From the NCBI RefSeq assembly GCF_014635665.1, contig NZ_BMDG01000015.1, positions 1-64,000 on the forward strand: a stretch of 64,000 nt of DNA. The letters are read 5' to 3'. A program made the position numbers and the translations under genes. The notes beneath the pieces are model-generated. The model was not told the origin of the DNA and made no database searches. It saw nothing but the letters and a program-made list of their open reading frames with translations. Source of the stretch: Isoptericola cucumis (GTDB taxonomy: Bacteria > Actinomycetota > Actinomycetes > Actinomycetales > Cellulomonadaceae). Below, piece after piece: positions 1 to 64,000 of the stretch. Positions within the stretch are counted from its first letter, which is position 1. Each line of letters starts with the position of its first letter.

Positions 1-281
1 GAAAGCTCCTCAGCTCATCAGTGGTTCGGCCGGCCCCCTACGGCCGATCCGTCGTCCGCGACGACCCTAGCGGGCGCCCCGAGCACTCGTCGATGGGGAG
101 TCCTCCCCATCCGCCGTGATACGTGATCCCGACGACGGGCTCCCAGGAGCCTGGGCCAGGCCGGCGGGGACAGCGAGGGATGCGACGCGCGACGTCCGCT
201 GCGTCGTTCGACGAACTCCCGTAGTGTGCGGGCGTCATCGCCCACGAAGCCCGCTGCCGGGCCGAACGAGGAGAACCACCG
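1..281. other. Left-edge intergenic region
   Basis: No gene is supported here. On the minus strand a GAGGAG ribosome-binding site (complement of 7-12) ends 6 bases from the window edge, so a minus-strand gene probably starts just outside the window. Its likely promoter (64-111) is described separately. The rest is the 5' region of the small plus-strand gene at 282, including a possible TAGTGT -10 box near 225. Confidence 0.5.
64..111 (-). promoter_or_regulatory. Promoter with ATGGGGA-N4-TCCCCAT operator (copy 1)
   Basis: The sequence shows an 18-bp palindrome ATGGGGA-GTCC-TCCCCAT at 93-110, extended by one G-C pair to 92-111. Reading leftward, exactly 23 nt separate it from TAGGGT (69-64), a good actinobacterial -10 box. 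A Shine-Dalgarno lies about 55 nt further on at the window edge. The same palindrome and the same 23-nt spacing recur before the WXG100-like gene, which argues for a shared regulator bound just upstream of the -35 position. The regulator is unknown. Confidence 0.6.
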
Positions 282-533
282 ATGCCCACGCCCCGGAACG
301 GGTCGAGCCCGGCCCGCAGGAAGAAGATCGAGACCCCGGTCCTGGCCGCCACGCTCGTGTGCCTCGTCCTCGCGGGCGTCGGCGCCGTCGCCGGGTTCGA
401 GGTCCTCGGCGGTCTCGGCCCCGTCCCGGTCCTCATCGTCCTGATCGTGCTGGTGTTCGCCGTCGGGGCCGTGATGACGGTCCGACGGATCACCGCCCTC
501 CGGTCGCCGGCTCCCGGCCCGTCGAAGGACTGA
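282..533 (+). CDS. Small two-helix membrane protein, unknown function
   Basis: An 83-residue protein starting at ATG 282 after GAGGAGA at 268-274. It has a short basic N-terminus (RRKK near residue 13), two hydrophobic segments at about residues 20-42 and 45-67, and a short cytoplasmic-looking tail. I recognise no family. Its third-codon positions are GC-rich as expected for a real gene here. It is the only plus-strand gene in the secretion block and converges on the next gene, with a hairpin between the two stops. Membrane location is an inference from hydrophobicity. Confidence 0.6.
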   Translation: MPTPRNGSSPARRKKIETPVLAATLVCLVLAGVGAVAGFEVLGGLGPVPVLIVLIVLVFAVGAVMTVRRITALRSPAPGPSKD

Positions 534-536
534 GCA

Positions 537-553
537 GTCCCGCCGGACGGGAC
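537..553. terminator. Hairpin between convergent genes
   Basis: GTCCCG (537-542) and CGGGAC (548-553) form a 6-bp GC-rich stem with a 5-nt loop in the 43-bp gap between two convergent stops. There is no T-run, as is common in high-GC actinobacteria. It could serve both directions. Confidence 0.4.
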
Positions 554-576
554 GACAGCAGTCGCCCCGCGTCGCC

Positions 577-1383
577 TCAGCGGCCGGACGAACGCCGGAG
601 CCTCGCGTCCCGACGGGCGGTCAGCTCGGCCCGCCGCGCCTTGCGCTCGCTCGGGCTCAGGTCGGTGACCGACCCGCGCTCGGTGGTCGCCGGCTCGCCG
701 TCGAACCGGCGTCGCCACGCACGGCGACCGAGCACGACGCTCCAGGCGACGAGCGCAGCGGCCACGACCAGCAGCACCACCCGCGCGCCCGCGGGGACGT
801 CGCGCGCCAGGCCCACGAGCGCGAGCAGCCACCCTCCCCCGGCAGGGAGCATCGCCAGGAACATGTGTCCGTCCGGCAGCCAGCCGGACACGTAGAACCG
901 CATGAGGAACCGCGTGACCGCGGACTCCCGGACCGGCTGGAGCGACAGCGCGACCCCGCCGACGGTCGGCAGGCCGATCGTCCGACCCCGGCCCACCCGC
1001 GTGGTCCTCGACAGCCGTTCCTGCGCGAACCCCGGGCTCAGCGAGCGCCCCACATAGACGTAGGAGAGCAACGCCAGGGGCCAGCTCGCCGCCGGCAGGT
1101 ACCACAGGACCCCTGGCCCCCACAGCACCACGACCAGGGGGATCACCAGCAGGAACGCGACCATCTCGGACGGCTGCTCGACGAGGCCCGCCCAGATCCC
1201 GCCCAGCTCCATGGTCCCGTCGACGGCGACGAACACGAGGATCCCCGGCCCGAGCCCGAGGACGACGAGCGCGATCACGGTCCAGACGAGGCCGACCAGG
1301 AGATACCCGAACGGTCGCAGGACGCGCGCGGCCGTCCCCGGCGGGCGCGGCGTGTCGTCGGCCTTCGCGGGCGCGGAGGTCAC
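577..1383 (-). CDS. Multi-pass membrane protein, unknown function
   Basis: A 268-residue protein, GTG start at 1383 overlapping the upstream stop as GTGA, so probably translationally coupled. Hydrophobic segments occur near residues 25-55, 72-88, 92-112 and 170-215, with a basic C-terminal tail ending in several RR pairs. I do not recognise the family. It is the last gene of the run that starts with the WXG100-like gene at 4573, which suggests a membrane role connected to the type VII system, but nothing in the sequence proves it. Confidence 0.6.
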   Translation of the reverse strand: MTSAPAKADDTPRPPGTAARVLRPFGYLLVGLVWTVIALVVLGLGPGILVFVAVDGTMELGGIWAGLVEQPSEMVAFLLVIPLVVVLWGPGVLWYLPAASWPLALLSYVYVGRSLSPGFAQERLSRTTRVGRGRTIGLPTVGGVALSLQPVRESAVTRFLMRFYVSGWLPDGHMFLAMLPAGGGWLLALVGLARDVPAGARVVLLVVAAALVAWSVVLGRRAWRRRFDGEPATTERGSVTDLSPSERKARRAELTARRDARLRRSSGR

Positions 1384-2066
1384 ATCGCCGCCCGCGCCGG
1401 CCCTGCCGCGGGGTCGCCCGCCCCGGGGGCGGCGTCCGCGACCGCCTGCTGCCCCTCCTGCTCCTCGCCGTCCTGCTCCATGAACGTGATCGAGTCGAGG
1501 ATCTCGTCGAAGAGCGTCGCGAAGGGCTCGGCAGACGGGATGCCCGGGACGTTCACCCGCGCCATCAGGAGCCTCGACCCGTCCGGATAGGGGATGTGGT
1601 ACTCGAGGCGCATGGTCAGCACGTCGTCACCCTCGCCCGTGCTCCCCTGGGTCATCTCCACCACCCGCGCGACGGGGCCGTTGCGCTGGGGCTCGACCTC
1701 ACCCGTCGGGAATCCGGCGCGCAACGCCGCCGCGCCGTCACCGGCGGCGCGGGCCTCCGCGGACGCCGCGGGCCACTCCTCGTCCATCGCCAGGATCACC
1801 GCGGGGAACGGGACTCCCGGGAGCAGCTCGAGGGACATCAGGTACGTGTGGACGCCCGCCGACATCGCCGCCCGGACGTTCCCCACGACCTCCTGGGTGG
1901 CCTCGCGGCGCGCGCGGGCCAGGCGGTCCGCCTTGCCGACCTGACGCCGGACGAGGCGCCGCACGTGCTCGACCGCGGTCTCCTCGTCGTCCAGCGGGAT
2001 GTTGGCCCAGGTCCCCGGCAGGACGATCCGCATCCTGCCCTCACGGAACCGCACGCTGCGTGTCAT
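1380..2066 (-). CDS. Conserved-looking soluble protein of the secretion operon, unknown function
   Basis: A 228-residue protein, ATG at 2066 overlapping the previous stop as ATGA. There is no signal peptide or membrane helix. The first 200 residues look like a mixed alpha/beta fold with a basic helix near residues 35-60 (RRLVRRQ), followed by a 25-residue Ala/Pro/Gly-rich tail. The VRFREGRMRIVLPGTW start and the ITFMEQ end of the fold resemble no family I can name. It sits between two other unknowns in the same operon. A chaperone or accessory role in type VII secretion is only a guess from position. Confidence 0.6.
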   Translation of the reverse strand: MTRSVRFREGRMRIVLPGTWANIPLDDEETAVEHVRRLVRRQVGKADRLARARREATQEVVGNVRAAMSAGVHTYLMSLELLPGVPFPAVILAMDEEWPAASAEARAAGDGAAALRAGFPTGEVEPQRNGPVARVVEMTQGSTGEGDDVLTMRLEYHIPYPDGSRLLMARVNVPGIPSAEPFATLFDEILDSITFMEQDGEEQEGQQAVADAAPGAGDPAAGPARAAM

Positions 2067-2731
2067 GCTGCCTCCAGCTCGACGGTCAGGCCTGCGAGCA
2101 GGTCGACGACCGCCTGCGGCATGTCGTCGAACACCGAGACCCCGTTGGCGATCACCGTCACCTCGAGCATGTCCGGGCTGTCGGGCGGAAAGACGCCCAG
2201 CGCGACCCGCTCCTCCAGGTGCGCGACACCGTCACCGAGGTCGGGGTCGAGGTGACCGATCATCAGGTGGGCCCCGCGGACGTCGCCCGCCGGCACCGTC
2301 GCGTCGAGGGACTGGGCGTAGACGTAGGGCGGGTCGTCCGACTCCGCGACGAGCCGATCGAGGTCCGCGGCGAACGCGTCCGCCGACAGCCCCGCCTGCG
2401 CGACGACCGTCAGCATGGCGTCGACGTCACCCGACGACGGCTGCCGCACGAGGAACGCGACCGCGAGCGCGACGATCCCGCTGGCCGACGCGGACTGCGC
2501 CACGTCCGCGATCCGCGCGGCGAGGGCCTCGACCGGGTCGGCACCCGGCTCGCCGGCCTCGTCCAGTCCGGGCACCGCGACGGCGTGCTCCGTGCCACCA
2601 CCCCGGGCGTCCGGGGGCACGAGGGCGTCCGCGGTCTCGCGGGCCCACGCCTCGACGTCGTCCAGGCCGTCCGGAACGAGGAGCCATCCCTCGTCCAGGC
2701 TCAGCTCGTACCCGGCCACCCTGCGTGTCAC
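2063..2731 (-). CDS. Soluble protein of the secretion operon, unknown function
   Basis: A 222-residue acidic protein. The start is GTG 2731, chosen because AAGGAGA (complement of 2737-2743) lies 5 nt upstream; the frame stays open further upstream but loses sensible composition. It lacks a signal peptide. The central part (about residues 60-110) is Ala-rich and probably helical, and the C-terminal half contains the beta-like stretch AHLMIGHLDPDLG. It overlaps the next gene by ATGA. No family recognised. With its two neighbours it forms a three-gene cassette behind the putative secreted protein. Confidence 0.6.
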   Translation of the reverse strand: MTRRVAGYELSLDEGWLLVPDGLDDVEAWARETADALVPPDARGGGTEHAVAVPGLDEAGEPGADPVEALAARIADVAQSASASGIVALAVAFLVRQPSSGDVDAMLTVVAQAGLSADAFAADLDRLVAESDDPPYVYAQSLDATVPAGDVRGAHLMIGHLDPDLGDGVAHLEERVALGVFPPDSPDMLEVTVIANGVSVFDDMPQAVVDLLAGLTVELEAA

Positions 2732-2813
2732 GTCGGTCTCCTTGGTTGAGGCTGCGGACCGCGACCATCCTAGGTGCGCCCCGCGAGGGCCCGGCTCCGC
2801 GCCGGGCCGCCGG

Positions 2814-4253
2814 TCAGCCGGGGTTGGGCACCCCGCCGGCCAGGCTGAGGCCGTTGCCGATGATGTTGCCGTACGGCCCGCCGAGGCCGGACGTCCCCAG
2901 GCTGACGGCCGGGCTCGACGCGTCGCCGAAGTCGCCGACCCCCAGCTCGCCCGCGAGCGAGACGCTGTTCCGCACGCCGTTGAACACCGTGATGCCGTGC
3001 CCGCCGACGGCGGCGATCGCCGACGTCCCCGCGGTGACACCGTCGATGACCATCGTGCCGTTGATGCCGGGGAGCCGGTTGTCGGCCATGTTCATGAACT
3101 TGAACATGTCGGTCACGTCGTCGTTGCCGAAGATCGTGCGCATGCCGGTGCCCGTGAACGGGTTCGGGAACATGGTCTTGAGCCCCTGTCCCACGTTCCC
3201 GCCGCGGAACAGGCCGGCGACCTGCTTGTCGGTCGCCGAGCGGATGAACGGCGACTTGAGGACCTCGGTGACCCGCTGGCCGTTCGTCTGCGCGAACACC
3301 TTGCGCGTGCTCTTGAGGGTGGCGGTGCCGAAGACGCTCTTGGCGTTCTTGGGCGACATGCGCGACGCCGTCTGCACGACCGTGCGCGCCTTGCTGTACT
3401 TCGCGAGCACGCTGATCGCCTTGCCGCCGAAGAGGGTGAGCGCGGCCAGTCCCGCTGCGCCGAGCACGCCCCACCAGGAGCCCTGGCCCCTGGCGGCCTT
3501 GAAGACCGCGTCCACGACCGCCAGGATCGCGCCCACCGCGGCGAGCACCAGCAGGATCTGACCGAGGATGGGGACCCACGACAGGAAGATCGCCAGGATG
3601 CCGGCGATGTCGCAGATGACCTTGACGACCTTGTAGATGCTGTCCCAGACCTCGCCGGCCTTGTCCCAGAAGCCGTCCTCGAGCCCGTGGACCTTGTCGC
3701 CGGACACGACCTCGTCGATCTTGTTCTTGGCGGTGGTCGCGGCGCCGTCCTTGTCGCCCTTCGCCTCGGTCCAGCGGCCCTGCCAGTGGCTCAGGCTCGA
3801 CTCGAGGCTCGACACGCGTGAGTTGGCCGACGTCAGCGTGCTGTTCGCGCTGTCGGCGTCGCCCTCCGGAGCATCCTTCGGCAGGTCGTCGACGTCGGAC
3901 TGGGCGTTGCTCGCCGTGGTGCGCGCGGACGCCAGGTCGTCCTCGAGGGACGCGATCTGGTTCGCCGCGGTCTCCGACTCGGAGATCGCCGTGTCCAGGG
4001 CCGACGCGTAGTCCACGAGGGCGTCACCGGTGTACCGGTACCGCTCGGTGGCCTTGGAGATGTCCTCCTTGACATCAGAGGCCAGGGACTTCGTCTCGTC
4101 CATCGACTCCGCGGTGGTGCTCGCGTCGTCGACGATGGCGTCGAGGGTCGTCGTGGCGCGCTCGATGGCGTCGGCGATCTCCTGGTACTTGTGGCCCTTG
4201 CTGCGGACGAGGTCGGCGTTCCCGTCCAGCTTCTGCCACTGCGTGTCACCCAT
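2814..4253 (-). CDS. Putative type VII secretion substrate: coiled-coil plus membrane-active protein
   Basis: A 479-residue protein starting at ATG 4253, 14 bp after the WXG100-like stop; GGGGGA lies 11 nt before it. Residues 1-200 are a long helical, Ala/Ser/Asp-rich region with the heptad look of LXG/WXG-type N-termini (WQKLDGNADLV at the start, SHWQGRWTEA near 185). Residues about 215-285 carry hydrophobic segments (ILAIFLSWVPILGQILLVLA). The Gly/Asn-rich C-terminal third ends in GGVPNPG and has no known enzymatic motif. Its position after a WXG100 partner and downstream of EccC suggests an exported effector or surface protein; this is inferred, not shown. No immunity gene is obvious, although the three downstream unknowns are candidates. 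Confidence 0.6.
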   Translation of the reverse strand: MGDTQWQKLDGNADLVRSKGHKYQEIADAIERATTTLDAIVDDASTTAESMDETKSLASDVKEDISKATERYRYTGDALVDYASALDTAISESETAANQIASLEDDLASARTTASNAQSDVDDLPKDAPEGDADSANSTLTSANSRVSSLESSLSHWQGRWTEAKGDKDGAATTAKNKIDEVVSGDKVHGLEDGFWDKAGEVWDSIYKVVKVICDIAGILAIFLSWVPILGQILLVLAAVGAILAVVDAVFKAARGQGSWWGVLGAAGLAALTLFGGKAISVLAKYSKARTVVQTASRMSPKNAKSVFGTATLKSTRKVFAQTNGQRVTEVLKSPFIRSATDKQVAGLFRGGNVGQGLKTMFPNPFTGTGMRTIFGNDDVTDMFKFMNMADNRLPGINGTMVIDGVTAGTSAIAAVGGHGITVFNGVRNSVSLAGELGVGDFGDASSPAVSLGTSGLGGPYGNIIGNGLSLAGGVPNPG

Positions 4254-4267
4254 GACGATGAATCCCC

Positions 4268-4573
4268 CTACTTCGCCTTCTCGGCGGCGTCTTCGAGCGC
4301 CTTCGCGAGCTCGGTGTCGACCTCGGTGAACGTGTCCGCGATCTGCTGGACGATGCCCTGCAGCTTCTTGACGTTGCCGGTCATCTCTTCGCGCTTGATC
4401 CGCCACTTGTCCGCGAAGTCGTTGACCTTGCCGGCCAGCTCGTCGTGGCCGGTCGCGTCCGCGGCGTCCTCCGCGCGGCCGTCGGCGCCCTCGAACTCGT
4501 CCTGGATCGTCTTCAGATCCTTGGCAAGAGTGCGCAGCTCTTCCATGTCGATGGACAGGTCGTACCCGGCCAC
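4268..4573 (-). CDS. Atypical WXG100-family protein (type VII secretion target/partner)
   Basis: A 101-residue, all-helical, acidic protein from GTG 4573 with GAGGGGGAG just upstream. Size and hairpin organisation fit WXG100/ESAT-6 proteins: helix 1 (residues 8-50), a turn with FADKWRIK near residues 53-60, and helix 2 (61-100). The Trp is present but the following Gly of W-x-G is replaced by Ile. No clear Y-x-x-x-D/E signal is seen at the C-terminus. It is the first gene of the operon behind the palindrome promoter, and EccC is the next gene upstream on the same strand. Most likely a chaperone/partner that targets the 479-aa protein to the EccC ATPase. Confidence 0.65.
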   Translation of the reverse strand: MAGYDLSIDMEELRTLAKDLKTIQDEFEGADGRAEDAADATGHDELAGKVNDFADKWRIKREEMTGNVKKLQGIVQQIADTFTEVDTELAKALEDAAEKAK

Positions 4574-4620
4574 AGCTCCCCCTCGTCCTCACACAGCTCG
4601 TCGTCTCGTCGCCGGGCAGC

Positions 4621-4677
4621 ACCGTAGCCGAGGGCGACCGTGCCGGTCGATGGGGAGGACTCCCCATCGACCGGCAC
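4621..4677 (-). promoter_or_regulatory. Promoter with ATGGGGA-N4-TCCCCAT operator (copy 2) inside a long inverted repeat
   Basis: ATGGGGA-GGAC-TCCCCAT lies at 4650-4667. Reading leftward, 23 nt separate it from TACGGT (4626-4621), then about 47 nt to the GTG of the WXG100-like gene. The palindrome is embedded in a much longer perfect inverted repeat: 18-nt arms (4640-4657 and 4660-4677) with a 2-nt spacer. In RNA this would be an extremely stable hairpin 31 nt past the eccC stop (4708), so the element may be both eccC terminator and operator for the next operon. Confidence 0.65.
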
Positions 4678-4707
4678 CGGTGCGGCCCGCCGGCTCAGTC
4701 CTCCGGC

Positions 4708-7700
4708 TCAGTCCTCCAGGACCAGGGGCAGCTGGACCCGGCGGTGCTTGCCCCGCGCGATCCACGCGCCCCGGCCGACGGGGAACTCGCCCTTGCCGGC
4801 GCGCGGCAGGGACGTCTTGAGGATCGTGTCGCCGTCGAGGTTCTCCGGCTGCAGGATGAGCCCGCGACGGCCGTTCTTCACCTCGCCGAGCAGCGGCCAG
4901 GTCGCGCCCCACCCGGCCGTCTCCGCCTCGGCCACGAGCAGGTGGTCGCTGTTGCGGATCGCCTTCGTGAGGTCCTGGATCGGCTTGTCCGCGGGCGACT
5001 GCAGGTACTCGTTGATGCCCTCGATGACGACCACGATGCCCGGCTCCACGTCCTCGTCCTGCACGGCGGCGAGCAGGTCGGTGGCGAGTGCCTTGACCTT
5101 CTCGACCCCGGTCGCGACGTCGGTCCAGGGCAGCTTGTCCGCGATGGCCGAGCGGCCCTGCGCGAACAGGTAGAGCCGCGCGTCGGGGTTCGCGCGCCGC
5201 ACGGCCCGCGAGATCGCGACGAGCGCGTTGCTGCGGCCCGACCCGGGCGGGCCGGCCACGACCATCGTGCCGGACGGGTCGAAACCGACCGCGTCCAGCG
5301 TGATCCCGTCCAGGCCGAGCACCGGCTGGCCCTCGAGGTGGTCCGGCAGCTCCCGGGCGCCGTACTCCGTGGGCAGCACCTGCACCTCGGGCGCGGGGCG
5401 CACCCCCGCGGACAGCATGGACTGGCCGAGCTTCTCGGTCGCCGCGGCCTGTGCGGACACCGAGGTGGTGCCGCCGATGACGGCGACCTGCACCTCGAGC
5501 CCGTCGAGGATCGCGCGCCCGTTCGGCGAGTCGGGCGTGATGATGTCGCGCGGCGCGTTGAACGCCAGGTACCCGTCGTCGGTCATCCGCAGCAGCAGGT
5601 TGCGCTGCACCATCGAGCGCACGTACGTCGGCACGGCGCCGGAGCGGTCGGCGGTGAAGATCACGTGGATCCCCAGCGCGCGGCCGTCGCTCAGGATGTC
5701 GCGGAAGACGTCGAACCACTCGGCCCGGCCCGCGCCGACCTCGAAGTCGTCCCGGAAGCCCGGGAACCCGTCGACCAGCAGCAGGATGCGCGGCACGCCG
5801 GCGCGGCCGGTGAGCTGGCGGTACTCCGTGACGCTGGAGGCGGAGACGGCGGCGAACGCCTCCCCGCGGCGCTGCAGCTCCTCGCGCAGCATCCGCATCA
5901 GCCCCACGACGCGCTCGACGTCGTCCCCGCGCGCGATCGTGCCCACGTGCGGCAGGGCGGACAGCATCCGCAGCGCGCCGGCCGCGAAGTCCAGGCCGTA
6001 CACGTGCACGGGGCCGCCGCGCGGGGTGATGCCCGCCGCCGCGGCGATGGTGCGCAGGGCCGTGCTCTTGCCCGCGCCGCCCGTGCCGTACACGCCGAGG
6101 TGCCCGTCGGTGTCGGGGTTGAAGTACAGCGGGCGCTGCGCCTGCTGCTCCGGGATGTCCGCGACGCCGACGAGCAGCTCGGTGTCGGTGCGCTGGTGCA
6201 GCCGGGTGAGGTCGTAGGCGTCGGCCATGGAGTCCAGCCACGGGCGGCGCGGCACCGGCAGCCGGCCGGCCTCGAACGCCGCCGTGATCCGGGCCACGAG
6301 GCGCTGCTGGTCGTTGGGGCCGAGGTCCACGTCCTCGTCGACCGACGCCGCCGGGTCGACCGGCTCCTCCCACTTCTCCTCGCGGCCGAAGTGCAGCCCG
6401 GCGACCTCGATCGCGGTGTTCTCCGGTGCGCGGGTGCTCCAGGCGCCCGCGTACCCGGACTGGAAGGCCTGCAGCCGGCCGGGGCCCGTCTTCACGACGC
6501 CGCGGCCCGGGATCGCCGGGTCGATGTGCGCGGCGTCCTTGATGTCGACGACGTCGCTGGAGTCGGACTCGTCCGCCATCCGCAGCGCGACGCGCAGGTT
6601 GGTGTTGGCGCGCAGGTTGTCCTTGATGACGCCGGCCGGGCGCTGGGTGGCCATGATCAGGTGGATGCCCAGCGAGCGGCCGCGCTGCGCGACGTCGACG
6701 ACGCCGTCGACGAACTCCGGCACGTCGCCCACGAGGGCGGCGAACTCGTCGATGACGATGACGAGCGCCGGCGGGGTCTCCGGGTCGCCGCGCTTCTCCA
6801 GCTCGAGCAGGTCCTTGACCTTCTTGCGGTTGAACAGGTGCTCGCGGTGGTGCAGCTCGGCGCGCAGCGACGTCAGCGCACGCAGCACCAGGTGCTGCGA
6901 CAGGTCGGTGACCAGGCCGACGCAGTGCGGGAGCTGGACGCAGTCCGCGAACGCGGAGCCGCCCTTGTAGTCGACGAAGAGGAACGTCACGCGGTCGGGG
7001 CTGTACTCCGCCGCCATGGCGAGCACCCACGCCTGCAGGAACTCCGACTTGCCGGCACCCGTCGTGCCACCCACCAGGGCGTGCGGGCCCTGGCTGCGCA
7101 GGTCGAGGTGCTGGGCGTCGAGGCCCGCCGAGCCGACGATCGCGCGCAGCGTCCCCGCCCGCTTGCGGGGCACCGGGTTGACGCGGTCGTAGACCGACAG
7201 GTTCTGCCGCCACCGCTCGAGCACCGCGGAGTGGTCCTCGAACAGGTCGTGGCCCAGCAGCGCCGGCATCGTCACGGAGCGCGGCAGGTCCGAGGAGTCG
7301 GCGATGATCGCGCCCGCGTCGAACACCGGGGCGAGGCGGCGCCCGTAGTCCAGCGCCGTCGTCGCGTCGATCTCCTCCAGCTCGAGGTCGTCCACCCAGC
7401 GCCCGAGGCGCACCATGCCGACGCGTGGGCCGTGCTCCCCCAGGTCGACGAACGTGCGGCACGCCGCCGGCAGGTACGCCGTGTCGGCGGAGATCCACAG
7501 CGGGAAGACGCCGGCGTCCGGGCCGTTCTCCGCGAGCTGCACCAGGCGGGCCCGCTCGACGTCGATGTCGTCCGAGATGATCACGACGACCGCGGGGACG
7601 GGGGACTTCGTGCCCGTCTCCGCCTTCTTGCCGCCCACCTCGGCGCCCCGCTCGAGGGCGGCGTCGTCCTCGTCGATCGCCCCGCGGCGCTGCGCACCGC

Positions 7701-9180
7701 CGCGCTGGGCCTTGAGGCGCGTCGTGACGAGCTCCTCGAGCTCCGCCACGAGCCGTGCCGCGCCGCTCGCGGAGTCGGCGAGGTGGTGCCCCTCGACCGG
7801 GCTCTGCGGGGACGACGTGTGCGGGATCCAGGTGAGCCACTGCAGGTGCTTCGTCCAAACGGGGCTGACCATGCCCGTGACCACCAGCTCGGACGGCGAG
7901 TGCAGGCCCGTGAGCTGCAGGAGCGTCGCGTTGAGGCTGCCCGCGACCTTCCCGGGCGGCCCGGCGAACCCGAGCGCGCCGGCGTCGTACAGGTTCTCGA
8001 CCACGGGCACGCCCGAGACGGTCGAGTGCTTGTCGATCACGGCGTCCAGGCGCTCCTGGTACTCCTTGATGAGCTGGCCCTTGCCGGCCGCCTTGACCGT
8101 GTTGCGCGACGGCATCGTGCCGATGCCGAACCGCACGTTGAGGAAGCTCCAGTGCTCGGGGCGCCGGGTCCACAGCATCGGCCCGTGGCGCATCGCCTCG
8201 GCGAACACGTGCGGCGTCGCGGGCGCCTCGCGCAGGCGGACGGAGCGCTCCGTCTCCTCCTCCCCGGACAGGGCGTCGCGCAGCGCGTCGAGCCGCTCCT
8301 CGAAGCGGGCGATGTCGCGCTCCTTGCGCTTGCGGTTCTGCATGTTCCGGGTGAGGAAGTTGCCGACCAGCATGATCGGCGACAGCAGGATGAACATCAG
8401 CCCCATGGGCCCGCGGCCCATCGCGAGCATGAACCCGCCCATGAGCACCGGCGCCAGCAGGGCGAGGAACGGGAACGGCTGCGGCTCGGTCTCGCTGGGC
8501 ACGTCGGGCGACTCGAACTCCTCGCCCGAGTAGCGCGCCTCGACGCGCGGCGAGCGGGTGAACGGCACCGGCCCGGCCTTGGGCGCGACCCCCGTGAGCG
8601 TCTGCGGCTTGCGCCGCTCGATCGTCATCACCGTGTCGCCCACCGTCACGCGCTGGCTGCCCTCGACGCGCAGCCGCTGCACGTGGTCGCCGTCGACCAG
8701 GAGCCCGTTCGCGGAACCGAGGTCGACGACGTCGACGACGTCCGACACGTCCAGCCGCAGGTGCCGCTTGGACACCAGCGGGTCGTTCAGCACGACGTCG
8801 CACCCGGCGGCACGGCCGAGCACCCAGCTGCCCTCCGGCAGGTCGATGCTGCTGCCGTCGACGAAGCGGAGCGTGGCGCGCACGTCGTGCGAGCCGGGGT
8901 AGTCGAAGCCCGGCCGGTCGAGGTCGACCATCGCGACCTCGGCCCCCGAGCCGATCCACGCCTCGCCGAGCGCGGCGTCGGCGGGCAGCCGCACGGGCCG
9001 GTCCTGGCCGGGGAGCCTGGCCTCGAGCGTCCGCGGGCCGCCGCCCGGGGCCCCCGGGCCGGCCGGGTCCACGCGCGTGAGCGTGGCGGCGACCTCGCCG
9101 ATGGTCGCGCCGGCGTCCGCCGTGATGACGACGTCGTCGTGCGTGGTGTCGGGGCGCCGGAGCGTCACCTTGACGCGCAT
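4708..9180 (-). CDS. Type VII secretion ATPase EccC/EssC-like, FHA-FtsK/SpoIIIE
   Basis: A 1,490-residue protein, ATG 9180 after GAGGAG; the length matches EssC/YukB. A ubiquitin-like N-terminus (1-95) is followed by a canonical FHA domain (about 105-190; GR near 122, SKRH near 137-140, SANG near 156-159), two membrane helices (about 237-276), and three FtsK/SpoIIIE ATPase domains. Domain 1 has a perfect Walker A (GGTTGAGKSEF, about 703) and Walker B (VIVIDEFAAL, about 807). Domain 2 keeps a Walker A (GTGGAGKSTAL, about 1030) but has VDGF instead of DE. Domain 3 has a weakened P-loop (GPPGSGRSNAL, about 1306). This agrees with EccC biology, in which domain 1 is the motor and the others bind substrate. 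The FHA domain suggests control by the kinase encoded nearby. EccB, EccD, EccE and MycP are not in the window. Confidence 0.9.
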   Translation of the reverse strand: MRVKVTLRRPDTTHDDVVITADAGATIGEVAATLTRVDPAGPGAPGGGPRTLEARLPGQDRPVRLPADAALGEAWIGSGAEVAMVDLDRPGFDYPGSHDVRATLRFVDGSSIDLPEGSWVLGRAAGCDVVLNDPLVSKRHLRLDVSDVVDVVDLGSANGLLVDGDHVQRLRVEGSQRVTVGDTVMTIERRKPQTLTGVAPKAGPVPFTRSPRVEARYSGEEFESPDVPSETEPQPFPFLALLAPVLMGGFMLAMGRGPMGLMFILLSPIMLVGNFLTRNMQNRKRKERDIARFEERLDALRDALSGEEETERSVRLREAPATPHVFAEAMRHGPMLWTRRPEHWSFLNVRFGIGTMPSRNTVKAAGKGQLIKEYQERLDAVIDKHSTVSGVPVVENLYDAGALGFAGPPGKVAGSLNATLLQLTGLHSPSELVVTGMVSPVWTKHLQWLTWIPHTSSPQSPVEGHHLADSASGAARLVAELEELVTTRLKAQRGGAQRRGAIDEDDAALERGAEVGGKKAETGTKSPVPAVVVIISDDIDVERARLVQLAENGPDAGVFPLWISADTAYLPAACRTFVDLGEHGPRVGMVRLGRWVDDLELEEIDATTALDYGRRLAPVFDAGAIIADSSDLPRSVTMPALLGHDLFEDHSAVLERWRQNLSVYDRVNPVPRKRAGTLRAIVGSAGLDAQHLDLRSQGPHALVGGTTGAGKSEFLQAWVLAMAAEYSPDRVTFLFVDYKGGSAFADCVQLPHCVGLVTDLSQHLVLRALTSLRAELHHREHLFNRKKVKDLLELEKRGDPETPPALVIVIDEFAALVGDVPEFVDGVVDVAQRGRSLGIHLIMATQRPAGVIKDNLRANTNLRVALRMADESDSSDVVDIKDAAHIDPAIPGRGVVKTGPGRLQAFQSGYAGAWSTRAPENTAIEVAGLHFGREEKWEEPVDPAASVDEDVDLGPNDQQRLVARITAAFEAGRLPVPRRPWLDSMADAYDLTRLHQRTDTELLVGVADIPEQQAQRPLYFNPDTDGHLGVYGTGGAGKSTALRTIAAAAGITPRGGPVHVYGLDFAAGALRMLSALPHVGTIARGDDVERVVGLMRMLREELQRRGEAFAAVSASSVTEYRQLTGRAGVPRILLLVDGFPGFRDDFEVGAGRAEWFDVFRDILSDGRALGIHVIFTADRSGAVPTYVRSMVQRNLLLRMTDDGYLAFNAPRDIITPDSPNGRAILDGLEVQVAVIGGTTSVSAQAAATEKLGQSMLSAGVRPAPEVQVLPTEYGARELPDHLEGQPVLGLDGITLDAVGFDPSGTMVVAGPPGSGRSNALVAISRAVRRANPDARLYLFAQGRSAIADKLPWTDVATGVEKVKALATDLLAAVQDEDVEPGIVVVIEGINEYLQSPADKPIQDLTKAIRNSDHLLVAEAETAGWGATWPLLGEVKNGRRGLILQPENLDGDTILKTSLPRAGKGEFPVGRGAWIARGKHRRVQLPLVLED

Positions 9181-9257
9181 CGCTCTCCTCGGTTCGTTCC
9201 GTCGGGTTCAGGTGGTGGGGCCGGCCGGTCGGGCCGGCGGGCGGGTGGCGGAGCGGG

Positions 9258-9521
9258 TCAGTGGCCCCCGCCGCGGCGCGAGAACGCCCCGACGAGTGCC
9301 GTGACCCCGGCCCCGAGCGCCGCGCTCAGGCCGACGATCCGCCAGGTCACGGGGTCGGTCAGCCCGCGGCCGACCGCCCGCCAGTAGTCGAGCGGGTCGC
9401 CCGTGCCGACGCCGTCGCGCAGCAGGCCCACGGCCATGACGATCACGAACGCGATCGCCGCGGCCGCGACCGCCACGACCACGGTGAGCTGCCACAGCGT
9501 GGGGCGCTGCCGGCGGCTCAT
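9258..9521 (-). CDS. Small two-helix membrane protein of the EccC cluster
   Basis: An 87-residue protein from ATG 9521, overlapping the preceding gene's stop by ATGA. Two hydrophobic segments (about 12-33 and 58-78) flank a short loop with GDPLDYWRAVGRGL. The C-terminus is basic and ends RRGGGH. No family recognised. Tight coupling to the FHA-HTH gene upstream and to eccC 77 bp downstream suggests a small subunit or anchor of the secretion complex, but that is inference from position only. Confidence 0.6.
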   Translation of the reverse strand: MSRRQRPTLWQLTVVVAVAAAAIAFVIVMAVGLLRDGVGTGDPLDYWRAVGRGLTDPVTWRIVGLSAALGAGVTALVGAFSRRGGGH

Positions 9522-10252
9522 GCGGGGCTCCCCGCGCCCGGGTCGGGGGCGGCGTCGTCCGTGACGTCGGCGTCGAGCAGCGGCAGGTCCTCCGCCGTGA
9601 CGAGGCGCGACGCGACGGCGTACTCGACCAGCCGCGCCCGCCGGTTGGTGGCCAGGCCGTTGCCGGACCCGCCGCGCAACCCCTTGACGCCCACCCGGTC
9701 GAGCTTCTCGCACACGTTGTCGAGCTTGCGGTTGAACCGCGTCGTCGTCCAGCCGAGCCGGGCGGCGGCCTCCGCCGACGACGGGATCTCGGACAGCCCC
9801 GTCCCGTCCCGGCGCAGCATCGGCTCGCACAGGGCGACGACGAGCTGCCGCTGGCTGACGGTGAACGGGATCATGCCGATCGTGGTGGCGCCGCTGTCGG
9901 GCTCCTCGGAGCGGATCTCCGCGTACGGGGCGGGGCTGAGCCGGGCCAGCAGCTCGTAGGTGGTGGGCCCGGCCGTGAAGACGATGGACGTGGACGGGAA
10001 CACGATCGGCAGCGAGTTGCCCGGCGAGAGCCAGGACTGCACCCCGCCGGCCGCGTCGCAGACCGTCGCCGACAGCCGCGCGCCCGTGTTGCCCAGCCAC
10101 CACAGCCCGGCGGAATGGGTGATCTGCAGGAACCGCCGGTGCAGGTACGGGTTGTCGTCGAGCGCGAGGTCGCCCTCGCGCCCGATCTCGAAGACCCCGG
10201 CCGGGTCGGGCCGGAACCACTCGCCCGCGAACTCCACCGCCAGATCGCTCAT
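9518..10252 (-). CDS. FHA-like protein with C-terminal helix-turn-helix
   Basis: A 244-residue protein, ATG 10252 overlapping the kinase stop (ATGA). The N-terminal ~110 residues have FHA character: IGREGD near residue 22, NPYLHRR where S-x-x-H is expected, and GNTG near 55. The usual phosphothreonine-contact Ser is not conserved, so binding may be altered. Residues about 135-225 are helical and basic and include an HTH-like segment (SSAEAAARLGWTTTRFNRKLDNV) reminiscent of sigma-4/LuxR-type DNA-binding domains, although it could also be a protein-binding domain. Encoded directly after the kinase, it may be a phosphorylation-responsive transcription factor comparable in logic (not sequence) to EmbR. 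It is a candidate reader of the palindromes reported in this block. Confidence 0.65.
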   Translation of the reverse strand: MSDLAVEFAGEWFRPDPAGVFEIGREGDLALDDNPYLHRRFLQITHSAGLWWLGNTGARLSATVCDAAGGVQSWLSPGNSLPIVFPSTSIVFTAGPTTYELLARLSPAPYAEIRSEEPDSGATTIGMIPFTVSQRQLVVALCEPMLRRDGTGLSEIPSSAEAAARLGWTTTRFNRKLDNVCEKLDRVGVKGLRGGSGNGLATNRRARLVEYAVASRLVTAEDLPLLDADVTDDAAPDPGAGSPA

Positions 10253-11874
10253 CAGACGCACGCCGCCTTCGGTTCGATGGAGAACGCGCCGGAGCGCACG
10301 ACCACGACCTCGACGCAGGTCTCGCCGCCCTTGGCCCGCGGGACCGTGACCGTGGTCTGAGAGACCTGCTGGTAGTGCGCCTCGGTGAGCGCCTGCGGCT
10401 CGCGCCAGCCGTACGTGTCGCCGTCCTGCGGGTCGGGGTTGGTCCAGGTGAAGACCACCTTGTCGCCCTTCGCCGTGCCCTGCAGCTCGGTCACGGCGGG
10501 CACCAGCCCGCCGAGGTTGTCGGTCGGCGGCTCGGGGTCGCCGCCGCCGCCGGTCACGGCGGACGGGGCGGTGCCGCCCGGGTCCTCGGCGCCGTCGTCC
10601 GGCCCCAGGGTGAGCACGAGGACGACCGCGAGCACCACCAGGGCGACCACGCCGACGACGAGACCCACCACCAGCCCTCGCCGGGACGGCGCCTCCGGCT
10701 GCGGCGGCGCCGCGGCCGGGGCCTCGGCCGGCGCGGGCGCCGCCGGCGCCATCGACCGGTGCACGGTGTCGCCCAGGTCGTCCTCGACGGCGAGCGTGCC
10801 CGTCGTCGACGTCGCCACCGGCGCCGCGGCCACCGGCCCCGCGGCGCGTGCCGGGGCGCCGCCCGCGCCGCCGGCGCCGGCCAGGCCCGCACCGCGGGCC
10901 GCGGGACCGCGGGGGTCGACCGACACGACCTCGCGCAGCCGGGTGCCGACCTCGTCCTCGTCGCCGCCGTCCTCGGGCTCGCCCTCGTCGCGCAGGTGAC
11001 CCTGGTCGTCGAGCAGGTCGATGGGCGTGACCGCGAACGACAGCTCGGTCTGCACGGCCTGCAGCGCCCGCGCGAACGCCAGCGCCGTCGGGTACCGCGA
11101 CGCCGGGTTCTTCGCCATCGCGGTGCTGAGCACCCGCTCCAGCGAGGCGGGCACGTCCTGCCGCCCCGTCGGCTGCAGCGGGGCCGACTCGATCCGCGCG
11201 ACCAGGTCCGCGCTCGAGTTCGACCCGCCCGGCACCTCGAACGGCGTCCGCGACGCGAGCAGCGAGTAGGTCGTGGCGGCCAGGCCCCACACGTCGGTCG
11301 CGACGCCGGTGGTCGGCGGCTCCGCGAACGACTCCGGCGGCGACCACGGGATCGACATGCCCTCGGCGCGGCCGGCGTCGTCGAGCGTGGAGGAGATGCC
11401 GAAGTCCGTGAGCGCCGGGTGCCCGTACTCCGTCACGAGGATGTTCGCGGGCTTGACGTCGCGGTGCAGGATCCCGGCCCGGTGGGCGGTCTCCACCGCG
11501 CCGGCGACCTGCACGGCCACGCGCAGCACGTCGGGCACGCTCATCCGCTCGCTGCGGTACCGCGCCCCCATGTTGGGGCGCGAGCAGAACTCCATGGCCA
11601 GGTACGGGCGCCCGTCGGCCGCGACGTCCGCCTCGTACATGGTGACGATCGACGGGTGCGTCGACAGGGTCGCCATGAGGTCGGCCTCGGCGTCGAACGC
11701 CTCGCGCTGCCCCTCGCCCGTCCACTCGTGCAGCAGGACCTTGACGGCCACCCGGCGACGGGGCCGGCGCTGCTGGTACAGGAAGACGTCCGAGAAGCCT
11801 CCCGACCCGATGATGGAGACGTACTCGAAGCCGTCGATCTCCGGCGGCGGTGACGGTGGTCGCTTGCGGCTCAT
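10252..11874 (-). CDS. Transmembrane Ser/Thr protein kinase (PknB-type)
   Basis: A 540-residue protein starting at ATG 11874. The kinase domain spans about 15-275: glycine loop GSGGFSDV, VAVKVL lysine, HRDVKPANIL catalytic loop (about 137-146), DFGIS, and an APE equivalent SPPES. A long Ala/Pro-rich linker follows, then one membrane helix (about 398-421) and an extracellular fibronectin-like domain of about 100 residues that ends with two Cys (ETCVEV and KAACV). The topology is that of Hanks kinases with an external sensor. It lies between FHA proteins and a PP2C phosphatase, so the natural targets are the FHA proteins and EccC encoded alongside. It overlaps the FHA-HTH gene downstream. Confidence 0.9.
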   Translation of the reverse strand: MSRKRPPSPPPEIDGFEYVSIIGSGGFSDVFLYQQRRPRRRVAVKVLLHEWTGEGQREAFDAEADLMATLSTHPSIVTMYEADVAADGRPYLAMEFCSRPNMGARYRSERMSVPDVLRVAVQVAGAVETAHRAGILHRDVKPANILVTEYGHPALTDFGISSTLDDAGRAEGMSIPWSPPESFAEPPTTGVATDVWGLAATTYSLLASRTPFEVPGGSNSSADLVARIESAPLQPTGRQDVPASLERVLSTAMAKNPASRYPTALAFARALQAVQTELSFAVTPIDLLDDQGHLRDEGEPEDGGDEDEVGTRLREVVSVDPRGPAARGAGLAGAGGAGGAPARAAGPVAAAPVATSTTGTLAVEDDLGDTVHRSMAPAAPAPAEAPAAAPPQPEAPSRRGLVVGLVVGVVALVVLAVVLVLTLGPDDGAEDPGGTAPSAVTGGGGDPEPPTDNLGGLVPAVTELQGTAKGDKVVFTWTNPDPQDGDTYGWREPQALTEAHYQQVSQTTVTVPRAKGGETCVEVVVVRSGAFSIEPKAACV

Positions 11875-11878
11875 GCTT

Positions 11879-13678
11879 TCAGAGGATCCCTTCGAACGTC
11901 AGCGTCACGCCGTCCCCGAGGTCGACCACGTCCTGGGAGACGACCAGCACCGGCTCGCCCGGGTGCAGGCGCAGCGGCGCCTGCCCGGAACGCAGGAGCG
12001 TGGTGCCGTTCGTCGTGCTCATGTCGCTGACCAGCACGTGCCAGCCCTCGAGACGGATCTCGACGTGGGAGCGGGAGATGTCCTGCTCCGGGCTGGGCAC
12101 GGTGATCAGGCGGGGCAGGTCGTCGCCCGCGGACCGCGGCGACCGCGGCTTGCGCCCGATGACGACGGGCCGGTCGAGCGTCACGCGCGGGCCGCTGGAG
12201 ACGGCCATCGTGCCCAGCGTGGGGCGCGGCACCTGCCGGGCCTCCCCCACGAGGGCCTGCCCGCAGGTGGCGCAGTCGTCGCGCTGCGGCGGGTTCGGGT
12301 GCCCGGAGGTGCACGAGCGCGCGAGGATCATCGGCCGGCCCGGCAGCGGGGCGGCGGCGAACGACGGGCCCGGGGGCGCCGCCGCGGGCTGCGTCCCGGG
12401 GGCGCCCGGCCCCGCGGGCGCGCCGACCGGCACCGGGGCGGGCTGCACGTCGGCCGGCCCCGGGTCCGCCGTCACCGCCCGCAGGTCGGCGATCGCCGAG
12501 GACATCACCGTGCTGCCGTCGATGTCGTCGTCCGCCTGGGCTGGAGCCGACGGGGCGGCAGCGTCGGGGGCGGGCGTGCCCGGCGCGGCCGGTCCGGCGG
12601 TGCCCGAGCCGGGCTCCGCCGGCTCGGCGACGGTGGCCTCCGCCGGCCGGTCGTCGCCGGCCGCCGGCGGCGCCGGGACGGGGCCCGGCTCCGGGGCAGG
12701 CGACGGCGCGGCGTCGGCCGGACCCGCGGGCCCGGGGGCCTCCCCGTCCTCGTCCTCGTTCTCCGGCTCCGGGCGCACCGCGGCGGCCTCGACGGCGCGG
12801 TGCACCGTCGAGCCCCACAGGTGGCCGTAGCCGGTGGTCTCGTCCACCGGGGCCTCGGGCGCCACGACAGCGGGGTCGGCAGCAGGGTCGGCGGCGTCCT
12901 GCCCGTCCGCGCCGCGCGCGGCCAGCGGTCCCCCGGTCGCGACGGGTGCGGGCACGTCGTCGGGCGCGGCGTCCTCGGCGTCACCCGCGGGCCGGGGCAC
13001 GTCGGCGCCGGTGACCGTCAGGCTCGGCACCATCGTCGCCTCGGGGGCGATCGTCGCCTCCGGCGCCGACGCCGGCACGGACCCGACGAGGTCGACGGGC
13101 TCGGCACGGTCGGAGCCCGCGGCGGAGCCCGCGGCAGGCTCGGCCGCGGCAGGCGCGGGGTCCGACTCCCACGGCTCGAGGGCGGGCACCGCGCGCGGCG
13201 CCGCGGCGGCCGGCGCCGCGTCGTGCGTCAGGCGCACGCCGACGGACGAGACGAGGACGACGCCCGCGTCCAGCGGCAGCGCCCGCTCGTCGAGCAGGTC
13301 CTCCGCCGACTCGGTGACGCCGACCTGCACGGCGAGGTCCACGACGTCGGAGAACGTGCGCTCCGCCCACGTGGTCACGCCCTCGCCGGACACGTGGTCA
13401 CGCCCGTCCGGGCGCGCCACCGTCACGGACGTCGCCCCGCGGGACGCGACCTGCACGCGGCGGCCGTCGGCCACCGCGATCGCGAACGGCGGCAGCGAGG
13501 CCAGGCTCGCGCCGAACGACCCGGTGAGCACCTCCAGCACCGGGACCACCCCGGCCTGCTCCCCGAGGACGGTCCACAGCTCCTCGACCAGCTCCGGGGT
13601 CACCTTCTCCGGCAGCACGACCACGGCGCCTCCCCGCACCACGGCGTACGCCGGCCCGATCACATACCGCGACGTCAC
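11879..13678 (-). CDS. Zinc-ribbon / FHA domain protein
   Basis: A 599-residue protein. I chose GTG 13678 (GTGA overlap with the phosphatase stop, GGGGA 7 nt upstream) rather than the GTG 18 bp further out. An N-terminal folded region (about 1-135, starting RYVIGPAYAVVRGG) of unknown family is followed by about 280 residues of Ala/Pro/Gly/Asp-rich low complexity, a double-Cys ribbon (C-x-SGHPNPP then C-x2-C, about 450-470), and a canonical FHA domain at the C-terminus (GRK, ISRSH, TTNG). It has no membrane helix. It probably serves as a phosphothreonine-reading scaffold regulated by the adjacent kinase/phosphatase pair; partners are not identifiable from sequence. Confidence 0.8.
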   Translation of the reverse strand: MTSRYVIGPAYAVVRGGAVVVLPEKVTPELVEELWTVLGEQAGVVPVLEVLTGSFGASLASLPPFAIAVADGRRVQVASRGATSVTVARPDGRDHVSGEGVTTWAERTFSDVVDLAVQVGVTESAEDLLDERALPLDAGVVLVSSVGVRLTHDAAPAAAAPRAVPALEPWESDPAPAAAEPAAGSAAGSDRAEPVDLVGSVPASAPEATIAPEATMVPSLTVTGADVPRPAGDAEDAAPDDVPAPVATGGPLAARGADGQDAADPAADPAVVAPEAPVDETTGYGHLWGSTVHRAVEAAAVRPEPENEDEDGEAPGPAGPADAAPSPAPEPGPVPAPPAAGDDRPAEATVAEPAEPGSGTAGPAAPGTPAPDAAAPSAPAQADDDIDGSTVMSSAIADLRAVTADPGPADVQPAPVPVGAPAGPGAPGTQPAAAPPGPSFAAAPLPGRPMILARSCTSGHPNPPQRDDCATCGQALVGEARQVPRPTLGTMAVSSGPRVTLDRPVVIGRKPRSPRSAGDDLPRLITVPSPEQDISRSHVEIRLEGWHVLVSDMSTTNGTTLLRSGQAPLRLHPGEPVLVVSQDVVDLGDGVTLTFEGIL

Positions 13679-14511
13679 GACATCGTCCCCTTCCACGGCG
13701 ACCGCCGGGGCACCGTGTCCTCGTCGTCCTCGTGGCGACCTCGCCCGTCCCGGGGGGCCGTGCTCTCCAGGGCACCCGTCAGCCCTGTGGCGTCCACCAC
13801 GATGACCGTGATGTTATCCCGACCACCGGCGACGAGTGCCTCGCGCACCAGTCTGTCGGCCGCCACCTGCGGGTCCGGCTCCGTGAGCAGCAGGTGCTCG
13901 ATGCGCTCGTCGGCCAGCTCCCCGGTCAGCCCGTCCGAGCACACCATCAGCCGGTCGCCCGTGTGCACGGGCAGGAGCCAGAAGTCGCCGTCCGGGTCCT
14001 CCGGGGCGCCGAGCGCGCGCGTCACGACGTGCCGGCGGGGGTGCGTGGCCGCCTGCGCGCGGGTGATCTGCCCGGCGTCGACGAGCTCCTGCACCTCGGA
14101 GTGGTCGACGCTGACCTGCTCGAGCTCGCCGTCGGCCAGCCGGTAGGTCCGCGAGTCGCCGAGGTTCACCACGAGCCAGTACGGCTCGCCGCCCTGCTCG
14201 GTGAGGACGACGCCGGTGAGGGTCGTCCCCGCGCCGCGGCCGGGCGCGGTCTCGATCGCCCGGACGGCGTCGTGCGCCTGCCGCAGCCGGCAGCGCACCG
14301 CGTCCGCGCCGATGACGTCCGACCCGACGAGCGGGCGCAGCGCCTCGACGGCGGCCGCGCTGGCCACCTCGCCGGCGTCGTGGCCGCCCATCCCGTCGGC
14401 GACGAAGAAGACGGAGCCGCTCGCCAGGTAGGAGTCCTCGTTGAGCGTGCGGCGTGCCCCCTGGTGCGTCGACGCACCCCAGAGCAGCCCGAGGCTCACC
14501 TCGACGCTCAT
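13675..14511 (-). CDS. PP2C-family Ser/Thr protein phosphatase
   Basis: A 278-residue soluble phosphatase of the PppA/PstP type. The metal-binding motifs are all visible: RTLNEDS near residue 20, FFVADGMGGHDAGEVAS near 35-50, NLGDSRTYRL near 115, MVCSDGLTGEL near 190, and GRDNITVIVVD near 228. Unlike mycobacterial PstP it lacks a membrane anchor; the last 35 residues are a charged tail. It starts at ATG 14511 and overlaps the zinc-ribbon/FHA gene. It should reverse phosphorylation by the transmembrane kinase two genes away, completing an on/off switch for the FHA readers. Confidence 0.9.
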   Translation of the reverse strand: MSVEVSLGLLWGASTHQGARRTLNEDSYLASGSVFFVADGMGGHDAGEVASAAAVEALRPLVGSDVIGADAVRCRLRQAHDAVRAIETAPGRGAGTTLTGVVLTEQGGEPYWLVVNLGDSRTYRLADGELEQVSVDHSEVQELVDAGQITRAQAATHPRRHVVTRALGAPEDPDGDFWLLPVHTGDRLMVCSDGLTGELADERIEHLLLTEPDPQVAADRLVREALVAGGRDNITVIVVDATGLTGALESTAPRDGRGRHEDDEDTVPRRSPWKGTMS

Positions 14512-14524
14512 GCCGCTCCCTCGC

Positions 14525-16129
14525 TCATGCGCCGTCCGGGCCGACGACGAGGAGCCGCCGGGCGCCGGCCTGCACCGTCCAGCCGGCCGTGACCCGCGCG
14601 GGCGTGCCGGCGACGAGCTCGTGCACCGTCCCGTCGGGGGCGATGACGGCGCTGCCGTTGGTGCTGCCGAGGTCGGTCACGCGCAGGCCGTCCGACTCGG
14701 GCAGCAGCTCCAGGTGCGTCTTGGAGACCGACCGCGTCGTGTCCTCGAGCCGCAGCGGCATCGCGGGCGCGCCGGCGTCCTGCTGCGGGTTGCGGCCCAC
14801 GAGCATGCGGCTCGCCACGGTGACGCGCCGCCCGGGGTCGACCTCGACCACGATCCGCGGCGGGGCGGAACCGTCGCCGGCGGCGCGGCGCGACGACACG
14901 CTGAACCGCGTGGCCTCGATGTCCTCGAAGTCCTCGGCCTCCGCCGGGCTCTCGGCGGCCGGGGCCGCGGCCGGCTGGACCGGGGCGACCGGCGGCACCG
15001 GGGCCTGCTGCACAGGAGCCGGCTGCACAGGTGCCGGCTGCACCGGGGCCGGCTGGACGGGCGGCTGCTGCGCGACGGGCACGGTCGGCGCACCCTGATC
15101 GACGGCGGGGTCGACGGTGGGGTCGACGGCCGGCGTCGGTTGCGCGCCCGGCGCGACGGCCGCGCGGTGGACGGTGTGGGACTCGACCGCGGCGTCGGCG
15201 GGCCGCGCGTCGGCCGGCGCGGCCCCGGTGCCCGGCGCGCCGGGCACCCCGGTGATGATGCCGCCGGTGCCGCGCTCCGCGGCCGGGAACGACCACGGGT
15301 CCTCGACGGCGGCCGACCCGGCCTCGGCGGGGGCCGCGGACGACCCCTCCTCCGGCGCCGCGGGACGCACGCCGCCCGACGCGGGGGCGAAGCTGCGCGG
15401 GGGCGCGCCGCGCACGTCGCGGACCACGCTGCGGGCGGCCTTGTCGTGCCAGCCCTGACGACGCCCCGAGGAGTCGAAGGTCGGCGACACCAGCACGAGC
15501 ACGGTGCCGATCAGGGGCAGCACCCCGCACAGCGCCAGCACGAGCCAGCGCAGCAGCCCGCGGCCCGCGCCGACAGGGGCGTCGGTGCCGAGCGCCGGGT
15601 CGGCGGCGTCGGTGCGGATGCCGAGCAGCCGGTTGCCGAGGGTGCGGCCGGTGAGCCCGTCCGCCAGGCCGAGCCCGACCCAGCCGAGCAGGCTCACGAG
15701 GCCCATCGCCCCGTAGACCGTGCCGAGCGCCGCGAACGCCTCGCTCGCGGCGGCCGACGCGCCCATGGCCGTCGACGCCTCGCCGACGGCCGCCATCGCG
15801 TCGAAGACGCCCGTGGTCAGCGCGACCACGAGGCCGACGGCGCCGGCCACCAGGGAGACGGCGAGCAGGTCGAGGACGTAGGCCCCCGCCCGCCGGCCGA
15901 CGCCGGCCAGGGGCGCCGTCGGGGGCGCGGCCGTGGCCGCGTCGCTCGCCGCGCGCAGCATCTGCGCCGACGCCCGCCGGGTGCTCTCGCGCATCTCCGG
16001 CTCGGTGGTCATCGCCAGCTGGGGGCTCAGGTCCCCCCGGCGCGAGGTCGCCACCGTGGGCGTGCCGCACACGGCGCAGAACGCCCCGGTCTGCTCGGAG
16101 GCGCCGCAGGCGCCGCAGGTCGTGGTCAT
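14525..16129 (-). CDS. Zinc-ribbon / RDD membrane / FHA protein
   Basis: A 534-residue protein starting at ATG 16129. The N-terminal ribbon has C-x2-C pairs (CGACG near 5 and CAVCG near 18). An RDD-type membrane domain follows (about 70-215) with a starting GRRAGAYVLDLL and an internal GRTLGNRLLGIR. A Pro/Gln/Ala-rich linker contains repeated QPAPV units, then a canonical C-terminal FHA domain (MLVGRN, SVSKTH, GSTNG). This architecture tethers an FHA reader to the membrane, plausibly next to EccC or the kinase. The QPAPV tract is a DNA-level tandem repeat (about 15,000-15,060) and could vary in length between strains. Confidence 0.8.
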   Translation of the reverse strand: MTTTCGACGASEQTGAFCAVCGTPTVATSRRGDLSPQLAMTTEPEMRESTRRASAQMLRAASDAATAAPPTAPLAGVGRRAGAYVLDLLAVSLVAGAVGLVVALTTGVFDAMAAVGEASTAMGASAAASEAFAALGTVYGAMGLVSLLGWVGLGLADGLTGRTLGNRLLGIRTDAADPALGTDAPVGAGRGLLRWLVLALCGVLPLIGTVLVLVSPTFDSSGRRQGWHDKAARSVVRDVRGAPPRSFAPASGGVRPAAPEEGSSAAPAEAGSAAVEDPWSFPAAERGTGGIITGVPGAPGTGAAPADARPADAAVESHTVHRAAVAPGAQPTPAVDPTVDPAVDQGAPTVPVAQQPPVQPAPVQPAPVQPAPVQQAPVPPVAPVQPAAAPAAESPAEAEDFEDIEATRFSVSSRRAAGDGSAPPRIVVEVDPGRRVTVASRMLVGRNPQQDAGAPAMPLRLEDTTRSVSKTHLELLPESDGLRVTDLGSTNGSAVIAPDGTVHELVAGTPARVTAGWTVQAGARRLLVVGPDGA

Positions 16130-18777
16130 CGGTCCTCCTGCCGCCGCGCTCGTCGCCCGGCCCTTCGTCCAGCCCCTGGTCCAGCACCTGGTCCAGCCCC
16201 TGGTCCAGTGCCCGGCCCGGCGTCTCCCGCGCGCCCCTTGCGGCGCCGCGCGCGCGCCATCCTGTCATGCAGCGGCCGGAGCACGCGGCGTCCGGCCGCG
16301 CCGAGCGCCGCCACGGCGGACCGGAACCACCCGGTGACGACGGCCCGCAGCGGCGGGGCGTCGGCGCCGCGCACCGAGCGCAGCGAGAGCCTCGCGGCCA
16401 TCCGCTTTCGCCACGGCAGCCCCTCGTGCAGGGTGCCGACCAGCGAGTCGACCTCGGCCCAGTACTCCTCGACCTCCGCGTCGGTGGGCTCGCCGGAGCC
16501 GAAGACGGTCCGGTCGGCCCGGTGCGCCAGCCCCGTCGTGGTGGGCGTCGCGGCCGACGGCAGCTGGTCCACCAGCAGGCGGGCGCCCTCGCGCCGGGTG
16601 GCGCCCCGCGGCACCCCCGCGCCGAGGTCGGTCGCGACGTCGACGACCTCCCGCCAGCCGCCGCTGACCCGGTCCACGGGGGCGGGGGCGGCCCGGCGAC
16701 GGCCACGACGACGGGACTTGAACAGCAGGAGCAGCAGGATCGGCAGCCCGAGGATGGCGAGCGGCACGGCCACCGTGAACACGATGATCGCGACCTGGCG
16801 CCAGTCGATCCCCTCGGAGTCCTCGTCCTGGTCCTCGTCCTCGACGTCGCCGGCCTCGGCCTGCGGCGGCTCCTCCGGCGTCTCCGGGGACTCGAGCACC
16901 GGCGGCTTGGGCACCTGCTTGGAGCGCGGCAGCGGCTCCACCTTGTTGTCCTCGTCCGGGATGACGTCGAACGGCACCCAGCCGTAGCCCTCGAACGGCA
17001 CCTCGACCCAGGCGTGCACGTCGGCACCCGTCACGGTGTACGGCGTGCCGGGCTTCCAGGCGTCCTCCTCGGGGTAGAAGCCCATGACGACGCGGGCCGG
17101 GATCCCCGCCTGCTGCGCCATGAGGGAGAACGCGACGGCGAACTGCTCGTCGTCCCCGACCATCTCGTCCTGGGCGAGCAGCGCGTCGATGCGCGCGGCG
17201 GAGTGCCCCGGCCGGGACGGCGGCTGGTTCTCCAGGCCGCTCGAGTACACGCCGGTGGCGATCAGCGTGTCGCGGATGTTGACGAGCCGCTCGAACGGTT
17301 CGGTGGCGTCGGCCGAGAACTGCTGCGCCTTCGACGGCACGGCGTCGGCCACGTCCTGCGGCTGCGGCACGTCGACGTCGAGGATCGGCACCGAGGCCAG
17401 GTCCTCCTCGGCCGGCTCCGGCGCGACGATCGCGTCCAGCTCGTACGAGTCGCCCGGGGCGAGGCCCGCGGTGACGACGCCCGTGCCGGAGGTCGCGTTG
17501 TAGTAGGTGGACGCGGCGAGCTCGTCCGCCCGCTCCCCGCCGAACCGGACGCCCGCGAGCTCGCCGACGTCGGGCAGCCAGACGCCGGAGTAGCCGGTGA
17601 CGGTGACCGTCAGGGGCGTGGCGGTACCGGCGGCGACCGTGTCGATGGTCTCCCCCGCGCGGTTGAACACGCCCGAGGCGCCGCCGGAGCTCGCGTCGTA
17701 GACCGTGCCCGCGTACGAGTCGAGCGTCGCGAGCCGCACGCGCGACCCCTCCGGCATGCCCTCGACGGTGAACAGCTCCGTCTCGTCGAGGTCCTTGGTG
17801 TACGTGCGGAACCCGACCAGCGGGCTCGTGTACTGGTGCAGGTCCAGGGGCGGGGTGACCAGCTCGCGCAGCACGACCCGCTCCCCCTGCCCGAGCAGCG
17901 GGGACACGAGGACCGCGGCGAGACCGCCGACCCCGAGCAGCACCGCGCCGCCGCGCACCCGCTGCGCGCGCAGGCGCCGCGTCGCGGACCGGCTCGCCTC
18001 CGACAGCAGCTTGTTCGCGCCCATCCGGGTCTCCGCGGCACGCCACGACGCCCACAGGAGGCCCACGACGGCGACGACCAGGCCCTGCACCAGCGGCAGG
18101 GCCGGGACGATCGTGCCGAGCAGCGCCACGGCCGCCAGCGACACCACCACGGGCAGCAGCGCCCACGCCGCGAACCGCGACCGCCAGGCGATCGTGCCGG
18201 CGAGCAGCCCGGTGAGCAGCATCAGCAGGTACGGGACGACCGCCAGCTCCTCGAAGGAGGCCAGGGGCGGGACGGTCGTGACGAACGACTTCCACCCGTG
18301 CGAGGCGCCCACGGCGAGCTCGGACAGCGTGGTGCCCGTCGGCAGCACGCCCGCGAGCGTCGTGCCCGGCAGCGCCAGCACGCCGCCGAGCAGGAAGTAC
18401 GCGAGGACGGCCGCCGCCGCCGTGAGCAGCACCGACCAGCGCAGCCACGCGCCCAGCCACGCGACGAGCAGGCCGACCAGCGCGCCGCCCGCGGCGGGCA
18501 GCAGGTAGCCCGTGGTCCCCCACGCGGGCGCGAAGCCGACGACGACGGCGCCGAGCAGCGCCGCGAGCACCAGGCCGTCCACCAGCCCGGCGACGGTCAC
18601 CGCGCGCGGCCGCCCCGAGGGGCGGCCCTTGGCCCGGGTCGTCCCCGCGCGCACGGACGTGCGCGACGTGCCGCCGGTACGGCCGGTGTGCCCGGTGCCG
18701 GTGCTCCCCGTGTGCCCGGGGTGCGCGGCGTGCGTCGCGTCGGCCGGGCTGGGCTCCGGGGCGCGGGAGTCAGTCAT
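16126..18777 (-). CDS. TgpA-like transglutaminase-fold membrane protein lacking the catalytic Cys
   Basis: An 883-residue protein, ATG 18777, overlapping the DUF58 gene by 8 bp and the next gene by ATGA. A His/Gly/Thr-rich N-terminus precedes a multi-helix membrane domain (about 60-260), an extracellular region with the transglutaminase core (about 500-620), a further membrane helix (about 660-680), and a cytoplasmic tail ending in Gly-Pro/Arg repeats. In active family members the core reads G-x-C-E-x-F-A; here it is GDDEQFA, so the nucleophile is Asp (about residue 543). The His (VHAWVE) and Asp (FDVIPDE) positions are kept. It is likely a non-catalytic binding or scaffold version working with DUF58 and MoxR. 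Confidence 0.85.
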   Translation of the reverse strand: MTDSRAPEPSPADATHAAHPGHTGSTGTGHTGRTGGTSRTSVRAGTTRAKGRPSGRPRAVTVAGLVDGLVLAALLGAVVVGFAPAWGTTGYLLPAAGGALVGLLVAWLGAWLRWSVLLTAAAAVLAYFLLGGVLALPGTTLAGVLPTGTTLSELAVGASHGWKSFVTTVPPLASFEELAVVPYLLMLLTGLLAGTIAWRSRFAAWALLPVVVSLAAVALLGTIVPALPLVQGLVVAVVGLLWASWRAAETRMGANKLLSEASRSATRRLRAQRVRGGAVLLGVGGLAAVLVSPLLGQGERVVLRELVTPPLDLHQYTSPLVGFRTYTKDLDETELFTVEGMPEGSRVRLATLDSYAGTVYDASSGGASGVFNRAGETIDTVAAGTATPLTVTVTGYSGVWLPDVGELAGVRFGGERADELAASTYYNATSGTGVVTAGLAPGDSYELDAIVAPEPAEEDLASVPILDVDVPQPQDVADAVPSKAQQFSADATEPFERLVNIRDTLIATGVYSSGLENQPPSRPGHSAARIDALLAQDEMVGDDEQFAVAFSLMAQQAGIPARVVMGFYPEEDAWKPGTPYTVTGADVHAWVEVPFEGYGWVPFDVIPDEDNKVEPLPRSKQVPKPPVLESPETPEEPPQAEAGDVEDEDQDEDSEGIDWRQVAIIVFTVAVPLAILGLPILLLLLFKSRRRGRRRAAPAPVDRVSGGWREVVDVATDLGAGVPRGATRREGARLLVDQLPSAATPTTTGLAHRADRTVFGSGEPTDAEVEEYWAEVDSLVGTLHEGLPWRKRMAARLSLRSVRGADAPPLRAVVTGWFRSAVAALGAAGRRVLRPLHDRMARARRRKGRAGDAGPGTGPGAGPGAGPGAGRRAGRRARRQEDR

Positions 18778-20119
18778 TCGTCCTCCGCAGGGCGTTCGGC
18801 AGGTCAGCGAGCTCGCCGAGCGTCAGCACCTGCATGTCGGCGACGCGGCCGCGGCTCACCGAGCTGCCCGGCGAGCAGCGCATGGCCACGAGGCGCGCGT
18901 CGACGGGCAGCCGCACGGCCGCGGCACGCAGGTCGGTGGGCGACACCGTGCTGCCGACGGCGAGCACCACGACCGACGCGTCGGTGACGGTCGCCGAGGC
19001 GACCCGGGCGATCTCCGCCAGGCTCCGGCGCGCGGGCGCGAGCTCGAGGCGGGTCAGGTCGTCCAGCAGGCGGGTGCGGTGGTCGCCGCGCACCCGGCCC
19101 TGCGGCACGAGCACGGCAAGGCCGCCGTCCTCGCGGATGGCCTGGAGGCCGAGCGAGCCGCACGCGGAGACCGCGAGCTCGAACTCGTCGGGGTCGGCGT
19201 AGTCCTCCTCGCGCGTCGACAGGATGACGGCGAGGCGCGATCGACGCGTCTCCTCGAACTGGCGGACCATGAGCTGGCCGGTGCGGGCCGTGGACTTCCA
19301 GTGGATGTGCCGGCGGTCGTCGCCGGGCACGTAGTCGCGCAGCGCGTGGAACGACACGTCCGAGTCGGAGATGTCGGGGGTCACGCGGCCCTCGAGGTCG
19401 TGCAGCAGACCGGTGGACGAGCCCGACAGCGGCAGCGTGCGCGGGTGCACGAAGAGCTCCTCCGGCTCCGTCCACGTCAGCTCGCGCCGCAGCATGCCCA
19501 GCGGGTCGGCGCGCACCGAGCGCACCGGGCCGATGGGGATGACGGCGCGGCGGTGGGTCGGCACGGCGAAGAGCTCCTCGTGCTCGCCCTCCGGCCGCAG
19601 GCGCGGCAGCGGGAACGAGGCGATGCCCTGCCCCACCTGGAGCTCCATGACCGCCGGCAGCATGGTGCGGGACGAGTCGTTGCGCACCACGAGCCGGCCG
19701 ACGGCCCGGTCGCCGACGACGACCCGGCGCGACGCGACGTCGAGCACGACCGTGTACCGCAGCCGGCCCAGCACGAAGACCACCGCGCCCAGCAGGGCGA
19801 CCGTCGTCGTGACGGCGACGATCGTGGACTCCTGCCAGCGCAGGACGAGCCCGGCCCACCACGCCGCGGCGGCGAGCACCAGCACGGCCCAGCCGAACGG
19901 GGACACCACCCCCACCACCGGGGCGAGGCGCGCCCAGGCGTGCACGAGCCCGGCGCCGACGGCCTCGCCGGCCGCGCTCCTGGCGTCGGAGAGCACGCGG
20001 CGCAGCCGGCGCCGCGGCGTCGCGGCCGGTGCGGGCGCGGCGTCGTCCTGGGCCGCCTCGGGCGCGGCGGCCTCGGGTGCGGCGTCGGGCGCGTTCTCGC
20101 GCTCGGTGGTCGTGGTCAT
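18770..20119 (-). CDS. DUF58 family protein
   Basis: A 449-residue protein from ATG 20119. An acidic, Ala/Pro-rich N-terminus is followed by two membrane helices (about 70-115), a beta-rich domain, and the DUF58 core with its hallmark stretch about residues 265-290 (DYVPGDDRRHIHWKSTAR) leading into a VWA-like fold (RLAVILSTREED, then a later VVVLAVGS). The family is nearly always encoded with MoxR ATPases and transglutaminase-fold proteins, as here, and is thought to act with MoxR as a chaperone-like complex at the membrane. The start is the ATG followed by TTTTERENAPD. Confidence 0.88.
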   Translation of the reverse strand: MTTTTERENAPDAAPEAAAPEAAQDDAAPAPAATPRRRLRRVLSDARSAAGEAVGAGLVHAWARLAPVVGVVSPFGWAVLVLAAAAWWAGLVLRWQESTIVAVTTTVALLGAVVFVLGRLRYTVVLDVASRRVVVGDRAVGRLVVRNDSSRTMLPAVMELQVGQGIASFPLPRLRPEGEHEELFAVPTHRRAVIPIGPVRSVRADPLGMLRRELTWTEPEELFVHPRTLPLSGSSTGLLHDLEGRVTPDISDSDVSFHALRDYVPGDDRRHIHWKSTARTGQLMVRQFEETRRSRLAVILSTREEDYADPDEFELAVSACGSLGLQAIREDGGLAVLVPQGRVRGDHRTRLLDDLTRLELAPARRSLAEIARVASATVTDASVVVLAVGSTVSPTDLRAAAVRLPVDARLVAMRCSPGSSVSRGRVADMQVLTLGELADLPNALRRTND

Positions 20120-20150
20120 GAGGATGCGCTCCGGTAGGGCGTTCGAGCGG

Positions 20151-21125
20151 TCAGGCGGTCCGGCGTTCCTGCGGCGCGGGCACGTCGGTGAGCAGGCGCG
20201 AGATGGTCCCGTCGGCGGTGGCGCCCGCGAACTCGGCCTCGGCGTCGAGCACGAGGCGGTGGGCCCACACCGGCTGCACGAGGTCCTTGACGTCGTCCGG
20301 CAGGACGTAGTTGCGCCCGTGCGCGGCGGCCCAGACCTTCATGCAGCGCACGAGGGCGAGCGCGCCTCGCACGGACACCCCGACGTGCACGTCGGCGGCC
20401 TCGCGCGACTCCTGCGCCAGGCGGGAGACGTACTCGAGCACCGCCGGGTCGACGTGGGTGGAGGCCGCGAGGGCCGCCATGTCGACGACGGCCTGGCCGG
20501 TGATGACGGGCTGCAGCGCGGCGCTGCGGTCGCGCACGGCCGACCCGGCGAGGATCTCGACGGTCGAGGTGAGGTCCGGGTAGCCGATCGACGTCTTCAT
20601 GAGGAAGCGGTCGAGCTGGGCCTCGGGGAGCTTGTACGTGCCGGCCTGCTCGATCGGGTTCTGCGTGGCCACCACCATGAACGGCGCGCCCACCGGGTGC
20701 GGCACGCCGTCGACCGTGACGCGCGCCTCCTCCATGACCTCCAGGAGCGCGGACTGCGTCTTCGGCGAGGCGCGGTTGATCTCGTCCGCGAGCACGATGT
20801 TCGCGAAGACGGGGCCCTCGTGGAACTCGAACGTGCCGGTCTTCTGGTCGTAGATCGTGACGCCCGTGACGTCCGACGGCAGCAGGTCGGGCGTGAACTG
20901 GATGCGGTGGTTGGTGCCCTGCACGCTCGCGGCCATCGCACGGGCCAGCATCGTCTTGCCCGTGCCCGGGGCGTCCTCGAGCAGCAGGTGGCCCTCGGCC
21001 AGCATGCACGTCAGCGCGAGGCGGATCTGGTCGTCCTTGCCCAGGACGGCGCGCGCCACGTTGCCGACGATGCGGTCGAACGTCTGCGCAAACCAGGAGG
21101 CCTGCTCGGGGGTCATGGTGCTCAT
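20151..21125 (-). CDS. MoxR-family AAA+ ATPase
   Basis: A 324-residue ATPase. I use ATG 21125 (MSTMTPEQ); a second ATG nine bases later (21116) is possible. Walker A is EDAPGTGKTMLAR (about 48-60), Walker B is IVLADEINRA (about 110), and sensor 1 is VVATQNPIEQAGTYKLPEAQLDRF, the MoxR signature. A small helical lid domain completes the protein. MoxR proteins remodel or activate partner proteins, commonly together with VWA/DUF58 proteins; the DUF58 gene follows after 31 bp. It heads the run of regulatory genes downstream of the giant surface proteins. Confidence 0.9.
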   Translation of the reverse strand: MSTMTPEQASWFAQTFDRIVGNVARAVLGKDDQIRLALTCMLAEGHLLLEDAPGTGKTMLARAMAASVQGTNHRIQFTPDLLPSDVTGVTIYDQKTGTFEFHEGPVFANIVLADEINRASPKTQSALLEVMEEARVTVDGVPHPVGAPFMVVATQNPIEQAGTYKLPEAQLDRFLMKTSIGYPDLTSTVEILAGSAVRDRSAALQPVITGQAVVDMAALAASTHVDPAVLEYVSRLAQESREAADVHVGVSVRGALALVRCMKVWAAAHGRNYVLPDDVKDLVQPVWAHRLVLDAEAEFAGATADGTISRLLTDVPAPQERRTA

Positions 21126-21237
21126 CTCGTCGTTCCCGTCCGTTCGGTGTGCGCCGGTGGCGCGGTCTGCTCGTTGTCCAGGAGGCTCGCGTGGCTCGAT
21201 GTCCAAGAGCCCCGGGGCGGCCGTTTGTTACCCGCGA
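21126..21237 (-). promoter_or_regulatory. Gap between giant protein 1 and moxR
   Basis: A 112-bp gap. Just past the giant gene's stop a self-complementary GCCCCGGGGC (about 21,210-21,219) could form part of a terminator. I see no clear -10 box for moxR, so whether moxR is read through from the giant gene or has its own promoter cannot be decided. Confidence 0.3.
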
Positions 21238-24200
21238 CTACCACCAGTCGACCTTGTTGCTGGTGAGGTTGAGACCGTCACTGGTGGTGACCCAGACGGT
21301 GCCCGTGGTGCCCGTGTAGCACCACAGGTCGCGCGGGCCTGCGTTGCCGTTGCCGTCCGTGCTCGTGACCCCGGCCCGCTTCCAGTTGGTCCCGGCCGTG
21401 TTGAACTTCCGGCCGTCGGAGATGCAGTTGTACTTGAACTGCTGGTTCGGCTTCGCGTCGCGGATCGTGATCCGCAGGTACGCGCAGCCGTCGCTGAAGC
21501 AATCCCCGTACTGGGTCTCGCCGACCGCGGTCGAGCCGCGCTCGAGCGTCAGCGTCGGCTTCGGCTCCGCCTCGGTGCTCCCGCTCGCGGAGTCGCTGGA
21601 ACACCCGGCGCTGTTGCAGGCCTGCACGCTCACGGAGTACGACTTCGAGTACCCCCCGTTGACGTTGACCCGCCCGGTGCCGCTGCCCGAGCCCTTCTGG
21701 GACCCGGAGAGGGTCCACTTCACCGTCCCGGAGTCGCCGTTCCAGCTGCCCGGGCCGCTCACGGTGAAGTAGCCGTCCGTCGCCGACGTCTTCGTCCAGC
21801 GCACGCTCGGCGCGGACGGGACCCGGTAGGCCTTGACCCCGTTGGACGCCGCGCTCGCGCTCGACGCGCCCGCGGCGTTGTGGGCCGTGACCGTGAAGGT
21901 GTAGGTGTTCCCGTCCGGCAGCCCGGTGAACTGGGTGTTGGTACCGCTCACCGACTTCGTGGCGCCGTTGGACGCCCGCACCGTGTAGCTGGAGATCGGC
22001 GACCCGTTGGGGTCCGCGGCGCCCCAGGAGATCGACGGCACGCCCTTGTTGTCCGACGCCTTGACCCCTGTCGGGGTGCCCGGCTTGCCGTACGGCGTGA
22101 CGGCGTTCGACCTCGGGCTGGTCGCCCCCTTGCCGGCCTTGTTCTCCGCGGTGACGGTGAACGAGTAGCTCGACTTGGTGTCGAGGCCCTCGAAGTCGTA
22201 CGACGTGGCCGACGTCGTCGCGGACTCCACCTTCGAGTCGCCCTTGAACACGGCGACGTGGTAGTCCGAGACGGCGTCGCCGTTGTTCGCCGGCGCCTTC
22301 CACGTGACGTGCACCTGGCCGCCCAGCGCGGTGTCGACCCGCGACGCGCTCGGCGCGGCCGGGGCGTCCGGCGGCCCCGCGGGCACCATGGACGTCGACC
22401 ACGCGCCCCAGTCCGACGGGTCGGGCGCCTGGTTCACGGCCTGCACCCGGACCTTGTAGGCGGTGCCGTTGGTCAGGCCCTCCCACACGATCCGCTCGCC
22501 CGTGACGCCGACCTTCTGCGCCTCCCCGTTGGCGGGGGCGGGTGAGATCTCCAGGTTCACCGACTCGATCGGCGACCGGTCGGTGTACGACGCGTTCTTC
22601 CACGAGACCTCGAGCGACTCGTCACCGAACTCGAGCTGCGGCGCGGCGGGCGGGTCGGGCTTCTCGTCCGGGCGCGCCTCGGCGGAGGCGGGCGACGCGT
22701 CGGACGGCCCCACCGCGTTCTCGGCGACCACGGTGAACGTGTACGTGACGTTGTTGGTCAGCGGCTTCAGCGTGCACGTGGTGGCGGCGCAGCTGAACTC
22801 GTCGCCCTGGCTGGACGTCACCGTGTAGCCCGTGATCTCCGAGCCGTTGTTCTGCGGCGGGGTCCACGACAGCACGACCGTGCCGGAACGGACCTCCTCG
22901 ACCACCGGCGTCGACGGCGCCTCCGGGGCGCCGAGCACGTTGACGGTGATGCGGCCCTCGACCTGGCGGTCCGGGTCCTCGGTGGCGTCCTGCACCAGGT
23001 AGCGCACCACCATCGTGCCGACGAAGTCCTCCTTCGGGGAGACGACGACCTGGTCGCCGTCCGCCGTCGCGTCGCCGCGGCCCGTCTCCACGACGGGCTG
23101 CCCGACGAGCTCGAGCGGGCCCCGGTCGGCGAACGGGTTGGAGTCGTTCGCGAGCACCGGCACCGAGACGGCCTTGCCCTGGTGGGCGTCGTCCACGACG
23201 TCGTCCACGGCGCGCGCGAGCGGGCGCGTGGAGGCGACCACGTCGACGGCGAGCTCGCCGTCGACCGGCGGGTGCTCGTCGTCCGTCACCGTGTACGGCA
23301 CGGTGAAGGAGCTCCCCTTGGGGATCGAGGGCGTGGCCTCGAGCGTGACCCGCGTGCCGGACATGGTGGCCGACAGCCCCTCGGGCAGCCCGCCGAGCTC
23401 GAAGCGCAGGTCGTCGTTGTCGGGGTCCTTCGCGAACCGGCCGAGGTCGACGACGCTCTCCTCGCCCGCGGCGACCTTGCCCGACGGCGAGCCGGGCTCC
23501 GGCGGCAGGTTCTCCGGCGGCAGCACCGTGATCGGCATCGTCAGCACCGCCGTGCTGCCCTCCGGGTCGTCCGGGCCGTCGCCGTCGGTGACCTCGAACG
23601 TCACCGACGCGGGCCCGTCGTAGTCGTCGCGGGGGGTGTAGGACATGGTGGTCTGGCCGGTGACCTCGACCTCGCCCTCCAGGGCGGTCACCTGGTCGGC
23701 CGTGGTGAGGCGCGGGCTGCGGCCCTCGACCACCAGCACGTGCTCGGTGATGTCGATGTCGAGCTTCTCCCCCGCGGCGACCTCGAGCGGCGCCTGGCCG
23801 GGCTTGAGGATCGGCTGGGTGGACTCCATCCCCGGCACGACGACGAACGCCTTCGCGCTCTGGCCGTCCATGTCGGTGACCGAGTACGTGATGACCTGGC
23901 GGCGCTCGGTGAGCGTGACCTCGAGCTGGCCGTCCTCCGTGACCGCCGCGGTCGTCGCCCCGGTCTCGACGGTGAGGTCGTCGGCGGCGCCGTCCGGGTC
24001 CTCGTCGTTGTCGAGCACCGGCACGGTGACGCTGGTCTTGCCCAGCAGGTCGGCCACGGGCACGGAGTCGTCCCGGGCGACCGGCGGCAGCAGGGGCGCG
24101 TCGGCCGCGACGGTGACGCTCACGGACGCCGAGGCGCGCGCGGCGTACGTGTCCTCGATCGCGTAGAAGAACGTGTAGGTGCCCTCGTCGGACGGCGTCT

Positions 24201-27200
24201 GCACGACGACGCGGTCCTCGACGACCTCGGCGTCGAGGTCCTCGTCGCCCTCCAGCGCGCCGGCCACGAGGCCGACCTGGTCGCCGTCGGGGTCGGAGTC
24301 GTTCGCCAGCGCGGGCACGGCCACGCGCCGGTCCGGGCGCACCGTGACCTCGTCGTCGGCGGCGACCGGCGGCTGGTTGGTGGCGGGCGGCTGCGCGATG
24401 CCGACCCGGACCACGCCCGTGGCGACCTCGCCGCGCGCGTCCTGCACCGTGTAGCGGAAGGTGTCCGCCCCGCTCGCGTTCTCGCCGGCCGCGTAGTCGA
24501 CGTACCCGTCGACGACCTCGGCGCGGCCCTGCGTCGGCCCGGTGGCCAGGCCGGTGAGCTGGACCGAGTCGCCGTCGGGGTCGATGCCGTCCAGCGGCAC
24601 CGGGATGCGCACCGTGCCGCCGGACAGCACGCGCGCGTCGACGTCGCGGGGCACCGGGGCGGCGTTCTCGGACCCGCCGCGGATGTGGATCGTGACCTGG
24701 GCGGAGTCCTCCTGCCCGTTCGGGTCGCGCACCGTGTAGATCGCGTACGCGGTCCCGGCCTCCGAGCCGGCGCGGAAGCGCAGCCGGTCCTCGGAGACGA
24801 AGAGGTCGCCCTGGCCCTCGTCGACCGTCTGCTCGAGCTTCGGGTCGAGGGTCAGCTCCAGGCCGTCCGGGTGCGTGTCGTTCTTCAGCACCGGGATGTT
24901 CACGTAGTCACCCGCCCGCACCGTGACCTCGTCGGCGGCGGCATTGGGCGGCTGCAGGCGGTCGGGCGCGGGCACGGGCAGCACCCGCACCTCGCCGGTC
25001 GACGTCTCGGTGCCGTTCGACACGGTGTACGTGAGGGTGACGGGCTCGGACATGCGCTTCGTCTCGGTGACGCGCAGCATCTGGTGCGCCAGCACGGCGA
25101 CGCTGACGCCGGAGTCGTCGGGCACGTCGACCGACTGCACCACGAGCACGCCGCCCGCCGGGTCGGTGTCGTTGGCGAGCACGTCCACCAGCGTCGACCC
25201 GCCCGCGGGCAGCAGCGCCGTGTCGGAGACGACGACCGGCGCGCCCTGCGCACTCTCCGGGTCCTGCACGTCGACGCGGACCACACCGGTCGTGGCCTCG
25301 GGCCCGTCCGACACCTGGTAGAGCACGTCGTAGGACTTCGGCTCCTGGGCCAGGAAGGTGAACGTCCCCGCGTCGTAGTTGGGGGTGATCTCGGCGGGCG
25401 CGGCGTCGCTCACGCTGGTCAGCCGCAGCTCGTCGCCGTTGGGGTCGGAGTCGTTCTTCAGCGGCTCGATCGTCACCGGCTGCCCGGCCGTGACCACGAC
25501 GTGGTCGCCGACGGCCACGGGCGGCTCGTTGCCGTCGCCCAGGACGTCCACCCACAGCGTGCCCTCGACGACCTCGCCCTGGCCGTCGCCGACCGTGAGC
25601 GTGACCTTCTTGCGCCCGGTGGCGGAGCCTCCGTCGCGGAACTCGACCGTGCCGTCCGGGTAGGCGCGCACCTCGTCGCCCTGCACCGTCGCCGCGGCGG
25701 TCGCGAGGTAGACGTCGTCGCCGTCCGGGTCCTTGAAGAACGGGAGGACCTTGATCTGGGCGCTCTTGCCCTGCTGGACCCGCAGCACGGGCTCGCCCGA
25801 CTGCTCCGGGGCGTGGTTCTCGCTCCACGGCACCACGTCGACGTCCACGGTCGCCTGGTCGTGGCCGCCGCGCCCGTCGGTGACGTCGTAGGTGAAGGAG
25901 GCGTCGCCGCTCGCGTCCTCGGGCGTCACCGCCTGCAGCGCCTTGCCTCCCAGCACCCGCTGGACGGAGAACGCGTCCGGCTGGTCGCCGTCCAGGCTCG
26001 CGGTGATGACGTCGCCGTCCGGGTCGAGGTCGTTCGACAGGACGTCGAGGATGGTCGTGCGACCGGGCCGCACGCCGAAGCTGTCGTCCTGGGCCTTGGG
26101 CGGGTCCTGCTTCTCCCGGTCGACGACCGTCTGGTCGACGAGCTCCGGCTTCGCGTCCTCGGCGTCCTCGTCCTGGCCCTCGACCTGCTCCGGGAGCTTG
26201 ACGTCCCAGTCGTCGACCTTCTCGTACTCGTCGAGCGCCATCCACAGCGTGCCCGACGTGAGGTCGTTGAGGACCACGTTGTTGCGGTTCACGCGGTACT
26301 CGAGCTTCGTGCTCTGGTCGATGCCCTCGAGCACACGGTCGACGTCACGGTCCGTGCCCTCGCAGTCGCGCACGATCTGCCCGGTCGTCGACCAGGCGCC
26401 GTAGAGGCAGCCGCCGAGCTGCACCGGCGCGCCGGCGGACCCGGACGCCTTGCGCTGCGTCGCCGCGCCGCCGTCCAGCGGCTGCAGCACCAGGGCGCTC
26501 GACGTCGCGTAGGCGACGGCGTCCGACGACTCGCCCACCTGCTGCAGGCGGGCGCCCTGGGCGTCCGCGACGTCCACGGTCTCGCCACCGGGCAGCCGCA
26601 GCTCGCCGTCGGTGCGGTTCAGGATCACCGGGTCGTCGCCGACCGCGGTGAGGACGACGTCGTCGCCCCCGTCGAGCAGGCCCAGCTCCGTGACCTCGGG
26701 CTCCTGGCCCGGCTCGACCGTCCACAGCACGTCCCGGCTCGGCACCACCGCGAACGTGGTGCCCCCCTGCGACACCACGACCTGCGCCGCACCGTCCAGG
26801 TCCTGGGTCGGGTCCTCCTCCTCGGTATCGAGGCCGGGGAGCCGCTCGACCGTGGTGACCCACAGGGAGCCCGACTCGTCGTCCACCACGGCGACGCGGC
26901 CGCCGCCCATCGCGGTCTCGGCCCCCGCGGGGAGGACGGTGGCCGAGGAGAACTTGAGCCGGGCCACGTCGACGAGGTTCGCCGCGCTGCTCCCGCCGTC
27001 GTCCACCAGCACCTGGCTCGCCTGCTGCTCCACGTCGAAGTCGGCGCTGCCCGCCAGCAGCGTGCCGTCGAGCGCCTTCGCCTCCGTGCTGAACCGGCCC
27101 ACCAGCCCCGCCGACTGCTTCGTCACCCACACGCCGGAGTCGTTGAGGTCGACGTCCGCCGTGGCCTCGCCCTCGTACATCAGTGCCGTCACCACGACGC

Positions 27201-27276
27201 CGGCGGTCAGCGCGAGCACGACCGACGTCGAGACGGTCGCACGTCGGTCGGTGCGCAGGCGCGTGAACAGACCCAA
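21238..27276 (-). CDS. Giant surface protein 1: Ig-like (cadherin/VCBS type) and fibronectin III repeats
   Basis: About 2,012 residues from a proposed TTG at 27276. Residues 1-12 are basic, 14-32 a membrane anchor, and 45-390 a putative beta-propeller sensor (repeated short VVVSQGG/VLWTVE strands). About 11 Ig-like modules follow (about 395-1455), recognised by repeated N-D-x-D-P-x-G-D turns (LSNDLDPDGD, LKNDSDPNGD, LANDSDPDGD). Five fibronectin III modules (about 1457-1900; LSWTPP, VTWKAP, ISWGAA) lead to a 110-residue C-terminal cap with four Cys (GDCFSDGCAY, FKYNC, LWCYTG). The TTG is favoured because the paralogue has TTG at the same aligned codon and homology stops upstream of it; the frame itself is open to GTG 27384. 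Probably a wall-spanning adhesin/sensor connected to the MoxR-DUF58 machinery. Confidence 0.85.
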   Translation of the reverse strand: MGLFTRLRTDRRATVSTSVVLALTAGVVVTALMYEGEATADVDLNDSGVWVTKQSAGLVGRFSTEAKALDGTLLAGSADFDVEQQASQVLVDDGGSSAANLVDVARLKFSSATVLPAGAETAMGGGRVAVVDDESGSLWVTTVERLPGLDTEEEDPTQDLDGAAQVVVSQGGTTFAVVPSRDVLWTVEPGQEPEVTELGLLDGGDDVVLTAVGDDPVILNRTDGELRLPGGETVDVADAQGARLQQVGESSDAVAYATSSALVLQPLDGGAATQRKASGSAGAPVQLGGCLYGAWSTTGQIVRDCEGTDRDVDRVLEGIDQSTKLEYRVNRNNVVLNDLTSGTLWMALDEYEKVDDWDVKLPEQVEGQDEDAEDAKPELVDQTVVDREKQDPPKAQDDSFGVRPGRTTILDVLSNDLDPDGDVITASLDGDQPDAFSVQRVLGGKALQAVTPEDASGDASFTYDVTDGRGGHDQATVDVDVVPWSENHAPEQSGEPVLRVQQGKSAQIKVLPFFKDPDGDDVYLATAAATVQGDEVRAYPDGTVEFRDGGSATGRKKVTLTVGDGQGEVVEGTLWVDVLGDGNEPPVAVGDHVVVTAGQPVTIEPLKNDSDPNGDELRLTSVSDAAPAEITPNYDAGTFTFLAQEPKSYDVLYQVSDGPEATTGVVRVDVQDPESAQGAPVVVSDTALLPAGGSTLVDVLANDTDPAGGVLVVQSVDVPDDSGVSVAVLAHQMLRVTETKRMSEPVTLTYTVSNGTETSTGEVRVLPVPAPDRLQPPNAAADEVTVRAGDYVNIPVLKNDTHPDGLELTLDPKLEQTVDEGQGDLFVSEDRLRFRAGSEAGTAYAIYTVRDPNGQEDSAQVTIHIRGGSENAAPVPRDVDARVLSGGTVRIPVPLDGIDPDGDSVQLTGLATGPTQGRAEVVDGYVDYAAGENASGADTFRYTVQDARGEVATGVVRVGIAQPPATNQPPVAADDEVTVRPDRRVAVPALANDSDPDGDQVGLVAGALEGDEDLDAEVVEDRVVVQTPSDEGTYTFFYAIEDTYAARASASVSVTVAADAPLLPPVARDDSVPVADLLGKTSVTVPVLDNDEDPDGAADDLTVETGATTAAVTEDGQLEVTLTERRQVITYSVTDMDGQSAKAFVVVPGMESTQPILKPGQAPLEVAAGEKLDIDITEHVLVVEGRSPRLTTADQVTALEGEVEVTGQTTMSYTPRDDYDGPASVTFEVTDGDGPDDPEGSTAVLTMPITVLPPENLPPEPGSPSGKVAAGEESVVDLGRFAKDPDNDDLRFELGGLPEGLSATMSGTRVTLEATPSIPKGSSFTVPYTVTDDEHPPVDGELAVDVVASTRPLARAVDDVVDDAHQGKAVSVPVLANDSNPFADRGPLELVGQPVVETGRGDATADGDQVVVSPKEDFVGTMVVRYLVQDATEDPDRQVEGRITVNVLGAPEAPSTPVVEEVRSGTVVLSWTPPQNNGSEITGYTVTSSQGDEFSCAATTCTLKPLTNNVTYTFTVVAENAVGPSDASPASAEARPDEKPDPPAAPQLEFGDESLEVSWKNASYTDRSPIESVNLEISPAPANGEAQKVGVTGERIVWEGLTNGTAYKVRVQAVNQAPDPSDWGAWSTSMVPAGPPDAPAAPSASRVDTALGGQVHVTWKAPANNGDAVSDYHVAVFKGDSKVESATTSATSYDFEGLDTKSSYSFTVTAENKAGKGATSPRSNAVTPYGKPGTPTGVKASDNKGVPSISWGAADPNGSPISSYTVRASNGATKSVSGTNTQFTGLPDGNTYTFTVTAHNAAGASSASAASNGVKAYRVPSAPSVRWTKTSATDGYFTVSGPGSWNGDSGTVKWTLSGSQKGSGSGTGRVNVNGGYSKSYSVSVQACNSAGCSSDSASGSTEAEPKPTLTLERGSTAVGETQYGDCFSDGCAYLRITIRDAKPNQQFKYNCISDGRKFNTAGTNWKRAGVTSTDGNGNAGPRDLWCYTGTTGTVWVTTSDGLNLTSNKVDWW

Positions 27277-27366
27277 GATTCCCCCGGTGCCATGGTGGTG
27301 ACGACCTCCTGGGCGGGCGTGCGCACCCGTGGCCGTCGATGGCTGGAGAGGTCGGATCGCTCGCAC

Positions 27367-27433
27367 AGGATAGCCAGAATTCACCCGCTGGAGGCAACGA
27401 ATCTCACGTCAGCGCATGGGGAGAGGTCCCCAT
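27367..27433 (-). promoter_or_regulatory. Promoter of giant gene 1 with ATGGGGA-N4-TCCCCAT operator (copy 3)
   Basis: ATGGGGA-GAGG-TCCCCAT at 27416-27433, arms extended by G-C pairs to 27414-27435. Reading leftward, 43 nt (23 plus about two helical turns) separate it from TATCCT (27372-27367). Immediately upstream of that -10 box lies GGGTGAATTCTG (27386-27375), a 12-mer repeated with the same 2-nt spacing at the promoter of giant gene 2 (33555-33544, then TAGGGT). The transcript leader would be about 85 nt. Confidence 0.55.
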
Positions 27434-27473
27434 GCCGCCCCCGTGTCCCTTCCGGCGGGCGGGCGCGTGGCCG

Positions 27474-30400
27474 TCACCAGGTCGTTCGCCGGTACTCCTT
27501 CCCGTCGATCACGACCGCCACCTGGCGGCCGCCGTAGCCGAAGTAGCACTTGAGCTGCTTGCTCCCCTGCTCCGAGAGCGTGACGTCGTAGGCGTGCCCG
27601 GGCGCCACGATGTTGCTCCACCCCTGCGCGTCGTCGCCGTAGCACTGCACGCTGTGCGTGCCGGGCTTGAAGTTCTTGGTGTTGACGACGAAGTACGCGC
27701 AGTCCGAGCTGGAGCACCCCTTCTGCCCCTGGGCCGAGGCGCCGCGGGTGACCCAGGCGTCCGCCACGAACGCCTTGTCGCTGGCGCACTTCGACGCCGT
27801 CTGCCCCGCCGAGTCCCGGACCTTCACGCAGACCTGCTTCGACTGCCCGGGGTCGGCCGAGACCGTCTTCTTGCCGCTGCCCGCGGAGCTGGACACCGCG
27901 CCCGTGACGCTGACGTCGATCGACCGGCCGTTGGTGCTGGTCGACCAGCTGAACGTCACCTGGTTGCTGCCGCCGGAGGCGGACACGGACGGCGTCGGCA
28001 CCGGCCCGTACGGCTTCACGGCGCCGGAGTACGACGTCCAGCCCGAGCAGCCGGCGGCGTTGCACGCCTGCACCCGGAACCGGTAGCTGGTGCCGTTCTT
28101 GAGGCCGCCGTAGCTCGTGGACGTGCCGGTCACCTTCTTGCTGCCGCCCTTGTCGGTCGCGACGGTGTACGTCACGGCGTTGCCGTTGTCGTTCGCCGCG
28201 CCCCACGAGACGTTCGCCTGCCCGCTCGTGCCGTCCACGGACGCCTTCGGCGTGCCGGGCGCGCCGGGCCTGCCGAACGGCTTCACCGCGTTGGACCGCG
28301 CGCTCGCCGGGCCCTTGCCCGCCTTGTTCTGGCCCGCGACGGCGAACGAGTAGCTCGCCTTCTTGTCGAGCCCCTCCAGGTCGAGCGAGGTGCCCGTGGC
28401 GGCCCGCGTGTCCACCTTGGACCCGTTCTTGAACACGTCCACGAAGTACTTCTTGACGGTGTCGCCGTTGTCGACCGGCGCGCGCCACGTGACGTGCACC
28501 TGCCCGCCCAGCGCGGTGTCGACGCGCGACGCGCTCGGCGCCGCGGGGGCGTCCGGCTTGCCGGCCGGGACCTCGCTGGCCGACCAGGCTCCCCACTCGG
28601 ACGGGTCGGGCGCCTGGTTGACCGCCTGCAGCCGCACCTTGTAGGCGGTGCCGTTGGTCAGCCCCTCCCAGACCACGCGGTTGGAGGTCACGCCGACCTT
28701 CTGCGTCTCGCCGCTGCCGGGCGCGGGCGAGATCTCCAGGTTCGACGACGTGATCGCCGAGCGGTCGGAGTACGACGCGTTCTTCCACGTCACCGTCAGC
28801 TTCCCGTCCCCGAACTCGAGCTGCGGCGCCGCGGGCGGGTCGGGCTTCTCGTCGGGCCGGGCCTCGGCCGAGGGCGGCGACTCCTTCGAGGGGCCGACGT
28901 CGTTGTTCGCCTTCACCGTGAACGTGTAGGTGACGTTGTTGGTCAGCCCGTCGAGCGTGCAGGTGGTGGTCTCGCACTCGAACGTGTCGCCGCGGCTCGA
29001 GGTCACCGTGTACCCGGTGATGTCCGCGCCGTTGTTCGCCGGCGGCGTCCACGACAGCACGACGGTCTTCGAGCGGACCTCCTCGACCTGCGGGGTCGTC
29101 GGCGCGTCGGGCGCGCCGAGCACGTTGACGGTGGCCCGGCCCTCGACCTGGCGGTCGGGGTCCTTCGTCGCGTCCTGCACGGTGTAGCGCACCACCATCG
29201 TGCCGATGAAGTCCTTGTCCGGCGTCACGACGACATCCTCGCCGTCCACGGTCGCGGTCCCGCGGCCGGTCTCGAGGATCGCGTCGCCCACGATCTCCAG
29301 CGGCCCCCGGTCCTCGAACGGGTTGGAGTCGTTCGCCAGCACGGGCACGGAGACCGCCTCGCCCTGGTGGGCGTCGTCCACCGTGTCGTCGACCGCCCGC
29401 GCGAGCGGGCGCGTGGAGGCCACGACCTCGACCGACAGCTTGCCGTCGACCGGCGCGTGCTCGTCGTCCGTGACCGTGTACGGCACGGTCAGCACGGTCC
29501 CCTTGGCGACGTCCGGCGACGCCTCCAGCGTCACGCGGGACCCGGACACCGTGCCCCCGACGCCCTCCGGCAGCGCGCCGAGCTCGAAGCGCAGCGGGTC
29601 GTCGTCCGGGTCCTTCGCGAAGCGCCCGAGGTCGACCACGTTCTCCTCGCCCGCGGCGACCTCGCCCGACGGCGAGCCCGGCTCGGGCGGCAGGTTGTCC
29701 GGGGGCAGCACCGTGACGGGCAGGGTGAGCACCGCGGTGTGGCCGTCGGGGTCGTCGGGGCTCTCGCCGTCGGTGACCTCGAACGTCACCGACGCCGGGC
29801 CCACGTGGTCGGGGTTCGGCGTGTACGTCATGGTGGTCTGCCCGGTCACCTCGACCCGGCCGTCCACGGCGGTGACCTGGTCGGTCGTGGTGAACCGCGG
29901 CGAGCGGCCCTCGACGACCAGCACGTGCTCGGCGATGTCGATGTCGAGCGGCTCGCCGGCCGGCACCTCGAGCGGGGCCTGACCCGGCTTGAGGATCGGC
30001 TCGATCGAGGTGAGGCCAGGGACGACGACGAACGCCTTGGCCTGCTGCCCGTCCATGTCGGTCACCGTGTAGGTGATGACCTGGCGCTGCTCGGTGAGCG
30101 TCACGTCCAGGGCGCCCTCGGGAGTCACGGTCGCCGTCGAGGCGTCCGTGTCCACGGCGAGGTCGTCGGCCGCACCGTCCGGGTCCTCGTCGTTGTCGAG
30201 CACCGGCACGGTGACGCTGGTCTTGCCCATGAGGTCCGCGACGGGGACGGAGTCGTCCCGCGCGACCGGCGGCAGCAGGGGGGCGTCCGCGGCGACCGTG
30301 ACGCTCACCGACGCGTTCCCGCGTGCGCCGTACGTGTCCTCGATCGCGTAGAAGAACGTGGAGGTGCCCTCCTCGGAGGGCGTCTGCACGACGATGCGGT

Positions 30401-33400
30401 CCTCGGCCACCTTCGCGTCCAGGTCGTCGTCGCCCTCCAGCGCACCGGCGACCAGCCCGACCTGGTCGCCGTCCGGGTCGGAGTCGTTCTCCAGCGCGGG
30501 GATCGCGACCCGTCGGTCGGGGCGCACGGTGATCTCGTCGTCGGCACCCACGGGCGGCTGATTCGTGGCGGGCGGCTGCGCGATGCCGACCCGGACCATG
30601 CCGGTGGCCACCTCGCCGCGCGCGTCCTGGACGGTGTAGCGGAAGCTGTCGCCACCGCTCGCGTTCTCGCTCGCCTCGTAGTCGATGAAGCCGTCCGCCA
30701 CCTCGGCGCGCCCCTGCGTGGGTCCGGTGGCCAGGCCCGTCAGCTGGACCGAGTCACCGTCCGGGTCGATGCCGTCCAGCGGCACGGGGACGCGCACCGT
30801 GCCGCCGGACAGCACCCGGGCGTCGACGTCGCGGGGCACGGGCGCCGCGTTCTCCTCGCCCCCGCGGATGTGGATCGTCACCTGGGCGGAGTCCTCCTGC
30901 CCGTTCGGGTCGCGCACGGAGTAGATGGCGTACGCGGTGCCCGGCTCGCTCCCGGCGCGGAAGCGCAGCCGGTCCTCGGAGACGAAGAGGTCACCCTGCG
31001 CCTGGTCGGCCGACTGCTCCAGCTCGGGGTCCAGGGTGAGCTCGAGCCCGTCCGGGTGCGTGTCGTTGCCCAGCACCGGGATGTTCACGTAGTCGCCCGC
31101 CCGGACCGTCACCTCGTCGGCCGTGGCGTTCGGCGGCTGCAGGCGGTCGGGGGCCGGCACCGGCAGCACCCGCACCTCGCCGGTCGACGTCTCGCTCCCG
31201 TTCGAGACCGTGTACTCCAGCACGACGGGCTCGGACAGCCGGCGCGTCTCGCTGATCCGCAGCGTCTGGTGACCGAGCACGGCGACGTTCAGGCCGGAGT
31301 CCTCCGGCACACGCACCGACTGCACCACGAGCACGCCGCCCGCCGGGTCGGTGTCGTTGGCGAGCACGTCCACCAGCGTCGACCCGCCCGCCGGCAGCAT
31401 CGCCGTGTCGGAGACCACGACCGGCGCGCCCTGCGCACTCTCCGGGTCCTGCACGTCGACGCGGACCACACCGGTCGTGGCCTCGGGCCCGTCCGACACC
31501 TGGTAGAGCACGTCGTAGGACTTCGCCTCGTGCGCGAGGAACGTGAACGTCCCCGCGTCGTAGTTGGGCGTGATCTCCGCCGGCGCCGCCTCGCTGACCG
31601 ACGCGAGCCGCAGCTCGTCGCCGTTCGGGTCCGTGTCGTTCTTCAGCGGCTCGATCGTGATCGGCTCGCCCGCGGTCGCCTCCACGTGGTCGCCGACCGC
31701 GACCGGCGGCTCGTTGCCGTCGCCCAGGACGTCCACCCACAGCGTGCCCTCGACGACCTCGCCCTGCCCGTCGCCCACGGTCAGCGTCACCTTCTTGCGC
31801 CCGGTCGCCGACCCGTTGTCGCGGAACTCGACCGTGCCGTCCGGGTACGACCGCACCTCGTCGCCCTGCACCGTCGCCGCGGCCGTCGCGAGGTAGACGT
31901 CGTCGCCGTCCGGGTCCTTGAAGTACGGCAGGACCTTGATGCGCGAGGTCTTGCCCTGCTCCACCCGCAGCACCGGCTCGCCCGACTGCTCCGGGGCGGC
32001 GTTCTCCTCGGGCGGCACGACCCGCAGCTTCACCTCGGCCTGGTCGGTGCCGCCGCGCCCGTCGCTCACCTGGTACCGGAACGTCACGTCCCCGGTGGCG
32101 TCGGGCGGCGCGACCGCCTGCAGGGCCTTGCCGCCCAGCACCTGCTGCACCGAGACCGGCTCCGGCTGGTCGCCCTCGACGCTCGCGGTGATGACGTCGC
32201 CGTCCGGGTCGAGGTCGTTCGACAGCACGTCCAGCACCGTGGCCCGGCCGGGGCGGACCCCGAAGCTGTCGTCCTTCGCCTGCGGCGGGTCCTGCTTCTC
32301 CCGGTCGACGACCGTCTGGTCGACGAGCTCCGGCTTCGCGTCCTCCGCGTCCTCGTCCTGACCCTCCGTCTGCTCGGGCAGCTGCACGTCCCAGTCGTCG
32401 ACCTTCTCGAACTCGTCCAGGGCCATCCACAGCGTGCCCGACGTGAGGTCGTTGAGGACGACGTTGTCGCGGTTGGTGCGGTACTCGAGCTCGGTGCTCG
32501 GGTCGATCCCCTGGAGGGTCTCGTCCACGTCCCTGTCGGTGCCGTCGCAGTCGCGCACGATCTGGCCCGAGCTCGACCACGCCCCGTACAGGCAGCCCCC
32601 GAGCTGCACCGGCGCCGCCGGCGAGCCGGACGCCTGGCGCTGCGTCGCCGCGCCGCCGTCCAGCGGCTGCAGCACCAGCGCGCTCGCCGTCGCGTACGCG
32701 ACGGCGTCCGACGACTCGCCCACCTGCTGCAGCTGTGCCTCCTGGGCCTCGGCGACGTCCACGACGTCCCCGCTCGGCAGCCGCAGCTCGCCGTCCGTGC
32801 GGTCGAGGATCACCGGCTCGTCGCCGACGGCGGTGAGGACCACGTCGTCGGCCTCGTCGAGCAGGCCGAGGTCCGTCGTCGTCGGCTCCTCGCCCGGCTC
32901 GACGGTCCACAGCACGTCCCGGCCCGGCACCACCGCGAACGTGGTGCCCCCTTGCGACACCACGACCTGCGCCGCACCGTCCAGCTCGACGGTCGGGTCC
33001 TCCTCCTCGAGGTCGAGCGTCGCCATGGTGTCGACGGGCGCCACCCACAGCGCGCCCGCCTCGTCGTCGACCACCGCGACCTGGCCGCCGCCCAAGGCCG
33101 ACTCCGCACCCGAGGGCAGCTGCGTGGTGGAGCCGAACTTCAGGCGCGCGACGTCGACCACGTTGGCCGCGGCGCTCCCGGCGTCGTCCACCAGCACCTG
33201 GCTCGCCTGCTGGTCCACGTCGAAGTCGGCGCTCCCGGCCAGCAGCGTGCCGTCGAGCGCCTTGGCCTCGGTGTTGAAGCGGCCGACGAGGCCGGCGGAC
33301 TGCTTGGTGACCCACACGCCCGAGTCGTCGAGGTCGACGTCCGCCGTGGCCTCGCCGTCGTACAGCAGTGCCGTGACGGCGACCCCCGCGGACAGGGCGA

Positions 33401-33461
33401 GGACGACCGACGTCGAGACGGTCGCGCGTCGGTCGGTGCGCAGGCGCGTGAACAAGCCCAA
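27474..33461 (-). CDS. Giant surface protein 2: tandem paralogue of giant protein 1
   Basis: About 1,995 residues from a proposed TTG at 33461 (GGAGGA just upstream; ATG 33503 and TTG 33455 are alternatives). The layout matches giant protein 1: anchor at 14-32 (TDRRATVSTSVVLALSAG is nearly identical), putative propeller, about 11 Ig-like modules, five fibronectin III modules. Identity looks very high over the first ~1,700 residues, then drops: the fourth and fifth fibronectin modules and the Cys-containing cap (QKGCSSSDCAYF, SVQCYG, LKCYFG) are clearly different. This implies an old tandem duplication with the stalk kept alike by selection or gene conversion and the tip free to change binding. 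It has its own promoter, lacking the palindrome. Confidence 0.85.
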   Translation of the reverse strand: MGLFTRLRTDRRATVSTSVVLALSAGVAVTALLYDGEATADVDLDDSGVWVTKQSAGLVGRFNTEAKALDGTLLAGSADFDVDQQASQVLVDDAGSAAANVVDVARLKFGSTTQLPSGAESALGGGQVAVVDDEAGALWVAPVDTMATLDLEEEDPTVELDGAAQVVVSQGGTTFAVVPGRDVLWTVEPGEEPTTTDLGLLDEADDVVLTAVGDEPVILDRTDGELRLPSGDVVDVAEAQEAQLQQVGESSDAVAYATASALVLQPLDGGAATQRQASGSPAAPVQLGGCLYGAWSSSGQIVRDCDGTDRDVDETLQGIDPSTELEYRTNRDNVVLNDLTSGTLWMALDEFEKVDDWDVQLPEQTEGQDEDAEDAKPELVDQTVVDREKQDPPQAKDDSFGVRPGRATVLDVLSNDLDPDGDVITASVEGDQPEPVSVQQVLGGKALQAVAPPDATGDVTFRYQVSDGRGGTDQAEVKLRVVPPEENAAPEQSGEPVLRVEQGKTSRIKVLPYFKDPDGDDVYLATAAATVQGDEVRSYPDGTVEFRDNGSATGRKKVTLTVGDGQGEVVEGTLWVDVLGDGNEPPVAVGDHVEATAGEPITIEPLKNDTDPNGDELRLASVSEAAPAEITPNYDAGTFTFLAHEAKSYDVLYQVSDGPEATTGVVRVDVQDPESAQGAPVVVSDTAMLPAGGSTLVDVLANDTDPAGGVLVVQSVRVPEDSGLNVAVLGHQTLRISETRRLSEPVVLEYTVSNGSETSTGEVRVLPVPAPDRLQPPNATADEVTVRAGDYVNIPVLGNDTHPDGLELTLDPELEQSADQAQGDLFVSEDRLRFRAGSEPGTAYAIYSVRDPNGQEDSAQVTIHIRGGEENAAPVPRDVDARVLSGGTVRVPVPLDGIDPDGDSVQLTGLATGPTQGRAEVADGFIDYEASENASGGDSFRYTVQDARGEVATGMVRVGIAQPPATNQPPVGADDEITVRPDRRVAIPALENDSDPDGDQVGLVAGALEGDDDLDAKVAEDRIVVQTPSEEGTSTFFYAIEDTYGARGNASVSVTVAADAPLLPPVARDDSVPVADLMGKTSVTVPVLDNDEDPDGAADDLAVDTDASTATVTPEGALDVTLTEQRQVITYTVTDMDGQQAKAFVVVPGLTSIEPILKPGQAPLEVPAGEPLDIDIAEHVLVVEGRSPRFTTTDQVTAVDGRVEVTGQTTMTYTPNPDHVGPASVTFEVTDGESPDDPDGHTAVLTLPVTVLPPDNLPPEPGSPSGEVAAGEENVVDLGRFAKDPDDDPLRFELGALPEGVGGTVSGSRVTLEASPDVAKGTVLTVPYTVTDDEHAPVDGKLSVEVVASTRPLARAVDDTVDDAHQGEAVSVPVLANDSNPFEDRGPLEIVGDAILETGRGTATVDGEDVVVTPDKDFIGTMVVRYTVQDATKDPDRQVEGRATVNVLGAPDAPTTPQVEEVRSKTVVLSWTPPANNGADITGYTVTSSRGDTFECETTTCTLDGLTNNVTYTFTVKANNDVGPSKESPPSAEARPDEKPDPPAAPQLEFGDGKLTVTWKNASYSDRSAITSSNLEISPAPGSGETQKVGVTSNRVVWEGLTNGTAYKVRLQAVNQAPDPSEWGAWSASEVPAGKPDAPAAPSASRVDTALGGQVHVTWRAPVDNGDTVKKYFVDVFKNGSKVDTRAATGTSLDLEGLDKKASYSFAVAGQNKAGKGPASARSNAVKPFGRPGAPGTPKASVDGTSGQANVSWGAANDNGNAVTYTVATDKGGSKKVTGTSTSYGGLKNGTSYRFRVQACNAAGCSGWTSYSGAVKPYGPVPTPSVSASGGSNQVTFSWSTSTNGRSIDVSVTGAVSSSAGSGKKTVSADPGQSKQVCVKVRDSAGQTASKCASDKAFVADAWVTRGASAQGQKGCSSSDCAYFVVNTKNFKPGTHSVQCYGDDAQGWSNIVAPGHAYDVTLSEQGSKQLKCYFGYGGRQVAVVIDGKEYRRTTW

Positions 33462-33535
33462 GAATCCTCCGTCGTCTGTGGCGTCGCGGCGTTGCGGCGG
33501 CATGGGCCGGCACGAACCGGGCACGATCGGCGCCC

Positions 33536-33590
33536 ACCCTAATCAGAATTCACCCTCGGGATCCATGGATCTGCGGGGGTCGATTCTGAT
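33536..33590 (-). promoter_or_regulatory. Promoter of giant gene 2
   Basis: TAGGGT (33541-33536) preceded at 2 nt by GGGTGAATTCTG (33555-33544), the same pair as before giant gene 1. Upstream lie the 12-bp palindrome GATCCATGGATC (33560-33571) and an 8-bp inverted repeat ATCAGAAT/ATTCTGAT (33542-33549 and 33583-33590) overlapping the -10 region. No ATGGGGA-type palindrome is present, so control of the two paralogues should differ. Confidence 0.45.
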
Positions 33591-33615
33591 ACAGCCCCGG
33601 ATCGACCGGTCGGTC

Positions 33616-34653
33616 TCAGCGGGCGAGACGCTCCACCACGGCGCCGTACGTCCGCGGCAGCCGCGCCGCCGCGGGGACCACACCGCGGCGCAGCCGCGAC
33701 GTCGCCGCGGCGACCAGCCCGCCGGTCAGCAGCCGGTAGTCACGGGTGGCGCGCGACCACGCCCGCTCGTACGCGGCGGCGTCCGTCAGGTGCGCGACGG
33801 CGGCCCGCGCCTGCGCCAGTCCGACCCGCAGCCCCTCCCCCGTCAGCGCGTCGACATACCCCGAGGCGTCGCCCACGAGGCGCACCCGACCGCGCGTGCG
33901 GGCCGTGCTGCGCACCCGCAGCGGCCCCGCACCGCGGACCGGTCCGTCCGGGGCCGCGCCCGCGAGGCGCACGGCGAGCTCGGGCAGCGTCGCGAGCTCG
34001 GTGTCGAAGTCCGTGCCGGGCGGGCCGAGCAGGGCGACCCCGACCAGGTCGTCGGCCACGGGCGTCACGTAGGCCTCGACCCGCGGGCCCCAGTGCACCT
34101 CCACCAGGTCGGTCCACGGCGCGACGCGGAAGTGCCGCCGCAGCCCGAACCTGCGGGGCCGGGCCCGGGTACCGCGACCCTGGTCGTCACGTGCCTCGAG
34201 CCCCGCTTCTCTGCGCACCCGCGAGTGCAGACCGTCGCAGGCCAGCAGCCAGCGCGCCCGCACCCCGGCGGTGGCGACGCCGTCGGCGTCCTCGACCAGC
34301 GGCCCCGCCCGGCGCGGCAGCACCACCGCGCCGGCCGCCGTCGCCGCGTCGTGCAGCGCGGCGTGCAGGAGGGTGCGCCGCACCCCGCGCCCGGGGCCGG
34401 CGGCGAAGAGGTGGTCCGCGACCCGGCCGTCCTGCCGGTAGGAGATCCCCCGCAGCGGCCACCCCGGCGCCTCGGCGCCCAGCCGCCGCACCGCGGCGAG
34501 GGTGCCCGGCATGAGCCCCTCGCCGCACGCCTTGTCGACCGGTGCCGTGCGCGGCTCCAGCACGACGACGTCGAGTCCCACCAGGCGGGCCTCGATCGCG
34601 GCCGCGAGCCCCACCGGGCCGCCCCCGACCACGAGGACGTCGGCGTCGGGCAT
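33616..34653 (-). CDS. FAD-dependent monooxygenase/oxidoreductase (SrsC-like)
   Basis: A 345-residue flavoprotein from ATG 34653, overlapping the methyltransferase stop by ATGA. The N-terminal Rossmann motif is VLVVGGGPVGLAAAIEA; KACGEGLMPG near 45 is the geranylgeranyl-reductase-family signature; LACDGLHSRVRR near 155 (DG motif) and VRLVGDASGYVDALTGEG near 270 (GD motif) complete the FAD site. It is the third gene of PKS-methyltransferase-flavoprotein, the order of Streptomyces griseus srsA-B-C, in which SrsC hydroxylates the alkylresorcinol to a quinone. The same role is likely but not certain, since the sequence also resembles menaquinone/geranylgeranyl reductases. Confidence 0.78.
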   Translation of the reverse strand: MPDADVLVVGGGPVGLAAAIEARLVGLDVVVLEPRTAPVDKACGEGLMPGTLAAVRRLGAEAPGWPLRGISYRQDGRVADHLFAAGPGRGVRRTLLHAALHDAATAAGAVVLPRRAGPLVEDADGVATAGVRARWLLACDGLHSRVRREAGLEARDDQGRGTRARPRRFGLRRHFRVAPWTDLVEVHWGPRVEAYVTPVADDLVGVALLGPPGTDFDTELATLPELAVRLAGAAPDGPVRGAGPLRVRSTARTRGRVRLVGDASGYVDALTGEGLRVGLAQARAAVAHLTDAAAYERAWSRATRDYRLLTGGLVAAATSRLRRGVVPAAARLPRTYGAVVERLAR

Positions 34654-35204
34654 CAGGCCGTCCCGGCCTCGCGGCCCGGACCGACGGCGAGCCGCAGCGC
34701 ACGCTCCTCCGCCGGGATCCGGAAGCCGAGCAGCAGCCAGGCGTTCAGGACCGTGAAGGTGACCGCCGTGACCCACGCGGTGTGCACCAGCGGCAGCGCG
34801 ATCCCCTCGACGACCACGGCCACGTAGTTCGGGTGCGGCAGCCACCGGTACGGCCCGCGGCGCACCAGCGGGAGGCCGGGCACCACGATCACCCGGGTGT
34901 TCCACCGCGGGCCCAGCGTGGCGATGCACCACCAGCGCAGGCCCTGGCTGCCCAGCACCAGCGCGAGCATCGGCCAGCCGAGCCAGGGCAGGAACGGCCG
35001 GTCGGCGACCACCACCTCGACGACGCACGCCACCAGCAGGCCCGTGTGCAGCGCGACCATGGCCCCGAAATGCCCGCGCCCGGACTCCACGCCGCCGCGC
35101 GCGAACGACCAGCGGGCGTTGCGGGCCGAGACGACGAGCTCCGCCAGGCGCTCCAGCCCGGTCGCCAGCACCAGCGCCGCATACGCCAGCACGCCCGCGA
35201 TCAC
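34653..35204 (-). CDS. ICMT-like membrane O-methyltransferase (SrsB-like)
   Basis: A 183-residue membrane protein. The start is GTG 35204, overlapping the PKS stop as GTGA. It has about four hydrophobic segments and the ICMT/PEMT-type C-terminal signature RWNTRVIVVPGLPLVRRGPY followed by RWLPHPNYVAVVVEGIALPL (H-P-N-Y then E), which binds AdoMet. In the srs pathway such an enzyme methylates the phenolic hydroxyl of alkylresorcinols; position between a type III PKS and a flavin hydroxylase supports this. Translational coupling on both sides suggests equal production of the three enzymes. Confidence 0.8.
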   Translation of the reverse strand: MIAGVLAYAALVLATGLERLAELVVSARNARWSFARGGVESGRGHFGAMVALHTGLLVACVVEVVVADRPFLPWLGWPMLALVLGSQGLRWWCIATLGPRWNTRVIVVPGLPLVRRGPYRWLPHPNYVAVVVEGIALPLVHTAWVTAVTFTVLNAWLLLGFRIPAEERALRLAVGPGREAGTA

Positions 35205-36274
35205 GCCGCCGCCCCGCGCAGCAGCACGAGCTCGGCGGCCACGCCCGGGCCGAACGCCATCAGCACGGCCCAGCCGCCGGGCGGCGGGTCGCCGTCCGCC
35301 ACCGTCGCGGCCAGCACGTGCAGCACGGACGACGACGACAGGTTGCCCTGCGCCGCGAGCGTCGCGCGGGTGCGCACCAGCGCGGCCTCGGGGAGCTCGA
35401 GCGCGTCGCGGACGGCGTCCACGATCTTCGGCCCGCCGGCGTGCACCACCCACGTGCCGACGTCGTCCGGCTCGAGCCCGTGCGCGGCGAGCAGGTCCTT
35501 GACGTCACCCGCGAGGTGCGCGCGCAGCAGACGCGGCAGCTCCGGCGACAGCACGATGCCGAACCCGGTGTCCCGCACGTCCCAGCCGAGGTGGGCGGCC
35601 GTGCCGGGGTAGAGCCGGCTGCGCGACCCCACCACCTCCGGCCCGGGCCGGCCCGCCGGCGGCGGGACGGCGTCGCCCGCGACGACCACCGCGGCGGCGC
35701 CGTCGCCGAAGAGCCCGGAGGACACGAGGTTCGCGGTCGAGCCGTCGTCGCGCTGGAAGGTGAGCGAGCACAGCTCGACGGACAGCAGCAGCGCGACCCG
35801 GTCCGGGTGGCCCGCCAGGTGGTCGTGCAGGAGGGCGAGCCCCGCGGCCCCGCCCGCGCAGCCGAGCCCGAACGACGGGATCCGCCGCACGTCCTGCCGC
35901 AGCCCGAGCCGGGACACCAGGCCCGCGTCGATCGACGGCGCCCCGACGCCGGTCACCGACGTGAAGAACACCAGGTCGACGTCCTGCGGCGCGACGCCCG
36001 CCGCCGCCAGCGCCCGGGCGCACGCCCGCTCGGCGAGCACGGTGCCCTCGCGGGCGAAGTGCGCGTTGGCGTCCGCGAACCCCGTGAGGCCCGCGTACTG
36101 CTCGAGCGGCAGCGCCAGGTGGCGGGTGCGCACCCCCGAGCCGGCGTGCAGGCGACGGGCCAGTGCGCGCCGCGGCCCGGCCGGCGCGAGCAGGGGCGCG
36201 ATGACGTCGGCGATCTGCTCCTGCGGGTGCGCGTCGCCCGGGAGCACCGGGGCGACGGCGAGGACTCGCGACAT
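35201..36274 (-). CDS. Type III polyketide synthase (chalcone/alkylresorcinol synthase family)
   Basis: A 357-residue thiolase-fold enzyme; ATG 36274 is used (an ATG nine bases earlier is possible). The catalytic triad can be placed: Cys139 in FGLGCAGGAAGL, His278 in WVVHAGGP, Asn311 in AAQGNLSSSS. The GFGPG-type loop near the C-terminus reads AFGPGVAAELVLL. Type III PKSs condense an acyl-CoA starter with malonyl or methylmalonyl units; with an ICMT-like methyltransferase and a flavin hydroxylase behind it, this one most resembles SrsA-type synthases making long-chain alkylresorcinols or pyrones for membrane phenolic lipids. The starter chain cannot be read from sequence by eye. Confidence 0.88.
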   Translation of the reverse strand: MSRVLAVAPVLPGDAHPQEQIADVIAPLLAPAGPRRALARRLHAGSGVRTRHLALPLEQYAGLTGFADANAHFAREGTVLAERACARALAAAGVAPQDVDLVFFTSVTGVGAPSIDAGLVSRLGLRQDVRRIPSFGLGCAGGAAGLALLHDHLAGHPDRVALLLSVELCSLTFQRDDGSTANLVSSGLFGDGAAAVVVAGDAVPPPAGRPGPEVVGSRSRLYPGTAAHLGWDVRDTGFGIVLSPELPRLLRAHLAGDVKDLLAAHGLEPDDVGTWVVHAGGPKIVDAVRDALELPEAALVRTRATLAAQGNLSSSSVLHVLAATVADGDPPPGGWAVLMAFGPGVAAELVLLRGAAA

Positions 36275-36441
36275 GCTTCGCATCGTGGCACCCGGACCAC
36301 CTCCCCGCGCGGGGGCGCCCTTCCGCCCGACCTGTCGCACCCCTCCCGCCTCACCAGCGGCGCCCTTCCTGCCCGGCCCGTCGCCCGCCCGGCCGACGTC
36401 GTGACGACGCTCCCGACCACGCCGACCACCCGTCCGGCGCG

Positions 36442-36457
36442 TAGGTTGCGGAGGGTG
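36442..36457 (+). promoter_or_regulatory. Leaderless promoter of the UbiA gene
   Basis: TAGGTT at 36442-36447 lies exactly 7 nt before the GTG at 36455, so transcription should begin at or next to the start codon. A GGAGG touches the GTG directly and is too close to act as a Shine-Dalgarno, which supports leaderless initiation and this choice of start. Confidence 0.5.
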
Positions 36458-37309
36458 AGCAGGACGACGACGGCGGGCCGGGTGCGCGGGATGCTCGCGG
36501 CCACGCACCCCGCCCCCGCGGCCGTCGTCACGGCGCTGGCGCTGGTCTTCGCCGTCGGGGTCGCGCTCCCCGCCGGGCGTGCCGTGCTGGTCACGGCGGC
36601 CGTGGCGGCGGGCCAGCTCTCGGTGGGGTGGAGCAACGACTGGCTCGACGCCGCACGCGACCGCAGGGTCGGCCGCGCGGACAAGCCGACCGTGACGGGC
36701 GTCGTCACCCCGCGGATGCTGCGCACGGGCGCACTCACCGCCCTCGCGGTGTGCGTGGTCCTGTCGCTCGCGACCGGCGTCGTGGCCGGGCTGCTGCACC
36801 TCGCTGCGGTCGCGAGCGCCTGGTCGTACAACGCGTGGCTCAAGGCGACGCCGCTGTCGTGGCTGCCCTACGCCGCGGGCTTCGGGCTGCTGCCCGCCTT
36901 CGTCGTGGCGGCAACGGGCGACGGGCGGATGGTGGCGGGCTGGACCGTGGGCGCCGCCGCGCTGCTCGGCGTCGGCGCGCACGTGGCCAACGTGCTGCCG
37001 GACCTCGAGGACGACCGCGCCACCGGGATCCGTGGCCTGCCGCACCGGCTCGGGAGACGCGCGTCGAGCGTGCTGGCGCCGCTGGTGCTCGCCGCGGGGT
37101 CGGTGGTGATCCTGGCCGGCCCGCCCGGCGCCGTCGCCCCCGTGTCCGCCGGGCTGACGGCCGGCGCGGTCCTGCTGGCGGTCGCCGCGGGCGTCGTGGG
37201 CATCCGCCTGACGCACAGCCGGGCGCCGTTCGGCCTCAGCATGGCGGTGGCGGCGCTGTGCGTGGTGCAGCTCGTCCTCGCGGCCGACGCGGTCGCCGTC
37301 GTCGGCTGA
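36455..37309 (+). CDS. UbiA-family prenyltransferase
   Basis: A 284-residue membrane protein with about eight hydrophobic segments. The first Asp-rich motif NDWLDAARDRRVGRADKP (about 60-77) and the second, NVLPDLEDDRATGIRGLP (about 180-197), are the two magnesium-prenyl-diphosphate sites of UbiA enzymes. Start GTG 36455 is favoured by a -10 box 7 nt upstream; ATG 36491 is the alternative. It is transcribed away from the type III PKS operon and ends 22 bp from a convergent polyprenyl diphosphate synthase. The motif context differs from MenA-type enzymes, so prenylation of the polyketide product is an attractive but unproven idea; lipid or quinone substrates remain possible. Confidence 0.82.
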   Translation: MSRTTTAGRVRGMLAATHPAPAAVVTALALVFAVGVALPAGRAVLVTAAVAAGQLSVGWSNDWLDAARDRRVGRADKPTVTGVVTPRMLRTGALTALAVCVVLSLATGVVAGLLHLAAVASAWSYNAWLKATPLSWLPYAAGFGLLPAFVVAATGDGRMVAGWTVGAAALLGVGAHVANVLPDLEDDRATGIRGLPHRLGRRASSVLAPLVLAAGSVVILAGPPGAVAPVSAGLTAGAVLLAVAAGVVGIRLTHSRAPFGLSMAVAALCVVQLVLAADAVAVVG

Positions 37310-37331
37310 CCGGACCGCCCGGGACGACCGG

Positions 37332-38390
37332 TCAAGCCGTGCGGTCGGCCAGGGCCTCGGCCAGGTCGCCCAGCGCCTGCCGGACCGACCCCTCGGGCAG
37401 CGGCGCGAGCTCGTCCGCAGCCTCCCGCGCCCACCGCCCCGCGAGGTCCCGCGTCTCGGCGAGCACGTCGTGCGCGCGCAGGTCGTCGACGACGGCCGCG
37501 AGCGCCGCGTCGTCGGACAGGTCGCCGTCGAGGCGGGCGACGAGCTCCGCGTCGACGGCCGTCCCCTCGCCGCGCGCCACGCGCTGGCGCAGCAGCAGCA
37601 CGGGCATGGTGGGCACGTGCTCGCGGAGGTCGGTGCCCGGCGTCTTGCCGGACTCGTCGCCGCTGGACGCGATGTCGAGGACGTCGTCGGCGAGCTGGAA
37701 CGCGACGCCGACCTTCTCCCCGTACGCGGCGACGGCGTCGAGCACGGCGTCGTCGCAGCCGCCGAACATCGCACCGAGGCGCGCCGACGTCGCGAGCAGG
37801 GACGCCGTCTTGTCGCTGAGCACTTGCAGGTAGTGCTCGACCGGGTCCTCGCCGTCGCGCGGGCCGATGGTCTCGTGCAGCTGGCCGAGGCACATGCGCT
37901 CGAACGTGCGCGACTGCAGCACCACGGCCTCCGGGCCGAGGCCGGCCACGAGCGCGGACGCGCGGGCGAACAGCAGGTCGCCCACGAGGATCGCGACCGA
38001 GTTGCCCCACACCGTGTGCGCGGCGGGCGCGCCGCGGCGCAGCGGCGCGGAGTCCATGACGTCGTCGTGGTACAGCGACGCGACCTGCGTCAGCTCGACG
38101 ACGACGGCGGCGTCCACGAGCTCCGGGCGCGACCCGTCCCCCAGCTCCCCCGCGAGCAGCGTCAGCAGCGGGCGGAACCGCTTGCCGCCGGCGGACACCA
38201 GGTGGCGCGAGGCGTCGTCCGCGAGCGCGTCGGCCGAGGCCACCGCGGCTTCGAGCGCGGCGTCGACCCGCTCCATCCGCCCCGCGAGCCGGTCGGCGAG
38301 CGCGGGGTCGGTCAACGGGATCGCCGTGGGCAACGGCGAGTGCGGCGGGGGCCCCGACCCGGGGGCCGGCGCGGAAGGTGCACGAGTCAC
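37332..38390 (-). CDS. Long-chain all-trans polyprenyl diphosphate synthase
   Basis: A 352-residue enzyme from GTG 38390. The first Asp-rich motif is SLYHDDVMDSAPLRRG (about 105-120) and the second AFQLADDVLDI (about 228-238); GGKRFRP (about 68) binds the homoallylic substrate. Small residues before the first DDxxD suggest long-chain specificity, as in heptaprenyl to nonaprenyl synthases that build the menaquinone tail. The convergent UbiA gene and the nearby menaquinone and nuo genes fit that role. A TAGGTT box lies 6 nt before the GTG, so the mRNA is probably leaderless. Confidence 0.88.
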   Translation of the reverse strand: MTRAPSAPAPGSGPPPHSPLPTAIPLTDPALADRLAGRMERVDAALEAAVASADALADDASRHLVSAGGKRFRPLLTLLAGELGDGSRPELVDAAVVVELTQVASLYHDDVMDSAPLRRGAPAAHTVWGNSVAILVGDLLFARASALVAGLGPEAVVLQSRTFERMCLGQLHETIGPRDGEDPVEHYLQVLSDKTASLLATSARLGAMFGGCDDAVLDAVAAYGEKVGVAFQLADDVLDIASSGDESGKTPGTDLREHVPTMPVLLLRQRVARGEGTAVDAELVARLDGDLSDDAALAAVVDDLRAHDVLAETRDLAGRWAREAADELAPLPEGSVRQALGDLAEALADRTA

Positions 38391-38402
38391 TGTCCGAACC
38401 TA
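38391..38402 (-). promoter_or_regulatory. Leaderless promoter of the polyprenyl synthase
   Basis: TAGGTT (38402-38397) followed by 6 nt and the GTG start at 38390. There is no Shine-Dalgarno between them. Confidence 0.45.
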
Positions 38403-38458
38403 TCCGGCCGGGCCGGGGAACACGGAACCGAAACCGCCCGCGGGGCGCGTCGGTTCGC

Positions 38459-39085
38459 TCACGCCCGCAGTCCGGCGAGGTGGCTCGCGAGGACCGCGCG
38501 CGCCCGGTCCGGGGGCAGCAGCTCGGGGTGCAGCACCCCGCGCACGGTCAGCCCGTCGACGAGCGCCGACAGGCGCTGCTCCTCCAGGTCGAGGTCCAGC
38601 CCGGGCCGCAGCGAGCCGCGGGCGTGGGCGCCGTCGAGGACCCGGCGCACGAGCGCGGAGGTGCCGGCCACCGCCGCCGCTGACCGTTCCCGCAGCTCAG
38701 GGCGGGTCCGTGCCGCCGACTCGAAGGCGAGCCACACGGCCGCCTCGTCCCTGCGCTCGGTGTCGAGCGGGAGGAGCTCCGCCAGCAGGTCGACGACGGC
38801 GTCGATGGTGGCGGCGCCGGTCAGGTCCCCCCGCTCGAGCGCCGGGACGAGGGCGGAGGCCCGTTCGACCAGCCGCGCCGTCACCCGCTCGACCATCGCG
38901 TCGAGGGCGAACGCGACCAGGGCGTCGTGCCCGTCGAAGTAGTGTCGCACCGAGCCGACGGCGAGGCCCGCCTCGTCGGCGACGCGCCGCAGCGAGGCGC
39001 CCTCCAGGCCGGCACGGCGGACCACCCGGAACAGGGCGTCCACGACGTTCGCACGGCGACGGTCGGGGTCCACGATCTTCGGCAC
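38459..39085 (-). CDS. TetR-family transcriptional repressor
   Basis: A 208-residue regulator from GTG 39085. The N-terminal HTH (about 15-60) reads VVRRAGLEGASLRRVADEAGLAVGSVRHYFDG, a typical TetR fold with SVRHYF at the recognition helix end. The C-terminal ligand domain is helical and Leu/Ala-rich, with no recognisable ligand signature. It is divergent from a small membrane protein whose start lies inside a double palindrome (39096-39134), so repression of that gene and of itself is likely. The ligand may be a hydrophobic compound, as is usual when the target is a membrane protein. Confidence 0.88.
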   Translation of the reverse strand: MPKIVDPDRRRANVVDALFRVVRRAGLEGASLRRVADEAGLAVGSVRHYFDGHDALVAFALDAMVERVTARLVERASALVPALERGDLTGAATIDAVVDLLAELLPLDTERRDEAAVWLAFESAARTRPELRERSAAAVAGTSALVRRVLDGAHARGSLRPGLDLDLEEQRLSALVDGLTVRGVLHPELLPPDRARAVLASHLAGLRA

Positions 39086-39095
39086 CCGGCCTTTC

Positions 39096-39134
39096 TAGCA
39101 CAACCCTGCTACGTTATTTAGCATGACTGTGCTA
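39096..39134. promoter_or_regulatory. Double TetR operator and leaderless promoter
   Basis: Two copies of TAGCA-N6-TGCTA (39096-39111 and 39119-39134) are separated by 7 bp and together form a larger dyad (TAGCACA at the left end, TGTGCTA at the right end). TACGTT (39110-39115) is a -10 box 7 nt before ATG 39123, so the second operator covers the start codon and the transcription start. Centre-to-centre distance is 23 bp, suited to two TetR dimers on opposite or adjacent faces. Confidence 0.7.
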
Positions 39135-39632
39135 CAAACCTGGTGGCCCGTGCTCGTGGTCGTCGTCCTGGTGGTCGTCGTCGTGCGCCGGTTCCGCGGA
39201 GAGCCCGTCGACCTCAAGGACGCCGTCGTCGCCCCGGCGGTGCTGCTGTTCCTCGGCGGGCGCACCCTCCTGGACCTCGACCTGACGGGTACCGACGTGC
39301 TCTGGCTCGCGGTCACCGGCGCGGCCGGCGTCGCGCTGGGCGGGGTGCGCGGCACGACCACCCGGATCAGCGGCCCGCCGGAGCGCCTCGTGCAGCGCTA
39401 CACGGGGCGCACCCTCGTCGTCTGGGTCGCCTCCCTGGTCGTCGGCGGCACGCTCGGAGGGCTCGCGGCGTTCGCCGGGATGCAGGCCGAGGCGCGTCCC
39501 GTCACCCTGAGCATCGGGCTCAGCCTGCTCGGGGAGTCCGCGGTGCTCCTGTGGCGCGCCCACCGGGCCGGCGCCGACGTCGTGGGGCTGCTCCGCCCCG
39601 ACGACGCCGCGGCCCGGCCCGGCGCACGCTGA
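39123..39632 (+). CDS. Small TetR-controlled membrane protein, unknown function
   Basis: A 169-residue protein with four hydrophobic segments (about 8-22, 37-52, 58-75, 98-118) and a short cytoplasmic C-terminus. The pattern, starting with a Val-rich first helix followed by RRFRGEPVDLKDAVVAP, loosely recalls DUF1453-type proteins but I cannot confirm a family. The ATG lies inside the TetR operator 7 nt after a -10 box, so the mRNA is probably leaderless. It ends 2 bp from the convergent nuoN stop, the two stops lying inside the palindrome CTGAGCTCAG, so no terminator separates them. Confidence 0.7.
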   Translation: MTVLQTWWPVLVVVVLVVVVVRRFRGEPVDLKDAVVAPAVLLFLGGRTLLDLDLTGTDVLWLAVTGAAGVALGGVRGTTTRISGPPERLVQRYTGRTLVVWVASLVVGGTLGGLAAFAGMQAEARPVTLSIGLSLLGESAVLLWRAHRAGADVVGLLRPDDAAARPGAR

Positions 39633-39634
39633 GC

Positions 39635-41404
39635 TCAGAAGCGGAACTGCCCCGCCTGCGCGGCGAGGTCCAGGACCGCCGCCGGGAAGACGCCGAGCAG
39701 CAGCACACCGGCGGCGCACAGCGCGATCGCCACGGCCGCCGGACCCCGCGAACCCACCACGGTGACGACCGTGCGCACCACGACGGTGCGCGTCGCGGTC
39801 CCGGTGAGCGTCGCCGTCACACCGCTCGGCTCCGCCCCCGCCCCGTCGAGGCCGTCGTCGGGCGCCGCGGTTCCGCCCGACGAGGATCCCGACGACGAAC
39901 CTGCCGCCGACGCGTCGTCGGCAGGCGGCGTGAGCACCATCAGCACGATGATCCGCACGTAGAAGAAGACCGAGACGGCGGACGCGAGCACGCCCAGCAG
40001 CGCGAGCGGCCACGCCCCGGCCTCGACCGCGGCGGAGAAGACCCCGAACTTGGCGATGAACCCGGCGGTCAGCGGGATCCCCGCCATCGACAGCAGGAAC
40101 AGGCAGAACGCCGCGGTCAGCCACGGCGCACGACGGCCGATGCCCGCCCACTGGGCGAGCCGTGTCGCCTCGCCGAGCACCACGCCGTCGTCGTCGTCGG
40201 CCGCACCCTCGCCGGGGCCGCGCGTCACCGTCCGCTCGCGCACGAGCGTCACCACGGCGAACGCCCCGACCGTAGCCAGGCCGTAGGCCAGCAGGTAGAA
40301 GACCAGCGCCCGCGAGCTCACCTCGTCGAGGCCGACGGTCCCGACCAGCAGGAAGCCCGCGTGCGCGATCGACGAGTACGCCAGGAGCCGCTTGATGTCC
40401 GTCTGCACGGCCCCGGCGACGGTGCCGATCAGCATCGTGAGGATCGCGACCACCCACAGGGCCACCTCGACATCATGCCGCGCGTCGGCGTCCAGCCCGG
40501 CCGCGAGCGTGAAGACCACACGCACGAGCGCACCCACCGCGGCCGCCTTGGTGCACGCCGCCATGAACCCCGTGATGGGCGTGGGCGCGCCCTGGTAGAC
40601 GTCGGGCGTCCACGTGTGGAACGGGGCCGCGCCGACCTTGAACAGCAGCCCGGCCATCACCAGCAGCAGGCCGACCACCACCAGGCCCGGCATCGTCCCG
40701 AGCGGGGAGACCGACGGCTCCGCCAGCACGGCCACCACGTTCTCGAGCCGCACCGACCCGGAGAACCCGTAGACCAGCGCCACCCCGAAGATGAACAGCG
40801 CGGAGGCGAACGCCCCCAGCACGAAGTACTTGAACGCCGCCTCCTGGCTCAGCAGCCGGCGCCGGCGCGCCGTCGCGCACAGCACGTACAGCGGCAGCGA
40901 CAGGACCTCCAGCGCCACGAACATCACGATGAGGTCGTCGGTCGCGGGGAAGAGCAGCATTCCGCCGGTCGCGAAGAGCAGCAGGGGGAAGATCTCGGTC
41001 TGCTGCAGCCCCGCCCGGCGGGTCTCGTCCTCGTAGACGGTGCCCGGCACCGCGGCCGCGGCGGGCGCGAAGGCGTCCTGTCCGGTGGTGGTGCGCTCGG
41101 CGACGACGAGGACGCCCAGCAGCGCGCACAGGGCGACGACGGCCTGGACGCCCAGCCCGAACGGCGTGAGCACGTACGAGCCGTTCACCACGGCGACCGA
41201 GCCGTCCTGCACGCGGTCCCACAGGAGGCCGACGGCGACGAGCGACCCGGCCAGCGCGCCGAGGGCGAGCACGAGCTGCGTCGTGCGCCGGACCCGGTCC
41301 GGCAGGAACGCCTCGAGGAGCACCCCGAGCACCCCCGCGCCCAGCACGATCAGCACCGGCGAGACGGCGGCCCAGTCGATGACCGGTGCGACGAAGTCGT
41401 TCAC
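39635..41404 (-). CDS. nuoN: NADH-quinone oxidoreductase subunit N
   Basis: A 589-residue antiporter-like membrane subunit of complex I, GTG 41404 overlapping the nuoM stop (GTGA). About 14 hydrophobic segments are visible; proton-channel Lys/Glu positions occur in VALEVLSLPLY, FKVGAAPFHTWTPDVYQG and DIKRLLAYSSIAHAGFLL. An insertion rich in Asp/Gly (about 410-425) and a Ser/Gly-rich loop near 520 are unusual but lie in loops. It is the last gene of the nuo operon and completes the membrane arm. Confidence 0.95.
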   Translation of the reverse strand: MNDFVAPVIDWAAVSPVLIVLGAGVLGVLLEAFLPDRVRRTTQLVLALGALAGSLVAVGLLWDRVQDGSVAVVNGSYVLTPFGLGVQAVVALCALLGVLVVAERTTTGQDAFAPAAAAVPGTVYEDETRRAGLQQTEIFPLLLFATGGMLLFPATDDLIVMFVALEVLSLPLYVLCATARRRRLLSQEAAFKYFVLGAFASALFIFGVALVYGFSGSVRLENVVAVLAEPSVSPLGTMPGLVVVGLLLVMAGLLFKVGAAPFHTWTPDVYQGAPTPITGFMAACTKAAAVGALVRVVFTLAAGLDADARHDVEVALWVVAILTMLIGTVAGAVQTDIKRLLAYSSIAHAGFLLVGTVGLDEVSSRALVFYLLAYGLATVGAFAVVTLVRERTVTRGPGEGAADDDDGVVLGEATRLAQWAGIGRRAPWLTAAFCLFLLSMAGIPLTAGFIAKFGVFSAAVEAGAWPLALLGVLASAVSVFFYVRIIVLMVLTPPADDASAAGSSSGSSSGGTAAPDDGLDGAGAEPSGVTATLTGTATRTVVVRTVVTVVGSRGPAAVAIALCAAGVLLLGVFPAAVLDLAAQAGQFRF

Positions 41405-43035
41405 AGCGCGCTCCCCTCGGTCGTGGCGGCCGCAGGCTCGCCCAGCGTGTCGATCACCGGCGGCGGGTCGGTCTCGTCCACGAGCTCGACCGCCACCTCG
41501 CCCGGGGCGCGGACGTAGTCGAGCACCGGCCCGGGCGCGACGCCCAGCACCACGAGCGCGGCGACGAGGACCCCGGCCACGGTCTTCTCGCGGCCGTCGA
41601 GGTCGCGCGCCCCGGCCAGCTCGCCGGCGACCGGCCCGGTGAACATCCGCTGGTAGGTCAGCAGCACGTAGACGGCGGCCAGCACGACGGCCGGCACCGC
41701 CACGAGCACGGCCACGGGCCAGCGGGCGAACGACCCGAGGAAGACCATGACCTCGGAGACGAACGTCGCCAGACCGGGCAGGGCCGCTGCCGACAGGCCC
41801 GCGACGAGGAACGTGCCGCCCAGGACCGGCGCCACCGCACGCAGGCCGCCGAAGTCGGCGATCTCCTGGCTGCGGCGCGGGTGCCGCGCGATCGCGAAGC
41901 CGGCGATGAGGAACAGCGCCCCGGTGGAGATGCCGTGGTTGAGCATCATCAGGCCCGAGCCGGCGGTGCCGAGCGACGTGAACGTGAAGATGCCCAGGAT
42001 GATGAACCCGAAGTGCGACACCGACGTATAGCCGACCAGGCGCAGCAGGTCCTTCTGCCCGATGGCGAGGATCGCCCCGTACAGGATCGAGACCACGGCC
42101 AGTACGACGACGAACGGGGCCGCCCACCGGCTCGCCCCCGGGAACAGGGGCAGGCACAGGGTGAGCATCCCGAACGTGCCCACCTTGTCCAGGACGCAGA
42201 TCAGCAGGGTGGACGTGCCCGGCGTGGCGTTCCCCGCGACGTCCGGCAGCCAGGTGTGCACCGGGAACATGGGCGCCTTGATCGCGAACGCGAGGAAGAA
42301 CGCGGCGAACATCAGCTTCTCGGCCGTGGGGTCGAGCGCCAGCCCGGTGAGGTTGCTGGTGAGGAACGCGTCGGCGGGGCGCAGGCCCGTGGCGGCGTCG
42401 ACCGGCACCTGCAGGTACAGGGCCACGACGCCCACCAGCATGACCAGCCCGCCGGCGAGCGAGAACAGCAGGAACTTCACCGCCGCGTACCGGCGCTGCG
42501 CGCCCTGCCCGAACCCGCCGATGAGGAAGTAGGCGGGGATGAGCATGGCCTCGAACAGCACGTAGAAGAGGAAGACGTCCCGCGCCGCGAAGACGGCCAC
42601 CATGAACGCCTCCAGCACGAGCACCGTCGCCAGGTAGCGGCGCAGCTTCGCGTGGTCGCCGCCCTGCTCGCGCCACGCCGCGAGGATCACCAGCGGCACC
42701 AGGGCGACCGACAGCGCGACCAACAGCAGCCCCACGCCGTCGACGCCGACGGCGTAGCTGGCACCGAGCGCCGGGATCCAGGCGTGGGTCTCGGTGAGCT
42801 GGTGCTCGCCGGCCGCGCCGGTGTCGAAGGCGGCGAACGCCCCGACGAGCAGCGCGACCTCGACCAGCGCGCCGACGAGCGCGACCGTGCGCGCGGCGCC
42901 GGCGCCGAACCGCCCTCGGCCGGTGACCGGACCGCCGGCCGGGCGGCCGCGACCCGCCCCGGTGAGCGCCGTCGCGGCGGCCGCCACCAGGGGCCACACG
43001 ATGAGGACCGTGAGCCAGGGGAACCCTGTGGACAT
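41401..43035 (-). CDS. nuoM: NADH-quinone oxidoreductase subunit M
   Basis: A 544-residue antiporter-like subunit. ATG 43035 is chosen because GGAAAGG then stands 6 nt upstream; the ATG at 43041 would touch it. Key channel motifs include FLFYVLFEAMLIPAYFLIGG (Glu), FAIKAPMFPVHTWLPDV (Lys) and DLLRLVGYTSVSHFGFIILG. About 14 membrane segments. The cytoplasmic-end tail of about 45 residues is acidic. It pumps protons in complex I, coupled to menaquinone reduction. Confidence 0.95.
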   Translation of the reverse strand: MSTGFPWLTVLIVWPLVAAAATALTGAGRGRPAGGPVTGRGRFGAGAARTVALVGALVEVALLVGAFAAFDTGAAGEHQLTETHAWIPALGASYAVGVDGVGLLLVALSVALVPLVILAAWREQGGDHAKLRRYLATVLVLEAFMVAVFAARDVFLFYVLFEAMLIPAYFLIGGFGQGAQRRYAAVKFLLFSLAGGLVMLVGVVALYLQVPVDAATGLRPADAFLTSNLTGLALDPTAEKLMFAAFFLAFAIKAPMFPVHTWLPDVAGNATPGTSTLLICVLDKVGTFGMLTLCLPLFPGASRWAAPFVVVLAVVSILYGAILAIGQKDLLRLVGYTSVSHFGFIILGIFTFTSLGTAGSGLMMLNHGISTGALFLIAGFAIARHPRRSQEIADFGGLRAVAPVLGGTFLVAGLSAAALPGLATFVSEVMVFLGSFARWPVAVLVAVPAVVLAAVYVLLTYQRMFTGPVAGELAGARDLDGREKTVAGVLVAALVVLGVAPGPVLDYVRAPGEVAVELVDETDPPPVIDTLGEPAAATTEGSAL

Positions 43036-43060
43036 CGTCATCCTTTCCGTCCTCGGCCGA

Positions 43061-45007
<1,947 letters not shown>

Positions 45008-45023
45008 CGAAGTCGTGGGCCTC

Positions 45024-45323
45024 TCAGCTCTGCAGCAGGTTGACGTCGTCGACCGAGGCCGACCGGCGGGCACGGAAGATCATGATGATGATCGCGAGGC
45101 CGACCACGACCTCCGCGGCGGCCACCACCATGACGAAGAAGGCGAGCACCTGCCCCGTGAGGTCTCCGTGCATCCGGGCGAACGTGACGAACGCCAGGTT
45201 GGTGGCGTTGAGCATGAGCTCCACGCCCATGAACACGATGATCGCGTTGCGACGCAGCAGCACCGTCGCCGCCCCCAGGGCGAACAGGATCACCGCCAGC
45301 CCGAGGTAGTTGGTGATCTCCAT
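45024..45323 (-). CDS. nuoK: NADH-quinone oxidoreductase subunit K
   Basis: A 99-residue subunit with three membrane helices. The conserved Glu residues that line the proton path are present ([15 protein letters not shown] and [13 protein letters not shown]). The start overlaps the nuoJ stop by one base. Length is the family norm. Confidence 0.95.
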
Positions 45324-46222
45324 CAGCGCCCCTCCTCGTCGGTGGCCGGGCCGTCTGGGGCCGGGCCGTCACTGTCCGGGCCGTCACTGTCCAGGCCCGT
45401 CGAGGTGCCCGACGAGGTGCCCGGCGGGTCGGCCTCGGCGGTGAGCAGGCCGGCCTCGGCGAGCTCGCGGCCGACGAGCGTCTCCTCGGCGGCGAGCACC
45501 GCGGTGGCCGACCGCTGCTGGCCGCGGATGCGCAGCACCCGTGGGACGGAGTGCTCCAGCGGCCGCCCGTCGGGCCCCAGCGCCGGCGTGTCCATGGCGT
45601 TGTTCTGGGCGTAGACGCCGGGCGCGGGCAGGGGCGTGATCGTCTTCCCCTCGGGCAGCGCCGCCACCTTCGCGGCCGCGAGCGCACGCTGCGTCGGCCG
45701 GGAGCTGAGCCGGCGCCGGTGGGTGAGCACCAGCCCCGCGAGCGCCGCGGTGACCAGCAGCACGCCGACCACCTCCATGGCCAGCACGTACTCCGAGAAC
45801 ATCAGGCGGGCGAGGGCGACCGGGTTGGTCACCGCGTTCGCCTCCGCCAGCCCGACGGCGGGCGGGAAGGCGGCGCGGGAGATCACCCCGAGCAGCACCA
45901 CCGCGAGCCCGACGCCGAGCAGCACCCCGATCCACCGCTGGCCGCGGATGGTCTCGGTGAGCGAGTCGGCGGCGTCGATGCCCACGAGCATCAGCACGAA
46001 GAGGAACAGCATCATGACGGCGCCCGTGTAGACGACGACCTGCACGACGCCGAGGAACGGCGCCTCCTGCGCGACGTACAGGATCGCGAGGCAGACCATC
46101 ACGAACATCACGCAGATCGCGGCGTGCACGGCCTTGCGTGCCACGAGCAGCCCCAGCGACGCCAGGACCATCAGCGGCGCCAGCACCCAGAACAGGGCGG
46201 CCTCGCCGCCCGTCGCGGTCAC
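45323..46222 (-). CDS. nuoJ: NADH-quinone oxidoreductase subunit J, with long C-terminal tail
   Basis: A 299-residue subunit, GTG 46222 overlapping the nuoI stop (GTGA). Five membrane helices occupy residues 8-170, including the conserved [21 protein letters not shown]. Typical NuoJ is about 170-200 residues; here about 120 extra residues follow, ending in a repetitive Ser/Asp/Gly/Pro tail ([16 protein letters not shown]). Such tails are common in actinobacterial NuoJ and face the cytoplasm by prediction. The DNA repeat (about 45,355-45,395) may be length-variable. Confidence 0.93.
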
Positions 46223-46971
46223 CGGTCACCCCCGACGTGCCCGCCGGTCGCGGCCTCCCGGGTGGCGACGGCGGCCTTGGTGGCGCTGCCGCGCAGCCGG
46301 TGCCGGCTCGGCACCGGCTCCGGCGCGTCGCCCGAGACCACCCGCACGGCCGAGTCGAGCGTGGGGTCGTCCTCGCGGTGCTCGCGGACCCAGTCGACCT
46401 GCGCCTGCGTCGGCGCGGCCACCTCGCCGCGGTAGTACTCCGTGTCGGTGGTCCCCTCGACCATCGGGTGCGGGGCGGCGAGCATGCCCTCGGCCAGCGG
46501 AGCGAGCAGGTCGGTCTTCTCGTAGATCATCCCGGCGCGGTCCGGCCCGGCGAGCTCGTAGTCGTTCGTCATCGTCAGCGCCCGCGTGGGGCACGCCTCG
46601 ATGCAGAGCCCGCAGAAGATGCAGCGCAGGTAGTTGATCTGGTAGACGCGGCCGTACCGCTCCCCCGGCGACATGTGGCCGCCGTCGGGCAGGTCGGCGT
46701 TGTCGGCGCCCTCGACGTAGATCGCGTCGGCCGGGCACGCCCAGGCGCACAGCTCGCAGCCGATGCACTTCTCGAGCCCGTCGGCGTACCGGTTGAGCTG
46801 GTGGCGCCCGTGGTAGCGCCGCTGCGGCGCGGTCTTCTTGCGCGGGTACTGCTCGGTCACCGTGGGCCGGAACATCGACGAGAACGTCACGCCGAAGCCC
46901 GCCACGGGGGCGAACAGCTCGCCGAGCGGTCCCTTCTTCGGACGGAGCGGCTCGTACGGCTTGTCGGTCAT
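46219..46971 (-). CDS. nuoI: NADH-quinone oxidoreductase subunit I (two 4Fe-4S clusters)
   Basis: A 250-residue ferredoxin-like subunit from ATG 46971, overlapping nuoH by ATGA. Two complete 4Fe-4S motifs are visible: [12 protein letters not shown] (about 74-85) and [12 protein letters not shown] (about 117-128), which carry clusters N6a and N6b. The C-terminal 40 residues are a basic, low-complexity extension. It forms the electron path between NuoG and NuoB. Confidence 0.95.
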
Positions 46972-48293
46972 CGCGTCTCCTCGGGTCGGTCGACGGCGGT
47001 GCTGTGGACGTGGCGGCGGGCGCGCGGCGACGGCGGCAGGGACTGGCCCGGCAGCGGCGGCACGGGGAAGCCGGCGGCGAACGCGTCGACGACCCCCGGT
47101 GCGGCGGGGTCGGCGTCCAGGGCCTCGGCGCGGCCGGCCTTCGCGCCCGCGTCCTTGCTGGGCCAGAACCACACCAGGGCGATGACCACCGCCGCGGCGA
47201 CCAGCACGCCCACGACCAGCTGGGTGCGGGTCACGCCCGACAGGCCGAGGTACTGGAACACGCTCAGCACCACGACCCACCCGAGGGCGACCGGGATGAG
47301 CACCTTCCAGCCGAACTTCATGAACTGGTCGTAGCGCAGCCGCAGCAGGGTGCCGCGCACCCACACGAACACGAACATGACCGCCCAGAGCTTCACCAGG
47401 AACCACAGCACGGGCCACCAGCCCGTGTTGAGGGCGCCGTCGGCGATCGCGGACAGCGGCCACGGCGCGCGCCAGCCGCCGAGGAACAGGGTCGTGGCGA
47501 CGGCCGAGACGTTGAGCATGTTGATGTACTCGGCCAGGAAGAACCAGGCGAACTTCATCGACGAGTACTCGGTCATGTACCCCGAGACCAGCTCGCCCTC
47601 CGCCTCCGGCAGGTCGAACGGCAGCCGGTTGGTCTCGCCGATCATCGAGATCACGTAGACCACGAACGCGGGCAGCAGCGGCAGGAACCACCAGATGCCG
47701 GCCTGCGAGGCCACGATCTGCGACGTCGACATCGAGCCCGCCATGATGAAGACGCTCACCAGCGAGAGGCCCATCGCCAGCTCGTAGGAGATGACCTGGG
47801 CCGTCGAGCGCACCGACCCCAGCAGCGGGTACGTGGAGCCGGAGGACCAGCCGCCCAGCACGATGCCGTAAACGCCCAGCGACGCGCAGGCCAGCACGTA
47901 CAGCACGGCGACCGGGAAGTCGGTGAGCTGCGCCGGGGTCGTGTAGTCGGTGAAAGGGATCGTCACCTCGGGCCCGAACGGGATGACCGCGAAGACCAGC
48001 AGCGCGCAGAACACGGAGATCATCGGCGCCAGCAGGTAGACGACCTTGTCCGCCCGGGTGACGTTCACGTCCTCCTTGAGCAGCAGCTTCATCGCGTCCG
48101 CGAGCGACTGGAGCAGACCGAACGGGCCGTGCCAGTTGGGGCCCGGGCGCACCTGCATGCGCGCCACGACCTTGCGCTCGAACCAGATCGCGAACAGCAC
48201 GCTGGTCAGCAGGAAGACGACGATGAGCACGGCCTTGATCGCCGACACCCAGAGCCAGTCGTTGCTGAAGTCGGCGGCGACCCCGGGGATCAT
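46968..48293 (-). CDS. nuoH: NADH-quinone oxidoreductase subunit H
   Basis: A 441-residue membrane subunit at the quinone entrance, ATG 48293 overlapping the nuoG stop. Signature segments: [20 protein letters not shown] near residue 42, [13 protein letters not shown], and [23 protein letters not shown] near 225 with its conserved acidic residues. Eight to nine membrane helices. A cytoplasmic C-terminal tail of about 75 residues, Pro/Ala-rich, exceeds the E. coli length and is common in actinobacteria. Confidence 0.95.
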
Positions 48294-50923
48294 GCGGCAC
48301 CTCCGTCGTCGCTCGCGGCGGCCGCCGGGGCGACGCGCACCAGGTCGCCCGCGGCGGCGCCGAGGGCGTCGTGCACCCGGCTGCCGCGCGAGGCCAGCGG
48401 CAGCCACACCACGTGGTCGACCATCTCGGTGATCGCCACCGGGACGGTGATCGTGCCGCGGTCGGTGGACACGGCGACGCGGTCGCCGTCGTACACGTCG
48501 ACGGCGGCGGCCGTGGCCGCCGACATCCGGGCGACCGGCTGCTTGGCCGTGCCGGCGAGGAACTGCTCGCCGTCCTGCAGCGCGCCGTCGTCGAGCAGCA
48601 GGTGCCAGGTCGCCAGGACGGCGGAGCCGGCCGGGACCTCGGGCGGCTCCACGGTCCCGTCGTCGGGCGCCGGGCCGCGCGCCCCGCCCCACGCGGGCAG
48701 GGCCGCGACGGCGCGGTGCGCGGCGAGCGGCTCGCCGGCGCCGAGGTCGACGTCGAGCTGGGCGGCGAGCGCGTCGAGCACGCGGTGGTCCGGCAGCGCC
48801 GCGGACTCCAGAGCCTGCCCGAACGACCGCACCCGGCCCTCCCAGTTCCAGTACGACCCGGCACGCTCGACGGGCGGCGCCACGGGGAGCACGACGTCGG
48901 CGAGCTCGGTCGCCTCGGTGCTGCGCACCTCCAGGGCGACGACGAACCCGGCCGCGGCGAGGGCACGCCGCGCGTGGTCGGGGTCGGGCAGGTCGGCGAG
49001 CTCCACCCCGCCGACGACCGCTCCCTCGAGCTGACCCAACCACAGCGCGTCGAGGATCTCGCCGGTGTCCCGGCCCGGCTCGGCCGGCAGGGCGTCGGGC
49101 TCGAGGCCCCACGCGGCCGCGACCTCGGCGCGTGCCGCGGCGTCGTCGACCGGCCGGCCGCCGGGCAGCAGCCCGGGAAGCAGCCCCGCCTCGACGCCGC
49201 CGCGCTCGCCCGCGCGGCGCGGGACCCAGGCCAGCCGTGCCCCGGTGGCGTCCGCCAGCCGCACGGCCGCGGCGTACGCGCCGGGCGAGGACGCGAGCCG
49301 CTCGCCCACCAGGACGACGGCGCCCGGCTGCCCGAGCGCCTCGGCCACGTCGCCGACGGTCTCGGCGTCCGCGGCAGCGGCGACGAGGTTCCCGACCGCG
49401 CGGTCGGCGAGCGTGCCGAGCCACTCGGCCTCGGTGCCGGGCGCAGCCGGCAGCAGGGTGCCGTCCAGCCGGGCCAGGCCGCGGCTCGCGAACGGCGCCA
49501 CCGCGAAGACCCGCTGGCCGTGGGCGCGGACGGCCTTGCGCAGCCGCAGGAAGGTGACGCCCGCCTCCTCCTCGGCCTCGAGGCCCGCCAGCAGCACCGC
49601 GGGCGCAGCCTCCAGGTCGCCGAAGGTGACCCCGATCCCCGACCCCGCGACGGTGTGCGCGAGGAACGCCGCCTCCTGGGCCGAGTGGACCCGCGCCCGC
49701 TGGTCGACGTCGTGGGTGTGCAGCACGGCCCGGGCGAACCGCGACCACGCGAACGCGTCCTCGACGGTGAGCCGGCCACCGGGCAGCAGCCCGACGCCGG
49801 CGCCGTCGCGCGCCGCGGCCAGGCCCTCGGCCGCGAGCTCCAGCGCCTCGACCCACGACGCGGGCCGCAGCTCCCCGCGGGCCACGACGTTGCCGTCCTC
49901 GTCGAACCGGCGGTCGCGCACCAGCGGCGTCGTGATCCGGTCGGGGGCGGTCTGCCAGGTGAAGGCGAACCGGTCCTTGTCGGTGATCCACTCCTCGTTG
50001 ACCGCCGCGTCCTCGCCGGACAGGCGCCGCAGGACGACGCCGCGCCGGTGGTCGACCCGGATCGCCGACCCGCAGGAGTCGTGCTCCGCGACGCCGGGCG
50101 TCGAGACCAGGTCGAAGGGGCGCGAGCGGAAGCGGTAGGCCGCGCTGGTGAGCGCCCCGACCGGGCAGATCTGCACCGTGTTGCCCGAGTAGTACGACGA
50201 GAACGGCTGCCCGGACGTGTCGGGCAGGGCCGTGCCGGCGGTGGGCTCGCCGGGCGCCGACGGCGGCGGCGCGAAGTCGAGCACCGACTCGTCGAAGCGG
50301 CCGATCTGCTGGCCGGCCCCCCGCTCCTGCAGCGCGATGAACGCGTCGCCCGCGATCTCCTCGCTGAAGCGGGTGCAGCGCTGGCACAGGATGCAGCGCT
50401 CCCGGTCCAGCAGGATCTGGGTGGACACCGCGATCGGCTTGGGGAACGTGCGCTTGACGTCCTCGAAGCGGGTCTCCGCGCGCCCGTTGCTCATCGCCTG
50501 GTTCTGCAGGGGGCACTCGCCGCCCTTGTCGCACACCGGGCAGTCGAGCGGGTGGTTCATGAGCAGCAGCTCCATGACCCCGTGCTGCGCCTTGTCCGCC
50601 ACGGCCGACGTGCGCTGCGTCTTGACGACCATGCCCGGCGTGACCGTCATGGTGCACGACGCCTGCGGCTTCGGCATCGGCCGCACGTTGCCCTCGCGGT
50701 CGGGCATCGCGACCTCGACCAGGCACTGGCGGCACGCGCCGGCGGGCTCGAGGAGCGGGTGGTCGCAGAACCGGGGGATCTGGATGCCCACCTGCTCGGC
50801 CGCGCGGATGATCAGCGTGCCCTTCGGCACGGTGACCTCGACCTCGTCGATGGTCAGCGTGACCGTCTCGACGGGCTTGTCGACGCTGCCGCCCGCGGCC
50901 GGCCTGTCGGTGGTCGCCGTCAT
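48290..50923 (-). CDS. nuoG: NADH-quinone oxidoreductase subunit G
   Basis: An 877-residue iron-sulfur subunit, ATG 50923 overlapping the nuoF stop as ATGA. The N-terminal 2Fe-2S ligands are C-D-H and CRQC (about 54-71); a His/Cys-type cluster site is [14 protein letters not shown] (about 128); a CILCQRC with a later CPVGAL gives a further 4Fe-4S site. The rest (about 260-877) is the molybdopterin-oxidoreductase-like fold with long Ala/Leu-rich stretches. The molybdenum site has no evident function in complex I. Central electron-transfer subunit. Confidence 0.95.
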
Positions 50924-52257
50924 CAGTGACCTCCCACTCCGGCGAGCGCCGGGGTGTGCTTGGGGGTGTACGGGAACAGGGCGCTCGCGCTCGGGTCGAA
51001 CGGGCAGCCCCGCCCGTCGATGTGCGCCTGGTACTCGTCGCGGAAGAGCTGGATGCTCGACGTCACGGGAGACGTCGCTCCGTCGCCCAGCGCGCAGAAC
51101 GCGCGGCCGAGGATGTTGTCGCACAGGTCGAGCAGGAGGTCGATGTCGCGCTCCTCGCCCTGACCCGCCTCGATGCGGTGCAGCACCTGCTTGAGCCAGT
51201 ACGTGCCCTCGCGGCACGGGGTGCACTTGCCGCAGGACTCGTGCGCGTAGAAGTCGGTCCACCGGCTCACCGCCCGCACGACGCACGTCGAGTCGTCGAA
51301 GATCTGCAGCGCGCGCGTGCCGAGCATCGACCCGGCCGCGCCGACGGACTCGTAGTCCAGCGGCGTGTCGAGGTGGTCGGCCGTGAAGATCGGGGTCGAG
51401 GACCCGCCGGGCGTCCAGAACTTCAGCTGGTGGCCCGCCCGCACGCCGCCCGCGAGGTCGAGCAGCTCGCGCAGCGTGATGCCGAGCGGGGCCTCGTACT
51501 GCCCCGGCCGGGTCACGTGCCCGGACAGCGAGAACAGCCCGTGGCCCTGCGACTTCGCCGTGCCCATGCCCGCGAACCAGTCGACGCCGCGGTCGAGGAT
51601 CCCCGGCACGGACGCGATGGACTCCACGTTGTTGACCACCGTCGGTCGCGCGTACAGGCCCGCGACGGCGGGGAACGGCGGCTTCAGCCGCGGCTGGCCG
51701 CGCTTGCCCTCCAGCGAGTCGAGCAGAGCCGTCTCCTCCCCGCAGATGTACGCGCCGGCTCCCGCGTGCACGGTGACCTCGAGGTCGAAGCCCGACCCGC
51801 GGACGTCCTTGCCCAGGTAGCCGGCGTCGTAGGCCTCCTGCACGGCCGCCATGACCCGGCGGTAGACGTGCAGCACCTCCCCGCGGACGTAGATGAACGC
51901 GTGGTGGCAGCCGATGGCGTAGCTGGTGATGATCACGCCCTCGACGAGGTGCTGCGGACTCGCCATCATGAGCGGGATGTCCTTGCAGGTCCCCGGCTCC
52001 GACTCGTCCGCGTTGACCACGAGGTAGCGCGGCCCGCCGTCGGGCGGGGGCAGGAAGCCCCACTTCATCCCCGTCGGGAAGCCTGCGCCGCCGCGGCCGC
52101 GCAGGCCCGAGTCCTTGACCGCCTGCACGACGTCGCCCGGTTCCATCGCGAGCGCCTTGGTGAGGCCCGCGTAGCCTCCGGCGGCCTCGTACGCGGCGAG
52201 CGTCCACGAGCGTTCGGCGTCCCACGTGTCCGTGAGCACGGGCAGCAGCTCAGTCAT
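50923..52257 (-). CDS. nuoF: NADH-quinone oxidoreductase subunit F (NADH/FMN site)
   Basis: A 444-residue subunit from ATG 52257, 8-bp overlap with nuoE. NADH- and FMN-binding motifs are [16 protein letters not shown] (about 54-70) and [19 protein letters not shown] (about 170). The 4Fe-4S N3 ligands are [11 protein letters not shown] (about 343-353) plus a later Cys (LCDN). This is the NADH entry point of complex I. The C-terminus ends in [10 protein letters not shown]. Confidence 0.96.
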
Positions 52258-53149
52258 CGACCTCGCCCTCCTTCTCCGGCTCGGGCTTCTTCTCCGGCTC
52301 GGGCTTCGCCGGTCCGCCGGACGGCGAGCGTCCCGGTGCGGCGTCGCCCGGCGCGGCCGGCTTGCGCTCGGCGCTCGACTGCGCGGTCCCCGTCTCGGGC
52401 GGCACCTCCGCGGGCTTCCCGCCACCGTCAGCGGGTGCGGGGCGCCGGCCGTCCTCCGGGCCGGCGGCGCCGTCCACCGAGGCGGCGGCCCGCGCCAGGC
52501 GCAGCCCCGCGAGGGTCGGTTCCCCCGCGCCCACGCCCTCGTCGGCGCGGCCGTCGGTGAAGCCCGCGAGCACCCGGCTCATCTGCTTGAACGAGCACAC
52601 CGACGCCGCACCCCGCGTCGGGGCGACGTCCTGCCCGGCACGCAGCCGGTCGGCGAGCTCCGTGGCGGAGCCGGGCGTCTGGTTGTCGAAGAACTCCCAG
52701 TTGACCATCACGACGGGCGCGTAGTCGCAGGCGGCGTTGCACTCGACCCGCTCGAGCGTGATCGCGCCGTCGTCGGTGGTCTCGTCGTGCCCGACGCCGA
52801 GGTGGTCGCTCAGCTCGTCGAAGATCGCGTCGCCGCCCATGACGGCGCACAGCGTGTTGGTGCACACGCCGACCGTGTAGGTGCCGTTCGGGTGGCGCTT
52901 GTACTGGGTGTAGAAGGTCGCGACGGCGCTGACCTCCGCGGGCGTGAGCCCCAGCTGCTCGGCGCAGAACATGATCCCGTCGCGGCTCACGTAACCGTCC
53001 ACGGACTGCACCAGGTGGAGCATCGGCAGCAGCCCGGAGCGCGGGTCGGGGTAGCGCGCCGTGATCGCGGCGGCGTCGGCGGTCAGGGACGCCAGCGTCT
53101 CGGCGTCGTACCGCGCCTGCGAGCGGGCGCTCGTCGGTTCTGCGGTCAT
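52250..53149 (-). CDS. nuoE: NADH-quinone oxidoreductase subunit E with charged C-terminal tail
   Basis: A 299-residue thioredoxin-fold subunit from ATG 53149, overlapping nuoD by ATGA. The 2Fe-2S ligands appear as VCTNTLC (about 96-102) and CNAACDYAP (about 139-147). The family is usually about 160-240 residues; here residues beyond about 195 are low complexity and end in repeated K-P-E-P-E-K units, encoded by an imperfect DNA repeat near 52,270-52,310. The tail probably does not contact the cluster. Confidence 0.95.
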
Positions 53150-54489
53150 CGGTCGACCCCTCCCAGCACCGGGTCCAGGGACGCGACCGCCACGACGACG
53201 TCCGCCACCTGGCCGCCCTCGCACATCATCGACACCGCCTGGAGGTTGTTGAACGACGGGTCGCGGAAGTGCGCCCGGTACGGCTTGGTGCCGCCGTCGG
53301 ACACCGCGTGCACGCCGAGCTCCCCGCGCGGGTGCTCGACCGTCTGCCAGACCTGGCCGGCGGGGACCCGGAAGCCCTCGGTGACCAGCTTGAAGTGGTG
53401 GATCAGGGCCTCCATCGAGGTGCCCATGATGTGGCGGATGTGGTCCAGCGAGTTGCCCTGCCCGTCGGCGCCGACGGCGAGCTGCGCCGGCCACGCGATC
53501 TTCTTGTCCGCGACCATCACGGGAGCGCCCGCGGTGTCGCGCAGCCGCACGAGGCACTGCTCGACGATCCGCAGCGACTGGTAGCACTCCTCCAGCCGCA
53601 GCACCACGCGGGAGAAGCAGTCGGCGTCCGTCGACGTCGGGACGTCGAAGTCGTACGTCTCGTAGCCGGAGTACGGGAACGCCTTGCGCACGTCGTACGG
53701 CAGGCCGGCGGAGCGCAGCACCGGGCCGGTGACGCCGAGCGCCATGCAGCCGGCGAGGCTGAGCGCCCCCACCTCGGTGAGCCGCGCCTTGAAGATCGGG
53801 TTGGCGAGCATGAGGTCGCCGAGCTGACCGAGGTAGTGGCGGATCTTCGGCAGCGCGGCCCTGACCTGGTCCTCGAAGTCGTCGGGCACGTCCTGCGCCA
53901 CGCCGCCGGGGCGCACGTACGCGTGGTTCATGCGCAGCCCCGTCACCGCCTCGAAGAGCCGCAGGATCTCCTCGCGCCCCGTGAACCCGACCGTCATGAC
54001 CGTGGTCGCGCCCATCTCGTTGCCGCCCGTGCCGAGGCACACCAGGTGGGAGGCGACGCGGTTGAGCTCCATCATGAGGACGCGGATGATCGACGCCCGC
54101 TCGGGCACGTCGTCGGTGACGCCGAGCAGCCGCTCCGTCGCCAGGCAGAACGCCGTCTCCTGGAACAGGGGCGCGAGGTAGTCCATCCGGGTGCAGAACG
54201 TGGTGCCCTGCGTCCAGGTGCGAAACTCCATGTTCTTCTCGATGCCGGTGTGCAGGTAGCCGATGCCGCAGCGGGCCTCGGTGACCGTCTCGCCGTCGAT
54301 CTCGAGCATGAGGCGCAGCACGCCGTGCGTGGACGGGTGCTGGGGGCCCATGTTGACGACGATGCGCTCCTCGCCGACGGCCTCGCGCGCGATCTCGTCC
54401 CAGTCGCCGCCGGACGCCTCGAACCCCGGGATCCCGGGGTCGAAGTCGTCGGTCGGCGGCCTCGTGGCGGTGAAGGCGGGTGCAGTCAT
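53146..54489 (-). CDS. nuoD: NADH-quinone oxidoreductase subunit D
   Basis: A 447-residue 49-kDa-type subunit, ATG 54489 overlapping the nuoC stop (ATGA). The conserved [15 protein letters not shown] (about 47-61) and [11 protein letters not shown] motifs are present, and the quinone-site region [13 protein letters not shown] is recognisable. It is separate from NuoC (not fused as in E. coli). It forms the menaquinone-binding cavity with NuoB. Confidence 0.96.
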
Positions 54490-55295
54490 GAGTACTGCCT
54501 CCTCGTGTCCGGCGGCGGCACCGTGGCGCCCTTGTACTCCACGGGGATGCCGCCGAGCGGGTAGTCCTTGCGCTGCGGGTGGCCGGGCCAGTCGTCCGGC
54601 ATCTCGATCCGCGCGAGCCCGGGGTGGTCGTCGAAGACGATCCCGAAGAAGTCCCACGTCTCGCGCTCGTGCCAGTCGTTGGTGGGGTACACCGACGTCG
54701 TCGACGGCACGTGCGGGTCGGCGTCGGGGACGGCGACCTCGAGGCGCACCCGGCGCCCGTGGGTGACGGACGTCAGGTGGTAGACGGCGTGCAGCTCGCG
54801 GCCGACGTCCTGCGGGTAGTGCACGCCCGACACGCCGAGGCTGAGCTCGAAGCGCAGGTCCTGGTCGTCGCGCAGGGCCCGGCTCACCGCGACCAGGTGC
54901 TCGCGCGCCACGACCAGGGTGAGCTCGGCGTGCTCGTGCGGCGGGTCGGTCTGCGGGTCGACGACGACGCGCTCGACGGCGTCGTCGAACGCGACCCCCG
55001 CCTCGCCCAGCACCTCCGCGAGCACGTCCACCGCCTCGTCGAACCAGCCGCCGTAGGGCCGCGACGCGGCGCCCGGCAGCGCGACGGGCTGCACGAGCCC
55101 GCCGTAGCCCGAGGTGTCGCCCGAGCCGTCCACGCCGAACATCCCGCGGCGCACGTCGACCACCTCGGGGCCGTGGCCGGCCCGGCCGGCCTGGTCGCTG
55201 CCGGACACGACCTCGTCGGCCCGGGGACCGGCGACCTCCGCCGGCTGCGGCACGGGCCTGTCCGCGCCCGCGCCGCCCGTCGTGCCGTCCGTCAT
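54486..55295 (-). CDS. nuoC: NADH-quinone oxidoreductase subunit C
   Basis: A 269-residue 30-kDa-type subunit from ATG 55295. The signature [23 protein letters not shown] and the [10 protein letters not shown] end are clear (about 205-255). The first ~75 residues form a Gly/Asp/Pro-rich extension not found in minimal homologues. Overlaps with nuoB and nuoD by ATGA. Confidence 0.95.
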
Positions 55296-55843
55296 CGCAG
55301 CAGCCCCTTGAGCTCGAACGTCGGCGTGGCCTCCAGCGCGGCCGCCTCGGCGGCCGCGGCCGCCTCCCTGCGGTTCACGCCCAGCGGCGCGTCCTGGATC
55401 TGCTGGTGCAGCGCCAGGATCGCGTTGATGAGCATCTCGGGACGGGGCGGGCAGCCGGGCAGGTAGATGTCCACCGGCAGGATGTGGTCGACGCCCTGCA
55501 CGATCGCGTAGTTGTTGAACATCCCGCCGCTCGACGCGCACACGCCCATCGAGAGCACCCACTTGGGCTCGCTCATCTGGTCGTAGACCTGCCGCACGAC
55601 CGGGGCCATCTTCTGGCTCACGCGCCCCGCGACGATCATGAGGTCCGCCTGACGCGGCGACGCGCGGAAGACCTCCATGCCGAACCGGGACAGGTCGAAC
55701 CGCGACGCACCGGCCGCCATCATCTCGATCGCACAGCACGCCAGGCCGAACGTGACCGGCCAGACCGACGCCTTGCGCAGGTAGCCGGCCAGGTCTTCGA
55801 TCGTCGTCAGCAGGAAACCCGAAGGCGACTCCTCGAGCCCCAT
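55292..55843 (-). CDS. nuoB: NADH-quinone oxidoreductase subunit B (4Fe-4S cluster N2)
   Basis: A 183-residue subunit; ATG 55843 with GGGAGGAGGG just upstream fixes the start. Cluster N2 ligands are [10 protein letters not shown] (adjacent Cys), [13 protein letters not shown] and [11 protein letters not shown]2 passes electrons to menaquinone. The C-terminal extension after PLGVNRREA is Ala/Glu-rich. It follows nuoA after a 93-bp gap containing two hairpins, the only real gap inside the operon. Confidence 0.96.
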
Positions 55844-55865
55844 GTTCCCTCCTCCCTGTCCAGGA

Positions 55866-55925
55866 GGTGCCGGTCGTGCCGGCACCGTTGCCGTCCTTAC
55901 CGTTCGGTCCCCGCCGTCGGCGGGG
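55866..55925 (-). promoter_or_regulatory. Two hairpins in the nuoA-nuoB leader
   Basis: In the transcript, CCCCGCCG/CGGCGGGG (55925-55909, 1-nt loop) is followed by GGTGCCGG/CCGGCACC (55886-55866, 5-nt loop), then the nuoB ribosome site. They may mark an RNA processing or partial termination point that lets nuoA and nuoB-N be made in different amounts. Confidence 0.4.
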
Positions 55926-55936
55926 GGGGTGGGTCG

Positions 55937-56299
55937 TCAGACCCAGTCGAAGCCGCCGCGCCTCCACTCGTAGACGAACGGGACCGTGATGAGAGCCAGG
56001 AACGCCAGCATCGCCACCAGCCCGAACCCGGCGAGCACCGTGAAGTCCACGGCCCACGGGTAGAGGAAGACCACCTCGATGTCGAAGACGATGAACGTCA
56101 TCGCGACCAGGTAGTACTTGATGGGCAGCCGCCCGCCGCCGTCGGCGAGCGGCGTCGGCTCGATGCCGCACTCGTAGGCGTCGAGCTTGGCCCGGTTGTA
56201 CCGCCGGGGCCCGATGACGGCGCTGGCCGCCACGCCCCCGAGGGCGAGGACGGCGGCGATCCCCATGAGGACCAGCACCGGGACGTACGGATTGGTCAT
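55937..56299 (-). CDS. nuoA: NADH-quinone oxidoreductase subunit A
   Basis: A 120-residue subunit with three membrane helices. The motif [11 protein letters not shown] (about 39-49), including the surface-loop Cys near the quinone site, and [15 protein letters not shown] (about 70-84) are diagnostic. Start ATG 56299 is preceded by AGGAGG. It is the first nuo gene, and is linked back to the menJ-like gene by a chain of ATGA-overlapping mini-ORFs. Confidence 0.95.
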
Positions 56300-56358
56300 C
56301 GTCCCCTCCTGACCTGCGCTCGCATTCCGACCACTTCCTTGTGCTCGTCGTGACTCAT
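56296..56358 (-). CDS. Possible 20-residue leader ORF before nuoA
   Basis: ATG 56358 to TGA 56296, the stop overlapping the nuoA start as ATGA. It ends with tandem AGG-AGG Arg codons that double as the nuoA ribosome site. Its start overlaps the stop of a second mini-ORF. Codon bias is weaker than in real genes, so it may act by translation rather than through its product, or be chance. Confidence 0.25.
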
Positions 56359-56447
56359 GCTCCGCCGCTTCCGCCCGATCGCTGCGGTGCCTCGCTCCGG
56401 CACATCTCGTCCCTCGACGTACCTCCGCGGGGGCTCCTCACGCTCAT
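56355..56447 (-). CDS. Possible 30-residue ORF linking menJ-like gene and nuoA
   Basis: ATG 56447 overlaps the menJ-like stop (ATGA) and its TGA overlaps the next mini-ORF start (ATGA). Composition is Arg/Gly/Ser-rich with relaxed third positions, so a functional protein is doubtful. The value is in the unbroken ATGA chain. Confidence 0.2.
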   Translation of the reverse strand: MSVRSPRGGTSRDEMCRSEAPQRSGGSGGA

Positions 56448-57766
56448 GCAGCTGGCACCACCCTCGTGAGCCCCGCGATGACCCGGTCGACCCAGTCACC
56501 GCCCCGCGGCTCGTAGGAGTCGGACAGCAGCTTGAGGACGAACCGCATGACGACGGGCCGCGGGAGCCCGTACCGGACGGCGGCCCGCATCACCTGCGGG
56601 TGCTCGATCAGCCGCACGAACCACCGGCCCAGCGTGTAGTAGCCGCCCAGGTCGGCGCGCATGCGGTCGGCGTAGGTGCCGAGCGTGCGCTCGCGGGAGT
56701 CGTCGGTGGCGCGGGTGCGGGCCTGGGCGATCGCGTCGGCGGCGACCCGGCCGGCCTGCAGCGCGTAGGCGATGCCCTCGCCGTTGAACGGGCTGACCAT
56801 GCCCGCCGAGTCGCCCACCAGCACCGCGCCCCGCGAGTACAGCGGGCTGCGGTTGAAGCCCATCGGCAGCGCCGCACCGCGGACGGGGCCGGTCTGGTTC
56901 TCGGCGGTGAACCCCCACTCGGCCGGGCTGTTGCGCACCCAGGTGTCGAGGATCGCCCGGTAGTCGTTGCCGGCGGCGGACTGCCGCGCGGGCGTCGAGC
57001 TCACGGCGCCGAGGCCGACGTTGGCCGTGCCGTCGCCCAGGGCGAAGATCCAGCCGTAGCCGGGCAGGAGGGTCGACGCGCCCGGGGCGCCGTCCCACAG
57101 CTCCAGGTGGGACTCCATCCACGGGTCCTCGTGCCGGGGGGTGCCCTCGGTGCGGAAGTACGTGCGCACCGCGGTGCCCAGCGGCCGGTCGTCGCGACGG
57201 GTGATGTCGAGCGCCGTCGCGAACCGGGAGGAGACGCCGTCGGCCGCGACGACGACGGGTGCCCGGAACGTCGTGGCGGCGCCGTCCGCACGACCGCGGG
57301 CGTCGAGCGGCTGCGCGGTGACGCCCACGACGCGGCCGGAGCGCTCGTCGAGCAGCGGGCCGGTCACCTTGGTGCGCTCCAGCAGCTTGGCGCCGCTGGC
57401 CTGCGCGTGCTGGGCGAGGCGCTGGTCGAGCGTCATGCGGGCGCGGGCCATGCCGTAGCCGGGGTAGGACGCGAGGTCGGGCCAGGGCAGCTCCCACGAC
57501 CGGCCGCCGGCCACGACCCGCAGCCCGCGGTTGCGGATCCAGCCGTCCTCGGCCTGCGTGCCGACGCCCATCCGGGCGAGCTCGGCGACCGCGCGAGGCG
57601 TGAGGCCGTCGCCGCACACCTTGTCCCGGGGGAAAGCCGCCTTCTCGAGCAGGAGCACGTCGAGGCCGGCGCTCGCGCACCAGTGCGCCGTCGACGCACC
57701 GGCCGGCCCGGCGCCCACGACGATGACGTCGGCGACGTCCTCGCGGCCTGCCCGCACCTGCTCCAC
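56444..57766 (-). CDS. menJ: Menaquinone reductase-like FAD oxidoreductase (geranylgeranyl reductase family)
   Basis: A 440-residue flavoprotein from GTG 57766 after a GGAG-rich site. Rossmann motif VIVVGAGPAGASTAHWCA (about 14-31), KVCGDGLTPRAV (about 49-60, family signature), VVVAADGVSSRF (about 180), and VLVGDSAGMVSPFNGEGIAYAL (about 310-330). The family saturates isoprenoid chains; MenJ (Rv0561c) reduces one double bond of the menaquinone tail and is encoded near menG, as here. Geranylgeranyl-lipid substrates cannot be excluded. Position directly before nuoA and beside menG supports the quinone role. Confidence 0.82.
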   Translation of the reverse strand: MEQVRAGREDVADVIVVGAGPAGASTAHWCASAGLDVLLLEKAAFPRDKVCGDGLTPRAVAELARMGVGTQAEDGWIRNRGLRVVAGGRSWELPWPDLASYPGYGMARARMTLDQRLAQHAQASGAKLLERTKVTGPLLDERSGRVVGVTAQPLDARGRADGAATTFRAPVVVAADGVSSRFATALDITRRDDRPLGTAVRTYFRTEGTPRHEDPWMESHLELWDGAPGASTLLPGYGWIFALGDGTANVGLGAVSSTPARQSAAGNDYRAILDTWVRNSPAEWGFTAENQTGPVRGAALPMGFNRSPLYSRGAVLVGDSAGMVSPFNGEGIAYALQAGRVAADAIAQARTRATDDSRERTLGTYADRMRADLGGYYTLGRWFVRLIEHPQVMRAAVRYGLPRPVVMRFVLKLLSDSYEPRGGDWVDRVIAGLTRVVPAA

Positions 57767-57808
57767 CTCCGCTCTCCGAGCGCCCCCGGCGACGGTGCCG
57801 GAGTCGAC

Positions 57809-57826
57809 TTGTGAACCTCATCACAA
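57809..57826. promoter_or_regulatory. CRP/GlxR-type operator
   Basis: TTGTGA-ACCTCA-TCACAA is a perfect 18-bp palindrome containing TGTGA-N6-TCACA, the site bound by cAMP receptor proteins including actinobacterial GlxR/Cmr. It lies 43 bp upstream of the menJ-like start and about 200 bp upstream of the YtxH-like gene. Control of menJ and possibly the nuo operon by cAMP is implied. Confidence 0.65.
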
Positions 57827-57866
57827 CTCTTGCGTGCACTCTAGTCACGTTCGCCCCGCGATGTGT

Positions 57867-57884
57867 AGGAAGGTTTGCCTTCCT
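57867..57884. promoter_or_regulatory. Inverted repeat AGGAAGG-TTTG-CCTTCCT
   Basis: Seven-base arms with a 4-nt spacer in the menJ/YtxH intergenic region. It weakly recalls DtxR/IdeR iron boxes (AGG...CCT symmetry) but does not match the consensus closely. It is a possible operator, regulator unknown. Confidence 0.35.
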
Positions 57885-58024
57885 TCGCCGCCGCGGGCCT
57901 GACCTCGCGTGTCGCAGCGTGCGCCCGGGCCGTGCGGCGCCTAGCGTCGGCGACCACGGCACTCGTCGCGGCACCTGCCACGACGCCCGCGGAGTCATCC
58001 ACCACACATCAGGAGGCGCACGGC

Positions 58025-58219
58025 ATGAAGGCTGGACCGGCATTCGTCATCGGGGCCACGCTCGGGTACCTGGTCGGCACCGAGAAGGGCCGCCAGCAGC
58101 TCGACCGCGCCAAGGGCTGGGCCACCGAGACGTGGAACGACCCGCGCGTCCAGGCCAAGGTCTCCGACCTCTCGGCGACCGTGACCGACTTCGCCAAGGA
58201 GCGCTCCGCCGGAGCCTGA
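58025..58219 (+). CDS. Small YtxH-like protein
   Basis: A 64-residue protein from ATG 58025 after AGGAGG. An N-terminal hydrophobic, Gly-rich segment (FVIGATLGYLVGT) is followed by GRQQLDRAKGWATETW and a helical, charged remainder, as in YtxH/Gvp-like small membrane-associated proteins. No function is established for the family. Short genes of this kind are often stress-related. It is divergent from menJ and convergent with menG, 40 bp apart. Confidence 0.7.
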   Translation: MKAGPAFVIGATLGYLVGTEKGRQQLDRAKGWATETWNDPRVQAKVSDLSATVTDFAKERSAGA

Positions 58220-58259
58220 CGCCCCGCCGCCCCGGCACCCCGGCGAGGTCGGCACGCCC

Positions 58260-58955
58260 TCAGGCGGGGCGGGTGCCCCGGTGCAGCGCGACGATGCCGC
58301 CGCTGAGGTTGCGGTAGGCGACGTGCTCCCAGCCGGCGTCGAGCATGCGGCGGGCGAGCGCCGGCTGGTCCGGCCACGCGCGGATCGACTCGGCGAGATA
58401 GTCGTACGAGCCGCGGTCGCGGGTCACGGCGCCCGCGATCACGGGCAGCGCGCGCATCAGGTACTCCTGGTACACCACCCGGAACGGCTCCCAGGTGGGC
58501 GTCGAGAACTCGCAGACGACCAGCCGCCCGCCCTGCCGCACGACCCGCAGCATCTCGCGCAGCGCCGCGTCGGTGTCGACGACGTTGCGCAGCCCGAAGC
58601 TGATCGTCACGGCGTCGAAGCTCGCGTCCGCGAACGGCAGACGTGTCGCGTCGCCCGCGACGAACGACAGGTCCGGCCGCCGCTGCTTGCCGACCTGCAG
58701 CATCCCGAGGCTGAAGTCGGAGGGCACGACGAGCGCGCCGTCGTCCGCGAACGGCTCGCTTGAGGTGCCCGTGCCGGCCGCGAGGTCGAGCACGCGCTCC
58801 CCCGGCAGGGCCGCGACCGCGTCGACGGTGGCCCGGCGCCAGCGCCGGTCCTGCCAGAGCGAGGCGATGTCGTTGACCAGGTCGTAGCGCGTGGCGATGC
58901 CGTCGAACATCGATGCGACCTCGGCGGGTTGCTTCTCCAGGCTGGCGCGGGACAT
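58260..58955 (-). CDS. menG: Demethylmenaquinone methyltransferase MenG/UbiE
   Basis: A 231-residue class I methyltransferase; ATG 58955 (MSRASLEKQ) preferred, ATG 58964 possible. [25 protein letters not shown] (about 17-41) is the MenG/UbiE signature; AdoMet site [16 protein letters not shown] (about 54-69); [18 protein letters not shown] (about 110) and [17 protein letters not shown] complete it. It performs the last step of menaquinone synthesis, supplying the acceptor used by the nuo-encoded complex. Confidence 0.93.
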
Positions 58956-59025
58956 GGGCGTCATCGTCCCACGCGGACGCCGGCGGCCGGCCTCCCGACG
59001 GTCGTCCCCGGGGTCGTCCCGACGG

Positions 59026-59082
59026 TTGTCCCGGACGGCGGAGCGGGCTAGCGTCGGCGGTCGACGACGGCGTCCGCCGTCG
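59026..59082 (+). promoter_or_regulatory. Promoter and 5' hairpin of the deaminase gene
   Basis: TTGTCC (59026-59031), a 17-nt spacer and TAGCGT (59049-59054) make a good promoter; the transcript would start near 59061 and begin with the hairpin CGACGGCG-TC-CGCCGTCG (59065-59082). The leader of about 147 nt is GC-rich and structured, but I recognise no known riboswitch in it. Confidence 0.45.
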
Positions 59083-59160
59083 GTCCCTGGATCGGCAGAC
59101 AGGCCCACTGAGCCGGCGCACGCGGCGCCGCACGGCCTGGGTCCGTCGGCAGGAGTCGCC

Positions 59161-59211
59161 ATGAGTCGGCACGGGCCGGCCGGCACCGGCGCCGCCAGGA
59201 GGCACCGATGA
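59161..59211 (+). CDS. Possible 16-residue leader peptide of the deaminase gene
   Basis: ATG 59161 follows AGGAG at a 5-nt spacing. The ORF ends at a TGA that overlaps the deaminase ATG (ATGA), and its AGG-AGG Arg codons are the deaminase's ribosome site. It may couple or tune translation. The peptide ([16 protein letters not shown]) has no recognisable family. Confidence 0.35.
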
Positions 59212-60566
59212 CCACGACCTGGATCCGCAACCCGCTGGGCGTCTTCACCGCCGACGACGCGCCCGACGCCCCCGACGCGCGTGGCGGCCTCGTCGTGACC
59301 GACGGGGTGATCACCGAGCTGGTGGCCGCCGGCGGGCGGCCCGCCACTGCGCCGGACGAGACCGTGGACGCGTCCGAGCACGTCGTCACGCCCGGCCTGA
59401 TCAACACCCACCATCACTTCTACCAGACGCTCACCCGCGCCTGGGCGCCCGTGACGGACGCCCCGCTGTTCGGCTGGCTGCAGCGCCTGTACCCGGTGTG
59501 GGCACGCCTGACGCCGCGCGACCTGGAGCTCGCGACGTCGGTCGCGCTCACCGAGCTGCTGCTGTCCGGGTGCACCACGGCCGCCGACCACCACTACGTC
59601 TACCCGTCGGGCCTCGAGGAGGCCGTCGACGTGCAGGTGGACGTGGTGCGCCGCCTCGGGGTGCGCGCCACGCTCACCCGCGGGTCGATGTCCCTGGGCC
59701 CGGACGACGGCGGCCTGCCGCCGCAGTCGGTGGTGCAGGACGCGGACGTCATCGCCGCCGACTGCCGGCGCGTGGTGGAGAGGTACCACGAGCGCGGCGC
59801 CGGCGCACAGGTGCAGGTGGCCCTGGCACCCTGCTCCCCGTTCTCGGTGACGACCGAGGGCATGCGGGAGGCGGCCGAGCTCGCCGAGGAGCTGGACGTG
59901 CGGCTGCACACCCACCTCGCCGAGACGATCGACGAGGAGGAGTTCTGCCGTGAGCGCTTCGGGATGCGCACGGTGGACTACCTGGAGTCGGTGGGCTGGC
60001 TGACGGACCGGACGTGGCTCGCGCACGGCGTCCACTTCGACGACGGCGAGGTGGCACGGCTGGGCGCCGCCGGCACCGGGGTGGCGCACTGCCCGACGTC
60101 GAACATGCGGCTCGCCTCGGGCACCGCGCGCGGCGTGGAGCTGGAGGACGCGGGCGTGGCGCTCGGCCTGGGGGTGGACGGGTCGGCGTCGAACGACGGG
60201 TCGAACCTGGCCCTCGAGGCGCGCCAGGCCCTGTACCTGCAGCGGCTGCGCTACGGCGCGCAGCTGCCGGTGACCCGCGCCCTGGGCTGGGCCACGCGGG
60301 GGTCGGCGCGCGCGCTGGGCCGGGACGACGTCGGGGTCCTCGCCGTCGGCAAGCAGGCCGACCTCGTGATGTGGCGCCTGGACGAGGCCCGGTTCTCCGG
60401 GGCGCACGACCCGGTGGCCGCGCTGCTGCTGTGCGGCGCCGACCGCGCGGACCGGGTGATGGTCGGCGGCGAGTGGCGCGTGCGGGACGGCGAGGTCGTG
60501 GGGCTGGACGTGCCCGCGCTGCTCGTCGAGCACCGGGAGGCGGCACGCAGGCTCGTCGCGGGCTGA
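59208..60566 (+). CDS. Amidohydrolase, probable 8-oxoguanine deaminase
   Basis: A 452-residue metal-dependent deaminase of the ATZ/TRZ group, ATG 59208 after AGGAGG. Metal ligands: NTHHHF (about 65-70), RLHTHLAET (about 225), LAHGVHFDD (about 268) and [10 protein letters not shown] (about 325, Asp). The [16 protein letters not shown] start and [23 protein letters not shown] end are typical of 8-oxoguanine deaminases (guanine-oxidised base to urate). The adjacent NCS2 purine permease supports a purine substrate. Cytosine or atrazine-type substrates are less likely. Confidence 0.85.
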
Positions 60567-60677
60567 GCGGCGGCGGTCGAGGGTTGACACACGTCACGCT
60601 TGCCGGTCGAATAGTGGAACTCTTCTTCCGAAGCGCGAAATGCCATCGAAGAACGCCAGCGAACAAGGAGGTCCGCT

Positions 60678-62171
60678 ATGGCCAGGTCGGACAGACGTGC
60701 GACGACGACCCCGGCACGCCCCGAGGACGAACGGCTGCCCCTCGGGGCCACGTTCGGCTACGGCTTCCAGCACGTGCTCACGATGTACGGCGGGATCATC
60801 GCCCCGCCCCTGATCGTCGGCGGGGCGGCCGGCCTCACGGCCGCCGAGATCGGCACCCTCGTGGCCGCCTCCCTGTTCGTCGGCGGGCTCGCGACGATCC
60901 TGCAGACGGTCGGCATCCGGTTCTTCGGCTCCCAGCTGCCGCTGGTGCAGGGCGTGTCGTTCGCCGGCGTGTCGACGATGGTGGCCATCGTCGGCGGGGG
61001 CGGCGGCATCCCGGCGATCCTGGGCGCCGTCATCGTCGCGTCGGCCGTGGGGTTCCTCATCACCCCGTTCTTCGCCCAGATCATCCGCTTCTTCCCGCCG
61101 GTGGTGACCGGCGTCGTCATCACGACGATCGGGCTCACCCTCATGCCCGTCGCGGCCAACTGGGCGATGGGCGGCGCGGAGGACGCCCCCGACTACGGCT
61201 CGGTGGGCAACGTCGGCCTCGCGTTCGGAACGTTCGCGATCGTCATCCTCCTGTCCAAGGTCGGCTCGGGGGCGGTCTCGCGCCTGTCGATCCTCATCGC
61301 GATCGTCGCCGGCACCCTGATCTCGATCCCCCTCGGGATGGCGGACTTCGCCGGTGTGGGCGACGGGCCGATCTTCGCGTTCCCGACCCCGCTGGCGTTC
61401 GGGGCCCCGACGTTCGAGGCCGCGGCGATCGTCTCCATGCTCATCGTGATCCTGGTGACGCTGACCGAGACGACGGCGGACATCATCGCGGTCGGGGAGA
61501 TCGTCGACACCAAGGTGGACCGCAAGCGCATCGCGAACGGCCTGCGCGCGGACATGGCGTCGTCGTTCGTCTCGCCGTTCTTCGGCTCGTTCACCCAGTC
61601 GGCGTTCGCGCAGAACGTCGGCCTCGTGGCGATCACGGGGATCAAGTCGCGCTTCGTGGTCTCCGCCGGCGGCCTCATCCTCGTCGTGCTCGGCCTGCTG
61701 CCCGTGCTGGGGCGCGTCGTCGCGGCCGTGCCGACCCCCGTGCTCGGCGGCGCCGGCGTGGTGCTGTTCGGCTCCGTCGCGGCGTCCGGCATCCGCACGC
61801 TGGCCAAGGTCGACTACGCCAACTCGATGAACCTCGTCATCGTGGCGGCGTCGATCTCGTTCGGCATGATCCCGATCGCCAAGCCGGACTTCTACGACCA
61901 GTTCCCCACGTGGTTCGCCACCATCTTCCACTCGGGGATCAGCTCGGCCGCGCTCATGGCCATCCTGTTGAACATCCTGTTCAACCACATCAAGGCGGGC
62001 ACGCCGGAGAACCCGTCGGTCTTCGCCAAGGGCACGGGCCGCACGGCCGTCGGCGACGACGACCTCGCGGACCTCGCCGACGACGGCGTCCTCAACCGCT
62101 CGGTCGGGCGGGTCGCCGCTCCCGCCGCCGAGAGCGACACCCCCGCGGCCGACGCCGAGCGGCCACGCTGA
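60678..62171 (+). CDS. NCS2/NAT nucleobase permease (xanthine/urate/uracil type)
   Basis: A 497-residue transporter from ATG 60678 after AAGGAGG. It has about 12-14 membrane segments. The nucleobase-ascorbate signature AQNVGLVAITGIKSR occurs near residue 312 and the substrate-binding helix VTLTETTADIIAVGE near 260. FGYGFQHVLTMYGG near 26 holds the conserved QH motif. The last 45 residues are a charged tail. It follows the deaminase by 111 bp, which carries TTGACA (60585-60590) and the possible dyad GGAA-N6-TTCC (about 60,615-60,630), so it may have its own promoter. Xanthine or urate uptake is most likely. Confidence 0.88.
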   Translation: MARSDRRATTTPARPEDERLPLGATFGYGFQHVLTMYGGIIAPPLIVGGAAGLTAAEIGTLVAASLFVGGLATILQTVGIRFFGSQLPLVQGVSFAGVSTMVAIVGGGGGIPAILGAVIVASAVGFLITPFFAQIIRFFPPVVTGVVITTIGLTLMPVAANWAMGGAEDAPDYGSVGNVGLAFGTFAIVILLSKVGSGAVSRLSILIAIVAGTLISIPLGMADFAGVGDGPIFAFPTPLAFGAPTFEAAAIVSMLIVILVTLTETTADIIAVGEIVDTKVDRKRIANGLRADMASSFVSPFFGSFTQSAFAQNVGLVAITGIKSRFVVSAGGLILVVLGLLPVLGRVVAAVPTPVLGGAGVVLFGSVAASGIRTLAKVDYANSMNLVIVAASISFGMIPIAKPDFYDQFPTWFATIFHSGISSAALMAILLNILFNHIKAGTPENPSVFAKGTGRTAVGDDDLADLADDGVLNRSVGRVAAPAAESDTPAADAERPR

Positions 62172-62200
62172 CCCGGCGGGGGCGTGGCGGCCCGTCGGCG

Positions 62201-62216
62201 TACGCTTGAGCCGATG
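62201..62216 (+). promoter_or_regulatory. Leaderless promoter of menF
   Basis: TACGCT (62201-62206) is exactly 7 nt before ATG 62214 and there is no ribosome site, so menF mRNA probably starts at its AUG. Same geometry as at 36442 and 39110. Confidence 0.5.
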
Positions 62217-63602
62217 TCCGCCACGCCCCTGCCGGCGCCACGCCCCCTCCCGGGCGCACCCGCCGGCCACGCTCCACTCCCGCTCGTCGTCCGCAGCACG
62301 CGGATCGACGACCTCCCGGGCGGCCTCACCGCACTCGTGGACCTGCTGCCGGACACCCGGCCGCTGAGCTGGGTGCGCCGCGGCGGCGGCATCGTCGGCT
62401 GGGGCGAGGCGCTGCGGTTCGACACGTTCGGCCCCGGCCGGTTCGCGGACGCCGAGTCCGCCTGGCAGGCCACCCTGGAGCGAGCCGTCGTCCACGACGA
62501 CGTCCGGCTGCCCGGCACCGGCCCCGTCGCGTTCGGCACCTTCGCGTTCGACGACTCGGGCCCCGACGACCAGGCGGACACCGCCGACAGCCCGGCCCGC
62601 CCGGACGGCACCCTGGTGGTCCCGCGGGTCGTGGTCGGGCGCCGGGGCGGCGTCACGTGGATGACGACCGTCTCGACGACCGGCACCCTCGACGCCGTCC
62701 CCGGGTCGGTCGCCCTGCGCGGCACGCACGTCGCGCCCGTCACCGCGCCGGGCCGCGTCACCGCCACCGACGGCGCGGTCGCGGCCGAGGACTGGCCCGC
62801 CGTCGTCTGCGAGGGCGTCGCCCGCATCCAGTCCGGCGAGCTGGAGAAGGTCGTGCTGGCGCGCGACGTCGTCGCCACCGCCGAGCGTCCCGTCGACCCC
62901 CGCTGGCTGCTGGGCCGCCTGGCCGACCGCTACCAGGCCTGCTGGACCTTCTCGGTCGCGGGGATGGTCGGCGCCACGCCCGAGCTCCTCGTGCGCAGCG
63001 AGAAGGGGCTCGTGACCTCCCGCGTGCTGGCGGGCACGATCCGCCGCGAGCCCGGGATGTCGGACGACGACGCCCTGCTGCACGCGGCCCAGCTCGCGCG
63101 CTCCTCCAAGGACCTCGAGGAGCACGAGTACGCGGTGCGCTCGGTCGCCGCCGCGCTCGAGCCGTTCTGCACCTCCATGAACGTGCCGGACGCCCCGTTC
63201 GTGCTCCACCTGCCCAACGTCATGCACCTGGCCAGCGACGTCACCGGAGTCCTCGACCGGGCCGTCGGGCCGGTGCGGGCGCCGTCGTCGCTCACGCTGG
63301 CGGCCGCGCTGCACCCGTCCGCGGCCGTGTGCGGCACGCCGACGGTCGTGGCCCGCGACCTCATCCGCGAGATCGAGGGGATGGACCGGTCGCGCTACGC
63401 CGGGCCGGTCGGCTGGGTGGGCGCCGACGGCGACGGCGAGTGGGGCATCGCGCTGCGCTCGGCCGAGCTGTCCGAGTCCGACCCGCGGCACGTGCGGCTC
63501 TTCGCCGGCTGCGGCATCGTCGCCGCGTCCGACCCGCAGGCGGAGCTGGCGGAGTCCGAGGCCAAGCTCGAGCCCATGCGCTGGGCCCTGCGCGACGACT
63601 GA
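62214..63602 (+). CDS. menF: Isochorismate synthase
   Basis: A 462-residue chorismate-binding enzyme from ATG 62214. The C-terminal catalytic region is clear: ARIQSGELEKVVLARD (about 204-219), ELLVRSEKGLVTSRVLAGTIRR (about 258-280), SSKDLEEHEYAV, LHPSAAVCGTP (about 362-372), and HVRLFAGCGIVAASDPQAELAESEAKLEPM (about 425-455). It turns chorismate into isochorismate for menaquinone; EntC/DhbC-type siderophore use cannot be excluded, but no siderophore genes are nearby while other menaquinone genes are. Confidence 0.88.
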   Translation: MSATPLPAPRPLPGAPAGHAPLPLVVRSTRIDDLPGGLTALVDLLPDTRPLSWVRRGGGIVGWGEALRFDTFGPGRFADAESAWQATLERAVVHDDVRLPGTGPVAFGTFAFDDSGPDDQADTADSPARPDGTLVVPRVVVGRRGGVTWMTTVSTTGTLDAVPGSVALRGTHVAPVTAPGRVTATDGAVAAEDWPAVVCEGVARIQSGELEKVVLARDVVATAERPVDPRWLLGRLADRYQACWTFSVAGMVGATPELLVRSEKGLVTSRVLAGTIRREPGMSDDDALLHAAQLARSSKDLEEHEYAVRSVAAALEPFCTSMNVPDAPFVLHLPNVMHLASDVTGVLDRAVGPVRAPSSLTLAAALHPSAAVCGTPTVVARDLIREIEGMDRSRYAGPVGWVGADGDGEWGIALRSAELSESDPRHVRLFAGCGIVAASDPQAELAESEAKLEPMRWALRDD

Positions 63603-63633
63603 TATGTAGGCCTGTTCTGTCAAGTGGCAGGGT

Positions 63634-63674
63634 GAAGCACCCGCCTCGGACTGGTTGTTCGGGGCGGGTGCTTC
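63634..63674. repeat. 12-bp-arm hairpin in IS110 end
   Basis: GAAGCACCCGCC (63634-63645) pairs with GGCGGGTGCTTC (63663-63674) around a 17-nt loop. GAAGCACCC recurs near the transposase stop (about 63,920-63,928 in complement). It could act as menF terminator or as part of the element's RNA. Confidence 0.55.
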
Positions 63675-63898
63675 TCTTGTGATCGCGCCCGTTGTGCTGG
63701 TGCAGCGTGTCGTTGTCGACGCGTGGTCAAGACTGATATGCGCGGGTTGGTTACCGCATGACGGGGTTTCGGCAGGAGCGGGACCATCGGGTGTCTGAGG
63801 TCGAGCGTGGCCCCTGTGCTGGGGCTGCTCACAGCCGTTTCGTGGGTCGCTCCTCGCGCTGCGCACGAGCGTCGGGGCGTGATGACAAGTCTGGTTGC

Positions 63899-63924
63899 CA
63901 CCCCCATGGAAAAAAGAGGGGGTG
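63899..63924 (-). terminator. Hairpin with A/T loop after the transposase stop
   Basis: CACCCCC and GGGGGTG (about 63,899-63,924) flank a loop holding a run of six T on the minus strand. It lies 14 bp beyond the transposase stop. This is a possible terminator or a domain of a structured RNA. Confidence 0.4.
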
Positions 63925-63937
63925 CTTCAGGGGTGTT

Positions 63938-64000
63938 TCAGTCCTCGAGGGTGGCCAGTGACCAGCACCAGCCGGCGATCTCGCGGGCGATCGCGGTGGT
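63938..64000 (-). CDS. IS110-family transposase, C-terminal end (partial)
   Basis: Twenty codons ending in TGA (63940-63938). The readable end, IAREIAGWCWSLATLED, matches the conserved C-terminal helix of IS110/transposase-20 proteins (I-A-R-E-[IL]-A-G-x-x-W). The catalytic DEDD and Ser motifs lie outside the window, so integrity cannot be judged. The gene points toward menF and ends 335 bp from it. Confidence 0.75.
   Translation of the reverse strand, partial: TTAIAREIAGWCWSLATLED

What the first reader, a model, noticed from the sequence alone, without database searches (positions are those of the whole stretch)
21238..33461. Tandem 6-kb giant genes with a conserved stalk and diverged tip
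The two proteins look nearly identical for about 1,700 residues, then diverge in the last two fibronectin modules and the cap. This pattern fits stalk homogenisation by gene conversion and tip diversification for different ligands. Twelve kilobases of DNA for two surface proteins in one locus is a large investment.
Basis: seen in the sequence. Interest (0 to 1): 0.6.

Follow-up and report, generated by a model that had tools for sequence, protein, structure and literature searches.

The report
Giant surface proteins with exchangeable tips
An actinobacterium carries two neighbouring 6-kb genes for long, probably surface-anchored proteins whose shafts stay alike, partly through copying between the genes, while the far ends are swapped for different ones; the evolutionary pattern is known from leptospiral LigA/LigB and appears here in a gene cluster best known from bifidobacteria.

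Summary
The two genes are real: T1 (21238-27384, minus, 2048 aa) and T2 (27474-33524, minus, 2016 aa), each with about ten bacterial Ig/cadherin domains, four FN3 domains and a cap. They are not nearly identical: the shaft is 84% identical in protein; from T1 residue ~1700 (last two FN3 domains, cap) identity falls to 54 and then 30%. They head a cluster MoxR-DUF58-transglutaminase-FHA-PP2C-FHA-Ser/Thr kinase, like the PFNA operon of Bifidobacterium. In 89 relatives from 54 genomes shaft divergence tracks the N-domain (rho 0.75) but hardly the cap (0.15). Same-genome copies share exact DNA runs of up to 533 nt, well above matched between-genome controls (p=7e-8). In three genome pairs the tip alone is replaced while DNA on both sides stays alike. 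AU tests reject a common history of shaft and tip. Exposure, ligands and function are untested. A new variant of a known kind.

The parts
27474..33524 (-). T2, upstream tandem copy: giant Ig/FN3 protein, 2016 aa (GTG start; exact start uncertain)
   Evidence: open frame, translation, 10 Big_9 and 4 fn3 stretches
21238..27384 (-). T1, downstream tandem copy: giant Ig/FN3 protein, 2048 aa (GTG start; exact start uncertain)
   Evidence: open frame, translation, Pfam
27169..27234 (-). T1 hydrophobic segment near residues 51-72 (presumed membrane anchor; the like in T2 near residues 36-57)
   Evidence: seen in the translation; no membrane predictor was run
22945..26034 (-). T1 Ig/cadherin-like shaft, residues ~451-1480
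   Evidence: Big_9/Cadherin matches; 84% identical to T2
22345..22932 (-). T1 FN3 domains 1-2, residues ~1485-1680, still shaft-like (80-81% identical to T2)
21241..22287 (-). T1 tip: FN3 3-4 plus cap, residues ~1700-2048; cap in the class with L003b, L004b, L007b, L012a, L021a
   Evidence: identity step, cap class, model mean pLDDT 83 for the last 205 aa
27477..28472 (-). T2 tip: FN3 3-4 plus cap, residues ~1685-2016; cap in the class with L003a, L004a, L005a, L007a, L030a
   Evidence: model mean pLDDT 94 for the last 205 aa
25231..25341 (-). T1 side of the 109-nt exact match to T2 (T1 residues ~682-718), candidate gene-conversion tract
31416..31526 (-). T2 side of the same match (T2 residues ~667-703; coordinates approximate)
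20151..21206 (-). MoxR-family AAA ATPase
   Evidence: AAA_3 E 1.8e-62
18770..20119 (-). DUF58 protein
   Evidence: E 2.8e-12
16126..18777 (-). transglutaminase-like protein (TgpA type)
   Evidence: Transglut_core E 1.3e-19; TgpA_N below its cut-off
14525..16129 (-). RDD protein with FHA domain
   Evidence: RDD E 3.2e-12, FHA E 5.9e-4, at its cut-off
13675..14511 (-). PP2C-type protein phosphatase
   Evidence: E 8.9e-12
11879..13696 (-). FHA-domain protein
   Evidence: E 5.7e-5
10252..11874 (-). Ser/Thr protein kinase
   Evidence: Pkinase E 2.4e-36

Best explanation
T1 and T2 are paralogous giant envelope proteins: N-terminal anchor, a long Ig/FN3 shaft and a distal tip of FN3 domains and a cap. 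Shown by sequence: shaft and tip have different histories; same-genome copies share DNA patches in the shaft as expected from gene conversion; in three genome pairs the tip is replaced as a block ending at about the stop codon while both flanks stay homologous; 23 of 24 tandem pairs carry different tip classes. Inferred: the shaft lifts the tip through the cell wall and is held by structural constraint and by its partners in the cluster (MoxR, DUF58, transglutaminase, phosphatase, kinase); homology in the shaft and in the downstream DNA serves as landing site for tip exchange, and unequal crossing-over between tandem shafts makes and loses copies; the tip is the recognition part (adhesion, recognition of neighbours or substrates, or escape from phages or predators), so that two copies give the cell two specificities.
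For: Identity step at T1 ~1700 in protein and DNA. Between-genome Spearman of shaft identity with N-domain 0.75, with cap 0.15 (89 proteins, 54 genomes). AU tests: tip rejects T1+T2 (1.1e-5) and L004a+L007a (2.1e-8); shaft rejects L012a+L021a (2.9e-24), L003a+L004a (7.2e-10) and T2+L007a (2.6e-7), pairs that the tip tree joins. Tip replacement with matching flanks: L053/L066 (two Arthrobacter) 95.4% identical over 15.6 kb, about 0.5 kb at 34-64%, then 95.7% over 9.5 kb; L119/L122 and L141/L142 likewise, with flanks at 72-98% per 100 bases and tips at 41-68%. Gene conversion: the 18 same-genome pairs with shafts 76-91% alike have longest exact runs of 44-533 nt against median 48 and 95th percentile 104 in 120 of 195 between-genome pairs of that range (p=7e-8); in G029 the tandem pair L146/L150 is 97-100% identical in DNA across FN3 1-2 and 49-73% just after. 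Tip models are beta-strand domains; four Cys are invariant in each of two cap alignments (23 and 15 sequences).
Against: No ligand, localisation or expression evidence. Different caps in tandem copies are not more frequent than random draws from the cap pool (1 of 24 alike, 2.8 expected, p=0.21; 0 of 18, p=0.15, and 0 of 12, p=0.052). For T1/T2 the conversion signal is marginal after correction (0.086). In G005/G010 shafts follow position, not genome. No further match to either tip in this genome at E <= 1, so donors are unseen. Silent sites are near saturation between most genomes, so ages are unknown. G119 and G131 are near copies, so two of the 18 conversion pairs are not independent. The four Cys are not in all caps of the wider set.
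Confidence: 0.72

Rival explanations
1. Plain old duplication: shafts kept alike by purifying selection only, tips drifting or under positive selection, no recombination.
For: Shaft dN/dS 0.26 for T1/T2; Ig-shaft identities among the 14 proteins lie at 66-94% whether or not they share a genome; shafts of G005 and G010 group by position.
Against: Blocks of unlike tip between much more similar flanks; exact DNA runs between same-genome copies beyond matched controls; AU conflicts between shaft and tip; dN/dS below 1 in the tips of the ten same-cap pairs examined.
Confidence: 0.15
2. The giant protein is a structural or assembly factor of the envelope served by MoxR, DUF58 and transglutaminase; tips vary only because phages or predators use the exposed end, and bind nothing for the cell.
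For: MoxR, DUF58 and TgpA follow the giant gene in 44 of 60 loci with at least 1.5 kb beyond it; no ligand is known.
Against: A defined fold with four conserved Cys in the two main cap classes suggests a maintained scaffold; 12 of those 60 loci have a giant gene without these neighbours; 23 of 24 tandem pairs hold two tip classes, though this equals chance.
Confidence: 0.25
3. Assembly artefact or collapsed/expanded repeat.
For: The assembly is a draft of 29 contigs.
Against: The copies differ by about 21% in DNA; two and three tandem copies recur in other genomes, one of them a single contig.
Confidence: 0.02

Closest known systems
LigA/LigB of Leptospira
   Same: Long Ig-domain surface proteins, tandem genes on some chromosomes, alike in the N-terminal part through an inferred gene conversion and unique in the distal domains, with recombination between lig genes of related strains (PMC7821625, passages read).
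   Different: Big_2 domains, spirochete; LigA/LigB are nearly identical over the shared part, here the shafts are 84% alike; the cluster of MoxR, DUF58, transglutaminase, phosphatase and kinase is found here (that Lig genes lack it is recalled, not tested).
PFNA operon of Bifidobacterium (pkb2, fn3, aaa-atp, duf58, tgm; in some prpC, fha)
   Same: One-direction cluster with a giant FN3 protein (1994 aa in B. longum), MoxR, DUF58, transglutaminase, Ser/Thr kinase, in some phosphatase and FHA (PMC8430577 section 5); [quoted passage not shown]
   Different: Kinase last, not first; two fn3 genes with four FN3 domains each. Bifidobacterial papers call the cluster unique to bifidobacteria, found no orthologues in other organisms and no recombination; a review notes that the mycobacterial moxR operon resembles it (PMC12067865 passages). 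Homology of the FN3 proteins themselves was not tested here.
Giant Ig-like adhesins such as Salmonella SiiE
   Same: Long Ig-like protein; SiiE 2yn3 is the top Foldseek match of the T2 tip.
   Different: The match is generic Ig/FN3 (TM-score 0.33 to the query); for the T1 tip the top match is human NCAM2. Secretion and function differ or are unknown (recalled).

Membership tests
PFNA cluster | Five core genes fn3, aaa-atp (MoxR), duf58, tgm and a Ser/Thr kinase in one direction | tested here: met
   Pfam matches, all on the minus strand, 10252-33524
PFNA cluster | Fixed order with pkb2 first | tested here: not met
   Kinase lies last, at 10252-11874; order rule from PMC8430577 section 5
PFNA cluster | FN3 protein with two FN3 domains | tested here: not met
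   Four fn3 stretches in each copy
PFNA cluster | Variable C-terminal region of the FN3 protein | tested here: met
PFNA cluster | Sequence homology of the giant protein to bifidobacterial FN3 | not tested
   No named Bifidobacterium sequence was retrieved
PFNA cluster | Co-transcription as an operon | not testable with these tools
   No RNA data
LigA/LigB pattern (works like) | Tandem paralogues with alike shaft and unlike distal domains | tested here: met
LigA/LigB pattern (works like) | Gene conversion in the shared part | tested here: met
   Family level; marginal for T1/T2 itself
Leptospiral Lig family (membership) | Big_2 Ig domains | tested here: not met
   Big_9, Cadherin_4, Cadherin_5 and fn3 matches; no Big_2 among families with E <= 0.001
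Adhesin | Binds a ligand through the tip | not testable with these tools
   No assay; fold comparison is generic

The most novel reading that the evidence does not exclude
PFNA-like clusters of Micrococcales and relatives are a widespread tip-exchange recognition system: paralogous shafts kept recombinable by gene conversion act as landing pads, so that tip cassettes are swapped between copies and between species, giving a cell up to four specificities that are read out by the linked kinase/phosphatase and MoxR machinery. The cytokine binding reported for bifidobacterial FN3 would then be one instance of an older, host-independent recognition function.
Probability: 0.3. Interest if true: 0.75.

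Novelty: new variant of a known kind. Interest (0 to 1): 0.52.

Why it matters
It gives direct cases of tip replacement on an otherwise similar giant protein, in one pair on a shaft that is 98% identical in protein (L053/L066), and a controlled signal of gene conversion between copies. The giant gene is in 105 of 121 sampled genomes of this family, and MoxR, DUF58 and transglutaminase follow it in 44 of 60 named loci with room to tell. A PFNA-like arrangement with a variable FN3 tip is thus common outside bifidobacteria, which bears on the claim that the bifidobacterial cluster evolved for talk with animal immune systems.

Tried and rejected
Positive selection in tips: T1/T2 dN/dS in the last 205 residues is 1.34 and L119/L122 1.06, but these compare different cap types at high divergence and are not informative; in the ten same-cap pairs of that call (16 pairs in all) it is 0 to 0.61 in the last 205 residues. 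L146/L150, the one tandem pair in one cap class, has 0.66.

Recent tip transfer between species by silent sites: of 32 same-cap pairs from different genomes the third-position identity of the tip differs from that of the shaft by -3 to +15 points. L133/L134 has a more alike tip (96 against 81%), but the likeness runs on into the next gene, so it is not tip-specific. L012/L021 has tip 85% against shaft 69% in protein with silent sites diverged in both: an old shared tip type, not a recent transfer.

Silent tip cassettes: none in the own genome at E <= 1, and in the locus scan only cut ends of neighbouring copies, the broken L026 and the contig-edge gene L023 lay outside the C-terminal position. 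'Tandem partners always differ in cap class' weakened in the larger set (0 of 18 pairs, 1 of 24) and is no more than chance there (p=0.21).

N-terminal domain: no convincing relative among solved structures (best E 0.027). Caps: no Pfam model above cut-off for T1 or T2. Fold matches of both tips are generic Ig/FN3 (Z at most 8.3).

Dropped rows: L026a, L047a, L050b and genes cut at the 3' contig end. Of the copies listed I fetched 69; copies with low scores, cut by contig ends or already held were left out. 120 of 195 control pairs were used. Most groups were chosen after seeing the identity tables or trees; T1+T2 was given by the finding.

Papers: PMC8430577 (section 5 and a term search), PMC6803598, PMC12607495, PMC12067865 and PMC7821625 (passages only); others only as search listings with the start of the abstract. 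In those seven searches no listing pointed to a description of tip exchange or of tandem fn3 copies in such clusters of Micrococcales; most subscription journals are not held.
Full report
What is there. The window lies in a 4.46-Mb genome of 29 contigs; the best-matching named relatives are Isoptericola. Two genes on the minus strand, T2 (27474-33524) then T1 (21238-27384), encode proteins of 2016 and 2048 aa. Each has ten Big_9 stretches, cadherin-like matches and four FN3 stretches, a hydrophobic segment near the N-terminus (seen in the sequence; no predictor run), and a C-terminal cap without a Pfam model above cut-off. The whole T1 protein finds only these two places in the genome. Downstream on the same strand follow MoxR, DUF58, a transglutaminase-like protein, RDD-FHA, PP2C, FHA and a Ser/Thr kinase.

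How alike they are. Along the alignment aa identity is 76-91% per 100 columns up to column 1700 and then 55, 40, 31 and 23%; the step begins at T1 residue ~1700, between FN3 2 and 3. 'Nearly identical' is too strong: the shaft is 84% identical, dN 0.10, dS 0.40 (a simple method in very GC-rich DNA, so a rough figure), and four-fold sites in the shaft are 50-78% identical per window. Other genomes' shafts are almost as close (T1 to L003a 82%).

Relatives. 74 named loci and whole-genome searches show the gene in 15 of 18 genomes of the genus (this one included) and 105 of 121 sampled genomes of the family, with one to four matches in those that have it. In the genus, tandem copies occur in 4 of 18 (two in G000, G005, G010; three in G004), and G003 has two copies on different contigs. 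Of 60 named loci with at least 1.5 kb beyond the gene, 44 have MoxR, DUF58 and TgpA after it, 4 have two of the three, and 12 none; some of the latter are second copies, e.g. L011 and L072, whose genomes also hold L009 and L022.

Shaft and tip have different histories. In 89 full proteins from 54 genomes, shaft identity between genomes correlates with N-domain identity (Spearman 0.75) but barely with cap identity (0.15). Pairs with shafts of 85% or more can have unlike caps, and pairs with shafts of 51-70% can share caps at 60-85%. In the genus tree T1 and T2 are sisters in the shaft, but in the tip tree T2 goes with L007a and T1 with L108a, L110a and L111a. AU tests reject T1+T2 for the tip (1.1e-5) and L004a+L007a (2.1e-8), and reject for the shaft the pairs that the tip tree joins, L012a+L021a, L003a+L004a and T2+L007a (apart from T1+T2, groups were chosen after seeing identity tables or trees).

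Tip replacement between close relatives. Two Arthrobacter contigs (L053, strain Leaf234; L066, A. bussei KR32) are 95.4% identical over 15.6 kb up to the tip, 34-64% over the last ~550 bases of the gene, and 95.7% over the next 9.5 kb. L119/L122 (from ~700 bases before the stop) and L141/L142 (from ~300) show the same pattern: upstream windows 72-96%, tip 41-68%, and 88-98% from about 100 bases after the stop.

Gene conversion in the shaft. For 45 same-genome pairs (24 tandem, 21 not) I measured the longest exact DNA match. In the 18 pairs with shafts 76-91% identical the runs are 44-533 nt, against a median of 48 and a 95th percentile of 104 in 120 of 195 between-genome pairs of that range (Mann-Whitney p=7e-8; pairs are not all independent, and the longest control run, 438 nt, comes from the near-copies G119/G131). 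The longest runs of the top 18 of the 45 pairs, the ones printed with positions, all end by residue 1653, before the tip. In G029 the tandem pair L146/L150 is 97-100% identical in DNA across FN3 1-2 and 49-73% just after. For T1/T2 the longest run is 109 nt at T1 residues 682-718, just above the control's 95th percentile; a permutation test on variable third positions gives 0.0013, or 0.086 after correction for 66 pairs. So conversion acts on the family and probably here, in patches. That the rest of the likeness is purifying selection is inferred from the low dN/dS and from equally alike shafts elsewhere.

Against my reading. In G005/G010 (L004, L007) the shafts group by position in the array, so conversion has not levelled them. 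Different cap classes in tandem copies (23 of 24 pairs; classes depend on a clustering threshold) are no more frequent than random draws (p=0.21), although caps of tandem partners tend to be less alike than those of equally related copies elsewhere (mean percentile 0.22 in 18 pairs; 0.32 in 24). No cassette store was found.

The tip. The last 205 residues model as beta-strand domains (mean pLDDT 94 for T2, 83 for T1). The two main cap classes align as profiles (hhalign probability 100%, E 1.4e-40, the alignment including the FN3 part), with four invariant Cys in each alignment, though not in every cap of the wider set. Structure matches are generic Ig/FN3. At E <= 1e-6 a profile of these caps finds 3 of 79 class-wide genomes including this one.

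Comparison. The pattern is that of leptospiral LigA/LigB, set in a cluster like the bifidobacterial PFNA operon, of which two stated features are not met (kinase first; two FN3 domains). Papers on that operon call it unique to bifidobacteria, found no orthologues elsewhere and no recombination, while a review likens the mycobacterial moxR operon to it. The clusters seen here in other actinobacteria suggest that such an arrangement is older and not tied to animal hosts; this holds if the proteins are homologous, which was not tested against a Bifidobacterium sequence. Function, ligands and exposure of the tip remain inference.

Noticed in passing
window 4708-9180 (-) and 4268-4573 (-): A 1490-aa protein with N-terminal FHA and FtsK/SpoIIIE domains (EssC-like, label recalled) and a small frame with a WXG100 match below the Pfam cut-off, beside the cluster; a 51% identical FtsK-FHA frame lies next to the cluster in L188, and weak matches (25-34%) near the gene in L034, L038 and L056. 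The only WXG100 match over cut-off in the genome is on another contig.
   Followed up: partly
L188, about 8490-8723 (+), between the giant gene and MoxR: In a genome of another family a second cap-like stretch lies in a different frame around and after the stop of the giant gene: either a left-over tip or a frameshift in a two-cap protein. Not mended.
   Followed up: partly
L189:3709-5106 (+): A 465-aa protein about 13-14 kb from the giant gene in the same genome ends in the same kind of cap; no Pfam match at E <= 0.001.
   Followed up: no
L190:6812-9535 (-): A shorter frame (908 aa) with FN3 domains and a cap but no Big_9 match, followed by MoxR, DUF58 and transglutaminase.
   Followed up: no
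L046, L039, L019: Contigs filed under Vibrio cholerae, Planococcus and Sphaerisporangium carry this actinobacterial locus and look misassigned or contaminated.
   Followed up: no
window 33616-37774 (-): Frames with FAD-binding, ICMT methyltransferase and type III polyketide synthase matches directly upstream of T2; the first two also lie upstream in L003, L007, L021 and L114.
   Followed up: no
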